From NCBI GenBank assembly GCA_030374765.1, contig JARGXX010000077.1, forward strand, positions 682,001 to 746,000: a stretch of DNA of 64,000 nt, read 5' to 3'. This document shows, in pieces, positions 1 to 64,000 of this stretch; within the stretch, counting starts at the first letter, position 1, and every line of letters begins with the position of its first letter. The notes beneath the pieces were generated by a model, which was not told where the DNA came from, did no database searches, and was given only the letters and a program-made list of their open reading frames with translations. Made by a program: the position numbers and the translations under genes. The DNA is from Agarophyton chilense (lineage: Eukaryota > Rhodophyta > Florideophyceae > Gracilariales > Gracilariaceae).

Positions 1-3000
1 GATGACACAAGTATTATTTCATATTCATCTGCAGAAGGAGCGTCTTCACAGCGTTCGCTGACTTCATCGTTATCAATGGGATTAATGAGTCGACTTTTTC
101 GCAGTCCAAGTAGAAACCAAGAAGACTCTGGGGTTGATTCTGGCATTCCGTACGAAAATAACGGATATATAGTGACAAAGAGGCGTGGAAGGAATTCAGC
201 TCGCGGAATGGAGAAGGAAGACTCTGTTATTGCCGTTGCGAAAATTCCATCGGAAACAAGATCTTTCATGGCTCTGTGTGAGTCGGGAAAGATTTTTCTC
301 TTCGTTTGGAATGAAGACAGGTATATCTGCAGGGCCGATATAAAGATTCCCGTGAAACTTTCAACTACTTCTGTTGACCATTTTCTTGTTTCAGGCTCGA
401 AAGAATGTGCCGTGGCCGTTTTGATGGCCGACGAAGAACCAAGCGCAGACTCACTTCGTGTTTTCAATATCGCCGCTCGTACTCGCCGTACAGGTTCATA
501 CTCGCTTTCTTGCATTCAAATTGCTAAGAGAGACGGCCCTTTTGACCGAATTGTTGCAGCTGCAGCTGTTGGAGAGAGCGTTCTCGTATCAACTGAATCT
601 GGAATTGTGACTGATGTTGTTAACGTTGCCAATGACATTGACTCTGGTGTCGGCCTACCTCAAGGGAAACTGTGGACATTAATAGATGATTTCGATAAAG
701 AATTTGGCCTGTGGCAGAGCTATGACTCTGTTATTCTTGATGGAAAAGAATCTCTGATGATGGCACATCGTTTCACGCCGTACGCACTTTCCAAATCCCT
801 CCGTCTTGAATCGCCACAAAATACAACAAGGAAAGATGTGGACATAGCATTAAATGAATGGCTATCTGATGAAGAAGGCACATCATGGAAACGCATCAAG
901 CATCGAGCAGAGCACGTGGTAAAACAGGAGAACTTTAAAATAAGGGACATGTTTGTTGTGAATGGTGTTGGTGTGGTAATAGCCCGGCAATGCTTGGTGT
1001 CTGTATTTCGTCACCAGTCTGAAGCAGAGCGAAAACTGGTTGTCGATAGGTGCTCGGTGTTTCCTGATACATTTAAAGTAACTCGGAGTGAGACGGCTCG
1101 CTTGCTCGCTTCTCACGGACTTTGTCAAGAATTGGGAGCTCGATTCAAGGCGGGGTTTATAAAACCGGAGTATCGGGCGAGTTTCATCTCCATAATGAAA
1201 TTGTCCGTCAGACTATCCGAAAGCGGTTCTGGTCTTCCACTTACGGATCTCATTATAAGCCAAGGCAAGGACATCCGAATGCAGTCTGGTGAACAGTGTG
1301 ACTTTACAAGCATTGTCGAACAGGCCATTGCGGTCGTTTCCCCGGGCGGAGTGTTGCTCCGAAATCTTCTAGAATGTGGTGAAGTCTCTACATTGGGAAT
1401 TGTTGCTAATGAATGCGCCAATATTTTTCGAATGTCCTCTGTCTATGCCAGTGGACTTTCGTCGCTATTTCAATACCGACTGAAATCTTTCCAAACGACC
1501 ACTGAAGATGATGGTGATGATAAAATGCGCGATGAGAAAGCAAAAGATACTGAACCTGATGAAGGAATGTTGGACAAGGCATACGGCTGTATTGTACAGG
1601 CAAAGAAGTGGTGTGATGAACTGTTCGAGTCACAAAGTCCCTTTTCAGACGACGTTAAGATTGATGCTCAGTATTTGATTGACTTGGTTACATCTGCCAT
1701 TCTTAAATCCGTAGAGATCAGTGGTGCAAGAGTTGATCCCCTTCGTCAAGAGGGATTCTTGCATCGAGAAGGCCCAGTGCCCCCCATTGGATCAGTTTCA
1801 TCGTCAATCGTGTGGGAAAGACTCTCGTTTTGGCTGATGGAAAAAAGCGTGCGAATCTTCGAAAGCTTCGGGGCTCCAAAACATGCGGCTTCCTGTGCAC
1901 TTGAAGGTATGCCACAAGCTCCAACCAGGGAGAAGCATGAGAGTATGCGAGCAACTGCTTTTAGTAGATTTATCGATGCAGGAGAACTCGAAGCCGCGCT
2001 TACGGCAATACTGAGCGATCCGTTTGTCGGGGAAGATATGACTTCCGTGAAGTTACTTGAGAGCGAGTCAGTTCGGGACGCAGTTTCCTTGTTGGTAAAT
2101 GCTACTGCAGATCACGGAAGGCTACAGTGGCTCGCAGATGAAAAGCTTCCAGGCCCTTTAAAGGTAATGTGCGGTCATGCGTTAGAAAGGAGAGCCAGGG
2201 CTACGGAAACATTGCCCACAACAGACATGATAATGACCGCTACGATTGACCCAAATACGTCTCTTACTCAGGACATTGAACATATGGATGAGTATGATGT
2301 AGTAAGCGATTATGAACTGGCTTATTCATGGCACGTGCGTCATGGGGATGACGAAAGTGCTGCGACAGTCGCTTTGGAATGGGCAGGTCGTGTAAACAGT
2401 GAAGGCCTCCAGAGGATAAGAAACGCAATCAGTGGAGGTAGATCCAAGATTACAAGAGGTCAGGAACAAGCGCGACTGCTGCTTCACTGGGTGCAAATGA
2501 AGTCAACAGCCCTTTCTTACGTATCCTCGGCCATTCAAAGACAGTTACCATCCTATAGATACGCTGTGAAGTCAAAGTTTTCTCGTTTGACGAACACCAC
2601 TGACCACCTGTTAGTAGATCCATCTTGGGTCTCTCGAAGGCTCTTGCTGGCGCATGCTCAAAAGAGATGTCTGAGTATGATGCTGTCTCATCTACCTGAG
2701 AAGGATGATAATTCCCAAGACGTCCACTATCTTGTTGCACATGGTGCTTCGTTTCTTTCTGAGAGCAAAGAAGGAGCGCGATGGGCAGCTGCGACCTTAC
2801 AAAAGACGCCTACTTTTGACAACATGATGCTGTGCATTGAGTTAGGCTTAGCATGGGTGGAAGAGGCGACTGACAATGTTCTCGTGGAAACGCTTCAGGT
2901 TGCTGCTGCAATCGCTTCTAGGAAAGACTACATCTTTTTCGAATACAATCATCTACAGCAATTGCTTGCTGCCATCGAAGCTAGGACTAACTGGACGCGG

Positions 3001-3483
3001 TTTTCCCGACAATGGTATGCTATTGCCTTGGAAAGTGCATTAACTACGTCTCGTGGCCTAAGCCCATGTCCTCGGTGGCTTATTGATGGGGCGGCATGGG
3101 GTGCTCGAGCTGAGTGCAGTGGGAAAGAGAGGCCCAGGATTTTCGTTGGAGATGTGGGGCGCGTCGTTCGTGCTCTATTACGCAGTGGTCGACCTTTCGA
3201 TGCCGCAAAGCTTGCTTTGAAAGCATTAGAAAAGGTCAAGGGCTCCAAATCTGAGACTGTCAATCTACCGTACTCGGTCATAGATGCCACTTGCGATATT
3301 CTCGGACGAATCTCAGCGGAGTATCCTGAAGCTGACGACTTGAGGTCAGAACTGCGCGAGGAATGTAAGAAGCATATACACCTCATGAAGGGCATTGTCC
3401 AGGATCGCATCCTAAACTTGGACGAAGTTGAGCACAGCCGACAACACTTTCCAGGAAGAAACGCCATGGAAGTAGTTCGGTAA
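1..3483 (+). CDS. NUP160: Nup160/Nup120-like nucleoporin, 5'-partial
   Basis: The frame is open from the window edge through the first Met at 76, so the true start probably lies upstream; 1135 residues follow that Met. The protein would be a scaffold subunit of the Y-shaped (Nup107-160) complex of the nuclear pore. The N-terminal half is strand-rich, with short hydrophobic blocks separated by charged loops, as in a beta-propeller; the C-terminal half is helical. The call rests on C-terminal landmarks resembling metazoan Nup160: a segment beginning DYELAYSWHVRHG, the phrase PCPRWLI (PLPNWLI in animals) and LPYSVID (LPYSSID in animals) near the end, followed by a charged terminal helix. A Glu/Asp/Lys-rich insert (about residues 477-495) looks like a loop. 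Nup133 is the main alternative because of similar fold and size, but the C-terminal phrases favour Nup160. The gene converges on the small minus-strand gene ending 46 bases downstream. Confidence 0.7.
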   Translation, partial: DDTSIISYSSAEGASSQRSLTSSLSMGLMSRLFRSPSRNQEDSGVDSGIPYENNGYIVTKRRGRNSARGMEKEDSVIAVAKIPSETRSFMALCESGKIFLFVWNEDRYICRADIKIPVKLSTTSVDHFLVSGSKECAVAVLMADEEPSADSLRVFNIAARTRRTGSYSLSCIQIAKRDGPFDRIVAAAAVGESVLVSTESGIVTDVVNVANDIDSGVGLPQGKLWTLIDDFDKEFGLWQSYDSVILDGKESLMMAHRFTPYALSKSLRLESPQNTTRKDVDIALNEWLSDEEGTSWKRIKHRAEHVVKQENFKIRDMFVVNGVGVVIARQCLVSVFRHQSEAERKLVVDRCSVFPDTFKVTRSETARLLASHGLCQELGARFKAGFIKPEYRASFISIMKLSVRLSESGSGLPLTDLIISQGKDIRMQSGEQCDFTSIVEQAIAVVSPGGVLLRNLLECGEVSTLGIVANECANIFRMSSVYASGLSSLFQYRLKSFQTTTEDDGDDKMRDEKAKDTEPDEGMLDKAYGCIVQAKKWCDELFESQSPFSDDVKIDAQYLIDLVTSAILKSVEISGARVDPLRQEGFLHREGPVPPIGSVSSSIVWERLSFWLMEKSVRIFESFGAPKHAASCALEGMPQAPTREKHESMRATAFSRFIDAGELEAALTAILSDPFVGEDMTSVKLLESESVRDAVSLLVNATADHGRLQWLADEKLPGPLKVMCGHALERRARATETLPTTDMIMTATIDPNTSLTQDIEHMDEYDVVSDYELAYSWHVRHGDDESAATVALEWAGRVNSEGLQRIRNAISGGRSKITRGQEQARLLLHWVQMKSTALSYVSSAIQRQLPSYRYAVKSKFSRLTNTTDHLLVDPSWVSRRLLLAHAQKRCLSMMLSHLPEKDDNSQDVHYLVAHGASFLSESKEGARWAAATLQKTPTFDNMMLCIELGLAWVEEATDNVLVETLQVAAAIASRKDYIFFEYNHLQQLLAAIEARTNWTRFSRQWYAIALESALTTSRGLSPCPRWLIDGAAWGARAECSGKERPRIFVGDVGRVVRALLRSGRPFDAAKLALKALEKVKGSKSETVNLPYSVIDATCDILGRISAEYPEADDLRSELREECKKHIHLMKGIVQDRILNLDEVEHSRQHFPGRNAMEVVR

Positions 3484-3529
3484 ACGAGACGGGATCAAGC
3501 CTGCAGATATTCCACGACTGATAAACGAT

Positions 3530-3962
3530 TTACTGCTCGGCGCTCCTAGCAGCAATTCTAGCTTCGCGCGCAGCAGCTGCTGCTTCTCTCTTCGCCATGT
3601 GTTCATCCACACGTGCTCTACCCCTTTCCTTCATTCTGTTATTCACTCAAGAGCCATGTTAGACAATTTGTTAGGGTGTCACATGAACTTGTTGATAGCA
3701 AATGGCGCTACTTACCCTTTAACATTGGAGCCAAGCCACGCTCCAACACCGAAATAAAGCACGTGTTCCCATGGACCTTGGGGTTAAACAACGCAGTTGA
3801 GGGTTATGGGAGGATCGTCAGAACGGAGAATAAAAAAGGTCGAAGTTAAGGGCCTGGGGTCATGATAGAAGACATACTTCTCATCAGTGGCAGCTTTCGT
3901 ACCCCATTCGAAAAAGCTGCTAAGGTAAAGCCAAGACAACCTCCCACGAAGGCTGCCGACAT
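3530..3962 (-). CDS. small single-pass membrane protein, two exons (inferred)
   Basis: Reading the minus strand, exon 1 is 3962-3878 and exon 2 is 3645-3530, joined across a 232-base intron (3877-3646) with donor GTATGT and an acceptor ending TTGAG. The spliced product is 66 residues. It starts MSAAFVGGCLGFTLAAF, a short hydrophobic helix, followed by a basic stretch and a strongly charged Ala/Arg/Glu helix ending in SAEQ. The size, the one membrane helix and the basic flank are typical of small mitochondrial inner-membrane or assembly proteins; a loose resemblance to HIG1-type sequences is noted but not relied on. The stop lies 46 bases from the convergent nucleoporin stop. Neither exon is long enough to stand alone, and the join is chosen because it keeps frame and gives a compositionally coherent protein. 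An acceptor at the downstream AACAG would not keep frame with this donor. Confidence 0.42.
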
Positions 3963-4558
3963 CGTTTTCGTACGTGTTTTGTTGACAACGCTTTCAAAGC
4001 TTTCAAAATAAGGACTACGCGAGCGAGCCGTAGATGATAGACGTTCTGCGAAGAGATGGATCGAAGAGATGCACCTGGAGTCTGACCTCTGTGGGGAAGG
4101 TCTGGATTGGTCGGATAATCGTATCAGACGACTCAAATCTATGGGAAAGCCATACCAATGGAAATCGGATCATAAATGAAAATTTCTGTTTGTTTTTGCG
4201 AAAGCAGGAGCCGGGATCGAAGGGACTGTACAGCAGTAGACTGCTCCAAGCATTCACGCACAGCGATGAAGAGTCAACTCAGGTTATTCGACTCTCATCT
4301 TCGAGCTTTTCGGAGGCCCGCCTGAAACATTCGTCGTCGTCGTTTTACAACTCTTTGGTTGCACCACATCAAGTCACTGCCCTCGACGTGCCCCCTGAAA
4401 TTGTGTATGTGGCGTCACGAAAACTAGTATTCTAGTGAAGCTCCAAAAGTGCCATTTTCCCCGAGCCGAAACCCGCTTTCTAAGCCACTTCAATTGCCTA
4501 GGGTTTTCGCGGCCGTATACTATATAGGTGCCGTTGGCATCTGGTTCAATTTGTTAGG
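3963..4558. other. divergent intergenic region
   Basis: It separates the small minus-strand gene from the BAR-protein gene. A 133-codon plus-strand frame (4034-4435) has no recognisable features and probably arises by chance. A TATATAG element sits near the right end. Confidence 0.5.
4521..4527 (+). promoter_or_regulatory. TATA-like element upstream of BAR gene
   Basis: TATATAG lies 32 bases before the proposed ATG of the BAR-domain gene. The same heptamer occurs upstream of the kinase gene at 9662. If it is functional, the 5' UTR here would be very short. Confidence 0.35.
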
Positions 4559-5745
4559 ATGGAAGAGGAAAGGAAAGGAAAGCCTGTCGCTGTCATCGGA
4601 GGAATGTACGCTAAAGCAAAGCAAAGGGTGCTCAACAAGATGGGTAGGAGGACTAGTACGTTGAAGCAGTCTAGCGGTTCTAATCCTTGTTCTCTCGTTT
4701 GACTGCTAGCGATTTTGACACTAACCGTTTGGTATTTCGACGAAAAGCCCTCACTCGCAATCCGCGAGTTGACTTCATATCGAAGCGAGTTGAAGATATA
4801 AAATCTAAAAAGGCGCGCGTTCACAGCCTTGCAGTCAGCGCTAAGATTCAGTTGAAGGAAACTCAGAAAACCATAACAGATCTGGATAGAGCCATGTTGG
4901 ATGCCTTTAGAGATGAACTTGGTGAACGGAAGTGGGATGACGATAAAGGAACTTACGTTCGAGAGTTGCATCCGGAGGAAAAACGATTAGTTGCCGACAT
5001 GGAGCGAGTGCTCTCGAGATGCCGTGAAACCATGGGTAGAGTTGTGGATTCCTACCTTGAGCATCTTGAAGACACAGCCAAGAAGCCATTGACATACAAT
5101 ACCCCTGATGAGGATATGAAGTTGGCCAAGGTAATGGAGACAAAGGAACAGTATAAGCTTGTCCGCACTCTTTATTCTGACGCAATGATTGACCAAGATG
5201 CAGAACTGGCCAGCGGCGGCAACCCTTCGTCAGCCATTCAGACAAAGGTAGACGAATCCAAACGCACATACGAAGAAATGTCTGAAAAACTTTGTGATGA
5301 TGCCCTCAAATATGAACGTATTTACCGCGACGAGCTTGCACAGCGAGTATCTTCACACTTTATGGCGGAGCAACACTTATTACGTGGAGTCTCTTTAGCC
5401 ATGAAGGACTTCATGCCGTACACGAAGGGTCTAACCCTCGACTGGGAAGAGATGCGCACCACGAGGCGATCAAATCTTGCTGCTATGAAGAGGGGTGGCT
5501 TTGATGATGATGAAGATCTCTCTGAACTTATGACTACGGCTCTTCCCCGACCGGAGCCACCCAGCTCTGAAAAGAAGGAAAAGAGTGGTTCCAGTCCATT
5601 GGGAGAAATTGCATCAGATATCTCTCATGGGGCAAGCAGTGCTGCTCAAGCCCTCAGTAGTGCCGGCAAAAGCGCAAGCAAAAGCATCTCTGGAATAGTA
5701 GCGTCGTACGGAGCGAAGTCAGCTGCCAAGAGCTTGAAACCCTGA
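4559..5745 (+). CDS. BAR-domain (amphiphysin/Rvs-like) membrane-remodelling protein, two exons
   Basis: The main exon encodes a long, charged, helical domain of about 240 residues with the heptad-like pattern of BAR domains, followed by an acidic linker and an Ala/Ser/Lys-rich tail (about 310-378). BAR domains dimerise into curved rods that sense or bend membranes in endocytosis and vesicle traffic. The large frame opens only at a TTG codon. An ATG at 4559 reads MEEERKGKPVAVIGGMYAKA then KQRVLNKMGRR, a basic amphipathic segment like the N-terminal helix of N-BAR proteins. Joining exon 4559-4659 to 4710-5745 removes a 50-base intron, keeps frame and gives 378 residues. The donor (AC|GTTGAA) is weak but the branch-like TTCTAAT and the acceptor GCTAG are good. 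The tail has no SH3 domain, unlike many amphiphysins. The BAR call is fold-level; the exact subfamily is unknown. Confidence 0.65.
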
Positions 5746-8700
5746 GCATCCGGTGTTGCTCTCGTTCCTTTGACATTTCCGGGATCCAGCTTCAACCCTA
5801 GCTTCCTATTCAACAACTATAATTCATACAATGTTACCCCAAGAAGTTCTATCTCTGAAAGAATTTGTTAGCTAGGAAAAGCTGAAATTGAGTAGTACAA
5901 TTGTAGAGAGCACAAATAAGATTTATGTCCCATTTAAAGACGAAGGAGCATGTAGTGCCTAGAAAGTCCAGTTTGCGAATCTAAAAATGTACTCGAGGAT
6001 CAACTAAATCACGGCTTCGTGCAGCCCTCCTTTGCTTCCTCCGCCCTTTCGTCTTCTATCCGCGCACAATAGTTTGGAGCGAGAACGTAGATGGGGTTCA
6101 AGGGAGGCCAAGGATTTGAAGGAGAAGAAGACCCATTACAAAGAACATTTAGTTCAGCAATGCTGTAGACCACTTTGTGTTACGGTGTCCAAAGCGGGTA
6201 CTGTCGAGAAGGTTGTGTTTTCCTTCTCTTCGCGAACTTCAAGGTCTTGGTCTTGAAATTATCATCAAGTGGCCTGATAGAGTGTCGGCCTTTTTTAGTG
6301 AGAGAACGTTTCTTCCAAAAGTAACGTTCTTTGCTACGTATTAATAGAACGTAGCATGCCCGTGAAAGAGAGAGAGAGAGTTCAGCTTTTGTTTTAGCGT
6401 CGTCTCTTTTCGCCAAGAGGGAAAGGTGCTTTGGAAAATGACTTTAAATATGACATCCGCATTGGGGAAGAAGGAGAACCCCTTCAAGAATGTTGTTTTG
6501 ATTCCACTCTACCGATGTTAGCGCCACCGACAGGATGACGACATCACACAAAACATGCGCCTTACTTTTTCACAAAATACTCATGGACAATAGAAGGAGG
6601 AAATGGCTCTTGGATCTGGGCCTCTTTGAAAATCAACCTCCGTATCAAAGAAGTGGGGCTCATTTCAGTTTCCCTTGAGGATTATACGCAGCTTTTGTGC
6701 ACTATTCATATGATCTAGCTAGAAATATGAGATCTAGATTTCGCACAAAGAGAAGGAGAATGTTCATGAATTCTTATCATCTTTATTATTACTTCTGTTG
6801 TGCGTTTATATGTAGTTCGCCAAAGAAGTTTGTAAATTTCTTTCAATATCTACAACGCGTCTTCTACTAACATACGATGGTAAGCGTAAGCTAACGAACA
6901 CCAGTGGTATTTCGTCCACCAAACGTTAATGAATCAATTACGTTTTCATGGCGAGAAATATTTGAAGCAAGTCAAACCTTTCTTTCTATACTACTTCTAC
7001 CTCCGATTACAATGGTAGCTAGGCTGCGAAACTTTAGAGCTGGAATGGATATAAAGAACGCTAATAAAGTACAAATGACACGCATCTTCTGGTATCTTGG
7101 TGACTCCCCAGTCCGATCCCCCAAACCCCTCAAAAGGCGAGGAAGCTTTGAATCCAGGAAGAGTAAACAGATGCGTGATGAACGTGGTGACAATTGACTG
7201 ATTGGGTGCGCTCGAACTTTGAATCCATGATAAGACCTTCGGCTGTTTGTCAGTTTTTGTCTTCTTTACTTGGTGGCGTTGATTGCGCGCAGAAACGTAC
7301 GGACAGAGGTAGTTTTACTCTTGAGCAAGTCTTATGCCATCATGATCCAACGAAAATTCTTGGGTCGAAAAGAAAATAGTTTGCCAAATGGTTGTTCTTC
7401 TTTCTTGCGGCCTGGCGCTCCGGATTCCGAGGCGGCAGGAGTTCTCTACCTAAAGGTAATTCTGTTTCCTAAGGAAGGCCGAAAACCGTTGGCACCTTTT
7501 TCTAACCATATCCATCTACGATTAGTCTTTCTTGTCTCTCAGAGTTGGTGAAAGTTGGGATGAGTCCTGTTTGTCAATCAGCACAAAAACAATCAACGTC
7601 TTCTTTTGACTGCCTTCTGACTCACATCCGATTATCTTCCCTTTTTTCAAGGGTGTGTGCGATTTCACCTGGTGAGGCGAAGGTGCAAGTTTAGTCGTGT
7701 GCATTTCACCACCCTCACTTCTGCTACTCATTCGATTTTCTCCTTGACCGATTCATCCTCTGTACAACGTACAGGCTGACTGCTTCGACTCTTTTTTGAA
7801 AGCAGCAATTTGACATCGGCGAGGACAGTCAGAATTTCAAAATATTGAGCAAGAACTGTGCTCAGAGCAGACTTGACAAGGTCATTGACTTTTTCGTTTT
7901 GGGTACCTTCACAGTGAGAAGTCGCCCATTTCCTGTAGCGTTCCGCGCTCTCTCGCCTTAAATTAAGACCATAATCTTGGCGTAGCGGCAAAATGAAAGG
8001 AGAAGAATTTCGGATGCTTTCTTGGCTTGACGAGGGGCGTGTTTCAGCTTAAAGAAACTTTCTACGAACGCCAAAATGGTCTCCGCTAGTAAAAATTATA
8101 TTTGCTCCGATAAGAGAATTACTGCAAAAAAAGAAATAGATACACCCACATCTTGTATGCAAACATATACCGTCCTTGGGACTCGATCAGGTCTTATATC
8201 GAAACGAAAACGCTGCGATGAGATTATGCGACAGTGGTTGAAGAAAGCGTCGATCACGTTCTTCCCTTTCGTTTACTAACGAACGCAACCCACTGCAATG
8301 AGCTATCAACACCCAAAGAGGGAGAAGAGAGGTATCCAGCAGATATGACTAGGCGATGGCCGCTACTGGTTTTTCGGGCCTCCGTCGGGTATTTGACAGA
8401 AGATTCATTTTCGCGTAGCTCGAATAATTGTAAGATATGCATATCCATGGCGAATCAAAAGTGGTCACAATTTGGCTGCATGAAAGCGAACCAGGATTCT
8501 TGCCGGTGTCTGTGAAGATTACGGTTCTGACTGCGATCCTCGCCATATTTTGTAGGCACCAATCCTTGTAGACGAGGTTACATTGCAGATGCATCAGAAA
8601 ACGCTAAGATGCAGGTGTGGCACAAACATTAAGAAGAACATTGAATATCTATTGGATTCCATAAGCCTTAAAGGTGGGTTTGTCGAAGAGAAAACATGCC

Positions 8701-9581
8701 AATGCTATTTGAACTTCTGCCTTGAACATTCAGCTGTTGGGACGAACGAAAGGAAAAATAATGAATACAGAGATGGCAAGAGAGAAGCCACAGTAAACAT
8801 TCGAGTGCTTGACGCGGTATCTTTTTTCATTTTTCAATGCCCAAAGTAGACTCTTTTTCCTTTGTTGTCCACAACGGCTGGGCTTTTGCTCGTTTGATTG
8901 ACTGCTGGGTTCCCCAGTGAGAGAAGATTTAATTGGATAGGAACATTCCGCACGTGTTGTAGTCAATGTCATGCACAACGGTAGCCCTCTTACCCAAATA
9001 AAAAGAGCGCGACTCGAATGAGTTGGAAGTTATTACGGCAGGTTGTTGGCATTCTCAGTGGAAGAGTGTCTCTTCTGATGGAAACGTTCGGTGCTTCACG
9101 TTGATGGGTTGTAGAATACTCGTGCATGGAAGGAGATCGACTGAAAGGTTTCTTGAGTTGCATCTAAGAATGGTGCGCTTTATTTACACTCAGATATCAC
9201 AAACACCAACAGTTTCGTGATACGATGGTACGGAGGGAGATTGTTAGTTACGACGAACTGTGCTTTAATGTATGAATTGGAAAATCTTCGGAAATATTCC
9301 TTGCTGTGCTGGGCACTTGTGTACATGGAGCGAGATGAGCCGACACCTCTGTTGACATGTCGCCTTAACCAAAACGGTTGTGCTAGAAGCCTTATAAAAG
9401 CTGTCTATTGCGCTACCAGCATTGTTTTTTCGGGAGTCATTAAAAATACCGACATGTTGCGCAATGCGACTCGCGTCCCAACTGAAGGTCGTCCAGGGGG
9501 CGGAGGTGACCCTGGGTACCGCAGAATAAGGTCTTGTGGTTGGAATGGCACTTGATGCACATGAGGGCAGAGGCGCAGTTG

Positions 9582-9589
9582 TGACGTCA
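9582..9589. promoter_or_regulatory. TGACGTCA (CRE/bZIP-type palindrome)
   Basis: The octamer TGACGTCA, within GTGACGTCAC, lies 170 bases before the ATG of the PH-kinase gene and 73 bases before its TATA-like site. It is a classical target of canonical bZIP dimers. Only one other full octamer was noticed in the window, inside the bZIP gene cluster. Confidence 0.35.
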
Positions 9590-9661
9590 CTCAAAACCGC
9601 GTGCCATCCTTCGCCTACAGTGTTCAGCGTACCCGCAAGGTCGAGTTGTGGCGTTTTGACT

Positions 9662-9668
9662 TATATAG
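9662..9668 (+). promoter_or_regulatory. TATA-like element upstream of kinase gene
   Basis: TATATAG occurs 91 bases before the kinase ATG, leaving room for a normal short 5' UTR. Confidence 0.35.
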
Positions 9669-9758
9669 TGCCAGTCACCCGACCGAGCTCCACGCTTCGC
9701 CAACGACTATCCCTTCCTGTTTGAACTTTCTGAGTTCGCCGCTCGAAAGTAACTCAAC

Positions 9759-11018
9759 ATGAACCCTGACACTCCGGCTGAAGGCCCTCCACCAGATTTG
9801 CGTTATGGAAATTATGTGAAGACAGGGTATTTGCAGAAGAAAGGGAACGTCTTCACGAACAATCCACTCTTCACCATACACAAGAAACATCGGTACCTGG
9901 AAATCGACGGATCTACGCTCAGATGCCACCGCCGGAAAGACCAGTCCCATCATAACCACCTAGAGTGGGAAATTGGTTTGCAGAATGCTAGTATTATGGG
10001 GAACCGAGAGCGTTTGGAGATATCTATTCGGGCTTGGGATTTTCATGAAGAATTCGCGCCGGAAACCCTCGAGGAGTATGATGAATGGTTCTCGGCCCTG
10101 AAGGATGCAAGTGAGAAAAGCATAAAAGACTTTTACGCCTTCACTAAAGTGTTGGGCGAAGGACACTTTGGCAAGGTTTTGTTGGCTCGTGATCGTCGTA
10201 CTCGCGAAAAGTTTGCTGTCAAAGTGATATCAAAAGACACTCGAGAGATTCGTAGTCAGACTCTTATTCAGAGAGAACTTACAATTTTGAAGCTTGTGAA
10301 CCATGGCAACATTGTTCGGCTCTATGACCTTTTCGATACCCCAGAGAAGTTGTACTTTGTTCTCGAGTACTTACCGGGCGGGGCTCTCTATGAGGTTCTT
10401 CAATCGAAGGACATCAACTTCTCCGAGGAAAGGGCATCCTTAATCGTGAAAGACATTTTGCATGGCCTCGCATATCTCCACTCCAAAGGTATTGTACATC
10501 GTGATGTAAAGCCTGAAAATATTCTCACCTCTTCCAAGCAGTGGCCTTTTGTTTCCAAACTTTCTGATTTTGGACTCAGTAACTTCTTAGGGACGGGGGC
10601 TTTAGAATCAAAGGTTGGTACACCGTATTTTTGCGCTCGAGAGGTTGTCACAAATGAAACATACGGCACCAAGGCTGATTTATGGTCGCTTGGTGTCGTG
10701 ACTTACGAAATGCTGTCGGGTCGCAAGCCCTTTGAGGGCAAACACACAAAATCAGTCTTGTATGCAATTCTTGATGGCCGCTACAATTTCCCGCAAGAAA
10801 TATGGCAATATATCAGCCCTGAAGCTCGTGACTTCGTTTCCAAGCTTATCTGTATCGATGTAGACAGAAGATTATCTGCAGAAGAAGCGCTCAGGCATCC
10901 GTGGATTACAAATCAAACTACCCAAACTCCTTTGGACCCCACTATTTCTCGACCAACTCCGAGTCGTCAATATGATGTCGACCGCGAAGACTCGGAACAG
11001 ATGGAAGAAGGTGCATAA
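9759..11018 (+). CDS. PH-domain Ser/Thr protein kinase (CAMK-like)
   Basis: The protein has 419 residues and starts at a clear ATG. Residues about 20-117 read as a pleckstrin-homology domain: it opens KTGYLQKKGN and ends in a helix containing the expected Trp (EEYDEWFSALKDA). Residues about 127-383 form a complete kinase: glycine loop GEGHFGKV (133-140), catalytic Lys155 in FAVKVI, HRDVKPEN (247-254), DFG (270-272) and the subdomain-XI Arg in DRRLSAEEALRHPW. The catalytic-loop Lys predicts Ser/Thr specificity, and the PEN and HPW phrases are CAMK-like. The PH domain would recruit it to phosphoinositide-containing membranes or autoinhibit it. One oddity is that the activation segment reads YFCAREV, so the usual APE is ARE (Pro replaced by Arg, Glu kept). 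The tail after 385 is short, acidic and without a clear calmodulin-binding segment. Substrate unknown. Confidence 0.88.
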   Translation: MNPDTPAEGPPPDLRYGNYVKTGYLQKKGNVFTNNPLFTIHKKHRYLEIDGSTLRCHRRKDQSHHNHLEWEIGLQNASIMGNRERLEISIRAWDFHEEFAPETLEEYDEWFSALKDASEKSIKDFYAFTKVLGEGHFGKVLLARDRRTREKFAVKVISKDTREIRSQTLIQRELTILKLVNHGNIVRLYDLFDTPEKLYFVLEYLPGGALYEVLQSKDINFSEERASLIVKDILHGLAYLHSKGIVHRDVKPENILTSSKQWPFVSKLSDFGLSNFLGTGALESKVGTPYFCAREVVTNETYGTKADLWSLGVVTYEMLSGRKPFEGKHTKSVLYAILDGRYNFPQEIWQYISPEARDFVSKLICIDVDRRLSAEEALRHPWITNQTTQTPLDPTISRPTPSRQYDVDREDSEQMEEGA

Positions 11019-11478
11019 CACCGGAATCAGTCTCGACTCTGAGAGTGTAGTCTTGTCTAAGAGCATCGTTCCTCCTTCTACTTGAATGTGGTCTTACGTG
11101 GAATTCAGATTTCTATTCCCTGCTGCAGAGCATCATTTCACCAGGAGACCAATCTTTTTCCCCGGAAACAGTGGGCGACTGCTGTGTGCAACTGGTAAGA
11201 AAGTTTGAACGCATTGAAACCAACAATTGTGGTACAGTCTTCCTCAACCCGTTGGTATTTCGCGAATCTCATGCACTACCACCTAAGACAATGGAACGAC
11301 TGAACTCAACAGCCCTTTAGTTTAGTTCAAACAAAACGACAAGTAGAGCAGTGTTTTATGCATCAAATGCGCTCATCTTCGTCGGATTTGTTGCGGTTAA
11401 ACTCATGCGTAAGATACAGTGTTATTTTCTTAGTTAGAAGCGCTAAATGCTATGCTTCATGTTCTCACTTCGGTGATA
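11019..11478. other. convergent 3' intergenic region
   Basis: It separates the 3' ends of the kinase and NOP9 genes. No gene or repeat is seen. Confidence 0.5.
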
Positions 11479-13737
11479 TTATTTCCGTCCCTCAGTTTTC
11501 AATTTCTTTTTCTTTGACTTCTTCGGTTTAGCGACTGATTCAATTGCGCTTAACACTGGTGTTAGATCGGAAAGATTGTTGCTACCTCCCCCTCCTTGGC
11601 CTATTTCGTTTGGTGAGTGTTTCACGAGTTTAGAATCAGTTGCAGACACATGTATTGCGGTTTTGGTCGCTTTGTATGTTTTGCTCGTGCGCGACGTCTG
11701 AAAAATTTCAAGCTTCTCCCTCTTTCGTTTCCGAGTCCTTGAATGCGAATCACCAGCCCCTTTTGGTTGCTCCTGTACGACGGGGGTTTCTTCCAAGTCG
11801 TCGTTTAAAATTTCTGAAAAGAGTCTTTCGCGAGTTTCCCGTCCAGTCTCTTCCCTTTGCCATTGAAGACCCCGCCGTATGTACTGCTCCACTCGACATT
11901 TCCGAATCACAACTTGGCCAAATTCGTGGGTTTTCAAGACTTCACAAAACGATGCAAGCTTGTCCATTACTTTCTTCCTCTCGTTTCCCGACAGACGACG
12001 TACGCATTTGATTAGGACCATCGCCCCGTATGGATTTCTCGCAAGGGCAATAATCCCTGAGTCACCGCCTTCTTTTGTGACCTTCAGCATTCTAGCAGCG
12101 TTCTTGGAACTTCTCTCTAGATCTGCATCATCAATCCACTGCTCAATGAGTCGACTCCCAATGGGATGTCCAGCTAAGACCAAGAGCTCTAATGAGGTTA
12201 GAATCGCCATTGAATCACGTGCGGATTGACCCGGGCCACCAGGGAACCGCATCAAACATCGAGCCATTAGTGTTCCTAACAATTGAGGAGATGGAAAACG
12301 ATACGGGACACGAAACTCGTCATTATCTTTCCCGTGCAAACCCAATTCTCCTCTCTGCAAATTGCTAACGGCAGTTCTCCACTTCTCCCACATTATCTCA
12401 GATCCTAGTGCCATAAATCCGGCTAAATGAGCCGTCTTTTTTCCGGTAGCACCGACAGCTCTCAACACAGCTCGAGCTGCTCTTCTCCGACAGTTTTCAT
12501 CTCCTTCTACTTCGGTAATGCGCAGCAGAGCAAGGATGACCCCTTCGCGAGCTTGTCCACGTCCAAGCAGTTCGGGCAAGGATGTCTCCAACTCGTCCCA
12601 GGCTGACATGACCTGACCACGCCCTTTCAAACCTAGTAACATTCTCTGCAAGCAAAAGTTTGCTCTCGGGTGAGCAGCGAATTCGGCGAGTCGTCCCTTC
12701 GCATGAGGTTCTACTATGTCAAAACCGAGAATCAGAATTAGGCGTTCTAAGAACCTACTACCACAACTGTCATGGATCAGACGATCAAAACCAACCTCGA
12801 TTGCTCTTTGCCCGATTTGCTTTACAATGGACTTATCTCTAACTGCGAGACCGGAAAGAAGCGCTTGGAGAGCTGTACATGAAGCTGGTTCCCAGAGCAA
12901 AGTTGCAATTGATAGAGACGCAGACTCCAAGAGCCTCGCGCCGAGAGAACGCACATTTCGAACCCATTCTTCAGGTACTTCTTTCCCATAAGCTTCAATA
13001 TAACTCTCAACCTTTCCTGGGTTTGAGTCGTCCAGCCTTGCTTCTCGAGGCTCATCGTCCGGTAGTCCTGAAAGTGTGCCAATAATTGTACGAAATACAT
13101 GACTTCCAGAAGGGCTACGAATAACCTCCAGAACGGCTTCATCAGCCAAAGAGGAGATCGTTGTTCCAAGGTTTTCTATAACCGAATGACAGTCTCCACC
13201 AGATGCATGGCGAAATGCGTTGATACTCGTCTGAATCACGTGGCTGGCACACCTGTGTGTAGCCATGTCTGCTACTCTAGATGGGCCGCAGTCAAGAATG
13301 GCCTGCAGGAAGGTTGCTAGCGCTTCCGCATCCTTAATGGATCGAAGTAGAGCTTCTACCACACGAGCAGCATAATTGTCGCGCGCTACTTCGCTAACGC
13401 GAGATGACAGTTCTTGAAGCGCATTCTGGGCAAGCAAAACCGAAGGTGGTAAATCTTCGGCTTGGCCAGGTTGCCAGTTCGCTGCGATTTCAGCACCAGG
13501 ATCAAGGGCTTCGAGTTCGTCCTGCAATTTTCTAAGATAGCTTTCCAGTTCATTGTCTAGTCTGGGTTCATGCACAGCAGTGAAGCCCGAGAAATAGTTG
13601 GGTGTGTTGGCATTTGAATGATTGATGAATTTGGGTTGTTCTGGCTGATGGTTTCTAACATCTGTTGAGTCCATCGGCTTTTTCTTCTTTTTGGCCCCTC
13701 CCCGCTTGCGGAATCGTTTATGCGCTTCAGAAGACAT
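11479..13737 (-). CDS. NOP9: NOP9-like Pumilio-repeat rRNA-processing factor
   Basis: It encodes 752 residues from the ATG at 13737. The frame extends 28 codons further to a GTG, but the ATG is preferred because it is followed by MSSEAHKRFRKRGG and a Lys run, the usual basic N terminus of NOP9. The body is a series of helical repeats with Puf-like phrases such as THRCASHVIQTSI, SGSHVFRTIIG, CGSRFLERLI and NPYGAMVLIKCV, spaced through about residues 110-620. The C terminus is Lys/Arg-rich, as expected for a nucleolar protein. NOP9 binds 20S pre-rRNA in the nucleolus and controls 18S 3'-end maturation. Length is somewhat above the yeast and human proteins (about 640-670). A cytoplasmic Pumilio is less likely because the basic ends and irregular repeats match NOP9 better. 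The gene points away from a tRNA-Trp gene and from EFG1, another 18S factor. Confidence 0.75.
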   Translation of the reverse strand: MSSEAHKRFRKRGGAKKKKKPMDSTDVRNHQPEQPKFINHSNANTPNYFSGFTAVHEPRLDNELESYLRKLQDELEALDPGAEIAANWQPGQAEDLPPSVLLAQNALQELSSRVSEVARDNYAARVVEALLRSIKDAEALATFLQAILDCGPSRVADMATHRCASHVIQTSINAFRHASGGDCHSVIENLGTTISSLADEAVLEVIRSPSGSHVFRTIIGTLSGLPDDEPREARLDDSNPGKVESYIEAYGKEVPEEWVRNVRSLGARLLESASLSIATLLWEPASCTALQALLSGLAVRDKSIVKQIGQRAIEVGFDRLIHDSCGSRFLERLILILGFDIVEPHAKGRLAEFAAHPRANFCLQRMLLGLKGRGQVMSAWDELETSLPELLGRGQAREGVILALLRITEVEGDENCRRRAARAVLRAVGATGKKTAHLAGFMALGSEIMWEKWRTAVSNLQRGELGLHGKDNDEFRVPYRFPSPQLLGTLMARCLMRFPGGPGQSARDSMAILTSLELLVLAGHPIGSRLIEQWIDDADLERSSKNAARMLKVTKEGGDSGIIALARNPYGAMVLIKCVRRLSGNERKKVMDKLASFCEVLKTHEFGQVVIRKCRVEQYIRRGLQWQREETGRETRERLFSEILNDDLEETPVVQEQPKGAGDSHSRTRKRKREKLEIFQTSRTSKTYKATKTAIHVSATDSKLVKHSPNEIGQGGGGSNNLSDLTPVLSAIESVAKPKKSKKKKLKTEGRK

Positions 13738-14112
13738 ACTAGAATGATGTGGAATAGCGAGCCCTGACTTCCGAGAAGGAGCAAACTTTTCTAGATTTGG
13801 TATTTCTGGATTGAAGTTCACAAATCACTCAGTGATCAAATCAGGCGATTTCTTGGGGTTTTACCATCAAAGACTATTCGCCTTCGTTCCAAGAGGAAGG
13901 TTGCTAACCTCGAGCTTCTCTAGGTTGTAGTGTGGAACGTGGTATGGATCTCGCAACAGCTGCAAAACGGAATTTGAGTGACGAATAACCCTTACGTTCC
14001 TGGAGGCGGATATCCTTCTTTTCAACGATAGCGACGACGACCAAAGCTGGCATCGTTCATTGTAATACATTTATATATTATTTCCATACAGAAACGGTAG
14101 CCATGTGGTAAA
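13738..14112. other. divergent region between NOP9 and tRNA-Trp
   Basis: A 67-codon minus-strand frame begins at an ATG (14070) just after a TATATAA on that strand; I could not join it to NOP9 and take it as leader sequence or chance. The TATATAT at 14072-14078 also sits about 35 bases before the tRNA, the usual place for an upstream TATA of plant-type tRNA genes. Confidence 0.4.
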
Positions 14113-14184
14113 GGCCTGGTGGCGCAACGGTAGCGCAGTTGACTCCAGATCAAAAGGCTGTGGGTTCAAATCCCATCCGGGTCA
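14113..14184 (+). tRNA. tRNA-Trp (anticodon CCA), intronless
   Basis: A 72-base cloverleaf can be drawn by eye. The acceptor stem pairs GGCCTGG with CCGGGTC (two G-U pairs) with discriminator A. The D arm pairs GCGC with GCGC around AACGGTA. The anticodon loop CTCCAGA lies on a stem whose outermost pair is mismatched. The T arm is GTGGG-TTCAAAT-CCCAT. Box A (TGGCGCAACGG) and box B (GGTTCAAATCC) are intact. No intron and no encoded CCA end are present. Confidence 0.92.
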
Positions 14185-14192
14185 TGTGCTAA

Positions 14193-14197
14193 TTTTT
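14193..14197 (+). terminator. RNA polymerase III T-run terminator
   Basis: A run of five T begins nine bases after the tRNA discriminator base, as expected for polymerase III termination. Confidence 0.7.
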
Positions 14198-14415
14198 CTA
14201 TTGGCCCAGCAACAACCTGGATACCACAGAACGGACTCTGTTCAACAGAGGCTGAAGAATCTACCGTTCCTAAAACGCACATCTAGAATTCTAATCCATC
14301 TCCGTAATTTTGTTTTTTCCTTTCGACAGTGTTCCAAATCCGCAGGACAGTTGTGTACTACCAGGGTAGCCGCTAGCTAGTTACGCACAAGAGCTATCTG
14401 GTCCTTCGTGGCCAT

Positions 14416-15093
14416 ATGCACACCTTCGTAGACTCGCTCAAAATGGGGTCTCACGTGCGGTTCGAGACATATGGCGACAATGAACAGAAGGAGACGTGTT
14501 CTGATCCAATTCGAATGTCAGTCACGAAGGAACTCCCCACCATTAAAACAGTTCAGAAGAAACCTCAGAAATACCCGGCCTCTGGAAGCAAGAAAAAGTC
14601 AAAGTCGAAGCTTCCCGCAAACCAGATTCGAAACATTGAGCGCTATTTAAAGCACAATGAAAATAAGCTTCCCCCAGGCCTACTAAAGAAAAAGAAGCAG
14701 GAACTCGAAGAATGGAAGAGAGTGCGAGCAGAGCGAGAACGACGAGCTCGTGAACGGAAGTTCGAAAGCCGGTACAAAAGGATCAAATTCTTCGAGAATC
14801 GAAAGTTGCAGCGTGTTTTACAAAATATCGCCGAAGGAGGTGATAAACCTGAAGACCAAGAAGCCAAACACCAAGCGCAGAGAGATTTGCAGTACATCCA
14901 ACATTATCCAAAGGATCGGAAGTACATAGCGTTGTTCCCATCAGGGGGTCATACGGACGAGTCGAGAAAAAAAGTTGAACAAATGCGAGCCATCATTTCG
15001 CGCTCGGATGTCACTCCTGAGACTCAACCAACATCCAATACAAATGCTTTGGGCGATGATTTCTTTCTTGATGATGACAATGTTAGCGATTAA
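14416..15093 (+). CDS. EFG1: EFG1-like rRNA-processing protein
   Basis: It encodes 225 residues from the ATG at 14416; the Met at codon 10 (MGSHVRFET) is an alternative start. EFG1 is a nucleolar factor needed for 18S rRNA maturation. The diagnostic core is present in order: IRNIERYLK, a Lys/Arg/Glu-rich helix, then RYKRIKFFENRKLQRVL, and a distal motif LQYIQHYPKDRKYIALFP that matches the family phrase ending in KYISLFP. The central helix (about 85-150) is strongly charged and probably coiled. The tail is acidic (DDFFLDDDNVSD). The gene lies 231 bases after tRNA-Trp and on the other side of it from NOP9, so two small-subunit processing factors are neighbours here. Confidence 0.82.
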   Translation: MHTFVDSLKMGSHVRFETYGDNEQKETCSDPIRMSVTKELPTIKTVQKKPQKYPASGSKKKSKSKLPANQIRNIERYLKHNENKLPPGLLKKKKQELEEWKRVRAERERRARERKFESRYKRIKFFENRKLQRVLQNIAEGGDKPEDQEAKHQAQRDLQYIQHYPKDRKYIALFPSGGHTDESRKKVEQMRAIISRSDVTPETQPTSNTNALGDDFFLDDDNVSD

Positions 15094-15441
15094 TATGGTA
15101 GTCGAGAACGAGAACACTCCCAGAGTGAAGAACATTACTGATGAGAATTCTAAGAAGAAACACATAACTGATCAAAGGGAGAATGTGAGGACTTGGATTC
15201 AGATACACCCGTTAGAAGAGGTAAGTTTTGGTGTTGAACACCTATTGAAATGGCCAAACGAACAAATGCTATGCATCTCGTTTGTGGTCTTCTCACGTAA
15301 ACCAAGCTAGACCGGCTCGGGATGCGCTTATCGGGTGTAAGAGACGGTGCTTCAAATATAATCACAGCTATGATTGAGAGGTGTTCTCATTGAATTTACA
15401 GATCGCTTTCGTTTCTATGAAAACATGACGAGTCGCGCGTT
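15094..15441. other. convergent 3' intergenic region
   Basis: It lies between EFG1 and the membrane-protein gene. No feature is seen. Confidence 0.5.
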
Positions 15442-16437
15442 TCATTGCTTGATGATGGAGTCAAAAGATGTTCGCCTGGGAAACTTGCCTGTTTTCTTCG
15501 AGAACGTTAGCGCTGCATTTGATGTATCGCCAGCAGACACAGAATGGGAAGAAAGAAAGGAATGGAGAGGTCTTCGCTTCTTTTCATAACACCCTGCGTA
15601 GATAACGGCTATCATCATGTAGCCCAGCGCTGAGTTCAGTCCCCACAATACGGTTGCTGCAGAACCTATTAATATATGACTCGTGATGAAGCTTTCTCCC
15701 CACGCGTGTCCAAAGACAACGAGAACTATCAGACCTATTGCAGTTATGATCTTAACGGAGAAAAGATATTGCTTAGTTCTTACAGAGCATAGACCAGCGG
15801 CCAGAATTGAACTGAGAGCGTTTCCAATCAGCAATGCCCCGAGAAAACGTGAGATGGTTACCGATACAGAGTTAAGATTCAATCTGATCAGCATGCGTAG
15901 CATAGCCTGTGGAAAACCAAACCAGAGGAACCCCGCAGCGACTGTCAGGAAAAAGTCAATCACGAGAGAAATAGAAACTCGGATCGAGTCTGTTCTTCCC
16001 AAAGGAAGCGCAGAAACTGCGTAGAATAAATGTGGAAGAAGCCAAAAAAATGAACCCATGCACGAAGTGTAAAGTAATTCATCGCTCCATTCAGGATAAT
16101 GGATTCTCGCGTAAATAGAAATCGACAGGAATAGAAGTGCAGTCATTGCTCGGGAAAGAATGACGACATACTTGTCAAGTCTATCTCTGCTAGAGAATGC
16201 ACGGTGCGACACAAATGACGACGAAAGGAGCAAAAGTCCGACAACTCGGGCCAGGTGAATTGAAACAGGGTCGAGTTCAACTGTTGTCTGATACAAGAGC
16301 AAAATACTTGGCGTAAGAAGCAGCGATGTCCCTATCATCATTGTTGCAATCGCATCGATGAGTAGCCAGTTCTTTTGGCCGGCTCGCCATGCCACAAGAG
16401 TCGCCAAGAGAAAAACAAAACACAGCCACGAGAACAT
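15442..16437 (-). CDS. polytopic membrane protein with internal duplication
   Basis: It has 331 residues from a clear ATG and about eight hydrophobic segments, starting MFSWLCFVFLLATLVAW (a signal anchor or first helix). I do not recognise the family. Two halves repeat with exact spacing: Ile27-Asp28, Gly36, Pro43, Arg64 and Gly67 recur as Ile160-Asp161, Gly169, Pro176, Arg197 and Gly200, all shifted by 133 residues. Each repeat seems to contain a helix pair ending ARVVGLLLL or SRFLGALLI, followed by more helices. The C terminus (about 290-331) is hydrophilic, Ser/Lys-rich and probably cytosolic. Duplicated small polytopic proteins are often transporters, but nothing shows a substrate. The gene ends opposite EFG1 and points away from the bZIP cluster. 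Confidence 0.75.
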   Translation of the reverse strand: MFSWLCFVFLLATLVAWRAGQKNWLLIDAIATMMIGTSLLLTPSILLLYQTTVELDPVSIHLARVVGLLLLSSSFVSHRAFSSRDRLDKYVVILSRAMTALLFLSISIYARIHYPEWSDELLYTSCMGSFFWLLPHLFYAVSALPLGRTDSIRVSISLVIDFFLTVAAGFLWFGFPQAMLRMLIRLNLNSVSVTISRFLGALLIGNALSSILAAGLCSVRTKQYLFSVKIITAIGLIVLVVFGHAWGESFITSHILIGSAATVLWGLNSALGYMMIAVIYAGCYEKKRRPLHSFLSSHSVSAGDTSNAALTFSKKTGKFPRRTSFDSIIKQ

Positions 16438-17882
16438 AATATCCAGATTGAATGCCTCTGACGTACTCTTCCAAAGAGAAAACTGTATGAAAACGACGAG
16501 GCGCCCTCTGGTCTGGTCACTCCCTTCTCACGAGCAGCTCTCAGTAGAATAATAGACGAATTGCGATGCGAACCCAAAGAAGACTGCAATACTACATGGT
16601 GGGTACAAAAGAGCATTCCAACTTTTCCACTGTGCTGAAACGTGTTTTGAAGCCTTTTTGATTTTCTGGCATGATTGAGAGAGGGGTCCGTGGTTATCAG
16701 CCTTGGAGTTGTTATGATTGATGAATAGGCACGGGAAAAACGTTTTGCACAAGGGGCGTTACGAACGGTTGCCCCATAACTAAATGCCGTGCAGATGTGT
16801 GTCAGCGAGAAATTGCCGTTATCAGCTCACAGCCACGGAGATGAGCCCAAAGGTTCAACGAAAATCAACAGAATGGCCTGCGAGTGCAATTGCAGCCGTC
16901 GCCACGGAAGCGGTAAGAAGCGGTGGGAGGCTGTTCCCGAAGCAACATGCCCCCCCTCTAGGTAGAGTATACACAATGAAAGTTCAATTGAAATTCATCG
17001 CAGCTGACGTGCAGATCAGGGGTTGTTTCGTCGAGAAATGGGGGTTGCAATTGCTGATGATTACCGGGAGAAAAGCTAAACGAAGTGTTTCAGAGATGTT
17101 TTACGCTCGGTGTTTCGCCAAGAAAAGTCTCCGCTTCGTACCGGGACAAAAACATGGACGCGAGGTAATTTAGCGACGCAGGTTCATTGTCTTCGTCACT
17201 CTCGCCATCGTCGTCACCCTTCCCCCTCCCCGTCTCGCTCGGCAACAAGATGAACAACGCACGGAATATCCCTGTGGTCCCCGAGATGCTTGTGAGGGAT
17301 TCGCACAGTGGTTTGTGAGCTAGGTCTGGTCAGTATCATAGATATGCAATGCAATCTGTAAAGATGAGCGCTGGAGGCGTTGGTACCGCCTTTGGCGCCA
17401 CGTGTCCCACTTCGTGCCAGCAACGCATGTCCTGTCTTCTCGAGCACCGCCGTAATCCGACGAGGACCTTGTTCAACGCAGACAGATGATCTGGCGTAGA
17501 ACCTCTGGTACCAACGAGGTGACATAACAATCCACGTAGCACACGATGCGCAACCGCGCGCCACCCCCCTGCTCATCTACTCTCCTGTGGCGCCCAGAAT
17601 CTAGAACCGAAAAATAAAATCTGCCCCGCTGCATCTTTGATGCATTTGCTTCTTTGGTTCCCTTTACGCTCGCTGCAAACAGATCCAAACCTCTGCTCGC
17701 GCCCTCACACGAATCTGGCAGCGGTGAAACGACACCAACCACCACTTTTCCCCCGCTCTCCCGACGCTCCCCGCCTCCCAAACATCTTTCCTTCTTCGCC
17801 CGCGCGAAGAGGCACGGCGATTCTTCAGTTTGATGACTGTCCTCTTATCCAGCCCACGCTACACATTCCCGTGCGCTTCAAT
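16438..17882. other. divergent upstream region of bZIP-like gene 1
   Basis: No supported gene was found. A 129-codon plus-strand frame at 16784 looks like chance. A pyrimidine-rich tract on the sense strand of the bZIP gene covers about 17735-17800. The bZIP frame itself extends back to 17637 but only through that low-complexity leader. Confidence 0.45.
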
Positions 17883-19697
17883 ATGAACCAGTTATGTGTC
17901 CCGATACCACCTGCGTCTGACACACAACAGATTCTCGAGGATGTGTTTGCCTTGTGCAGAATTCCTTGGATTTTTGAGTTCATTTTCAATGCAGACCCTG
18001 CAGCCGATATCTCCATGTTGCTTGCCCCCGTCCAAAAGCGTCACGCACTCTCTGCAAGAATTTTTGTCAACGCCACGGAGACCTCCTCCCGTTACGCACA
18101 CACCTTCGACTTTAACAAAGAGCTCATGTTCTACTCCATTCCGGCCTTCTCCGTGGAGCACATTACTGCCGGATTCTGCGTTGAACAGCTTGCTCGAAGC
18201 AAGGCCAAGGACGGCCTTCAATGTATTCGTTTCGTCCGCGATGACACTAACGGCGTTTTCTTGCACGTGAGTGAAAATCAACGCACAGGCGTCACCGAGG
18301 TTGATTGCCTCACGCACAAGTCCTCAACTCGCCGCACAAGAGTGCGTATGAAGTTTGACTGCCCCAGTCTGCGTAGAGTCTTACGCACACCGAAAGGAAT
18401 CTTACATCCGAGTGACATATCTTCTTCGCTAATCTATTACAACGTGTCAGACGAGCGCCGAACATGTCCTGTGTGCGTTGATGCAACTGCTGGTGATTGT
18501 AGTTGCAAGCTACCGCTACAGCGGCCGACTCACCCGTTCGATTTTCGCTTCGAAGCAAGTAATATGCAGCTCTACACAGGTTTCTATCAAGGAGCCACAG
18601 TAGTACGTCTTTGGAGTGTGGGTCACGGCTCCATCAATGCCACTTTGCAATCTGGCAGTGTGATTCAAGGAGAGCTCAACGCCGAAATCACCAACCGTCT
18701 TCACCGAATGGCCGTCACAAACCGCCTATCCAAGGTCAAAGAGAACCCATTTTCACTTGTCATGCCTCACGGCCAGCCTCTTGCAATGAACACAGCTGCT
18801 CAGGAGGCAGTGGCGGAGCTTGGGGAGAGTTTAACTGACAATGTAGCCATTAATGTGTTTGACATTAGCTCAAACGAAGAACATCGCATGTCAGCCATCG
18901 GAATAAATGATATGCCAGAACCGCTTTTGGTTGCGCCACATGCAGCAGCGGAGGTGGAAAGAATGGCAGAAGTTGCGCACACGGATATGGTTCAGAAGAC
19001 GTTTGCGTCCAATGCATTGTTTGATGCAGGTGTCGATGTCACAAACGGAGATTTGGAGGATGCCGACACGCTGATGGATGCTCATGAAATTCTGGGCGAA
19101 ATGCGAAATGTGTGTTCATCGACTACGAATGAAAACGAAAGCACTCTTGGCGAATGCTCGGCACCAGTGGAGAAAGATGGCAATACGGATTGTTGTACTT
19201 CTTCAGCTTCATTACCAAGCAAGCGCGAGTTAAGCTGCGTGAACGGTGATGGTGAAGATATGGACGCTAGCGCTGCGCAAGCTGGCAAAAACGGGTGTGG
19301 CAACTTGGGGGCGTTGGACGGGGTGTGCTTTGAAGGTACAGATGAAGATGAAGACGCGCAAGAAAGTGCGGAGACGGATGGTAACGCAGCTCGCAAAAAT
19401 GCTCAATTGAAGCGCAAGAGATCACGTTCTCGAAACGAGGGTGATAAATCGTCTGATGACAAGCAGCAACGCGTGCTGACAGAAGAAGAAAAGACCGAAA
19501 TACGAAAAAAACGTAATCGAGAAGCAGCAGCGCGTAGCAATCTGAAGCGGAAATTGAAGAACGAAAAAGTTCGGAAAGATTTGGCAAACCTTACACAAAA
19601 GGCGGTCAAATTACGCGTGAGGGAAATGATGCTGCGGGACGAAAACACAAGATTACGGAACGAGGTGCGAAGGGCAAAATTGCTTGTGCCACGATAA
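17883..19697 (+). CDS. bZIP-like transcription factor with CxxC/CxC N-terminal domain, copy 1
   Basis: It encodes 604 residues from the ATG at 17883. This start is chosen because copy 2 starts at the equivalent place (MNQLCVP here, MNRVLSK there, both followed by a helix ending in LCR); the frame upstream is a pyrimidine-rich leader. Residues about 15-290 form a domain shared by four genes in this cluster, with IRFVRDDTNG (115-124) and a putative zinc site Cys195/Cys198/Cys206/Cys208 (CPVC...CSC). The middle (about 300-530) is acidic and low in complexity, as in an activation region. The C terminus is a bZIP: basic region RKKRNREAAARSNLKRK (541-557) and heptad positions Val563, Leu570, Leu577, Leu584 and Leu591. 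The canonical Arg at -10 is Asn553. It probably acts in the nucleus as a DNA-binding dimer; target and signal are unknown. Confidence 0.8.
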   Translation: MNQLCVPIPPASDTQQILEDVFALCRIPWIFEFIFNADPAADISMLLAPVQKRHALSARIFVNATETSSRYAHTFDFNKELMFYSIPAFSVEHITAGFCVEQLARSKAKDGLQCIRFVRDDTNGVFLHVSENQRTGVTEVDCLTHKSSTRRTRVRMKFDCPSLRRVLRTPKGILHPSDISSSLIYYNVSDERRTCPVCVDATAGDCSCKLPLQRPTHPFDFRFEASNMQLYTGFYQGATVVRLWSVGHGSINATLQSGSVIQGELNAEITNRLHRMAVTNRLSKVKENPFSLVMPHGQPLAMNTAAQEAVAELGESLTDNVAINVFDISSNEEHRMSAIGINDMPEPLLVAPHAAAEVERMAEVAHTDMVQKTFASNALFDAGVDVTNGDLEDADTLMDAHEILGEMRNVCSSTTNENESTLGECSAPVEKDGNTDCCTSSASLPSKRELSCVNGDGEDMDASAAQAGKNGCGNLGALDGVCFEGTDEDEDAQESAETDGNAARKNAQLKRKRSRSRNEGDKSSDDKQQRVLTEEEKTEIRKKRNREAAARSNLKRKLKNEKVRKDLANLTQKAVKLRVREMMLRDENTRLRNEVRRAKLLVPR

Positions 19698-21070
19698 CAG
19701 AATGGCGGTGGCCATAGTATTGTGTAGGGCGTGTTTATGAAGAGAAGCAAGCGTGTTTTTAAAGCACAAAACTGTTTTCAACGATACGGTGTATAGGTAC
19801 GACGGTAGAGCAGCTTGAATGTAATTTAATATATGCTATGCGTAGGATAAATAGTATGTTACTCCACAAGTGGCTTGTGTTTGAGGCACTTGAATGTTAC
19901 GCCCATTCCCGAGGTTTGAGCAGTAGGCACAAATACGGATGCACCCCGTTGATTAGCAGAGGGATCGAAATGACGTCGCTGGAAAGATCGGGAAATCACT
20001 AGAGTGAACTGGACGATTTGGTTGGCGATACAAGGCGCGCCGCCCCTTCTTGATCACAATGATGGGCTCAACAGTAGCCGCCGAAGGTACGTTGATGCAT
20101 ACCATTGGTTTGGCTGCCCCCCGGCCGCTTGTGTCATCCAACCAGCGCCGAGCAGCTGCCATAAATGCATGTTTCCGAAGCTTCCTCTCGCAGCGGGCGC
20201 GCAAAGCCGTGACGTCACGGAAGGACCGGACGAATGCGAAGTGCCGCGTCCTTCCGCCCCAGCAGCTGTGCGGCACGCGTCAATTTGCGCGTTGAGATCT
20301 GCGCAGATCGCAACAAGGACCGAGTGGAGTGCTGGCATTAGCTGAAATAATTCCACGCAAGCCGCAGCGATTGGTTCAAACACCTGCAACGTCGTACACG
20401 TGGACACATGCACAAATGATATCTTGTTTTGTAGGCCGCGGCTTAGGCACAGTGCTGACGCCAATTTCCAGCCACACATATCCGTTTGCGTGTTTTCCCA
20501 ATATAGACAGCCGTGCAGAATTCATTTCTCATGTAATAACACCCCCGTCCCATTGCGCCCTCCATTTGATATCCATTTGGAATTCATGTGTTTTGCTGAG
20601 AGTGCGTTGCTGTTGATGATGACGTCGATGCTCTTTTGAAAACAACTTCAGCACCCAAGTCTTGTGATTATACCTATATCCCCGACTCACAAATGGAGCC
20701 ATGTCACGATTCGTGTGAACCACCCCGCCATAACAACAGCGATAGAATCTCCCAGGATGCGAAGATCAACTTGGTTCATGAGCTCCAGCTGTTTCTGGTC
20801 TGCATTTGTTAAAGACGGGCGCCACCATTCGATTCTTCTGTGGCTCGCTTGCATCGCTGCGTCAAGTTAGCCGCTGAAACTATTTGTCAATAACACCGTT
20901 TCTTCCATCGTGTTTCACTGCGCATTCACCTGACTGCACGTCGACTTCCGTGCAACCCAGTTGTCACCCATCAGCTTTTCTATTTCATATCTTCAATTCC
21001 AAATATAAATTAGCTCTTGCTGAGCGTGGACTTTCGAACACAGACCGCCGCCGATTGTCTAGAGAGCAAT
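19698..21070. other. intergenic region between bZIP-like copies 1 and 2
   Basis: No gene supported. It contains a 14-base perfect palindrome with a CRE core at 20207-20220 and a CACGTG hexamer at 20397-20402, both known bZIP target types. Confidence 0.45.
20207..20220. promoter_or_regulatory. 14-base CRE palindrome upstream of bZIP-like copy 2
   Basis: CCGTGACGTCACGG is a perfect palindrome with core TGACGTCA. It lies about 510 bases after copy 1 and about 850 bases before the ATG of copy 2, in a position where a bZIP family could regulate itself. Function is inferred only. Confidence 0.35.
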
Positions 21071-22366
21071 ATGAACCGTGTTTTGTCCAAAGTGAAATCT
21101 GACGTTGAAACCACTCTACAGGAAGTTTTCGTTTTGTGCCGAATGCCGGTCATCCACCAGTTTTTGTTCGGACCTTTCGAAGCTGCTGAATCGATGGTGC
21201 CGCATGACAGACCAGAGAGCCTCAGTGCGCTGTTACAAGTGAGTGCTCAGGAGATGATGCCGGTTCGATACGGGCGCATTTTCGACCACTCACACAACAT
21301 TAACTTCCGCTGCACGCCTGCCATCAATGTGGGTAGCGTGGCACTGGGATACTGCTCTGTGCAATACTTAGACGGTGATGGAAGAAAACATCTCCATATG
21401 CGTTACGCTCGTGACGACACAAACGGAAAATTATTGGCTGTCAGCGCACCAATGGTTGATATTGTCGAATTAGAGATGGTGACGTTCCATTCCACACGCA
21501 GACGAACAAGGGTGAACGCACGACTTGATGCATTTACTTTTCAACAAGCTTGTGAAACAGAGCAAGTTGAAGAGGTAATCAAAGGGTTGCACGCCATCTC
21601 AAGCTCACGTCAGTGGCGACCATGTCCGGTGTGCGGAAGAAACGAAGCAATGAACCTGGATGATGAAGGCAGCGGCGACTGCGCTTGTGCACTGCCGCTT
21701 AGCATGGCAACGGAGGCATTCGACTTTCGAAATGATCGCGCAAACATGGCATTCCAGGCAGGACGGTTTTACGGTGACTGCGTGTTGCGAGTGCTTGAAG
21801 AGGGTGCAGTGAAGGTGGAGGCGCGGCTGGTTTCGCAGATGTGGACTAGAAGCACGACAGACTTGACGCGGCTGATGGGCGGACAGCTGGCGTACGGAGG
21901 GGGTGGGGGAAACGCGTTGACAAGCGAGTCGGCGGCAACGGCGGCGTTACAGTGGGCAGTGGCGGCGCAGCCAAGCGGCGCGGGCGACCACGATATGCAA
22001 GCTATATTAACGGCATGCTCGCAGGCGCAGACGACGTCGAGCCCAACACTGAAGATACACAGCGCGACGATCAACAAAGACGGCGGCGCAACGGTGATGA
22101 ACGAGCGCGCCCGCAAGTTGGAGCTTCGAAAGGAACGAAACCGCATGGCAGCCGCGCGTAGCAACGCAAAACGGAAGGAACGTACTGACTTGCTCCGCGA
22201 TCAACTGCATGATGAGCTGCAACGCGAGCATCAGCTTCGTGAGCGAGAGGCGGAGTTGCGTCGCGATAATGTTAGTCTGCGACGCCTTGTTGGCGGACAA
22301 CGCTCCAACGCTGACGTGGCGGCGCGTCTGGCGCACGTGGTTGCCGCGCACCAGCGCCATGATTGA
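21071..22366 (+). CDS. bZIP-like transcription factor with CxxC/CxC N-terminal domain, copy 2
   Basis: It encodes 431 residues from the ATG at 21071; the frame runs 18 codons further upstream, but this ATG aligns with the start of copy 1. The N-terminal shared domain (about 10-260) includes MRYARDDTNGKLL (110-122) and Cys185/Cys188/Cys204/Cys206 (CPVC...CAC), with a longer loop between the two Cys pairs than in the other copies. The linker to the bZIP is much shorter than in copies 1 and 3 and is Gly/Ala-rich. The bZIP (353-403) has basic region RKERNRMAAARSNAKRK and zipper positions Leu375, Glu382, Leu389, Leu396 and Leu403; Asn365 replaces the usual Arg. A hydrophilic tail of about 25 residues follows. 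The coding GC content rises in its last third. It is followed after only 273 bases by copy 3. Confidence 0.8.
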   Translation: MNRVLSKVKSDVETTLQEVFVLCRMPVIHQFLFGPFEAAESMVPHDRPESLSALLQVSAQEMMPVRYGRIFDHSHNINFRCTPAINVGSVALGYCSVQYLDGDGRKHLHMRYARDDTNGKLLAVSAPMVDIVELEMVTFHSTRRRTRVNARLDAFTFQQACETEQVEEVIKGLHAISSSRQWRPCPVCGRNEAMNLDDEGSGDCACALPLSMATEAFDFRNDRANMAFQAGRFYGDCVLRVLEEGAVKVEARLVSQMWTRSTTDLTRLMGGQLAYGGGGGNALTSESAATAALQWAVAAQPSGAGDHDMQAILTACSQAQTTSSPTLKIHSATINKDGGATVMNERARKLELRKERNRMAAARSNAKRKERTDLLRDQLHDELQREHQLREREAELRRDNVSLRRLVGGQRSNADVAARLAHVVAAHQRHD

Positions 22367-22639
22367 GGCGTTTAACTTTATCTACCTTCGTAAGTTTCGT
22401 TTCATCGATTTGTTTTTTTTTGAGGGCGTCCATTGTGCCGATTTTCGTTCGGTACCGTCGTACCGTCATATTCTACAGTAGCTTCGTCCGCACTCATCCT
22501 GTTTACTCGGCTTTTTCGTAAAATCACAAATACTGTAGATACCTTTGCAACCGCCTCCCCTCTCTCTCCGCCGCTCGCATCCGCCTGTGTTGCTGGCTGC
22601 AACGCAACCCCCCTTCTTCCTCGCCCGCTCTCCCTTCCA

Positions 22640-24418
22640 ATGACCTCTTTCACGCCCGCCGCATGTCCAACAGACCCCGAGGTTGCCCAGCTTCTCGCCC
22701 TTGTCCCCACCTCCCGCACCCCATCACCCCCTCTTAACGAGGCGCTCGCCGAGCTTATCGCCGCATGCCGCTTCCCCACCGCCTTCGACTTCCTCATCAA
22801 CCCCGACGCCGACCCGCTTTCCGTTCTCACCGCCCCCCTCAACCGCCACAATGCCGTCGCCAGCCATGTCTCCATCTCCGCGCTTTCGCCCCCCACCCCC
22901 CACAGCGGCCCCACAGACACGCCTGTTGACTCCTTCTTCGTTGGAAACTACGCCTTCATCCCTGCGTTCAGCATCGCCGACATTCAACTTGGCTTTGGCA
23001 TTCGCGAATGCAAAACCCATGTCAATGGCCGTCCCATCGAACACCCGTGCTCGCTCACCTCCCGCACTAACGTATTTCGTTTCATTCGCAACGACAGTGC
23101 ACATGTGCTCATTATAGTTCAGGACTTGGACGAGCCGCTCGTCAAAATTGAATATATGCGTCTTGTTACCGGCTGCATGCGTCGCCGCAATTTCTTTGTA
23201 ATCACCAGATCCGGCCTGATTGCTTTGCATCGATCGCACTCCCCCTTCGAGCCATCACAACTTGCGCCCCATGTCCTCGTCTTTCGCACCAGCATCGAGC
23301 GTCGCCAGTGTCCCATTTGCGGAAACCAGCCCTCCTCCGCGCCATGTTTCTGCGTCATCGACGTGCCCAAATCTCGTCATGCCCTTGACTTCAGCATTAT
23401 GAACCCGGGCATGTGCGCTCATCTCGGCAGTTATGAGGGCTCGGCGGTGGTCATGTTCAGTCTTCAAGGCCTAAACATGCCTGCTTCCACTGTTGCCAAC
23501 AGAATGATTATTTCGGAGGTCGACGAAGAACTAGACCTTATAGACCGTCTCAGTCGCTGTGTTATTACAGAACAACTCTCCAAGTCACCTGGGAATCCGC
23601 TCAAGGACATGCTCCTACGCCCAATCCAAATATCCCTTAACCCTTCGCAACCTGAATATGCTTCAAACACTGATGGTTCGAGCTCTAGTACCAACTCTGT
23701 ACGATCTCTTTCTGTTTCAAATCCCAGTCCTGCCCTGCCCTTGACTTTAGAGCAAGCGTCTGCTTTGCTAAGCTTTTATTGTGACCCGAAAACTGGCGCG
23801 TCGAGCATAGGTAGCGATCCAACCGAGGAATTGAATGTTTCTATGTCAAACCCAGGCCAATTGGACATTCCACCACAAAAGCTTTCGCAAATGCTGCCTT
23901 CTGCGAATTCCCCGTTTCTTGCGTCCGACGAAGCAGGAGACAATCATTCATGGATGTCTCCCCAGTTTGGCAACACCCCTGAAGCGCCTGTGGCGCATCC
24001 CATCATTAGTGAAGCACTGCAATTTCCCTCGACGGTGCCTATGGATGAAGAGCTGGCTCTCACGAATCTCATCACTCCACAAGACCTGTCCACTTACATG
24101 CAGGAAAATGCCTTAGTAATAAGCAACGGCATGCCACAATCTAGACCACAGCCTGTTCCAATTGCCCCTTCTAGCCAGCTTGCAGCCCCTGAAACCCCCG
24201 AAACAAAGACACAAGAAGAAAGAGAACGTAGAGCCGAGCTAAGACGTCAGCGAAATCGTGAGGCAGCACACAGAAGTAATGTAAAACGAAAAGTCAAGAA
24301 TGACGCTCTAAAGGCAGACTTGAAAAAGTGGAACGGCAAAGTAAAACAACTACGCAGAGTGGAAGTGGGACTTCGGGAAGAGAATTTGAAATTAAGAAAA
24401 CTGCTATCTGAAGGTTGA
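22640..24418 (+). CDS. bZIP-like transcription factor with CxxC/CxC N-terminal domain, copy 3
   Basis: It encodes 592 residues from the ATG at 22640 (MTSFTPAACP); the frame opens at 22433 but the extra 69 codons are leader-like and have no counterpart in the other copies. The shared domain spans about 33-330, with FRFIRNDSAHVLI (146-158) in place of RDDTNG and Cys224/Cys227/Cys236/Cys238 (CPIC...CFC). It then has a Ser/Pro/Gln-rich middle region. The bZIP is at the extreme C terminus (535-592): RRQRNREAAHRSNVKRK, Asn547 at position -10, and Leu557, Trp564, Leu571, Leu578 and Leu585 at zipper positions. Trp in the zipper core is unusual and could dictate partner choice. The 273-base gap from copy 2 leaves room for a promoter, and a pyrimidine-rich tract precedes the start. 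Confidence 0.8.
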   Translation: MTSFTPAACPTDPEVAQLLALVPTSRTPSPPLNEALAELIAACRFPTAFDFLINPDADPLSVLTAPLNRHNAVASHVSISALSPPTPHSGPTDTPVDSFFVGNYAFIPAFSIADIQLGFGIRECKTHVNGRPIEHPCSLTSRTNVFRFIRNDSAHVLIIVQDLDEPLVKIEYMRLVTGCMRRRNFFVITRSGLIALHRSHSPFEPSQLAPHVLVFRTSIERRQCPICGNQPSSAPCFCVIDVPKSRHALDFSIMNPGMCAHLGSYEGSAVVMFSLQGLNMPASTVANRMIISEVDEELDLIDRLSRCVITEQLSKSPGNPLKDMLLRPIQISLNPSQPEYASNTDGSSSSTNSVRSLSVSNPSPALPLTLEQASALLSFYCDPKTGASSIGSDPTEELNVSMSNPGQLDIPPQKLSQMLPSANSPFLASDEAGDNHSWMSPQFGNTPEAPVAHPIISEALQFPSTVPMDEELALTNLITPQDLSTYMQENALVISNGMPQSRPQPVPIAPSSQLAAPETPETKTQEERERRAELRRQRNREAAHRSNVKRKVKNDALKADLKKWNGKVKQLRRVEVGLREENLKLRKLLSEG

Positions 24419-26631
24419 CTGCATTCCTCGAGAACAGGGCTTGTTTCTGATCAGACAAGGATGGTTTGTCGTGGTAGGATCCTTTACACGTTCAGAAAGA
24501 GAGATACCATAGCTGTATCCGTCGCTGTCTGAGTACGGAAAAGATGTCGAAGGTGAACAAATTGTCCAGGAAGTCGTGGCGATTAAGCCATTACAGCACT
24601 GTGACGCGAATAGCAATCACGGGAATGTCGTAGTAGGGGAGCAGTCTAGCGCTGCTTGATTTCCAGCTACTATGCGACAAGAGTGAAATACAATAGCACT
24701 TTTCAATGTAGTCCCAAATAGGTCTTTGGAGCCGATGATTTCGGTTTCTTGTGGGCGATGAAGCCAAAACCATATTTTCACAGTTTCAATTCTTGCCTTA
24801 CTGTTGTGAACTTCATAGCTATCTGGTTCCTTCAATGCGGGCATGCCTTGTGGGTGGTGTATTTTAGTACTATCTTCTGCTCGAATGACTTGGACTTCGG
24901 AATTCATGATATGGCCTTCATCATGATGGTGCCACCATGTAAGATCAACTGTTGTCCATTTTTGTGCTGTCTTTTGATGCAGTTGCTTTGGATGTTCTTC
25001 CCAAATATCTCAGATAAAACATTTGCTCTGCCTGTATGATTCCAAACAAAATGTTCCCCGACGAGGCTTTTTCATCCCTTTTACACAAGCGTCTCCTCAT
25101 TGACGATTTTTGTATTTATCCTCTTCTGTACTCTTTTATTTAGCGTCTGAGCTCGTGATAGTAGACTAGCTTACACGGCAATAATATCACGTTTAGACTA
25201 CTTGCTCGAGATCCTCAAAGTTCATGAAGCAGGAACCTACGCAACGTGTAAGAGGGTATCTTCAAGATTGGTTGAAGAGAATAAAACATATCTCTAACCA
25301 GGGGTTAGCAATCCAACTCTCTTGAGACCTGGGATGTATTTAAACTCGCCCGAGCGGTCGATTTGTTTGCCTATCGCCGTTGCGAACCTCGAGAGAGAGG
25401 TGGTACTGTATGTCTGCAAAAACATCCCACGTACCATGGTACTTCAGTAAACAGTGTAGATGCACGAACGCAGTGGACCACAACCTGTCGTCGGAGGATA
25501 ATCCTACTGTGGTAATTGCTGATTTTCCCTCGCATGGAGGGCTTCAAGTAGCCCACGGATAAACGGGTTTCCAAGGGGTTTCCTCGGAGAGTACATACAC
25601 TTGTATCGGATGGAGATAGACGTTCCGAGCTGACTTTTCTACCTGATCTCGCCGATGATATGAGGGTGAGGTGGAACTTACGTCCGCAGTGGCTTCTTTT
25701 GGCAGAAAACGTTGTATATGCAAAGCCCTCGTCGTATCGTATCCCGCATCCGAAGATCTCGGGAGATTGATTCAAAGAGTACATGAGAAGATGAAGGCAA
25801 ACGCTTCTAACGAAATGCTTTTGCTGTCGCAATCACCTGAGAGATGTAATGCATGCTTTTTTTGTACTATGTTCCCATGTGCGTGTAGCACCTCGCTTTG
25901 CCTTACAATCTTCTAATCCTCTAGGGAACGGTGAGAAGATTATAAGACAAAGCTCCAGGAGAGAAGAAGAAGGTGGGAATGATACTCATTTGGGCACATG
26001 CGATCCGCCTTCACGTGGTGTGCCTGACTCTAGGGAAGCGAAACGGATCTGCGGCTGGGTCTCCTACGAAGGCCGACATCTTTCAGGCTACGAAGATACT
26101 CATTTCGGGCTCCATCACCAAAACATCCAAATGATGATGACGATGACGCTTTATATGCGAAAATGTATACTTCGAAACCTATCTTTTTCAAGATTGGGCT
26201 TCTCTGCACAGCCGTAAAGAAAACATCCGATCAAATCAATGTCCTGCGACTACAGCAAGATCTGAGCAAGACCAAAGGAACTCGCCAAACCCACCTTTTA
26301 ATGTTGTCTGTACGCATTAGTCGGACAAAAGCCGATGGGTTATCAGAGTTTTTTTTAACGTTCAATCAGAAGCGTAAAGCCAGTGGGACATATAGATAGC
26401 GAAACGTTGAATGACATGGCATGCGCAGAACACATGGGCTCAGGTATGGTAATTACATTTCGGTTGTCCCTGCACTATCGGCCCGTCGCAGAGCACAAGG
26501 CTGTACGGTACACTTGTGCGATTCCCCTTTCCTCTGAAGGTGGAAGTTCGGCTAGCCTGCAATACGAATGAAAGAATCTAGCAAGAAAATTCCAGCCCTC
26601 CTTCTGCGCACTTGACTCTATGGGCTGAGCA
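24419..26631. other. 2.2-kb region without a supported gene
   Basis: Open frames reach 153 codons (minus strand, 25832-25371) but lack domain-like or compositional support. No repeat or mobile element is seen. Confidence 0.45.
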
Positions 26632-27897
26632 ATGTGGAGCAGACAGCTGAGAATCCCCGCCGGTTCTCGGAAGTGCTATGATCGATTCGCCACCGGCTGG
26701 ACAGACTATGCCAAAGTTGCGATAAGCTTAGAGTTCCGGGGAACCGTCGATCTAATTAGAGTCGAAGACCCTGATGTTTCACCAGGGTTCAGTTATGCAG
26801 CACCGCGCCAATTCGTCGAAGTTCTTGCCGTTCATGGTATGGAAGCCGAGGAGGAATCATCTCTTGCTCTCTCTGTTATGTTATACTACCCTAACGAAAA
26901 CTGGAAAGTAGGAGATCACGTCTTTGTAAGAACGTGTGCAACTGGACGTCAAAAGCTCAAACGCGTCCAGATAACTAAACAAATGATAGTAGCACACCGT
27001 GAAGATGTCCTAAGCATCGAAAAAGGTACGGTCAGGACAATAACGGATCATGGATATGGATACTGCTACAAGAGGGGCCAACGGAACAGCATATTCGTAG
27101 CTTGCCATTCAGTGCTTTTATCTGAAGGTATGGTCGTTTGTTGCCGATGCATCTACCAGACCTTGGAGGGAAATGTACATGCCAACAAAATGGATGTACA
27201 AACGCAACGTGCTTTACGAAGTGTCATTACAAATCGTAGTTGGTACTGCAATAGACGGACAGTGTTGAGGACGTCGTTTTTATATTTTCTGTTCGTCGTA
27301 TCTATCCTCCTTTTTAGCGTACTGCTACATTTGGAAGAATATGAGGTTGCGGTGTCCGTTCTCATCCCTGGGCTCACTTCTTGTTACTATGTCCTAACTT
27401 GGATTGGGGGATTGAAAGACACCGGCGTGACTTACGCCCTGACATTCCGAGGATCAGAAGAATGTGTTACAAGTCATATAAATATGCAACTGGGAAACCA
27501 AGGAAAAAAAATCGTAGACCCTGGAGAAGAATCAACTCAACGACTTCTGGTTGGCGCTTATGTTATAAGCGACAAGGCTATTGAAGAGTCAATTCTTAGG
27601 TTTATTAGCACCGCTATGTGTACTACAAAATTGAGAGAGGTGCTTCGACCAGCTAATTCGTGTGCTTTGGGAAGCAATGTCGGAAATAAGACATTCTGGG
27701 ATATTGTGATGACGAGCAAACGCATTCTAAGCCTTGGGTGTCTTCTGACAAACAAATTTTACGTGGTACACACTGCATCTGGTCTTAAGGCGTTTGAAGT
27801 CACGAGTGTGTCTACCACTGCGAGACATACGAATTGGAACGAGGTAACAGAAGAATTGGTGGGAGTTATCGAGTTGGATCATGTCATTCTTGGATGA
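26632..27897 (+). CDS. hypothetical protein: cold-shock-like fold plus two membrane helices
   Basis: It encodes 421 residues from an ATG. I do not recognise the family. Residues 131-190 follow the pattern of a cold-shock/S1-type beta-barrel: KGTVRTITDHGYGYCY, then SIFVACHSV, a Gly-Met-Val-Val turn and a closing EGNVHANKM; a second barrel-like segment may precede it (about 30-115). Two adjacent hydrophobic helices, about 214-234 (SFLYFLFVVSILLFSVLLHL) and 238-257, form a hairpin. The C-terminal half (260-421) is soluble-looking, with no motif. The combination of a nucleic-acid-binding-type barrel with a membrane hairpin is unusual. The gene sits alone between bZIP-like copies 3 and 4 and is not related to them. 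The barrel call is a pattern match by eye and may be wrong. Confidence 0.6.
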   Translation: MWSRQLRIPAGSRKCYDRFATGWTDYAKVAISLEFRGTVDLIRVEDPDVSPGFSYAAPRQFVEVLAVHGMEAEEESSLALSVMLYYPNENWKVGDHVFVRTCATGRQKLKRVQITKQMIVAHREDVLSIEKGTVRTITDHGYGYCYKRGQRNSIFVACHSVLLSEGMVVCCRCIYQTLEGNVHANKMDVQTQRALRSVITNRSWYCNRRTVLRTSFLYFLFVVSILLFSVLLHLEEYEVAVSVLIPGLTSCYYVLTWIGGLKDTGVTYALTFRGSEECVTSHINMQLGNQGKKIVDPGEESTQRLLVGAYVISDKAIEESILRFISTAMCTTKLREVLRPANSCALGSNVGNKTFWDIVMTSKRILSLGCLLTNKFYVVHTASGLKAFEVTSVSTTARHTNWNEVTEELVGVIELDHVILG

Positions 27898-28616
27898 TGG
27901 GTGTAGCTTACGTATGAAGAATACGTATGACCGTTACCGGTCCGAAACCCCCAATCGCAGTACTTTGCATGGGCCGCATTCCTGTGCAAACTCTCGTGTC
28001 GTGACATACGACAATCTTCCCCGAATGTGATTTGGTCGATGCTCCCGTATTTCGATCAAGTTCATTTCACAAAAATCCTTCACCCGCACCTGAAACCAGT
28101 TTGCACGGTACGAAGGGAAAAGCGTCAAGATTTATCCTACTGATAACTCATATTTTGATAGACACAGTTTCCATGCAGCTCCAAGTCATTCTGTTCTAAT
28201 TTACAGAAATACGGTTTTCGAAGGGTTGATCCATGTGTTACGAGATCTATTGCCGCAGAAACGGAAACCGTGTTGACCATCTATCTACCTACCCTTGATA
28301 CAATCAGGAAAAAATATTTTGTCCGCAACTAAAACAAACACGATAGCAAGAATATGGAAAGAAAAGAGGGACATGCGTTCTGCGATGACAGCGTCTGCCT
28401 AGCAGAATCAACATGATCAGAATGCTCTCGAACTTGGTACAGTCGCCGCGTTCGGGTGGTTGGTGCCATGACACATCAACAGTGTTCGGCATAATGATAC
28501 ATACCACACCTCCTAGCCAATCAATCAAGCTTGCAGTGTTGCAGAGCAACTCAATACATGTGCAAGTACGAGAAAAACTGAACATTGATGGCGGGGTTCT
28601 GCCACGACCATATTCA
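27898..28616. other. convergent intergenic region
   Basis: It separates the 3' ends of the 421-residue gene and bZIP-like copy 4. Nothing recognisable. Confidence 0.5.
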
Positions 28617-30215
28617 CTACTCCAGCTTCTGCCGCAACCTTAGATTCTCTTCTCTCAAGAGCATTTCTTTCGAGCGAAGCAAGTCCACCTTTTCTCGCTC
28701 TGTCTTCAAACTCAGCTTCAAAGAATCATTCAAAGCTTTCTTTCTCATATTGCTTCGCTGTGCAGCAGCACGATTTTTCTCACGACGCAAGTCAACTTTC
28801 AGTTTGCGGATGACGTCTTTATCGCTGCTGGACGAAGGTGCCACCTGGATTTCATCAGAAGCTGTTTGTTCTTCGTTTGAAAAAGCTTGCCGCGGATCAG
28901 CATCTTCTGTCATGGACGAATTCTCTTGTGATTGACTCGAATTCCGTGGTGTACTGCTGCCCCTCTCTCCAACAGGTGTCGAGGAGTCGGTGTCACACAT
29001 CACGATGTCCTGAACATGCGGTGTAATGCCAATTTCAGCACATGCATCAGATGAAGGTTTTGGTGCGTTTGGCGCTGGTGGAATCTCGAGCAAATCGGAC
29101 ACGTCAAAGCTGAAGTCGTTCGGAGGAAGTAAAGGATCCGTAATTGACTGGCTTGGAGGGCCTGGTTGTTGCAGATGCGTCTGGTCAGCATTATGTAGCA
29201 CACTATCGATGAGTTCGGCATCCGTTGGGGGCAAAAGGTCTTGTGATGTTGGCAGCGATGATTGGGGATGTTGGATGAGAGCATGTCGACTAATGGCCAT
29301 ATTACGTAATGCGTTTACTAGACCGTGTTCTGGGCTAGGCAGAGAGCTGTATCTTGTTCCCAACGCACCCATGCACATGCCTATGTTTTCCCTATACATT
29401 GACACATGGGAGACACCGTAAAACGTGCCTAGGCGAGATGACATATTGGCGATGAAACTGGAATGGTCGAGTGGATGACGGGGTTTCATGGTTTGAAGAG
29501 CACAATCACATTTGGAAGGTTTTGAGCCGCAATATGTACAGTCGCGATTCTCGTAGGAGGTTTGAAGAATTAAGAGAGTGGGAAAGACGGCGTCAATGTT
29601 ACATGAACCGCCTTTGGTGGCAGAACGGAACAATAGTCGCTTGGTACCCATGGTGCAGCGAATCTGTTTGGTAGGGGATATGGTTTTGATGTATTCTATG
29701 CGGATGCATTCGGTGTCGTAGCAAGAAACTACGAGCATGTAACCTTCATGGTCGTCCTTCACAAATCGAAATTCACCAAGGGCACTAAAAGTGGTTTCAG
29801 GGACATGCCAGGCCATAGAAGGGTAGTATATGGCATTCTCAACACCAATACCAAAGGTGATAGAATTGCAGGTGAAGACCGGGGTGAGAAAGTGGGCACT
29901 GCCGAATCGGTCAGACATGGAAGATTCGGGCGGCGAGGTGGGGTCAATCTTAGTTTCATGAGCGGAACATGCAATGGATATTTGCTCAATGTTGGGGTTG
30001 GTGAGATACGACATCTGAAGCGGTTCATCAGAGAAAAGAAAGTTGTGGATGTCGTCATTGTCGAAAATGCGGAGCATCTGCGAAAAGAGCTGCAGACTCA
30101 TCATGAGACTGGGCTTGTTTGTGTTGAGGAGAGAGGCGAGCTGGTTGGCCTCCTGCTGGGTCGGAAATAAGCTCTCCGACGGCGGAATGGGTGAGGGGAT
30201 GGTTGTGGAGGCCAT
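28617..30215 (-). CDS. bZIP-like transcription factor with CxxC/CxC N-terminal domain, copy 4 (inverted)
   Basis: It encodes 532 residues from the ATG at 30215 (MASTTIPSPI); the frame continues 18 codons upstream to a TTG. This is the most divergent member. The shared domain (about 40-300) keeps FRFVKDDHEGYML (149-161) and Cys226/Cys229/Cys236/Cys238 (CTYC...CDC), followed by the phrase HPLD that matches HPFD of copy 1. The middle is Ser/Pro/Gln-rich and acidic. The C-terminal bZIP (477-532) has basic region RREKNRAAAQRSNMRKK with Asn489 at position -10, and Leu499, Glu506, Leu513, Leu520 and Leu527 as zipper positions. The protein ends right after the zipper. It faces away from the PP2A gene across 1.5 kb, and lies in opposite orientation to copies 1-3, so the cluster has been rearranged since duplication. 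Confidence 0.8.
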   Translation of the reverse strand: MASTTIPSPIPPSESLFPTQQEANQLASLLNTNKPSLMMSLQLFSQMLRIFDNDDIHNFLFSDEPLQMSYLTNPNIEQISIACSAHETKIDPTSPPESSMSDRFGSAHFLTPVFTCNSITFGIGVENAIYYPSMAWHVPETTFSALGEFRFVKDDHEGYMLVVSCYDTECIRIEYIKTISPTKQIRCTMGTKRLLFRSATKGGSCNIDAVFPTLLILQTSYENRDCTYCGSKPSKCDCALQTMKPRHPLDHSSFIANMSSRLGTFYGVSHVSMYRENIGMCMGALGTRYSSLPSPEHGLVNALRNMAISRHALIQHPQSSLPTSQDLLPPTDAELIDSVLHNADQTHLQQPGPPSQSITDPLLPPNDFSFDVSDLLEIPPAPNAPKPSSDACAEIGITPHVQDIVMCDTDSSTPVGERGSSTPRNSSQSQENSSMTEDADPRQAFSNEEQTASDEIQVAPSSSSDKDVIRKLKVDLRREKNRAAAQRSNMRKKALNDSLKLSLKTEREKVDLLRSKEMLLREENLRLRQKLE

Positions 30216-31700
30216 GGCGAGGTGAAAAGTTTCGAAACGAAAGTGACAGAGCCGCGATGCCAAGCGCAATGCGTGATCGCTTTCAAGACCCTACAGGGAG
30301 CGTACGATACGGCGCGGCGGGGCAGAAACAATAATATCTCCGCTTGTTCACACTCCCTCAGATGCAGTCGGGTAAACAGTATCTCTAGCTCTAGAAAGTG
30401 TTTGCGTTGCCAACGTTACAACGTTATACCTGCAGGCCGTATCATTCGGCATGTCCGTCGGTAAAGCGACTCGCAACGGCGTGTAACACAGGTGGCGCAG
30501 CAGCCGCAGGTAGCCCGGCTACCAAGCTACCCGAAGCTACCTCCGCGCCTCGACCGCGTGCCTCTCTCTCTCTATCTCCATACCCATCTCCATATCACGC
30601 ACCCCTCGCGTGACCTTGCTCACACCTCGATAGATCACCCACACTCTGTCGCACGCGCTCGCCTTGGCAAGCAACCGTGTGCCATACAAGCGGCGACCCC
30701 CCGTCTCACACTGCCTTACAGTGATCTGGAGATTGTTTGTGATTTTTGGTTTCTATCAAAAAACGTTTCCTTCTGCTACAGTCCAACATGAGCTCCCGAC
30801 GAGAGGTTTTTTTGTATGGGAAAAGATCCAAGTGCATACTCTCAATGCATGCTACGCAGCAAGTGAGTGGGTGTAGCTCCATTAAGGAGCACAAAATTCA
30901 CAAGTATCAAAACCAACTGCACAGCTCTCAAGCGAGCCGTAATATTGTACATTTGTTTATAATCCACCCCCCATTACTTATCTCGAGCGCTCCTCTTCAT
31001 AACACTACGAAGAGCAACGTTTGCGCTACCTCGCCGCGTGCATTCTCGTGCACTTCAATATTTTGTGGCTGTGTATATCTTTCTTGTACGCACTCACTGC
31101 GCCATTCTTTGCGCGCCTTTTTTTTTATTTTTTGAAAAACTCACAACAGTTGCGTTTAACGCGCCTTTTGCGCCGCTCCTTGCGGCTGACATAGAGCGAA
31201 AACGTGAAATTCAGCTCGAAAACTTTTAGGATTTGTACCATAAAATGTGCACTTCGCACAAAACTCGAGCGCTTTGTGTTGTGCACTCCACGCCCGCGCA
31301 CGCGCAGGTGCTGGGGAACGTTGCCATGCGCCATCGCCTGTTTCGACGACAAACCTCTCAAAAAGTCAAACTCACTTCTCCCCCCCTCCCTTCCCCCCCA
31401 CCCTCCCCTGCTGTTCCCTCTTCGCCACAACCTTCACTTTCATCTACGCTGCCTGCCTCCCCGCCCCTCTACGTGTCTTCACTTCGCCTTTTCCTCCCTT
31501 GTTGCTCCACTTTCCTCTCCTCGTAAATCCCCCCGTCTGTCCCGTCCCAACTTTGTTACGTACAGCACTCGGACATTCGGAAGCCCTCCGCTTTCCGACT
31601 CTAAATTCCATTTTCCATCGCTTTCCACGCACTCTCGCCTTCCTCGTTCTGTTGCGGTCTCCGCAAGCTACGCAGGCGCCAGTCGCCCCGCACCAAAACG
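30216..31700. other. divergent region between bZIP-like copy 4 and PP2A B''
   Basis: No gene supported. A strong pyrimidine tract on the sense strand of the PP2A gene covers about 31370-31520, roughly 180-330 bases before its ATG. Confidence 0.45.
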
Positions 31701-34694
31701 ATGGACATTGATACCACGCCTGCTACTCCCCATCGTGACGGCACCCCCGCCATGCATCTAGCAGTGCCCTCCCCTACCGAACATGTCAATATGGAAGTCG
31801 ACCAAGACGTAGTCCGTGCTATGGACACCTCTATCACTACCCGCAACTCTTCACAACTCTCGCCACTCTTCACTTCCAACTCATTTTCCACCCCGTCCAC
31901 TCCTACTGGACATTCTCCCGCGCTTGTAGATTCTACCGCTCCTAACCTGCGCCCCATTCCTCTTCCGCCAGCTGTTCTTTTGCACGCCTCCGACGTCCTG
32001 GTGTGGCCAAAATTCAAGGTTGACCAACTCTTCAATGAATGGCTTGAACAACCCGATTCAAAGCCCTGGTTGCAAAAGCTCCTAAATGATGTTCGTGCCG
32101 GAACCGTAACTGCTTCCGCGGAGATGGAGATGGCCCATCGTCTTGCCAAGCACGACAAGAATATGTCTCCACCTCATTCGAGATCGCCTTCTGCGCTGCA
32201 GAATGTAGCCTCATTGGCACCGCAACAAGCACCAAGCTCCCCGATCTCTAGACTGTTTCGTAGTCATATTCCGTTTGGCGACGCAGATTCCTCCCCCCGA
32301 TCTCCTATAGCTGCTCCGGCTGCCATTGCCGCCCATTTACGATCGCCGCTGCAGGCGCCAGTATCTACTGAACTGAGTCTGGGGAAGAGTGGCTCTGTTT
32401 CTACCTTGCCATCTGATCAACGCATTTCACCGTTGGTGTTCTCATCGCCCACGAAAACGCCAGAAAAGGAAGCTGCCCGCGTCGCCTTTTCGGCCGATGT
32501 TGTCAAGGATATACATATGGAAGGTGTTGATGCAGCAGCGGCCGTCGAAACTGAAAGCAAGAGCGAAGGCGTACGTAGTGTTACCAAGGAGAGCTCTGAC
32601 AGCTATACCGATGGAATCGCTGAAATTACTGCTGCGGTTGATAAGGTCTCCTCGCATGATGCTACTCCAGTTCATACTGAGATGAAGCCCGAGAAGAGGG
32701 AATCTGACTTCGACGCTGTTTCTGCCTTGGATTCTTCCAGGAAAGTAGAAGAGAAAAGTACGCCAATCGCAAACGTTGACGACGCTGTTACCTTTGCAGA
32801 CAAGGAGATTGTGAAAACTCCTCAAGCTGTTCCACTCAGAGATGCCATAGCAACCGGAGCTGTGACAACTAATCGAATTGAGGAACCTTCGTCAGTTCTG
32901 GCCGCGAGTGAAACTGTTCGCATGCAGAAAGACTCGGAGCCACTGAAACGGGGGGTAGAGGAGCTAGAGAAATCTGATGTCTCAGCACTTTCTGAAGAGA
33001 AGGTGATTAGCGCCGCGATGCCTCCCACGAAGCCAAAACCATCCCGTCCTGTAGATGCGACGATGATCGATACGCCAACAGGTCCTAGTGAGCGCAGTGC
33101 TCTGCCGCGCTTTTATTACCCCTGTGGGAAAGGTGCTGTTGATAGAGAGAGAAAAGAACATGAAGTAATGAATAAATTCTTCACGAAAGTACGTGAGGAG
33201 AAGAATCAACCAGGAGCAACCCGTTCAGATCTAGGGGAACTGGTTCTGGACGTTGTCGGCCTGCCAACTTATTTCGCAGGAATTGTATTCGACGCAGTTT
33301 TAAAATCATGCTTCTCTAAAAAGGACGGGAAAGCAAATTCTACCGAAGCAACCCACAGCCTTAATTCCGGAAATGTTATGAAGGATGTTGACGGTAAACA
33401 AAACACCAGAGAACCATCTGATTCAAGTGATGGCATGGTTCAGCAGTCACACCATAGTGAGGGTGGAACAAAATCAGACACAACTATGGGGGATGCCACA
33501 GATGGAGATGAAAGGGGAAATGATACTCGTCAGTTAAATGGATTTCGCAATACTACGCAAAATAGCGAGACTACAACAGGAATATCTGTTTCAACGGATG
33601 GTGTTGCCAACGTGGAGCCAATGACTGAAATCATCAGCAACTACATCACGGATGAACAGTTTAAACGCTTCTACGAAATCACTTGCGCCGGTCGCCCGAA
33701 GGAAGCCAGACTTTTCTCAGTTCTTCGTGAGCCAGGGGCGGATCGTGATTTTTTAATCCCAAGCGATTTCAAGCCGTTGCTCCGTGCGCTACTTATGTGT
33801 CATCAGGGTCTAGCGTTCCTGCACGCAACGCCGGAATTTCAACAGAGATACAGTGAAACTGTGATAGAGAGAATTTATTTCGGATGCACTAGGCAACATA
33901 ATGGGCGATTGACGCTCCAGGACATCCGAAGATCCAAACTCTTGGAAATACTCTTAGTTGTGGACGAAGAAGAGGACATAAACCGAGAGCGAAAGTTTTT
34001 CAGCTATGAGCACTTTTACGTTCTCTACTGCAGGTTTTGGGAGCTGGACGCAAACCATGATCTTCAAATAGACCGAGAGGATTTAATGCGATATGGAAGT
34101 CATTCTTTGACGTCTCGTATTGTGGAACGCATTTTTGGTGGATATGCGCGTCCTCTCGATTCCCCAGAGAATCCCGGCTTTATGTCCTACACCGATTTTA
34201 TCTGGTTTTGTCTGAGCGAAGAAGACAAAACAAGTGACACGGCCATAGACTACTGGTTCAGATGTATTGACATGGACGGCGATGGCCTGATAACCATGTA
34301 TGACATGGAGTTCTTCTACAAGGAACAGCTTCATCGCATGGAATGTTTTGGGCATGAGCCCGTACAGATCAAAGATATCTTGTGTCAATTGCTTGACATG
34401 ATCAAACCCAATGTACAACCGCCTGTGATCAGGAGGAAAGATCTCAAGCGGTGCCGATTGGCCGGTAACTTTTTCAACGTTTTGTTCAACCTCAATAAGT
34501 TTTTCGCCATTGAGGCAAGGGATCCACTACAAATAAGACAAGAACACGCAACCCCAGAACTCACTGATTGGGACCGTTTTGCCGCGTTGGAATACCTAAG
34601 GTTGAGTGCAGAAGAGGAAGATGGGGAAGATGAGCCTTGGGAAGAGGTTGGCGACTGTGCAAATCCATTGATGGCTGGTGAGGCTCCATTTTAA
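31701..34694 (+). CDS. PP2A regulatory subunit B'' with long disordered N terminus
   Basis: It encodes 997 residues from the ATG at 31701. B'' subunits attach to the PP2A A/C core and direct it to substrates; plant and algal forms act on the cytoskeleton and cell division (TON2/FASS family). The first ~460 residues are Ser/Thr/Pro- and charge-rich and probably disordered. The B'' core starts near RFYYPCGKG (about 470) and continues through EQFKRFYEITCAG and IERIYFGCT. Two EF-hands follow: DANHDLQIDRED from residue 783 and DMDGDGLITMYD from residue 857. The second has the full DxDxDG loop and should bind calcium; the first deviates at loop position 6. The C terminus includes the typical WDRFAALEYLRL and an acidic end. 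Ca2+ control of PP2A targeting is inferred from these loops. Orthology to PPP2R3 rather than specifically TON2 is left open. Confidence 0.9.
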   Translation: MDIDTTPATPHRDGTPAMHLAVPSPTEHVNMEVDQDVVRAMDTSITTRNSSQLSPLFTSNSFSTPSTPTGHSPALVDSTAPNLRPIPLPPAVLLHASDVLVWPKFKVDQLFNEWLEQPDSKPWLQKLLNDVRAGTVTASAEMEMAHRLAKHDKNMSPPHSRSPSALQNVASLAPQQAPSSPISRLFRSHIPFGDADSSPRSPIAAPAAIAAHLRSPLQAPVSTELSLGKSGSVSTLPSDQRISPLVFSSPTKTPEKEAARVAFSADVVKDIHMEGVDAAAAVETESKSEGVRSVTKESSDSYTDGIAEITAAVDKVSSHDATPVHTEMKPEKRESDFDAVSALDSSRKVEEKSTPIANVDDAVTFADKEIVKTPQAVPLRDAIATGAVTTNRIEEPSSVLAASETVRMQKDSEPLKRGVEELEKSDVSALSEEKVISAAMPPTKPKPSRPVDATMIDTPTGPSERSALPRFYYPCGKGAVDRERKEHEVMNKFFTKVREEKNQPGATRSDLGELVLDVVGLPTYFAGIVFDAVLKSCFSKKDGKANSTEATHSLNSGNVMKDVDGKQNTREPSDSSDGMVQQSHHSEGGTKSDTTMGDATDGDERGNDTRQLNGFRNTTQNSETTTGISVSTDGVANVEPMTEIISNYITDEQFKRFYEITCAGRPKEARLFSVLREPGADRDFLIPSDFKPLLRALLMCHQGLAFLHATPEFQQRYSETVIERIYFGCTRQHNGRLTLQDIRRSKLLEILLVVDEEEDINRERKFFSYEHFYVLYCRFWELDANHDLQIDREDLMRYGSHSLTSRIVERIFGGYARPLDSPENPGFMSYTDFIWFCLSEEDKTSDTAIDYWFRCIDMDGDGLITMYDMEFFYKEQLHRMECFGHEPVQIKDILCQLLDMIKPNVQPPVIRRKDLKRCRLAGNFFNVLFNLNKFFAIEARDPLQIRQEHATPELTDWDRFAALEYLRLSAEEEDGEDEPWEEVGDCANPLMAGEAPF

Positions 34695-35063
34695 ATTGTG
34701 CATCGGCATGAACAAGGAGTAGTGAGCGCTTTGCTTTCTGCAGAGATGCTGGCAAAGCGTACAATGCGAGTTGCTTCTCGTGAAAGTCTCGGCCTGTGAA
34801 CAATGGGAGCAGAGTTGTTGAAGCTCAGAGTTTGTGCATGTAACCTATGATTGGCTAAGCCCCGCATCTCCCGTGGGACGGGATGACGTTTGCGTTTCGG
34901 ATGGTGTTGGTGGGGGGAGGTGGTTGTTATGTTATATACATGTGTCCTTCGGCAGTAGGCGTGGAAGACAAAGAGCGTTTACTGTCCAGTGTAAATAATG
35001 TGTGTGATAGGAACTCGAACTGGTTTCGTCTTCGCTTGCATGCAGCGCAGTGATACACGGTAG
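34695..35063. other. convergent 3' intergenic region
   Basis: It lies between PP2A B'' and the FMN hydrolase. Nothing recognisable. Confidence 0.5.
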
Positions 35064-35819
35064 TTAGTATTTTAGCTTTGTTCCGTGAGCTTCTAGAATT
35101 GTGGAAAGTTGGGTTGATGCCTGTTTTGCGTCTTTAAAAAGGACGGCGGCAAGATAGCCGGCTTCCAGGGCACCATCACAGTTTGATTGCCTGTCATCAA
35201 GTAAAATACAAGACGATGGATGCACGCCGACTTTTTCTGCAACTCTCTTGTACGCGGCCACGTCAGGCTTTCTGAGACCCTCGTTTCCACTGACAAAGGT
35301 CCATTTCGCTCCGTATCGCGCATTGAGCTGGATGGCTTCTTCAATTAGGTAGTGCCATGGAGGATAGTTGCTGCACAGGTGCACTGGAACGTTTGCTTCT
35401 CTAAGGGCGTTGAGCAAAACGTCCGTGCCGGGAATTTGGCGGTAGGATTGTTTGAGAAATGTTTTGAATTGGGGAAGATCTACAACGCGCTGGTCTTTGA
35501 AGAAGCAACGAGCTAGGTGGGTTTCATCGATAAGGCCGAGCTCGAATTTTACCCAAACGTCTGGGGTTTTTGCGTTGACGAAATCGGAGAAGGTTTGAAA
35601 ACCAAAATGGGAGGCCATGCCGTTGAAAAACGGATCGGCGACTAAGGTGTCTAACACATCGGATACAAGAATGGGGGTGTTTTTCGCTCTGGAGGGCAAT
35701 GTCGACATGCTTGAGATGGCGAAAGTGGGTTGATTCACTGATTGTGGCGCGGGGCGGCTGGTGCGCTTGAACACGGGACACGAGCAGAAACACAGCTGAG
35801 AGCTGTCACGAAAGCTCAT
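35064..35819 (-). CDS. HAD-family FMN hydrolase, plastid type (cpFHy1-like)
   Basis: It encodes 251 residues from an ATG. The enzyme is predicted to dephosphorylate FMN to riboflavin in the plastid. The first ~45 residues are rich in Ser, Arg and Pro and poor in acids, fitting a transit peptide. The HAD core follows: motif I SDVLDTLV with nucleophile Asp54, motif II in HLCSNYP, motif III Lys in LRKPD and motif IV ILLDDRQSN. As in the Arabidopsis chloroplast FMN hydrolase, where motif I reads FDVMDTIV, the usual second Asp two residues after the nucleophile is absent. Adjacent phrases ADPFF and VWVKFELGLIDETHLA match that enzyme closely. Generic HAD phosphatase is the fallback. It is the best evidence for a plastid-bearing host. 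Confidence 0.8.
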   Translation of the reverse strand: MSFRDSSQLCFCSCPVFKRTSRPAPQSVNQPTFAISSMSTLPSRAKNTPILVSDVLDTLVADPFFNGMASHFGFQTFSDFVNAKTPDVWVKFELGLIDETHLARCFFKDQRVVDLPQFKTFLKQSYRQIPGTDVLLNALREANVPVHLCSNYPPWHYLIEEAIQLNARYGAKWTFVSGNEGLRKPDVAAYKRVAEKVGVHPSSCILLDDRQSNCDGALEAGYLAAVLFKDAKQASTQLSTILEAHGTKLKY

Positions 35820-36269
35820 GGAAGAAGAGCTGCGGGACAGGAGGGTTGGTACTTGCTATACGCACTGACGGAGGGGGGGAAGAAGGTAAGGGTTACGCGC
35901 TTTATCCCCAGGCGAATGTTTTTATCGGCAGCTACTCATGCCTGAAGATTGAACTACTGCCTGTACGGCTCATGCGAACCGTGTCGCAAGAGCTCCGGCG
36001 AGGGGCAGAGCGGTGCGGCACGGCGCACCGTGATTACACGTGGCTCACGGCCATTGGCGCATTTCCGCGGCGCTACGGAAACAGCTCAGCTTTTGGTTGA
36101 CGTGGCGTGCGCCTTTTCTTTGGGCGTGCTCGCTTTCGTTTCGAACCACGCGCCTTTGGTTTCACGCGCGAACTGCTTCACCCACGAGTACTACCGAACG
36201 GTAGGTAGATACAACTTCGTGTCAAAGGCCATCGACTCGTGCCTCCTTCTTCCGCGAGACCAACTTACA
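35820..36269. other. divergent intergenic region
   Basis: It lies between the FMN hydrolase and the Pro/Ser-rich gene. The latter's frame is open through most of it from a TTG at 35949, without a preferred start before 36270. Confidence 0.4.
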
Positions 36270-37973
36270 ATGCGCGCGGACGGCTCGTTCCCCTGTAAGG
36301 TAGAGGCCGCCTTGCAGGCTGTCAACCTCCGCGATGCCGCCGCAGTTCCCTCGCGTCGCGCGCCGTCGCCGCGTCGCACACCGCCCCTCAAGCGCGCGCG
36401 CGCCCCGCGCCCCGCGCCGCAGCCGCAGCCGCAGCCGCAGCCGCTCGTTAACACGCGATGCAGTTCACTTCCCGCCTCAAGTTTCTGCAACTCTGTGTAC
36501 GCCGCGCAACGCGCTGATTCCTTGCAACCTTCTTCTGACCATGTCATCAATGTAGACCTTCCGATACCCAATCCATCCCCCCCCTCTACGGCTCATCTTG
36601 CGCCGTCTGCACATCCGCCTGTGCCCAATCGCCTTTCATCTCACGCGTCTTCTTCGTATCGCTCCAGATCAACTGCACTATCGTCATCGGCGTCTGTCAA
36701 CCGTCGTTCAGCGCCTACTCCGCCATTGTCCAACTCGGCGTCCAACGCACATCGCCCGCCTTCTGCTTCCTCTGTCTATTTGACGCCCATCTCTAACCGC
36801 CCACTTTCCGTGGCGCCGCCACGTAACACTGCGCCCGTCGAGCCCCGCCCGCAGCCGTCTGACCATGCCACCATAGTACATCCCCCGACATCAAGCCCGT
36901 CTCCCTCGTTGGTCCACGCCTCGCGCCGAACTGTGCCCGTGTCCAATTTTGCGCTGGCAAGACGTCGACCAGCACCAACGCGCCCTTCGTCTGACTCATC
37001 TCGTTTTTCGTATCGCCCAATACCCACCACTCCGTCGTCTTACGCTGCCCCCGCCAACCGCCGCTCGGCAACCACTCCCTCTCCATCGCACGTTGTGTTC
37101 AACGTGCACCGTCGATCACGCGCTTCGGTCAGGCATTCTGCTCCCGTCTCACATTTCAAACCCCCGGCAGCGCAGTCCTGCACCTCTTTGCCGGGCCACC
37201 ACCGCCAGCAACCATCGCACCATATTATCAGTCTAGACCCCCCGTTGTCAACCCCATCTCTTTCATCTGTTGTCGGCTCGCGTCGCACTATACCTGCCTC
37301 TAACTCTATACCGTCTGCACGTCGACGAGCACCACCTCGCCCTTCGTCTAACACTAGCCCCTTCATGTGTCGCCCGATACCTACCACCCCGTCCTCGTAT
37401 GTTCTCACCGCCAACCGTCCTGGAACGCGGACTCCATCTTCATCGAATGGGATTTCTGGCGCGCCTCGTCCACCAACTGCAACTTTGAGGCATTCTAGGC
37501 CCGATCCACATTACCGACCCCCAGCTGCGCCGTCCCGTATCCGTGCGCCCCTCGATCATCGCCAGCAGCCGTCTACTTTCAGAAACAATACTTCAATTAT
37601 ACACCGTTCTGTGCCACCCGCATCTCGTGGAGAACCTCAAGCCGCCGCAACTCGTTGTCTAGCTCGCATTCAGCGGTCCTCGAATTCCGCACCCAACTCT
37701 CGTCGCCTGCAGCGCTCAAACCCACCGGGGGCTGATACGAATTCCCATGTAACAATTATGCCGTTGGCTACCACGGGTTCTATACCTCCTCAGGCTGTTC
37801 CGAACGGTTCTCCTGTTCGACCGCAAAAAGTTGCTATGCTTGACTTCTCTTCGGTTCTTCACGTTCCCTGTCAGAAGAAATATGACTCCGTTGGGGCACA
37901 GCGCCCGAGAAAGGTGCGTCGTGTTGGTGGCGTCCATTTTGCAGGTGATATTGATCGTCATTTTATTACCTAA
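36270..37973 (+). CDS. Pro/Ser/Arg-rich low-complexity protein with three tandem repeats
   Basis: It encodes 567 residues from the ATG at 36270 (MRADGSFPCK). I do not recognise it. After a basic Pro-rich stretch with a PQPQPQPQP run, three direct repeats of 108, 119 and 119 residues follow, starting SDHVINVDL, SDHATIVHP and SHHIISLDP and containing RPIPTTPSSY (copies 2 and 3). The C-terminal ~50 residues are different: a hydrophobic patch VAMLDFSSVLHVP, then basic RPRKVRRVGG and a terminal HFAGDIDRHFIT, which look like a short structured or docking segment. Composition predicts an intrinsically disordered protein. No signal peptide or membrane helix is present. The basic clusters would allow nuclear localisation. 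Because the frame is GC-rich and low in complexity it could be partly spurious, but the non-repetitive tail and the preserved frame over repeats of unequal length argue for coding. Confidence 0.6.
   Translation: MRADGSFPCKVEAALQAVNLRDAAAVPSRRAPSPRRTPPLKRARAPRPAPQPQPQPQPLVNTRCSSLPASSFCNSVYAAQRADSLQPSSDHVINVDLPIPNPSPPSTAHLAPSAHPPVPNRLSSHASSSYRSRSTALSSSASVNRRSAPTPPLSNSASNAHRPPSASSVYLTPISNRPLSVAPPRNTAPVEPRPQPSDHATIVHPPTSSPSPSLVHASRRTVPVSNFALARRRPAPTRPSSDSSRFSYRPIPTTPSSYAAPANRRSATTPSPSHVVFNVHRRSRASVRHSAPVSHFKPPAAQSCTSLPGHHRQQPSHHIISLDPPLSTPSLSSVVGSRRTIPASNSIPSARRRAPPRPSSNTSPFMCRPIPTTPSSYVLTANRPGTRTPSSSNGISGAPRPPTATLRHSRPDPHYRPPAAPSRIRAPLDHRQQPSTFRNNTSIIHRSVPPASRGEPQAAATRCLARIQRSSNSAPNSRRLQRSNPPGADTNSHVTIMPLATTGSIPPQAVPNGSPVRPQKVAMLDFSSVLHVPCQKKYDSVGAQRPRKVRRVGGVHFAGDIDRHFIT
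36537..37574 (+). repeat. three direct coding repeats (324, 357, 357 bases)
   Basis: Units start at 36537, 36861 and 37218 and each ends in codons for (R/P)QPS. All are multiples of three and lie inside the Pro/Ser-rich gene. They are diverged at the base level, so the duplications are not recent. Confidence 0.7.
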
Positions 37974-38390
37974 TTGCCCTTGATTAGCAAGACGCAATCT
38001 TATGTTAGCATGGAGTTGGAGTGGGGGCTTGAGGGCAAAAGGAATAAGTATGACATGATTTGGACGCGCTCCTCCTTCGAAAACGGGATGTTTGACTGCG
38101 AAAAAGATAAAGGGCTAGATTGCTACCTCCCGGAAGTGCAATTAGGGAAGTTGTCTACGTTGCTGACGAGGGTTCGCACACATGCTCTGTTTCCGGAATG
38201 GTGAATTTTTCGCTATTTCGCTTTCTCTGCATGCAAATCAGGCAACTACAGTAAAATAGCCAACAAATTCGGGCGCGGCGCACACCGCAGTCTTTAGCCG
38301 AAGTTCATATATTCCTTGTCTTTGCCGAAGATTGTGGTTCAGATGAAAATTCCTGGAGTTGTTCAGTGATTCGATTGCTGTACGAAACAA
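37974..38390. other. intergenic region
   Basis: It lies between two plus-strand genes. Nothing recognisable. Confidence 0.5.
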
Positions 38391-41300
38391 ATGGAGATCG
38401 CTGACTCCTTCTGGTTTGTCATCTGTGCCTACGTCGCGGCGTTTGCTCCGTGGACGATAATTTCCGAGAAAGATTTTATTTCGGCGAAGTGGAGAACTGT
38501 CAAAAACACCCGCAATGCCGCTTACCACAATCTTTTTTGGAGCTGCGTACCTTTCTTATATGTCGTCGTCTATTGCATTATTCAGGCACTTGCTGGTGAC
38601 TACAAAGAAACATGTGCTGCTCTCATCGCAGCACTGTTCGCTCTGCGACATATGTCTCGCACTTTATGGGGATTATGGCAGCTCAACTATTTTCGTTCAT
38701 GGGCAAAGAACTCCATATTAGCGCTCGAAGCAATTGGAATTGATTATCAGCTGCCTGGTCCGCGTCATCAAAAGCAAAAGAACGGTACTGCGACCAAGCC
38801 TCACACTGCAGCATACATCGCCGATCATATTTTAGTCAACGAGAAAATCGTCGACAACCAGATCATGCATGGACACTTGCACAGTTTCCTGGCATACGGG
38901 AACATCAACGTACTCACTCATGCAGATGACAAGATTCATTTGTTGGATCCTGTGCTCGGCATGGCACACTGGCTGCGCATAGCTTTCGCCTTTATATCTG
39001 ACCGGCTCCTGAATATTTTTGGTCATCGGAGGGAGCATTCGCTGAGGCAGATTCCTCTTAGACCAGTCGAGGTTTGGGTGCATTGGGCAGCTGTATTCGC
39101 AGCGCAAGGACTCAAGGACTGGCTCGCTGACTTCGATGTTGTCTCTGATCCTGACGCGCAGCCATCTGACCCAGGCCTCAGCGCAATTGATAGGTTGCGC
39201 CAGCGAGGTCGGTATTTTAGCACACAGGTGCTAGCGTCGGCAACGTTACAACTTTGGCCTGATTACGATCTTGGTTTATGCTCAGGCCCGTTTCTTTGGG
39301 ATGAGTGGCCTGTAGATTCCCAAATGAGTGATGGACACGTTGTGAAACAAGAGCTCTTTGAGCAAGCAATTCGAAGCGGGAAAGCCCTTCCGTTTTGCGT
39401 CCCACATCTCAAAGATTTGGAGGGTTTAGAAGAATATGATGATCTCACCCCGTATGGATACGACGCGTATCGTGATGTTCTGACAGAATTCATTGCAGAA
39501 CTCCCTGTAAAGTCCATTCACACTCGAGAGATTCGGGAGTTTGACATAGACAAATTGGAATGGCTAACTATCCTGATGTACATGGGTACGCTCTCTCGCG
39601 AATGTAGAGCCAAACAGAAGGCACGTCGAAAAGCTGATGAAGCTTCATCGACTAGTTCCAGTGATGACGACCATGACTTCTCTTCAAGCACCTCCTCTTC
39701 AGGTTCATCGTCATCAACAGATTTTATGTCTAAATTGTGTGACGTTGATAGCGATCAAGCGGTTGCTACTTTACGTGCCCAGCTCAATATACCAGGTCAT
39801 CAGGTGTCTCGTCATAGACTGTCTCGAAAACAAGCATATACGACAGACAGTGGTGTTATTCGAATCGCGTTTCCTATCGGAATGAACTTGGTTTCAATAC
39901 CTGCAGCAGAAAACAGACTCGTTACAAGGGTAGGCGAGTTGATTGATGTTTGGATGGCGCTCGTTTCTGGATCTCAGGTCTCATTTTTGCTCGATGAACT
40001 GAATAAAGAATGGGAAACATTTTGTCTCGGACCAAACATTGCAGAGCTGTGTGAAATCGGACAAGCGGCGGGAGAAAATGTCACAATGAGGGAAGTCAAT
40101 TCTGAACTAGAGAAGAGACGGCTGATGTGCCGAGTCGCAGACAAAACTCACAAGTACAAATTTATGGACCAGTTTGTCACATTTATTGGGTACCGTATGG
40201 AGTCGGTGCGTTCCTCACTCGCCCGATGGGTGAGTAAACATGAAGGAAAATATGGAGACGATTTCTTCAGGAGGGCTAATAAAACAGACCTTAATCATCT
40301 GAGATTTCAAGTTCCCTTAAGTCGAGTCATTTCATCTGCTTTGGAATCTGAACAGTATTTGAAAGCATTGGATCGGCATTGCGTCCAATGTCGGCTAATA
40401 TGGGAGCTGCAAAACTTTTTGGAATCAATGCTTCTGTCTGAAACGCAGCAGATGCCAGAGCAAATATTCGCAGAAGATCATATTTATGTTGCAATGGTCA
40501 TGCTCTTTATAATATCGTTTCCTTCTCTGCGTGTATACCCCACTCACGAGAGCTCTGATACTGATGACGAGACGGCGGTAGAAGGCGCTGATACTACTTT
40601 CGAGAGATCTGCAACTTGTGGGAATGTGAACAACAATCAAGTTTATGCCGGAATGAGGATATCTCCAATCTGTGGACCCCAGAAAATATCCGTATTGTTG
40701 AAGCTCGGAACTGCAGGTGAATGTACAGTTCAGGTCTTGTCTGATTGTGAAGAATTTCGCTGGCGATGGTGGCGAGATGCGTTCATTGGACGTCTGGAGG
40801 GCTTTCGAGATTGGCAAAGAGACCTGGGGATATCTTCCGTTGACGTAGATCATATTCGAAACGATCAACTTCTTGGGATATTGCGACTACAAACGGCAAC
40901 AAAGGCTTCGTTTCTTACGTGGAATGAATGGCCCCCATTTCGCGCTGTCATATGTAGGTTTGAGTTGGAAAGCAAAGGATTATTGCAACAACCTGTTATT
41001 GAGGAATACAAGACTCCTCTTATACATTTCGATACAACCGGTGTTATGAGTCACTTTGCGAAGTTACCCGTCAAGAATGTGCAGGCTGTGAGCTACAAAG
41101 ATGCAGATGATGCTGTTCTGATGCATACGTGTTTACTGGTGCAGGATGCGGTAAGAGATCATTACAAAAACTCAAAGTCCACCTCGTCCACTGTCAACGA
41201 AGGGAACCCTGTAGATTTAATGATGCACCTCGCAAGCACAATAGAACCATCGCGAGCTTCGACCCTCTACGAAATGGCAGCATTACAATATAAAAGAACA

Positions 41301-42743
41301 GACGCTTTGATGAAGTGTATGGAATTGTTATTTGACTTTGGTGAAAGCTCTGAAAACTACTATCGGGGCCTTGACATCTTACGAAGCTTTGTCGCAACAA
41401 TGTTGTCAGTGACGGCAATTTCTGCTGAAGTTTCCGACGAAGACAAAGTCAAGTTTCGGATGCACGTCTTGCCAGCCTGTGAGAAAGTCTTGCTCCTCGA
41501 AGGCGATAAAGGATACGTGTATAGGCCTCTTATGGACATATTGAACGCATATCTCATATGTGACCCAAAAAACCACCAAGAAAGGGCCGCATTGGCCATG
41601 CAACAACTGTTGTTTCTAACACAGACGCATAGAACACCCCTACGAGCTTTTTGTGATATTGCCCAAGCAATCTTGTTTGTCGAGGCATCGAACTCAGGAA
41701 ATGAGAACATTTGTCGTCTCCTTAAAATCGAGGCAGAAAGGTTCTCGTTTGAAAATGGGAAGACTCGTCTCAAATTGCTCGAACTAGCGGTCGATAGGGG
41801 GACTAGCCATTTGCAGAGCAGGGGTTTGTCCAAAAGCATATTGGCGAGGCAAGCAGGATACGAAGATCTAAGGAAAAGTTGTATCACATCCAAGCAACAG
41901 AAGATGGCAATGGAAGAACTGGGTTACGTACGCGCTATATATAATCTGGCAGTTCTATTACATATTGGAACGAAAGGAGTGCAGCAGAACGCTGGGAGAG
42001 CAGCTCAACTGTATCAACGCCTCATAGATGAATGGAATGATCCATATGCGATGTTGAATTTGGCTTGCCTCCTCGAGAGAGGCGGGGAGGGGCTGGTACC
42101 AGACATGGAGCGTGCAATTGAGTTATATAAGCGAGCAATTGTCGAAGAAAAAAATGTAGAGGCTATGTTTAGTCTCGCTCAGATTCGCCATTATGGAGCA
42201 CAGGGAGTCAGTCCGAATTTGAGGGAGGCTATTGATCTATATGAACAGGCTATAGAAAAAGGACATCATGTCGAGGCAAAATACAATCTTGCAACTCTTT
42301 TGCAAACTGGAGGAGATGGAGTTAAGCCAGATCTAAGAACTGCAATTGCGCTTTATGAACAAGTGATCGGTTCGAGGAAGCACTTACACGCAATGTACAA
42401 TCTCGCTAATTTGCTGCAGAGCAAAGGAAGCGGGCTCGAACCGAGAATCGGAAGGGCAATTAATCTCTACGAGTCGGCAGCCGAGGAAGAAGATGTGAAT
42501 GCTATGTATGCTTTAGCTGATCTTCTATTGAATGAACGAGATGAAATGCTAATGAATGAGGCCAAAGCTAAATTTTACATCAGGAAGGCGGTGGAAAGTA
42601 AATCGTCCGTTGGGATCGGCGCGCAACACATGCAGAACGTATGGAGTACTTTGAGAGTTGGTTCGCTACTAGTAAAAAAGGATACAGAGCTCTGTGTAGC
42701 CATTAAAGCTCATGCGCAACGATCAGGTATAGAACTCAATTAG
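38391..42743 (+). CDS. large membrane-anchored Sel1-repeat protein
   Basis: It encodes 1450 residues from an ATG. The N terminus has three hydrophobic segments (about 7-24, 47-68 and 73-95), so the protein is probably membrane-anchored. A Ser/Asp-rich linker occupies about 417-452 (SSTSSSDDDHDFSSSTSSSG). The central ~700 residues are soluble, helical and unrecognised. Near the C terminus (about 1180-1400) six Sel1-type repeats occur: YNLAVLLHIGTKGV, LNLACLLERGGEGL, FSLAQIRHYGAQGV, YNLATLLQTGGDGV, YNLANLLQSKGSGL and a degenerate YALADLLLNE. Each is followed by an AI(E/D/A)LYE helix. Sel1 repeats form superhelical scaffolds for protein assembly, for example in ERAD (SEL1L/Hrd3), but SEL1L has a different layout with repeats throughout and a C-terminal anchor. 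A plain orthologue is therefore unlikely. Confidence 0.82.
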   Translation: MEIADSFWFVICAYVAAFAPWTIISEKDFISAKWRTVKNTRNAAYHNLFWSCVPFLYVVVYCIIQALAGDYKETCAALIAALFALRHMSRTLWGLWQLNYFRSWAKNSILALEAIGIDYQLPGPRHQKQKNGTATKPHTAAYIADHILVNEKIVDNQIMHGHLHSFLAYGNINVLTHADDKIHLLDPVLGMAHWLRIAFAFISDRLLNIFGHRREHSLRQIPLRPVEVWVHWAAVFAAQGLKDWLADFDVVSDPDAQPSDPGLSAIDRLRQRGRYFSTQVLASATLQLWPDYDLGLCSGPFLWDEWPVDSQMSDGHVVKQELFEQAIRSGKALPFCVPHLKDLEGLEEYDDLTPYGYDAYRDVLTEFIAELPVKSIHTREIREFDIDKLEWLTILMYMGTLSRECRAKQKARRKADEASSTSSSDDDHDFSSSTSSSGSSSSTDFMSKLCDVDSDQAVATLRAQLNIPGHQVSRHRLSRKQAYTTDSGVIRIAFPIGMNLVSIPAAENRLVTRVGELIDVWMALVSGSQVSFLLDELNKEWETFCLGPNIAELCEIGQAAGENVTMREVNSELEKRRLMCRVADKTHKYKFMDQFVTFIGYRMESVRSSLARWVSKHEGKYGDDFFRRANKTDLNHLRFQVPLSRVISSALESEQYLKALDRHCVQCRLIWELQNFLESMLLSETQQMPEQIFAEDHIYVAMVMLFIISFPSLRVYPTHESSDTDDETAVEGADTTFERSATCGNVNNNQVYAGMRISPICGPQKISVLLKLGTAGECTVQVLSDCEEFRWRWWRDAFIGRLEGFRDWQRDLGISSVDVDHIRNDQLLGILRLQTATKASFLTWNEWPPFRAVICRFELESKGLLQQPVIEEYKTPLIHFDTTGVMSHFAKLPVKNVQAVSYKDADDAVLMHTCLLVQDAVRDHYKNSKSTSSTVNEGNPVDLMMHLASTIEPSRASTLYEMAALQYKRTDALMKCMELLFDFGESSENYYRGLDILRSFVATMLSVTAISAEVSDEDKVKFRMHVLPACEKVLLLEGDKGYVYRPLMDILNAYLICDPKNHQERAALAMQQLLFLTQTHRTPLRAFCDIAQAILFVEASNSGNENICRLLKIEAERFSFENGKTRLKLLELAVDRGTSHLQSRGLSKSILARQAGYEDLRKSCITSKQQKMAMEELGYVRAIYNLAVLLHIGTKGVQQNAGRAAQLYQRLIDEWNDPYAMLNLACLLERGGEGLVPDMERAIELYKRAIVEEKNVEAMFSLAQIRHYGAQGVSPNLREAIDLYEQAIEKGHHVEAKYNLATLLQTGGDGVKPDLRTAIALYEQVIGSRKHLHAMYNLANLLQSKGSGLEPRIGRAINLYESAAEEEDVNAMYALADLLLNERDEMLMNEAKAKFYIRKAVESKSSVGIGAQHMQNVWSTLRVGSLLVKKDTELCVAIKAHAQRSGIELN

Positions 42744-43791
42744 CTACAGGGTAGAGAAAAATGCCGACCCACCGAGCGAAGGAAAGAAGTAAAGTAGCAC
42801 TGCCAGCCTTTTTTCGTTTGAACTTCGTGGGAACGTCTGATAGGTTGCAGGAGCGAAACGTAGCACCATCAGTGGATCTGCAGCGCAGATTTTGAGAAAT
42901 CGGAATCAGTCACATCACGAAAAAATGTATTGAGTGTGACCTTTACGTTGCGCATACCGACCTCCTCCTCGTAGATTCTTGAACTTCTGGTGAGAAAGCA
43001 AAACCTTTCGCCCTTGGTCTCATCATTTTTCAAACAGTACATATATTAGTTGCATGCCACCCTCTATATAGTTGGGCACTCCTCTTGGGGCGGGGGGGTC
43101 TGGTCGAAGAGCACCTCAAACCCTCCCAACATTCCTTTGGCGTGCCACCGCTTCGCTAGATAATTCCTGATCTCATTCAGTACAATATGTCTACCTCTAG
43201 TACTACTGGACTAAAACGAGCATTTTTCTGATGGTTAAACCCGAAGATTGACGTGTCGAACCTATTAGACCTTTAAATGAAACAGGAAGAAATATAAACG
43301 TCGATTCAAATATCGTGCCTTTCTTAACTCTGCTGACCCACAGAGGCGTTTAACGAGGGCTAGCAATATATACCCTATGTGGAACAGGTGAAGCTGCGGA
43401 AGACAAACCTGTGGGGAGGTGGGCAAGTGTGTGTGGCTCCATATAGTCTCGACGATTCGTCGACGTCTAGCGAGCATACACTTGTCAGAAAAATTATTGG
43501 ATGCACGCGCACCTGAAGGCCCAAGGCGCTCATGCATCTCATCTGTAATGCTCGGTTCGGCCGACTGCTCACAGCGATTGTCCATTTTTGACTTGGGGTT
43601 CAAAAAAAGCCGGGGGTGCGAAGGCGGGGTCTTTTTGCTAGCCGATCAGCTTCACACATTTCGTTCATGCGTGAACGCACTCTTTAAAAAGACAAGCCCT
43701 CATCATCACTTCAGCTGTGGCAAGGTCGCGAAGCTGTGGTAAAATATTTCCTTGGCTCATAAAAAGCGCGTTAATCGCCTGAGAGTACTAT
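42744..43791. other. intergenic region upstream of glutaredoxin
   Basis: No gene supported. A TATATAG occurs at 43065-43071, too far from the glutaredoxin ATG to be its obvious TATA unless a 5' exon exists. Confidence 0.45.
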
Positions 43792-44315
43792 ATGGGAAAC
43801 ACACCCTCAAAATCTCCAGAAGCAGTTGCCGAACTTCTTGTTGAGAAGACAATACTCGGTAACAACGTTGTCGTAAGTATAGTGCTCGTTTTGTAAACGG
43901 ACAGGCCAGTTTCCTTCATCCAACTAACCCTTCAAACATTTTGATGAACAATTTGAACAACTATAAAAAGATATTCAGCAAGAGGAACTGTGGATACTGC
44001 GATGCGGCCAAGCGAGCGCTGTCCACAGCGACGCGACGCCTTGTTAAAGAAGGGTGTGACGTCCCGAAGGCTGCTGTTATTGAACTGGACGATGGAAGTG
44101 TTTCTCCGGAGATTGCGAGGGAAATTCAGTCCATATTGATGAAAATGACAGGTGCTTCAACAGTTCCCAGAGTTTTCCTCAATCAAACTTTCTTGGGTGG
44201 TGCCTCTGAGACACTTCAGTATGCACAGGGCGGGGGACTGCATTTTGCACTTATGAAGGCTGGAAAGTGCGGTATCGATGCATTTGATGCCAATGAAAGC
44301 TATGGAAAGGCATGA
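43792..44315 (+). CDS. CGYC glutaredoxin with predicted N-myristoylation, two exons
   Basis: The product is 141 residues. Exon 1 is 43792-43872 and exon 2 is 43971-44315. The 98-base intron has donor GTAAGT, a branch-like AACTAAC and acceptor AAAAAG, and splicing restores the beta strand before the active site (NNVV/IFSKRNCGYC). Glutaredoxins reduce disulfides or glutathionylated proteins with glutathione. Active site CGYC is class I, dithiol type; the glutathione-binding TVPRVF and the GG of FLGGAS are in place. Without splicing the frame would start inside the intron with a different sequence. The N terminus MGNTPSKS fits the N-myristoylation pattern (Gly2, Ser6, Lys7), so the enzyme may sit on membranes. 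CGYC enzymes can also bind an Fe-S cluster. The last ~25 residues extend past the usual end. Confidence 0.85.
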
Positions 44316-45401
44316 TTGTGTCGGAGAGGCGAGGCGAGTTCAACTTCGTGTGGCTTCACCTAACTTCTATCAGCCAATGAATAGTGTACAAAAAAGTTTC
44401 TGCGTCTACATGCGGACAGTCGCATCCACTTTCACTAGGACTTTTCCATGGATCTTATATTTTCCGAAGACAACCTGGTTGTAGATAGTAGACGATTGTT
44501 CACTTTATCAGTTTCTCTGCGGGCTTTGTTCTCTCATGGTGAATGGGAGTTTTGTGTTCTTCTCGGCAAGTCGCTTGCCTATCGTCTCCTTGCTGTCCAC
44601 GATGTCGCCAAGAAAGAAAACGACTTTTAGTCGGAATGCAGGCCTTGTATAGGTTGGCCACACGGAGTGTTGTAACTACTCAATTTGAGCAAGGTTTTAC
44701 ATTCACTTCGATTCATCTTCGGCACGAACTGAGTAAGGATTTTGCGCTAACATGCCGAAGAGCACGCCAGCCATGAGGGCATACGTGCAGATATTCAATG
44801 CCCAACATGCCTCGAGGAAGTAGTATTGTTCGTCAAACAGTCCAAGAGACTATTTTCACATACTCACCACGCCGGAACTAGGCACCAAGACGCCTTAGCC
44901 TTTCGACTGAAAACAGCGAAACTCCCGTGGGCTCATTTCAAGAACTCAAGTGATTTTAAAAAAGACTGTTTCTTGCTGTCATGCTTGTTCCTGTTCTGCA
45001 TATGAATAGCTCTCGCGTTGAGGGAGACGAACCAAACCGATTTGGTAATTTGGTAATCCTAGACAAATTCGTTTCATATAGCGAACTTGCGCAACCCAAC
45101 TACAACATGCTTTCAAGATACAAAGAGACTACCGTCATGTTTTCTCCCCTGCCCAAATCGCTCACACTCTCACCCTCCACGTCGATCTGCCCCACTCCAT
45201 AAGACAACCGCCATACCAACTGGAAATTTGCGCTATCCGTGGTGCTGAGAACCTAAGAGTTCTGAACCTGAGAGTGTAGTTTGGAATCGTTTTGTGAATT
45301 CTCGGAGCGCCTTCTCATGAGACAGAGAAAACCAGAGTGACAGGGAAAGACAGGGGGAAAGAGAAAGAGACAGAAATCATCTCTCTTACATCTTCAGTTG
45401 T
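44316..45401. other. intergenic region
   Basis: No gene supported; a GA-rich segment lies at about 45320-45375. Confidence 0.45.
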
Positions 45402-45665
45402 TCACCGAAAGCGAACATAGGGACTATGGGGAGACTTGAGCTGCCAGCACACTCGATTGAAGAAAGCCTGTCTTGAGGCGATGCTTTCCTTTGCAAGCCT
45501 CTTTACAATCGATGCATGAGTTGCAAACGAATCGAATGCCACTGCATCCGTTATATCTGTCTCCTTGATGACGTAAGGCAGCCAGTTAGGCAAGGTTTTC
45601 TCATTCTGCACAATCGCAAAATCGTTTGCAACAAGCTGCAAGCAAACAAATCGCACCAGTGGCAT
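45402..45665 (-). CDS. small hypothetical protein or terminal exon
   Basis: It encodes 87 residues from an ATG at 45665. The sequence is protein-like, with amphipathic helices such as FDSFATHASIVKRLAKESIA and a closing FFNRVCWQL, and normal codon use, but I recognise no family. The ATG directly follows CTGTAGA, which could be a splice acceptor, so this may be the last exon of a gene whose start lies in 45666-45789. It is tandem with the F-box gene that ends upstream of it at 45790. If real, the two are only about 125 bases apart. Confidence 0.35.
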   Translation of the reverse strand: MPLVRFVCLQLVANDFAIVQNEKTLPNWLPYVIKETDITDAVAFDSFATHASIVKRLAKESIASRQAFFNRVCWQLKSPHSPYVRFR

Positions 45666-45789
45666 TCTACAGATGACCTCTAAATCTTTCCTTTATACTC
45701 GACGCTACAAAGGTATGGCATCCGCAACAGGTAATCTACTGAATTTCGATGAATACAACACTCCAAAGGACGTAAACTGCGAGCGATAA

Positions 45790-47220
45790 TCATAAAGGTC
45801 CAAGTGGGTTATAAGCGTTTTGTACTACACCAAGAAGACTGTGCCCATGGTAATCTACGTGTGTACGGGTATAGTCACATGGCGGAATAAAGATAAACCT
45901 CCGTTGTTCCTCTAACGCAAGTCCAGCGCGTGTTCTCTTGTTAAGGTACTCGATGAATTCATTAAATCCGTGGCGGTCCTCTTCTGACTCGGGTTCATAA
46001 TAAAGAATAGATGCATCATTGAGAATAAATGTGCGTAAGTGCACTATATTAAACCTTCGTTCCACAACAAGAACGTTTGGAAGACCCGCGTCACCAATCG
46101 GAGTACCAGAGATCTGATGTGCAACCAAGTTACAAATAAAGCGGCCCGTCTTTTGCAGGCGACATGTCCACTTGGGGGTCTTTTCAACCTTTGGGTATAT
46201 GTTACGCCAACAATGAGGATCGTCCAGGCTAAGTTTGTTATCTAGGACGCGCCACAGAGCTAGGTCTGTCTCTAATGACTTCCAGTTCTGCAGGCAAAGT
46301 CTCTTCCAAAGACGCTCCTCATTGGCAAAGTCGTTCCACCTTTTGCACACCTCGCGGGCGCGAGCCAAGTCTCGGCCACTGAGGAAGCCAAACACATGCT
46401 TGGCAATCTCATCCGGAATCCTTTTGAACGGTTCCCTAGATTTCCGGCGTCCCGCAGTGACCTCAACACGGTGAGCTTTGTTGGCAGCCTGAATAGCCTC
46501 TGTAGCAGAGTGTGCATTCTGGAGGAGCATAGTGCGCAGATAATCACGTAAGAAGCTAGCGGAGCCAGCTTGCAGCGAGGGCTTGCTAGAAACGTACTCG
46601 AGCATGCGCTTAACATCGTTAACCAAAGCCGGGACAGAATCTGGTGCGACAACCTCCGGCTCATCACAGTCTCTGCAGCTGGAGCTGGCAGTGTCGGAGT
46701 CGGCACACGACCTCATACGTTTAGCGCGTGCGGCCGGGGTGGCGAGGAAAGGCTCATGCAATGAGAACAATTGAGAGGCGGCGTCATCATCGTCGCGCAA
46801 GTCGTGAGAGTGATGTACAACGTCAGTGCATTCGCGCATGTGCGGTGAGAGCTGTTGGGGTTGGGAACGAAGGTCGCGTGGACAAGGCATGCGAGAATGT
46901 CCTGGGCGGTCATGGTTCTCCAAATCGGTGAGCACCTGTATTTGCTGCTCGGAGGGTGGGCGCGGACGGTTAGCAGGCTTGGAGAAGTTGAACATGAGGG
47001 AAGCAGGTCGTTTGCGCGAGGTGGATGGACGGTGTTGGGTAGGGCGGTGCAGTGACGACTGCGGTGGGATGAGGTGCGAAGGGTGACGCGAAGGTGGTGA
47101 AGAAGGGCGAGGGTGAAGAGACGGAAGCGAGTGGTGAGCAAGGGGATGAATTTGTTGTGGGTGGTCAAGGTGGAGATGAGATGGGTAGTGGGCGTGATCA
47201 GGGGAATTGCCAAGCCTCAT
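45790..47220 (-). CDS. F-box protein with C-terminal SPOC-like domain, copy A
   Basis: It encodes 476 residues from the ATG at 47220. The frame stays open to 48381, but the upstream part is GC-rich low-complexity leader crossing a minisatellite, and this ATG places RKRPAS at a position comparable to copy C. Residues 1-190 are His/Pro/Ser-rich and disordered. Residues 190-258 are a helical segment shared with copy C (PDSVPALV...ASFLRD). The F-box is 266-310 (RIPDEIAKHVFGFLSGRDLA), which would bind Skp1 in an SCF ubiquitin ligase. Residues 351-469 read as a SPOC domain: KWTCRLQKTGRFICNLVAHQ, LPNVLVVERRF, EYLNKRTRAGLAL and FIFIPPCDY, in family order. SPOC domains bind phosphoserine peptides such as the RNA polymerase II C-terminal repeat. 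Substrates are unknown. Confidence 0.82.
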   Translation of the reverse strand: MRLGNSPDHAHYPSHLHLDHPQQIHPLAHHSLPSLHPRPSSPPSRHPSHLIPPQSSLHRPTQHRPSTSRKRPASLMFNFSKPANRPRPPSEQQIQVLTDLENHDRPGHSRMPCPRDLRSQPQQLSPHMRECTDVVHHSHDLRDDDDAASQLFSLHEPFLATPAARAKRMRSCADSDTASSSCRDCDEPEVVAPDSVPALVNDVKRMLEYVSSKPSLQAGSASFLRDYLRTMLLQNAHSATEAIQAANKAHRVEVTAGRRKSREPFKRIPDEIAKHVFGFLSGRDLARAREVCKRWNDFANEERLWKRLCLQNWKSLETDLALWRVLDNKLSLDDPHCWRNIYPKVEKTPKWTCRLQKTGRFICNLVAHQISGTPIGDAGLPNVLVVERRFNIVHLRTFILNDASILYYEPESEEDRHGFNEFIEYLNKRTRAGLALEEQRRFIFIPPCDYTRTHVDYHGHSLLGVVQNAYNPLGPL

Positions 47221-48008
47221 CAGTACATGACCGCCGGGAGCGGTGAGTGGGGAGTGTTTTTGGAAAAGGTCGCACACCAAGCGGGGCGTCGAGGGAGACA
47301 CAGGGGCGGGCGACGGGGGGTGCGGTGGGGTGTAGAGCGACGGCAGAAAGCGAGCGAGCTGGGAGCGAATAGAGTGCGCGCAAAGCGGGAAAGGCTTCGA
47401 ATGAGGCGACACGAAATGGAAGCTGCGGGCGCGTACGCGCCGGGAGCCTAAAAAGGAAATTGATTTGTTTGAGTTGCGCGCACGCACACGGCTACACGGT
47501 GCACAGACGGCGAGTGTGCCGCGAGTGACAATGACGGCGGGGGAGCGACGACCAAGGACCAGCACTGGAACTAGCAACGCTCGACGCTGGTAGCGAGACG
47601 AGCTGTGACTTGCAACTATGTAATGGCACACGCAGGCAGCGGCGCGCGTCGAGTCGGCGTGGGTTTGCGCGCGGTCGGTGCGCGCGGCGAAGGGTTTTGA
47701 TGGGGTTTGCACGGCGGAAATACGGGGTAGAACACACGCGCTCGCGGGGGCACGGGGGGGAAGGGAGGGGGGGAAGGAGAAGGTGGACGTCGATAGCGAC
47801 GGGGGGAAGGGAGACGCAAAGAATGAGCAGGGTTCTAAGGTTGCGTACGTCGGAGACGACTCGGTGAAACACCACGGCGAGGACGGCGTGGGGACGAACA
47901 TGAAACGAGCGCACGTGCGCGGAGGGGTGTGACGATACAAACGCGCGGCTTCTGAGTGGCGTGTGATTGCCATGGCCACGCGCGGCGCGACAGGCTGTCC
48001 TGCGTTTC

Positions 48009-48068
48009 GGCGTTTTCGTTTGGCGTTTTCGTTTGGCGTTTTCGTTTGGCGTTTTTGTTTGGCGTTTT
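48009..48068. repeat. 13-base minisatellite GGCGTTTTCGTTT
   Basis: Four full units start at 48009, 48022, 48035 and 48048 (the last with one substitution), followed by a partial unit. They lie about 790-850 bases upstream of the F-box A start. Confidence 0.9.
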
Positions 48069-48325
48069 GCGCGTGTGTAAGTTTGAGGAGGCGACGGGGC
48101 GCATGCGCTGCGTTTGGCGTTTGGTGGCGCGTGTGCGTTTGGCTGGTGTATATCACATACAATGGGGGGCACATACATGTACCCTTCGTACATGTCTGTG
48201 GCTGCGCGCGCGGACCGTTTCGTTTACTGGCGGCAGCGCCGCACGCGCTTGGCTTGGGCTTAGCAATCGTGTAGTGCCGCAAGTTGCTCGCCGCAAGTTG
48301 CTCGCCGCAGGTGCTCATTCCGTGC

Positions 48326-48328
<3 letters not shown>

Positions 48329-48363
<35 letters not shown>
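48329..48363. repeat. (AC)n microsatellite
   Basis: An uninterrupted AC run of 35 bases. Confidence 0.95.
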
Positions 48364-48364
<1 letters not shown>

Positions 48365-49178
48365 CCACACACGCCGCCCAACAGTTCCGTCTTCTTTCTG
48401 TCATGTTGCCCGTCACTTTTGCGCCGTGTCTGCTGCGCGTCGCAATGCGTGCTTACAAGGCCACAGACCTGCGCAATTCACATGCATGCCTCCTCGGAGC
48501 GTGCGCTACGTATTCGGCAGCAAGCTTCATCAATTACATTGCAAAACCAATCCCAATCGCGCGCGCACCTGTCCTCGTGCTCACTGCACCTGACGTGATT
48601 CCCGCCTTGTTCATTTCGCTCATCATCACCACTTGGTATTTTGCCGTTACAGCATCGCATGCTTTTTCGCCGATGAGAACGCGTGTGAAAAGCGCTCAAC
48701 AGCGATGTGTACAGTAAGAAAGCACTCCTGCTTGCAATCGTCTGATTTTGTGTCGGCACGTGTCGCATCGCACACTTTTGTGACGACTGTTGTGTGTGCT
48801 ACCAAACGTAGATACACGACGCGCCCCTGTAATAGATACGTTCGAATGTCCGTGAGAAGCTTGCCCGCTCTTGTACAAATTGCGTCGCAATCCATACAAT
48901 GCGACTCCAACAAATGCTGTACCAATCGCTGCGCGTCTGCATAACGTACAGTGTGCGAAGCTACTTGTCTCACCAAGTTGAGCGATCACTACCATCAGCT
49001 TTTCTGTTCTCATTTGCGGGGTGTGACAAGTTGTTTCAGCGCACGTTCGAGAGCGTCTTCTTTACCTGCGCCGCGGGTTCAAACCTCTCTCTTGCTTTGC
49101 AACTCTCGGTCTTCATGTACCAACATGTGTAGGAAAAAATACAAACGAGCCATCAGATTACTCACAGTAACACGTTTT

Positions 49179-49201
49179 CATCATCATCATCATCATCATC
49201 C
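49179..49201. repeat. (CAT)n microsatellite
   Basis: A short uninterrupted CAT/ATC run between F-box copies A and B. Confidence 0.9.
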
Positions 49202-49640
49202 TTTTGTGATGGCTTCCACTGTTAGGCGCCAAATAAATACACGCACACAATCGCAACGTTCGCTTCAGCTTTTATATCGAAATGCTGTTTCTTTTATGGG
49301 CAGCATCCGCCAAAGCCCAAAAATGACACCGAATTTCTGCAAACAAAAAACACATATCATACGTTCTGTATGGTATTAACATTGGCGCTTGTGTTGTTAA
49401 CCACGGTTTATGTGCGACTAGACTAATACAAACCGTTGAGCCACGTTCCATGAGTCCAAGTTAGATAGTAATCGTGCGTAGAACATAGCATAGAGCTTCA
49501 ACTTTTTTTTCCGATAAACTCAAACCATCAGTAGTGCCGATAGGTCCCTTGCTTGTTGTGTTTAACTTAACAAAAGTGCGTGGCTGTATTGAGCTCGTGA
49601 AACAAGGTTTGCCATCATGAGAAATGAAGCATAAAACGCA

Positions 49641-50291
49641 TCATGCACAAATGCCCTGAACGGCTCCAATCAACCGCTCTCCAGAATAGTTAATTCTTCG
49701 TCTCAGATCCGTGCAAGGTGGTATTAGCATTAGCCTCTTGTTGGGCAGCAACACCAGACCAGCCCTCTCCCTCTGCACGAGATAGCGTAAAAAATGCTCG
49801 TATGGTTCCTTGTCCAGCTCGCAGAGCGGCTCCAAGTAAAAATACGTGCAGTTGGCGCTGAGAAACATGTGAAGAAGAGTGACGTCGAATCTGCGTTTAA
49901 CAACCACAACTTCAGGCACTTCTGTATAAGGTCCTTTGATGAGATGCGCTATTACATTACAAACAAACCGACCGGACTTGTGTATCGTGACAATCCATCT
50001 CGGCCGATTCTGCAATGTTCGAAACACATACCGCCAGGGAATGGGGTTCACAGGCTCGCAACACGCCAACAAGGGCCATGCGTTGCGTTGTGTGCGCAAA
50101 CTAGGTGAATGAGTCAAGCAATGCTCACGCCACAGACTGTGATGAGTTGCGATTTCATTCCATCTACGACTGACCTGTCTGATCATCTCAAGCTCTTCCG
50201 GTGCATGATACGAAAAGATTTGGCGTATGACACAGTCTGGTAAGCTGTTGAAGGAGAACTGCCGCACAGTATCAATGTCCATCATGCTCAT
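49641..50291 (-). CDS. F-box protein with C-terminal SPOC-like domain, copy B (short)
   Basis: It encodes 216 residues from an ATG (MSMMDIDTVR). It lacks the disordered and helical N-terminal segments of copies A and C and begins almost at the F-box (14-58: SLPDCVIRQIFSYHAPEELE, then RQVSRRWNEIATHHSLW). Residues 98-212 match the SPOC-like domain: WIVTIHKSGRFVCNVIAHLI, VVVVKRRFDV, YLVQRERAGLVL and LMLIPPC, in the same order. It is the most diverged copy, with a shorter linker, and represents the minimal F-box/SPOC unit. It is tandem with copy A on the same strand and divergent from RFC5. Confidence 0.78.
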   Translation of the reverse strand: MSMMDIDTVRQFSFNSLPDCVIRQIFSYHAPEELEMIRQVSRRWNEIATHHSLWREHCLTHSPSLRTQRNAWPLLACCEPVNPIPWRYVFRTLQNRPRWIVTIHKSGRFVCNVIAHLIKGPYTEVPEVVVVKRRFDVTLLHMFLSANCTYFYLEPLCELDKEPYEHFLRYLVQRERAGLVLLPNKRLMLIPPCTDLRRRINYSGERLIGAVQGICA

Positions 50292-50868
50292 TGTTATAGC
50301 AAGTAAACGGAAACCGCACGCATGTAGGGGCGAAGTTTAAGCTGCTGCGAGGCGGGTGTCTGAAGCCCGAAGGAAAAGACACTATACGACAGTTTCGAAC
50401 ATGCATTGCACTTGTGCACAAATGCAGTTTTGAACGACGTGACACAACAGCAGCCAGTGGACTCCGGCGGGCCAAAAATTGGAGCAAACAGCCTGCGTAT
50501 GGTTCATCATCATTCGAAGAGTTGGTTTGGTTTCGTTCCTGCTGCGCTGTGAATGACTGCGAAAGCGGATGCGCCCTTCGCCTCCAGCCCCCATTAGTAT
50601 TCATCCCATCGAACACTTCATTGCTGGACAGGAATTGATGACCACCACCCCCAAATTCTGTCCCCAAAATTCCCAAACGAACGCGAAAGCTTCACGTGCA
50701 TTTTGGCGGGAGAGGTCGCACCGAAACTACCAATTTACCAAACTCGCTAGCTAGCTCTTGTGCGGAGAGCGCGCAGCTTTGGTACCACTTCACTAACCAC
50801 AATCCCCCTTCCCAACTTCGGCTCGCCATATCGACAAGCTTCCCTCTCAACCGGTCAACGTTTTCGCA
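50292..50868. other. divergent intergenic region
   Basis: It lies between F-box copy B and RFC5 and presumably holds both promoters. Nothing specific is seen. Confidence 0.45.
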
Positions 50869-51942
50869 ATGGAAGATCCTCAAGTTATGGAGATTGAGCC
50901 CGCCAAGCCACCAGCATCTGCTGCGCCAGAACAGCCCCCCAAGACCAAGTCTGCTCAATCGCTTATGTGGATAGAAAAGTATCGCCCGGAAAAACTGTCC
51001 GATTTGCTATCCCATCAGCAAATCATCACAACCTTGAGCACACTTATTTCTAACAACAGATTACCTCATCTACTATTTTGTGGTCCACCTGGAACCGGCA
51101 AAACATCCACGATACTCGCCTGCGCCAAAGAAATGTATGGACCTTCGTATAAGAGCATGATTCTTGAATTGAATGCCTCTGACGATCGCGGCATTCTAGT
51201 GGTTCGCGATCAAATAAAGAGTTTTGCTTCCACACGCCGCATGTTTTCCGCCGGAGTTAAACTCGTTGTCTTGGACGAGGCTGATGCTATGACGAGCGCA
51301 GCGCAGATGGCTCTTCGCAGGGTTGTTGAGAAGTTTGCTGCCAATACTCGCTTTTGCATCATTTGTAATTATGTCAACAAGATCATTCCCGCATTACAGA
51401 GTCGATGCACCAAGTTTCGCTTCGGCCCACTTCCACGTGGTGATGTACGAAATCGCGTCCGTGAAATTGCTCACAACGAAGGCGTTCCTCTGACAGAAGA
51501 TGGTTTAGAAGCTCTACTCGATCTCGGTAATGGAGATATGCGACGTATCCTCAATGTGCTGCAAAGCTCACATATGGCAGCTTCAGCTACTGGAGGCAAG
51601 GTCACTGCCGATGCAGTTTATGCGAATACAGGAGCTCCACATCCTGGGGACATTGCTGACATTTGGAAATTATTGATGGAACAAGACTTTGGCACTTGTT
51701 GTAAGGAATTGGACCAATTGACGAGGGCAAAGGGTTTGGCACTCCAAGATATTATTACAGAGATTCTTTCCCATGTTGTGAACAGCAGCATGAAAGGGGA
51801 AGGGAAACTGTATGTATACGAGCGACTCGCAGAGATTGAAGTGCGGCTTGCCGTTGGAGCTAATGACAAATTGAATCTGGCAGCTTTAGTTGGATGCTTC
51901 AAACTTGGTCAGGCAATCTCGATGGACAAAATGATTTGCTGA
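50869..51942 (+). CDS. RFC5: replication factor C small subunit RFC5 (yeast Rfc3)
   Basis: It encodes 357 residues from an ATG. It is a subunit of the RFC clamp loader, which opens PCNA and loads it on primer-template DNA in the nucleus. It is an AAA+ ATPase: Walker A GPPGTGKT (72-79), Walker B LDEADAMT (DEAD at 136-139) and the SRC motif (178-180) that reaches the neighbouring ATP site. The phrases LNASDDRGI, SFASTRRMF and ICNYVNKIIPALQSRCTKFR match the human RFC5/yeast Rfc3/plant RFC3 branch better than the RFC2 or RFC4 branches. The ~30-residue Pro/Ala-rich N terminus is an ordinary extension. It converges on SLX1 with 72 bases between the stops. Confidence 0.93.
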   Translation: MEDPQVMEIEPAKPPASAAPEQPPKTKSAQSLMWIEKYRPEKLSDLLSHQQIITTLSTLISNNRLPHLLFCGPPGTGKTSTILACAKEMYGPSYKSMILELNASDDRGILVVRDQIKSFASTRRMFSAGVKLVVLDEADAMTSAAQMALRRVVEKFAANTRFCIICNYVNKIIPALQSRCTKFRFGPLPRGDVRNRVREIAHNEGVPLTEDGLEALLDLGNGDMRRILNVLQSSHMAASATGGKVTADAVYANTGAPHPGDIADIWKLLMEQDFGTCCKELDQLTRAKGLALQDIITEILSHVVNSSMKGEGKLYVYERLAEIEVRLAVGANDKLNLAALVGCFKLGQAISMDKMIC

Positions 51943-52014
51943 CGAATGCCGAACACACAATGAAAACATGTACAGACTTCACTTTTAGTGATGAAAAAAT
52001 TAAGCTTAAGGAGT

Positions 52015-52854
52015 TCAGTCCCACTGTTCCAGAGCCTTGCACGCTCTGACCAAAACAGACCAGTGCATTTGACTACCACAGGATGAGCATGTCACAGAGT
52101 CAGGCAGCATTTTACAGTCTTTTGCGGGAGAGCATGTGGCTATGCAGGACAAATGACTCATCGTTCCGCATGCGGCGCAGAAAGTACGGGCTCTGTCCGA
52201 AGTTGGCTTAGAACATACCAGACATGGGCCATGGGTGGGGATTGTTTTCAGCTTCCGCCGGTAGTTATACGGCCCGCTTCGAAAATCTGCCACAGTCCCA
52301 AACTCAACCTCTTTATGTCCAGGGAACTTTATCTTATCGATCTTCCATTTGGGCCAATCTTCCCTCTTGGCTGTTACTGTAGGAGTGAGTGGGCAATGAG
52401 ACCACGGTGGAACGCTAAGTAGAGCCGCAAGGCTTTGCAAACACCCACTCGGTGTACTTCTGCCTGTCTTTGGTGCGGGTAACGCGTCTGGCCGACTCTG
52501 GTGCCATTTTAGAGGGATACACTTATCAGAATTCTGCCATGCCCATTCAAATTGCAATGCCTGCGTTTTTGACGAGAAACCATGAACAACAGCAACCATT
52601 TCCCATGGCCTATGCCGAGTTGTGCGACGTGCGCCAGCGATGACTTCTCCATTATGTTGGCGAATGCGACGAGCGGGGTCCACCGTAAATCCTATATATG
52701 TGCGATTCTTTGAGCCTCGTTTTTGTGAGAGAGATACGAGCAGATAACAGGCTAGGAGTCGAGGAGGTCCGTCTTGAGTGGGCAATTGATCCTGAGATGG
52801 CAACGATGATACTGATTCCTCGCTAGCATCGTTTCGTAGCTGGCTATCATTCAT
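52015..52854 (-). CDS. SLX1: SLX1-like structure-specific endonuclease subunit
   Basis: It encodes 279 residues from an ATG. SLX1 is the catalytic half of SLX1-SLX4, which cuts branched DNA such as Holliday junctions and 5' flaps. The GIY-YIG domain (about 33-115) contains ACYLLVSL, the YIG strand TYIGFT, the catalytic-type Arg in ARRIRQHNG and the metal-binding Glu in FEWAW. A C-terminal RING/PHD-like zinc module (about 210-265) has CLVCSKP, FCAACG, HLSCI and CSSCGS. The layout and order are the SLX1 signature. The first ~30 residues are acidic and Ser-rich. The linker between the domains is normal in length for the family. Its SLX4 partner is not in this window. Confidence 0.9.
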
Positions 52855-53400
52855 TTCGCATCTACGATAGAGACGATTATCGGCTGCTAATCAGATATTT
52901 TTGGACTCCCCGAGAGTGATGATAGCGGCTGGGTGGAACGTCTGCGATTGAAGTAGAAGGCCTCCTGTACCAGGATGATACCAGGAAGCCGACGAAAGCT
53001 TCAAAGTGTAAGGTAAGGTTAAGTCGAGCGTCGAACGGTCGGGCCTCGGACCTCCTGACTACTGGCGACGAACAGAGCAGGTTGCCAACCAAGTACTAAA
53101 CGTAAACGAAGGTGACGTCTTCAGTCCTGTATAAAAAAAGATTTCATTCCAAGCATCGATTGCTGCAACTGATGGCCAGTTGACTCTTGAATTTAAATTT
53201 TTGTTGTTTTCCATGTGAATCAGCTTCTGCAGGAACTTAACCTTAGTAACAGACAGCAGTCGCTCAAGCTAGTCTACAGAATGGAAAATCGGCTGTTACA
53301 GCGTCCATGTAGGCACATGTGTTAGCGGGCATATGGATGCATGTCTCTGGAACGCATTCTGCAAGGTCGAGTTCCCGTGGTGAACTACTATTAAAGCAAT
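52855..53400. other. divergent intergenic region
   Basis: It lies between SLX1 and a small plus-strand gene. No feature is seen. Confidence 0.45.
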
Positions 53401-53808
53401 ATGGCATACCTCTACGAAACTGCTGCTTGGCGGGCCATAGTTAGGGCAACCCGTGATCCAAAGTTACTACTCGCTTTCTCGGCGGCAACAGTCGCCGGTG
53501 GTTACTTCTTTGCTAAAGGATCTCGGATCGCCACTGATGTTGCCTCAGAGCAAACAAAAAAAGAAATTGAACGGCATCTTGAGAAGGACTGGGAAGCGGC
53601 GCGATATGCAAATCACAGCAAGAATGCTCTTGCTGTCATGTTTGACAACGTAAGGAAGGAAACAGATCCTGATGTCAATGAGAAACACAAGAAGTACCCT
53701 GTTAAACTACCGGGTGTTATGTGGCATCCTAAAGTTGCTGAACGGGAAAGGAAAAGGGCTGAATCACAAAAACGGGCAACAAACGCGAACACACATGAAG
53801 AAAACTAG
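53401..53808 (+). CDS. small hypothetical membrane-anchored protein
   Basis: It encodes 135 residues from an ATG. One hydrophobic helix (about 22-39, LLLAFSAATVAGGYFFAKG) follows a short basic N terminus; the rest is a charged helical domain with KEIERHLEKDWEAARYANHS and a conserved-looking KLPGVMWHP. The tail is Lys/Arg/Glu-rich. The topology fits a small organelle-membrane protein, and the proximal basic helix would suit mitochondrial targeting. I do not recognise a family. It converges on the next gene. Confidence 0.6.
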   Translation: MAYLYETAAWRAIVRATRDPKLLLAFSAATVAGGYFFAKGSRIATDVASEQTKKEIERHLEKDWEAARYANHSKNALAVMFDNVRKETDPDVNEKHKKYPVKLPGVMWHPKVAERERKRAESQKRATNANTHEEN

Positions 53809-54126
53809 ATACCTGTATGATTGCACCCTGATCTTGTAAACGATAAAGCGAGTTGTTTCTTGTAGATATTTGACAGATGTAAACTGTGCTCTCAAGAGGA
53901 CTGCACTGCAGAATTACCGAGCTGGTACCAAAGCGATACATGTAGTTGTGAAGACAGATGATTTCAATGTGCTTCCAACTACAGCCTGTTGTAGAGTTGG
54001 TCATCAATTCTGAATTCAATAAAAATAAGCTCACTGACGCCTGGAACCAATGAGGACTCACGTACTCTCAACAGAACGGCGATCCGAAGGTCGGCAAAGT
54101 TAGACAACTCTACAAACAAAATCCCA
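53809..54126. other. convergent 3' intergenic region
   Basis: An AATAAA hexamer lies at 54009-54014. Otherwise nothing is seen. Confidence 0.45.
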
Positions 54127-54558
54127 CTATACAACCCTTGGTTTGTCCAAATTCTCAGTATTTGGCTTCTGTGTATCCTTTAGAACGCTCCTTATCCAGA
54201 CCTGTAACCCCTGTTCTCCACCACTTCTTGCTGCTTGCACTCCTTCACGAACATTCTGCAAAAGCGTTTCTTGGGCTAGATCGTTTTCTCTCACCGCGAG
54301 ATCTCTTTCTTCTTCTAATTGCTCTATTTTTAGTTCCATCCTTTCGCGATTATCGGTATATGTACGTTTGTTCTTAACAGCTGTTGCAGCGACAGCAGTG
54401 GCGAGTCCGACAACGATGAGATCTGAATACTTGCGCAGGCCCCTCGATCTGGATCTCTGACGCTGGGAAACACGTTTGGCAGCTTCGGCTAGAATGCGTG
54501 ATGATTCAGGGGATGTCATTGTTTGTGTGGCTCGAAGTACTTGAGACGTGACTCGCAT
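54127..54558 (-). CDS. small hypothetical protein with one membrane helix and a coiled coil
   Basis: It encodes 143 residues from an ATG. The N-terminal ~45 residues are basic and rich in Ser/Arg with no acids in the first stretch, as in an organelle-targeting peptide. A weak membrane helix follows (about 47-61, LIVVGLATAVAATAV), then a coiled coil (about 70-105, MELKIEQLEEERDLAVREND). The C terminus is short and polar. I do not recognise a family. It diverges from RPB3 across about 650 bases. Confidence 0.55.
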   Translation of the reverse strand: MRVTSQVLRATQTMTSPESSRILAEAAKRVSQRQRSRSRGLRKYSDLIVVGLATAVAATAVKNKRTYTDNRERMELKIEQLEEERDLAVRENDLAQETLLQNVREGVQAARSGGEQGLQVWIRSVLKDTQKPNTENLDKPRVV

Positions 54559-55205
54559 ATTGAAATCCGCCCTTCTATTGATATCTGTGGATTTGCCGTG
54601 AGTTGGGACTGCCTTCTTTTATTCTTGGTAGTGTTGACTGATAGCTCGTTCGCGTCTCGATAGAACGAAGTCCGAGGCTCTCTTCCAAACGTAGAATGAT
54701 TGGGGTTGGATCAATAGGTTTCGCTAACACCTTAAGTTCGCCACAGTTCAATTGACATCGTTAATTCAACTCTTTTAGTCTATGTCCCCCCGCACTGGCG
54801 AAAATGTATTGGTTCTGAAGCAACTCAGGCAAAAACACCTCGGTCTCACATGGCGAGATAAGCACAAGCCCGCGAAAACTTCTTCATTTAAATATATTTT
54901 CAATTTGCATACCAACCTACCAAAACACAAGTATAGAAAATGATGGTTTGATCCTCCCCAATGGCTCATGTCCAGATTTGAATGTTCTCCCACGAAAAGG
55001 TACGAAGGCAGGTGGTATTACTGGTTCCGCTAACTAGTTGTATCCAGACTGAACCCCTTCCGCTCCATCCTCTTCGCTCTCGTTCTGTCTGTTCTCCTCG
55101 CGGACGAAACCAGCCACGCATCTCAGTGTTTTAGAGTCTTTCGAATGCTCGAGCCAGTGCGTATTGTATAACGGGTGTCCTATCGTCAACAAAAAGGCAC
55201 TCACC
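54559..55205. other. divergent intergenic region
   Basis: It lies between the small coiled-coil gene and RPB3. The RPB3 frame opens at a TTG (55164), but an ATG at 55206 is the natural start. Confidence 0.45.
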
Positions 55206-56129
55206 ATGCCGTTCGGAAGACAACCAAACCTCGAGATCAAGGATTCTAGTCGCTTCTACATGGGATTTTCTTTGACCGGAACAGATGTTTCCATGGCAAA
55301 TGCGATTCGGCGAACTATGATTTCTGAAGTGCCAACCATGGCGATCGATCTTGTAACGGTGAAGGAAAACACTTCCGCCTTGCATGACGAGTATATAGCT
55401 CATCGCCTTGGACTTATTCCATTATACTCCGAGAATGTGAATCGCTTTGACTATGGCTTTGACTGTGAAGAATGCGAGGACTACTGTGCGAACTGCTCCG
55501 TGTCTTTTGTTCTCCAAGTGCATGTTCCTGGAACAGACAGCGTTCGCAATGTCACCAGCAGGGACTTAACCTGTTCCAATAAAGAAACCGAAGATTGGTG
55601 CCATGAGGTGAAACCTATACACGACTCTGGAGACGAAGCGGACTCTGGAAATGGTATTTTAATCGCACGATTATCTAGTTCCCAACGCCTTGACATTCAT
55701 TGCATCGCAAGAAAGGGTATCGGAAAAGATCATGCGAAGTGGTCCCCGATGTGCACGGTATCTTACAGAATAGTGCCACCGGCCGTGGAACTGGTTCTGG
55801 ACAGACTGAACGCTTTACTTGAAGCTAAAGCAAAGGAAGACTTGGCGAAATACTCTCAGGGTTTGTTAAAACTTTCTAACAACATCCTGCATTACGAAGA
55901 ACCATTCTTAAAAGGGAGAATAGGAATAACACCAGACACAACAAGAAGAGTTGGAGAGTTGATAACAGCGGCAGGTGGAAAACCAAGTGAAGTCGTCAAA
56001 TTTAACTCAAATCCAGAGCGCTTCGATTTCACTGCGGAGACCACTGGTTCCATGACTCCTAGTTCCGCACTTCTCATGGCACTAGATCTGTTGAAAAAGC
56101 GCGTAGATAATGTTATGGCTCACATATAA
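55206..56129 (+). CDS. RPB3: RNA polymerase II subunit RPB3
   Basis: It encodes 307 residues from the ATG at 55206 (MPFGRQPNLEI). RPB3 pairs with RPB11 to nucleate polymerase II assembly, the role of the bacterial alpha dimer. The family core is complete: MANAIRRTMISEVPTMAID (the alpha-motif), HRLGLIPL, and the zinc loop CEECEDYCANC between about residues 81 and 92. The C-terminal dimerisation half has RFDFTAETTGSMTPSSALL, also typical. The zinc loop and the length favour RPB3 over the polymerase I/III paralogue AC40. A short extension in the insert domain is Asp/Glu/Ser-rich. No other polymerase gene is near. Confidence 0.92.
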   Translation: MPFGRQPNLEIKDSSRFYMGFSLTGTDVSMANAIRRTMISEVPTMAIDLVTVKENTSALHDEYIAHRLGLIPLYSENVNRFDYGFDCEECEDYCANCSVSFVLQVHVPGTDSVRNVTSRDLTCSNKETEDWCHEVKPIHDSGDEADSGNGILIARLSSSQRLDIHCIARKGIGKDHAKWSPMCTVSYRIVPPAVELVLDRLNALLEAKAKEDLAKYSQGLLKLSNNILHYEEPFLKGRIGITPDTTRRVGELITAAGGKPSEVVKFNSNPERFDFTAETTGSMTPSSALLMALDLLKKRVDNVMAHI

Positions 56130-57631
56130 CTGACATGAGCGCTCGTGTACTAACGTGTCGGATTTGTATAGCACTAGACGACCCCCTGCTCTCTTATGTT
56201 TTCGTCATTGTCACGTCTGGTCGAACCGCTATGTATCTATTGACTCACACTAAATTAAAAGAATGGGCAAGATTGTCAGGTCGTGAAGTCGAGTGTAAAA
56301 TATTAATGTTATTGTTTTACAAAGGGTTGAGGAACGGTGTACATGAGTATTCCCCCAATGACAGTGGTAAGGTTAGAGGCGAAACGAAAAAGATCGATCC
56401 TCCAGAATTGTCGTAGCATGGCTTAACATTCGTTGCTGAAACCATCGACGGATGGTGAGAACGCAAAAAGTAAGTATTATGAAGAGTCAGCCCCGTGCCA
56501 TCCAAGTTTCCGTGGTACGGTCGCACGTCAGCGTCGAGCATATGTAAAGAAGGGACCAACCGAATGGCCAAACTTCATAAGGTATGGCTTTCGGAGATCG
56601 ATCAATGCGTAGAGCATGGACACAAGCTCCATGTTTCGGCCATGTTTCCAAATTCTTATAAGATTCCATTGCGAGGGTGGAAGGCGGGTGAATGAAGAAA
56701 AGTCAGCATACGGATCAAAATTGAAAAACGGCTGAAGGGTTGTACACTAGGTATGGTTTCACCCGTGCCGGCATAGCGAAACTAAGCCGCTCCGACCAGA
56801 TCATAGAATATACCGTGTTGGAGGTTGATCTACAGTCTTCCGTTAGGGATTCTGGCGCCATTGGTGTGACGTTCCCAGACACGAGTAGGATAGCAGAACG
56901 GCACGGGAACAAACGCATCACGCACGAGGCGGAGCATTTGCTCACCGCGGCCGCTGTGACCCAGACTGAAGTAACTTTGAATGGAGGAGACAATGAGCGA
57001 CTTACATTCTCACATAGTGAATTCTGAAGGAGGCATGTTGACGGATTTCTCCTTGAAGCTTATGGCCAGTGTAGGATGACAGCTATGGAATTGTTTAAAT
57101 ACCACTCGGGGGTGGGGCTGATCCGCCGACGGAGGCTGCCACGGCGCTCGTAACGGCAGCGACGAGCGCAGAAAGGCGCAAGCGTGAACACATCAACAAA
57201 TTAGGATCAACTTTAAAAAGTGTGAAACTTTTTCAAATATAGCTATTTGTGGAGACGTCTTCTTCCTGAGTTCACCTGGGAGTTCGACAGCGTTTGATGT
57301 ATTATTGTGAACACGTACACAATATCTTGAAATGTGGACAGCTGTTGGGAAACGCATTCCACTGAAAGCACAACCGCTCAAACAAATATCAAAAAAAGTA
57401 ACATCGAAACGCAACTTACACAAGAGATACGCGTGCTCGACGGGCGCCTCCGCAAATGAGTGCACCCGATTGGCCGAAGCCAATGTGCGAGAAACTGCCG
57501 TTTTAGCGGTCAATCTTCGTAGGTTGTGTCCGTTCCGTGCCCGACGGGCGTCCCCGACGTGCCGTCGCAAGCTAAATAGCCAGGGAGGCACTCTTCCTCA
57601 ACTGGCTGCACTGCTCATACTTGCATTCACG
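56130..57631. other. 1.5-kb region without a supported gene
   Basis: A 95-codon plus-strand frame at 56740-57027 is somewhat protein-like but opens at a TTG and has no domain. The GNL1 frame extends 100 codons upstream of its ATG (to 57332) without coding features, and is treated as leader. Confidence 0.45.
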
Positions 57632-59443
57632 ATGGGCAAGAAACCTTTTTCCGCCAAACAAAAGCGCGAGCAACTCAAGCAGAAGCGCTTAGCTGCTACT
57701 TCTAAACATATTTCTGCTCTTCCCCATTCTTCAAAGCCCTCCCTCTCCGCCAACACAGCCAATTTACCAGCCCTTCACGCTCCGTCCACCAATGCAAACG
57801 CCACCCCACGCCGTGCTCGTGGTCGAGCTCCCCGCCAGAACCCCCAGCGGTATCGTCTCCAACTCACCGACAATCCCTCACAGAACCGCGTTCATGACCG
57901 TCACCTAGCCTTCGTTCCACTGGAGCCGCACAAGCTACCAGAAACCTCTGTGCACGACGTGAGACCAAGCGGCTTTCGAATGCCGAGAAGACCAACCTGG
58001 AGATACGAAGATAGCGTAGAGCAGCTCGATATTCGCGAAAGAAAAGCATTGCAGGCGTGGATTCACACCGTAGAAACAGACTCTTACTTTGAGCGAAATT
58101 TGGAGACTTGGCGACAGCTCTGGCGCGTTATTGAACGGTCAGACGTGCTGGTTCTTGTGGCTGATGTTCGTTTCCCAGCACTGCATTTCGTTCCAGACCT
58201 GTATGAATACTGTCAGGAACTGGGCAAAGGCATGGTGCTTGCGCTGAACAAGTGCGACCTGGTATCGAACAACCTTTTGCATGCGTGGCGGTCGTACTTT
58301 GAACGTTTGTATCCCGAGCTGGCCATAGCACTGTTCAGCTCGTTTCCAGATGCAAAACTGCGTGCAGAGGATGCCAACTCAGAATTGCTCAGCAAGCGCG
58401 AGAGAAGGATGGCTCGATCAAAACTGTCTGCTTGGGGCGCTGACCAACTGCTTGCAGCAATCAAGTCACTGCCACTGGATGCGCAGAGAAGGGCGTATTT
58501 GGATGAGTGGCGCTCTCAGTTGGATGATTCGGATGATGAAGGTGTCGTCACAGTATTGAACCGACGCAGACAAAGGGCTACTTGGAGACATATGAATCAT
58601 GACAGTGACAGTTCAGATGATGAGGGCTACAACAGACTAGAAGAGGCTGGAACAGATGGTACGCGCGCGGACATGATCACTATTGGATTTGTCGGGCATC
58701 CGAATGCGGGCAAATCTAGTCTAATCAATGGCATCTTTCAGAAGAAGGTAGTAAGCACGAGTCGTACTCCTGGACACACGAAACATCTTCAAACTATTTT
58801 TCTGTCCGAGCGTGTGCGGCTGTGCGACTGCCCAGGATTGGTATTCCCTGGAAACGCTCCGCGCGAACTACAGATTCTTTCAGGAATGTTCCCTATCAGC
58901 CAAGTACGAGAACCGTATGCGGCTGTTAGATATCTAGCCGAACGGGTTCCGCTGGTGGATATTCTTGGTCTGAACGTTGTGGTGGATCGACTGGAAAAGT
59001 TTGTGCAGGAGGAAGGGTACATAAGTGACGACGGATGGACGGCGTGGAAGATTTGCGAGGCGTGGGCAATGAAAAGGGGATTCCGAACTGCAAAGGCAGC
59101 GCGACTGGATGTGTTCAGAGCGGCGAACAGCATATTGCGGTTGGCGCTGGACGGACGGATTGTTCTGGCTACTGTTCCAGTGGGGTTTGTGGAAGATGTC
59201 GGGGTCGAGGAGGAGGAAGAAGTTGAAGTGCTCACAAACAAGGGAGACGGTGCAATTATTGGCGGGGCCATGAGACAGGAAAGAGAGAAGGTGATTGATG
59301 GCGAAAGTGTGAACGACACTGAGAGCGTGAACGATAGCTTTAGCGATAGTGATACCAGTAGTGATAGCGGCGAGGTGTTTGGCGACGAAGGTCGTTCGTC
59401 GCGAAAGGTTGGCAACGTTTTTTTGTTGCTCGAAAATGAGTAG
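57632..59443 (+). CDS. GNL1: GNL1-like circularly permuted GTPase
   Basis: It encodes 603 residues from the ATG at 57632; human GNL1 is about the same length. The start MGKKPFSAKQKREQLKQKR is the family's own N terminus, which decides the start against the longer frame. GTPase motifs appear in permuted order: G4 NKCD (206-209), G1 GHPNAGKSS (355-363), G3 DCPG (399-402). RNLETWRQLWRVIERSD and ICEAWAMKRGFRTAKAARLD are strongly GNL1-like. The related LSG1 and NOG2 factors release or remodel the 60S subunit, and GNL1 is thought to act in ribosome biogenesis or nucleolar traffic. The tail is acidic with Ser/Asp runs (DTESVNDSFSDSDTSSDSGE). LSG1 is the alternative, but the N terminus favours GNL1. 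Confidence 0.9.
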   Translation: MGKKPFSAKQKREQLKQKRLAATSKHISALPHSSKPSLSANTANLPALHAPSTNANATPRRARGRAPRQNPQRYRLQLTDNPSQNRVHDRHLAFVPLEPHKLPETSVHDVRPSGFRMPRRPTWRYEDSVEQLDIRERKALQAWIHTVETDSYFERNLETWRQLWRVIERSDVLVLVADVRFPALHFVPDLYEYCQELGKGMVLALNKCDLVSNNLLHAWRSYFERLYPELAIALFSSFPDAKLRAEDANSELLSKRERRMARSKLSAWGADQLLAAIKSLPLDAQRRAYLDEWRSQLDDSDDEGVVTVLNRRRQRATWRHMNHDSDSSDDEGYNRLEEAGTDGTRADMITIGFVGHPNAGKSSLINGIFQKKVVSTSRTPGHTKHLQTIFLSERVRLCDCPGLVFPGNAPRELQILSGMFPISQVREPYAAVRYLAERVPLVDILGLNVVVDRLEKFVQEEGYISDDGWTAWKICEAWAMKRGFRTAKAARLDVFRAANSILRLALDGRIVLATVPVGFVEDVGVEEEEEVEVLTNKGDGAIIGGAMRQEREKVIDGESVNDTESVNDSFSDSDTSSDSGEVFGDEGRSSRKVGNVFLLLENE

Positions 59444-60070
59444 GAGTTGTGTGTATAAATGGTAGATAAAGCTGGGGAGTGCAATAACAGCTGGTGATTT
59501 CATGTTGTGAGTAGTACGCGGTGAAGCGGTGAAGAGTGACGCTTGTAGGTTAAGGCTCGAGGCATAAGTAATGGGCTCGGGAAAAGGAAGGGTGAGGCCG
59601 ATTGCAGATGCGTGTAATGAAGACGGTAAGGTCAAAAAGACTAAGGTTTGCCATCGCAGAAACCGCGAGTGATCCTCACCGCCACTCAAACTCGTGTTCC
59701 TACAGCCAATTACTGCGCGAAATCAAGGTGCTCCAGTCATGGCCTCCCCCGATACTTTCAACTTTGCACGAGCGTCAAACTCCGCTTCCGCAGGGCATGT
59801 CGCCAGTACAGAAATTTCCGTAGGGCAAGTCTTCTACGTGCGCAAGTAAGGGCCCACGATTCAGCTATGGCATCCACACAGCCACACCTCCGCTTGGATG
59901 ACAGCAGGACGCGACGCCCGCCGGTGGCGATGGGTCGGGGTGGGGCGGTTTATATTGCTGACGAGTGAAGTGTGTGGTGGGGGGGGTCGTGGGTTCGAGA
60001 CTGTGCGGTGCGGTGTAAGAGCGGGCTGTTTTTTTGGATTGCTCTTGCGAGCGCTTACGTGGGGTTGGAC

Positions 60071-60071
60071 A

Positions 60072-60113
<42 letters not shown>

Positions 60114-60124
60114 GCACAGCAGCG

Positions 60125-60157
<33 letters not shown>

Positions 60158-60160
60158 GCT
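60071..60160. repeat. compound (GGC)n-(AGC)n trinucleotide array
   Basis: About 38 bases of GGC repeats followed by interrupted AGC repeats; no coding role is supported. Confidence 0.95.
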
Positions 60161-60244
60161 GCGCTGTGCTGGCAAGAAAAGAGTGGCACCCAAATATCTG
60201 TGCCATCGACATCCCGTTCCACTCAGCACGGCGATTAACGGTCG

Positions 60245-60262
60245 CACACACACACACACACA
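60245..60262. repeat. (CA)n microsatellite
   Basis: An uninterrupted run of nine CA units. Confidence 0.9.
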
Positions 60263-60854
60263 ACTCAAAACTCCACGTGTCCACCATCTCTTGGCAACAT
60301 TGCGTGCGTGCGTGCGTGCATACAAAAGCATCACCAACGCGACCATTTTGCGCGTATAGCGCGCATTCGCGTGTGTGTGAGAGTTGGTGCTTGTAACTTT
60401 TTCAAAATAACGCTGCTGCCGTGCGACTGCTTTGGTTTTCATTCGACCCCCCTTTCCCCTTCCCCACCCCCTCCCCCCCTCGACTGTGTTCACTTGTTGT
60501 GCGCTTGAGAAAAGTTGCGCTGCCTTTTGCGCTTGACTTGGTGTGTGTTTCTTATTCACGTCCGCTACGTTTCGTCAACGCTCCCGTTCGAGCTTGCTTC
60601 GCTCGTGCATAACTTCCGTTCCTTCCGTCGTGTCGCTTCTCACGTCCGTCGCCTTCGACCGCATATTTGTCCTCATAACCTTCACGCCACAACCCTCCTC
60701 CCCCTCTATCCTCCCCCTCTATCCTCCTCCTCTCCCCCCCACCCTCGCCTCGTCCCGTCTCTCGTGCCCCTCCCCTCTTGTCTCCGTCTCACTTCTCTTT
60801 TTTTTTTTTGGCTCCCCGCAACGCCCAGTTTCCCTTCGCTCCGGCGATGTTCTC

Positions 60855-61943
60855 ATGACGCTTCGTCGCAAACTACCGACAGAGCACAAACAAAAAACTT
60901 CCAACCCAAGAAAGAGACCAGCCTCCATGTTGTCCCCCAAACCCCAACCGGAAGAGCTTGAAATGCTTATTCTTCCCGAACCGGCCGTGTACGGCGTGCA
61001 ACTGTCCGCGCCGCCCTCGCCGAACTGCAAGCGGCTGCGCGCCGCTGAAAGTGATGCTAGCTCGTCGGTCAAGGATATAGACGAGCCGGACGATTTTCCG
61101 CCCGACTCGGTGCCTGCGCTCGTGCAGCAGTTACACAATCTAATCAATTACATTGCGCTTAGACCCGCGCTTCATCACGCCTCTGCCAGTTTCTTGCGCG
61201 ACTCGCTTCGCACGCTGTTGCTACAGAATGAGAAGGCCGCGGTGGACTCTCTCAACGCTGCGGCAAAGTTGCATCGCAACGCAGTAGCGGCCGGCAGCGC
61301 ATCGCCTCAACACTTTTTTACAACGTTGCCAGATGAAATCACCAAGCACATATTCACATTTCTTGACGGCAAGAATCTTGCGAGATGTCGAGAGGTTTGT
61401 TCCAAGTGGAATTCGTTTGCGAGCTGTGAGAAACAGTGGAAGAATCTGGTCACCCGACAATGGCGCTCATTACAATCGGACGTTCACGCGTGGAAGCTGA
61501 TAGACAGCAGCGTGGACCCGAACGGCGCCAACCGATGGAGAATGATTTATCCGAAAGCGTCGCGCATTCCCAAGTGGCGGTGCCGACTGCAGAAGACAGG
61601 GCGCTTTATGTGCAATCTAGTAGCGCACCAAATCGGGGGCGCAACGATTGCAGATTGTGGACTGCCTGAAGTGCTCGTTGTGGAGCGACGGTTCAACCTA
61701 CAGCACCTGCAGGCGTTTGTGATGGCGGATGCCACGGTGCTTTACTTTGAGCCGGAATCCGAGGAGGATCGGTGCGGGTACGAAGACTTTATCGAATATT
61801 TGATCAAACGTACGCGAGCTGGACTGGCTCTTGATGAACAACAGCGCTTTATTTTCATCCCGCCGTGTGAATACACTCGTAACCAGGTCAAGTACGAGGG
61901 TCGGAGTCTGTTGGGCGTAGTGCAGAACGCTTATCCGCCATAA
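60855..61943 (+). CDS. F-box protein with C-terminal SPOC-like domain, copy C
   Basis: It encodes 362 residues from the ATG at 60855 (MTLRRKLPTEHKQ); the frame opens at 60543 but that part is a pyrimidine-rich leader. A RKRPASM motif (19-25) mirrors copy A. Residues 81-150 form the helical segment shared with copy A (PDSVPALVQQ, ASFLRDSLRT). The F-box is 156-200 (TTLPDEITKHIFTFLDGKNL, then REVCSKWNSFASCEKQW). The SPOC-like domain is 241-359: KWRCRLQKTGRFMCNLVAHQ, LPEVLVVERRF, EYLIKRTRAGLALD and FIFIPPCEY. Copies A and C share long identical runs in this domain, so they are recent or strongly constrained. Copy C lies about 13 kb away on the opposite strand, with RFC5, SLX1, RPB3 and GNL1 between, so duplication was followed by transposition or inversion. 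Confidence 0.83.
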   Translation: MTLRRKLPTEHKQKTSNPRKRPASMLSPKPQPEELEMLILPEPAVYGVQLSAPPSPNCKRLRAAESDASSSVKDIDEPDDFPPDSVPALVQQLHNLINYIALRPALHHASASFLRDSLRTLLLQNEKAAVDSLNAAAKLHRNAVAAGSASPQHFFTTLPDEITKHIFTFLDGKNLARCREVCSKWNSFASCEKQWKNLVTRQWRSLQSDVHAWKLIDSSVDPNGANRWRMIYPKASRIPKWRCRLQKTGRFMCNLVAHQIGGATIADCGLPEVLVVERRFNLQHLQAFVMADATVLYFEPESEEDRCGYEDFIEYLIKRTRAGLALDEQQRFIFIPPCEYTRNQVKYEGRSLLGVVQNAYPP

Positions 61944-62043
61944 GACGATGGCATGCAGCGTGCTGGTGTTGGTTGTGTGCGTTTGTGTGTGGCCTGACGG
62001 TGGTATACTAAGGTTTTATGGTGCGCCTGATTGCAAACGACAT

Positions 62044-62062
62044 GTGTGTGTGTGTGTGTGTG
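62044..62062. repeat. (GT)n microsatellite
   Basis: A run of TG units just downstream of F-box copy C. Confidence 0.9.
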
Positions 62063-62123
62063 ATTGTGAGTGAGTGTGAGTAAGAGAGACAGCACTTTTT
62101 GACTTTTAGCGAGCTGATGGGAG

Positions 62124-62142
62124 TTGTGTGTGTGTGTGTGTG
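62124..62142. repeat. (GT)n microsatellite
   Basis: A second TG run about 60 bases after the first. Confidence 0.9.
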
Positions 62143-62269
62143 CTGAGGCGTGGATTTTGAGCCTCATGTTAGGATTTTTACAGTAGCACGCACTTTTTTC
62201 TTCAATTTTTATTTTTGACGCAAGTACTGTAGGTGTTTCGCGGTGTGATAGCAAGCGACGGAATGTATG

Positions 62270-62291
62270 TTGTTGTTGTTGTTGTTGTTGT
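62270..62291. repeat. (TTG)n microsatellite
   Basis: Seven uninterrupted TTG-type units. Confidence 0.9.
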
Positions 62292-62681
62292 CGATGATAA
62301 AGGAGGAGTGCGGATGTACGTTAGACGTTAGCATTTGGATGCGCGATGAACAAACCGACCACAAGCAAGACGGGCTGCGATCGGGTGCGACACGGCGACA
62401 AGCGTCTGACGAGAAAGCGGGCGCGAAGAAACGCGTGTGACGCCTCTCGAGAGCGCGGAAGCGCGCGGGAAGCGCAACCTACTCTACTAGCTAGCTACCT
62501 AGAGAGCTACCTAGCAGAACCAAATGCATCACACTGCACCAAAACGAAAGAGCAGATGTGCTGAACACACGTGTGCGCGTATGAAACGTGTCATAGCTTG
62601 CCACGTGGCGACCACACCACGGTATCGTCGCCTGAAAGGGGGGGGTTGACGCATGCAGTGCATGCGATGTACGGCGTGCTT

Positions 62682-62697
62682 GGGGGGGGGGGGGGGG
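62682..62697 (+). repeat. run of 16 G
   Basis: A homopolymer in a GC-rich context; could also reflect a sequencing or assembly weak point. Confidence 0.9.
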
Positions 62698-63080
62698 CAA
62701 CGCGCCATGATGGCGCGGTATGGCAGTGCGCCACCGCGCGCCACACTGGGCGTACGTGCTGCAGCTCGGCCCCGCGGTCCGTCGCGCGTCTGCACTGCGG
62801 TCCGTCGGGCGCTCGCACCGCGCGTTTGGTCTACTGCACACCGCATAAAACCATAAAATCGGCGTTGTGGCTGCATTTGCGCGCGACAGCGCGCGTCGCC
62901 CTATTGGCCGTATCTCTTAAGCGCCATTGCGTCGCGCCATGATGCAAGGTGTGTGCGCCATTGCTGGCTCACATGTGTGCCCACCGCACTTTTAAGAGCA
63001 GTCGTGGGCGACGGTTGCGTGCGAGTGTGCGTCGCTCGCTCGTTAACCGCGTGCGCTGCGTGTGTTGTGTGCTTTTCGTC

Positions 63081-63899
63081 ATGACGCACGACGCGCGCGA
63101 TCGATCGTTGCGAACAGTGCTGTCTTGTTTGCGACACGACGCCGTGCGTCATTTCGTGTTAAACGATCATCCGTTTTTGCTGCGTCGTGCGTTGCAGCAC
63201 GGCCCGCGTGTCGCAGGTACATATCTCATGCAGACCGCTGCCACAGCCGCCACCGCTGCCACAGCCGCCACCGCTGCCCCGCTGCCGGCCCCGCTTCGGC
63301 TGTATGAGGCTGGTTCTGTGTTGCATGTCACCGCCGCTTCGTCCGCCGTGCGTCAGCTCGCCTTCGAGGTTGTACATCGTAAACACTCGGTGTCGTGTAC
63401 CCGCGCCCCAGCGCTTTATGTGTCGCGCGTAGTGCACGACAGACGCACCGGTCTTTTATTGTCGCTTGCTGACCGTCGTGTCGACGATCTTGTTGAGGTG
63501 TCGTACTGCGCCATGCATGCGCCGCGCTTTCGTAATCATGGTTTCTTACTCTTCCGTCGCGACGCTCTTTTACAACTCTTACATGCCTCGCCGTGCGATC
63601 CATTTGACGCGCGCGCCGCGCGGAGCGCGCTGGTTTACCGTCTCTTCAGCACTGAATTGCGTCACGACGACGCGCACGTTGTGCGCCATGGTAGTGCTCC
63701 ATACGCTGAGATCGACGGACTGCTTGCGTACTGCGGGTCACACGCGGGTGTGGCGCACGTCGACATGTATGCCCGTCACAGCGGCGAGCGTATTTTCGAA
63801 CGTACCGTACAAGCACGATCGCGCATCGATCAACTCACCGACGCGCACGAGACGCGTTGGCTAGCCGCATGGGCGCTATGGCACTCGGGGTTTGCCGCT

Positions 63900-63931
<32 letters not shown>

Positions 63932-63943
63932 TCCACCGCCGTT

Positions 63944-63984
<41 letters not shown>

Positions 63985-64000
63985 TGCTGCTGCTTCCGCC
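63081..64000 (+). CDS. hypothetical protein, 3'-partial, runs off the window
   Basis: An ATG at 63081 opens a frame with no stop for the remaining 920 bases (306 complete codons). The first ~270 residues are of mixed composition with a short (ATA)-type Ala/Thr repeat (residues about 54-66), and phrases such as FLLFRRDALLQLLHASP and RWLAAWALWHSGF that look like real helices. Then come 13 Pro codons (63903-63941) and 13 identical TCG Ser codons (63945-63983). I do not recognise a family. GC and CpG content are clearly higher than in the housekeeping genes to the left. A long open frame is easier to get by chance in GC-rich DNA, so coding is probable but not proven. It could be a low-complexity hinge before a domain that lies outside the window. 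Confidence 0.5.
63903..63983. repeat. coding CCG and TCG trinucleotide runs
   Basis: Thirteen consecutive Pro codons, one TTG, then thirteen TCG codons inside the partial frame at the right edge. Such runs are unstable and often vary in length. Confidence 0.9.

Follow-up and report, generated by a model that had tools for sequence, protein, structure and literature searches.

Three neighbouring genes of the red alga Agarophyton chilense encode an F-box followed by a SPOC domain, and this combination suggests a protein-disposal adaptor that would choose its targets by phosphorylation. The genes reside in a window of 64,000 nucleotides, the whole stretch of DNA analysed (contig JARGXX010000077.1, positions 682,001 to 746,000 of the forward strand). 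Judged from profile matches, the F-box/SPOC architecture is almost certainly real. A first-pass annotation had recognized an F-box and a SPOC-like domain from the order of short motifs, and profile analysis bears this out: both domains score above the curated Pfam cut-offs in all three proteins, and the SPOC parts match the corresponding domain of the plant protein FPA.

Gene organization and domain identity

The three genes, here called copies A, B and C, are uninterrupted open reading frames, each closed by a stop codon at the coordinates listed below, which are those of the window.

45790..47220, minus strand: copy A gene (P0001), ORF of 476 aa with a putative start codon; a long N-terminal extension, then F-box and SPOC
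46456..46743, minus strand: copy A, N-terminal region common to copy C; the tblastn alignment of A and C begins at A residue 160 (alignment A4)
46288..46425, minus strand: copy A F-box, residues 266-311 (PF12937, E 1.6e-15)
45859..46176, minus strand: copy A SPOC, residues 349-454 (PF07744, E 2.5e-9)
49641..50291, minus strand: copy B gene (P0002), ORF of 216 aa; a minimal F-box and SPOC protein
50115..50252, minus strand: copy B F-box, residues 14-59 (PF12937, E 9.3e-13)
49713..49988, minus strand: copy B SPOC, residues 102-193 (PF07744, E 3.4e-6)
60855..61943, plus strand: copy C gene (P0003), ORF of 362 aa; an N-terminal extension, then F-box and SPOC
61008..61298, plus strand: copy C, N-terminal region common to copy A, from the alignment with copy A
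61320..61454, plus strand: copy C F-box, residues 156-200 (PF12937, E 1.4e-12)
61575..61931, plus strand: copy C SPOC, residues 241-359 (PF07744, E 1.4e-10 over residues 241-341; match to FPA, PDB 5kxf, over residues 240-362, and again by profile)

F-box and SPOC are separated by about 40 residues in all three copies. Copies A and C have a serine-rich acidic motif conserved in their N-terminal parts; residues 1-152 of copy C match no Pfam family at E up to 1, and a search of 90 residues of this N-terminus against the PDB returned no match. A fourth copy was not found in the window by tblastn, which returned a single extra weak stretch (E 0.41). The same window also encodes RPB3, and the solved chains nearest to it are named as the third subunit of polymerases II, IV and V, which are plant enzymes.

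With whole proteins as queries, copies A, B and C score 57.0, 48.2 and 47.6 bits against PF12937 (F-box-like; cut-off 24.3 bits) and 35.6, 29.0 and 36.2 bits against PF00646 (cut-off 20.5). The F-box part also matches F-box proteins of the PDB, among which FBXW8 (4.4e-8), FBXL5 (1.5e-6) and Skp2 (1fqv; 8.5e-5). Scores against PF07744 (SPOC; cut-off 25 bits) are 37.7, 27.5 and 41.8 bits, all above the cut-off, copy B narrowly; they rise to 40.7, 29.5 and 44.1 bits when the SPOC parts are searched alone, and no second Pfam family appears in these parts at E up to 1. The comparison with SPOC profiles called for by the first-pass annotation is thus significant, both for copy C by itself and for a profile built on the three copies, which finds the SPOC domain of Arabidopsis FPA at E 5.5e-13. 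The same profile aligns with the SPOC domain of PHF3 in the same register at E 0.088, a match not significant by itself. Two AlphaFold2 models built on three-sequence alignments (mean pLDDT 36.2 and 35.8) are too poor to judge the fold, which in SPOC domains is a distorted beta-barrel. Foldseek ranked the SPOC domains of FPA and PHF3 first and second among the best 50 of 169 matches to a low-confidence F-box and SPOC model, neither being significant (E 0.24 and 0.47); with a low-confidence model of SPOC alone the best E was 0.40, and no SPOC domain occurred among the best 50 of 266 matches.

Other identities were considered. RNA recognition motifs (RRMs), PHD and TFIIS-like domains were detected in none of the three proteins (Pfam, E up to 1), which rules out genes of the Spen or PHF3 type: Spen family members (SPEN, RBM15, FPA) carry RRMs N-terminal to SPOC, and PHF3, DIDO and SPOCD1 a TFIIS-like domain, accompanied by a PHD except in SPOCD1. 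Elongin A was discarded as well, since copy B reaches only 18.8 bits against PF06881 (cut-off 29.8), a score taken as general F-box likeness.

The copies are old and maintained by selection, because blastn at E 1e-3 finds no DNA similarity among them (A against B and C; B against C), yet their protein sequence is constrained. Synonymous sites are saturated between copies A and C (ps 0.81-0.93), and nonsynonymous change (pn) is lowest in SPOC, at 0.18, to be compared with 0.34 in the F-box and 0.41 in the linker. An artefact or a chimeric gene is ruled out on the same grounds, because one domain order is common to three separate, diverged and constrained genes.

Conservation of the SPOC basic patch

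The motifs on which the first-pass annotation had relied hold in part. K-T/S-G-R-F and (E/R)YL-x4-RAGL are present in all three copies; LP-x-VLVV-x-RRF and F-x-F-x-PPC occur in copies A and C, and are replaced in copy B by VPEVVVVKRRF and LMLIPPC, respectively. Its claim that the Lys, one Arg and the Tyr of the phosphoserine pocket are kept proved too modest, as these residues and two more Arg are invariant in the three proteins. The patch is formed by K357, R389, Y425, R429 and R431 in copy A, by K105, R134, Y170, R174 and R176 in copy B, and by K247, R279, Y315, R319 and R321 in copy C.

FPA, a plant protein of the Spen family, is the closest solved relative (PDB 5kxf); over 116 aligned positions it shares 36 residues with copy C, 32 with copy A and 40 with copy B. 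Its SPOC surface carries an electropositive patch made of K447, R477, Y515 and R521 (PMC4981400), of a type also present in SPOC domains that read phosphoserine, and all four residues are identical in the three copies. With 24 of the 116 positions invariant across FPA and copies A-C, a complete coincidence would be expected by chance with a probability of about 0.0015, a figure flattered by the way the patch was chosen, namely because it is conserved in the plant homologues of FPA. In contrast, the hydrophobic patch of FPA is not retained, as none of its four positions is common to the three copies, copy B alone keeping its His. The make-up described for FPA includes RNA recognition motifs and no F-box (PMC4981400), the reverse of what is seen in copies A-C.

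R477 and Y515 of FPA correspond to R1248 and Y1291 of PHF3 (PMC8526623) and to R3552 and Y3602 of SHARP (PMC9834408). The copies thus carry equivalents of R1248 and Y1291 of the human PHF3 (and DIDO) SPOC domain, and, by residue spacing in the alignment, of PHF3 R1295 and R1297. SHARP R3548, which strengthens the binding of SMRT, is replaced by Val in all three copies, the position being assigned by offset. Conservation of the patch does not by itself make it an indispensable site for phosphoserine, since FPA mutants R477A, Y515A and the double mutant kept both RNA-level functions assayed in plants (PMC4981400). Nor is phosphoserine reading universal among SPOC domains, as SPOCD1, devoid of two of the four basic residues, has presumably lost this ability (PMC9834408).

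Relatives and previous reports

Searches for relatives covered viral, prokaryotic and phage sequences, and have no bearing on the presence of the fusion in other eukaryotes. In viral contigs, 7 stretches fitted the pattern with copy C as query and 21 with a profile of the F-box and SPOC parts (alignment A2), and none was confirmed. The same held for 71 stretches found in prokaryotic genomes with alignment A2, and copy C had no match in phage records. The first-pass annotation knew of no F-box/SPOC protein, and likewise none of the papers listed by literature searches describes this architecture, as judged from titles and abstract beginnings. The term F-box appears nowhere in the main text of PMC4981400 or PMC5596367, nor SPOC in the main text of PMC7829749, which deals with F-box genes in 111 genomes.

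Proposed function and alternatives

In the mechanism proposed, this small gene family would provide substrate receptors of SCF-type (Skp1-Cul1-F-box) ubiquitin ligases, SPOC being the substrate reader. The F-box would dock on Skp1 and be assembled with Cul1, and the basic patch of SPOC (K247, R279, Y315, R319 and R321 in copy C) would hold a phosphoserine of the target, so that ubiquitination would follow once a kinase has marked the target. On the conservation of the patch, SPOC probably binds a phosphorylated ligand; to the mechanism as a whole, from phosphoserine reading to ubiquitination by an SCF complex, we assign an even chance.

The proteins might still be SCF adaptors, yet contact their partners through a phosphorylation-independent surface, in the manner of Tas3 and Med25, whose folds are related. 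Tas3 SPOC and Med25 ACID use much the same surface for partner binding (PMC4981400), SHARP SPOC is reported to bind SMRT strongly even without phosphorylation (PMC9834408), and the functional FPA mutants mentioned above point in the same direction. Such a mode of binding is nonetheless unlikely in the algal proteins, where the electropositive sub-patch is kept entire and the hydrophobic one is not retained. A different role may be envisaged for the other domain. F-box proteins lacking SCF activity exist, and the F-box may only bind Skp1 or another partner, with no ubiquitination, in proteins acting as SPOC-type factors in transcription or RNA processing. The basic stretches RKRPAS and KR-x-R of copies A and C, candidate nuclear localization signals, are consistent with such a role, which we regard as rather improbable given F-box scores well over the Pfam cut-off (47.6-57.0 bits) and a SPOC domain that is not accompanied by RNA-recognition, PHD or TFIIS-like domains.

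A special case of the SCF adaptor, suggested by the first-pass annotation, would read the phosphorylated CTD of RNA polymerase II, and ubiquitinate the polymerase or factors bound to it. The CTD is only one possible target. A precedent is offered by yeast Asr1, a RING ligase not known to have an F-box or a SPOC domain. Like the putative adaptors, Asr1 couples E3 function to phosphoserine reading, and it contacts the phosphorylated CTD with a different set of residues, Lys43, Arg48, Arg168 and Arg252 (PMC12270679). The special case is nevertheless very unlikely: SPOC domains recognize other phosphorylated partners as well, degeneration of the CTD tends to be more advanced in fungi and red algae of greater bodily complexity (PMC4215175), and PHF3 has a second basic patch (K1267, K1309; PMC8526623), while the residue mapping described here covers the first patch only.

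Biological significance

A broader scenario, in our opinion improbable, is that phosphodegron readers arose within a eukaryotic lineage when an F-box was fused to SPOC and the fused gene was then multiplied. SCF would directly ubiquitinate phosphorylated components of the transcription machinery, perhaps the polymerase II CTD or its partners, and the serine-rich acidic motif of copies A and C might act as an internal phospho-ligand that switches the adaptor.

In well-studied SCF adaptors phosphorylation is read mainly by WD40 domains or via Cks1, as by Skp2, FBXW7 and beta-TrCP. The proteins described here resemble these adaptors in the order of parts, an F-box and then a C-terminal protein-binding domain, and presumably in the phosphorylation-dependent choice of targets, but differ in that the downstream domain is SPOC rather than LRR or WD40. 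If the proposed mechanism is true, a phosphoserine reader familiar elsewhere from regulators of transcription would have become part of the machinery of protein destruction, and, with its 216 aa, copy B would represent a compact natural phosphorylation-dependent degradation adaptor, both halves of which are well understood separately.

Domain composition of the three genes

An F-box joined to a SPOC domain is encoded by three genes, at the positions proposed in the first-pass annotation, each corresponding to an ORF:

45790-47220, minus strand, copy A, 476 aa
49641-50291, minus strand, copy B, 216 aa
60855-61943, plus strand, copy C, 362 aa
61050-61088, plus strand, serine-rich acidic motif of copy C (counterpart in copy A from residue 175, by alignment)

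Both domains exceeded the curated Pfam cut-offs (24.3 bits for F-box-like, 25 bits for SPOC) in all three whole proteins, F-box-like scoring 57.0, 48.2 and 47.6 bits and SPOC 37.7, 27.5 and 41.8 bits in copies A, B and C, respectively. SPOC was the sole family matched by the isolated SPOC parts (E up to 1), with 40.7, 29.5 and 44.1 bits. In the PDB, copy C alone retrieved the SPOC domain of FPA, an Arabidopsis Spen-family protein (5kxf), at E 9.4e-9; a three-copy profile spanning both domains retrieved FPA (E 9.7e-13) together with F-box proteins, the best of these at E 4.4e-8, and a SPOC-only profile retrieved FPA at E 5.5e-13. These results bear out the domain reading first put forward. The only other match of the SPOC-only profile up to E 10 was PHF3 (E 0.088, by itself not significant), the SPOC domains of SHARP and RBM15 giving no sequence match. 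Two AlphaFold2 models from three-sequence alignments had mean pLDDT of 36.2 and 35.8. With the low-pLDDT F-box plus SPOC model, Foldseek ranked the SPOC domains of FPA and PHF3 first and second among the matches listed (E 0.24 and 0.47, TM-scores <=0.25); with the low-pLDDT SPOC-only model, no SPOC domain was found among the best 50 of 266 matches.

Copy B lacks the N-terminal region common to copies A and C, which leaves the F-box and SPOC as the core unit. That region covers about 100 residues ahead of the F-box in the alignment. It includes an acidic stretch rich in serine, SD-ASSS-x2-D-x-DEP, with one extra residue in copy A, as well as the sequence PDSVPALV ... SASFLRD-x-LRT-x-LLQN; a basic RKRPAS stretch lies farther upstream. 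The acidic motif, conserved between copies A and C, may be a kinase site or an internal phospho-ligand. Residues 1-152 of copy C had no Pfam match (E up to 1), the N-terminal piece searched from copy A a single one, below its cut-off, and 90 residues from the N-terminal region of copy C had no match in the PDB.

Divergence of the copies

Over 352 codons, copies A and C differ at 71 percent of third and 22 percent of second positions. Their synonymous differences have reached saturation (ps 0.85), unlike the nonsynonymous ones (pn 0.30), and no DNA similarity was detected between any pair of copies (blastn, E 1e-3), so the duplications are old and the proteins maintained. Between A and C, pn is 0.18 in SPOC, 0.34 in the F-box, 0.35 in the N-terminal region and 0.41 in the linker; between B and C, it is 0.40 in SPOC, 0.47 in the F-box and 0.56 in the linker. 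Invariant across the three copies are 46/119 SPOC, 11/46 F-box and 6/40 linker positions.

The basic patch

Excerpts of PMC4981400 describe in FPA an electropositive sub-patch (K447, R477, Y515, R521) and a second, more hydrophobic one (T478, H486, V524, F534). The 5kxf chain was numbered through an inferred offset, with which all eight residue letters match that source, and positions were transferred to each copy from the alignment of the SPOC-only profile to FPA. The electropositive sub-patch is identical at all four positions in every copy (K247, R279, Y315 and R321 in copy C). FPA and the three copies are identical at 24 of 116 aligned positions, and the probability of such a match by chance is about 0.0015, a flattered figure because patch residues were chosen for conservation among plant FPA homologues. 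None of the four hydrophobic positions is kept across all copies: T478 is replaced by Phe and V524 by Leu throughout, F534 by Ile in C and A and Met in B, and H486 by Gln in C and Arg in A, only copy B keeping the His. The position of FPA K519 is occupied by Arg in all three (R319 in copy C).

According to PMC8526623, the second phosphoserine is hydrogen-bonded by R1248 and R1297 of PHF3, and binding drops by a factor of more than ten in the R1248A mutant. The aligned PHF3 segment has the spacing Y-x3-R-x-R-x2-V, fitting Y1291, R1295, R1297 and V1300; on this numbering, inferred from spacing, these correspond to Y315, R319, R321 and L324 of copy C. The residues employed by SHARP are K3516, R3552 and K3606, with Y3602 (PMC9834408, in part). 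By position and offset alone, K3516 corresponds to K247 and K3606 to R319. SHARP R3548 would map to V275, Val in all three copies.

Genomic surroundings

A window-wide tblastn search with the three proteins returned the copies themselves and one extra weak stretch (E 0.41). The neighbourhood is eukaryotic, and ORFs are long and uninterrupted. Curated cut-offs were exceeded in 10 of 18 other ORFs (Pfam, E 0.001), and not in 8. The ten correspond to Sel1 repeats, GIY-YIG/SLX1-like, Efg1, a 50S-ribosome-binding-type GTPase, a protein kinase, NOP9, an EF-hand protein, a HAD hydrolase, RPB3 and replication factor C. Other features are:

17523-19697, plus strand, bZIP-like paralogue
21014-22366, plus strand, bZIP-like paralogue
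22424-24418, plus strand, bZIP-like paralogue
28617-30290, minus strand, bZIP-like paralogue
55164-56129, plus strand, RPB3, Pol II subunit gene, between copies B and C
59678-59908, minus strand, signal recognition particle RNA (top family Protozoa_SRP, 79.5 bits vs gathering score 65)

The solved chains nearest to RPB3 are named as subunit 3 of polymerases II, IV and V; they match at E 7.4e-52, the next named RPB3 group at 2.8e-45. This is a weak hint that the host belongs on the plant or algal side. The placement of RPB3 is probably a coincidence. The four bZIP-like paralogues (BLAST, Pfam) are diverged, share an N-terminal domain with no Pfam match above cut-off, and all carry a C-terminal bZIP-like region with bZIP matches under cut-off; a C-x2-C ... 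C-x-C-like motif was read by eye. They probably form a family of transcription factors. By eye, a further ORF (62943-64001) resembles them; BLAST gives no link.

Proposed function

Among SCF ligase subunits, a protein-binding domain placed after an F-box is the hallmark of a substrate receptor. Copies A to C would be SCF adaptors, predicted to bind Skp1 and direct ubiquitination. The phosphorylated CTD of Pol II is a possible target, not favoured because phosphorylated partners other than the CTD are also recognised by SPOC domains (PMC9834408, in part) and because the CTD of fungi and red algae is more degenerate where the body is more complex (PMC4215175, in part). Phosphoserine reading is thought to have been lost in SPOCD1, according to the former source. 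E3 reading of the phosphorylated CTD is already known from Asr1, which acts by other means (PMC12270679, in part). As the first-pass annotation supposed, no description of an F-box/SPOC fusion or of a family with this architecture was found in the titles or abstract openings of the papers listed; eukaryotic sequence databases or domain-architecture listings may record it. The simplest joint reading of the two domains is an SCF adaptor which would choose its targets by their phosphoserine marks, in a phosphate-dependent manner.
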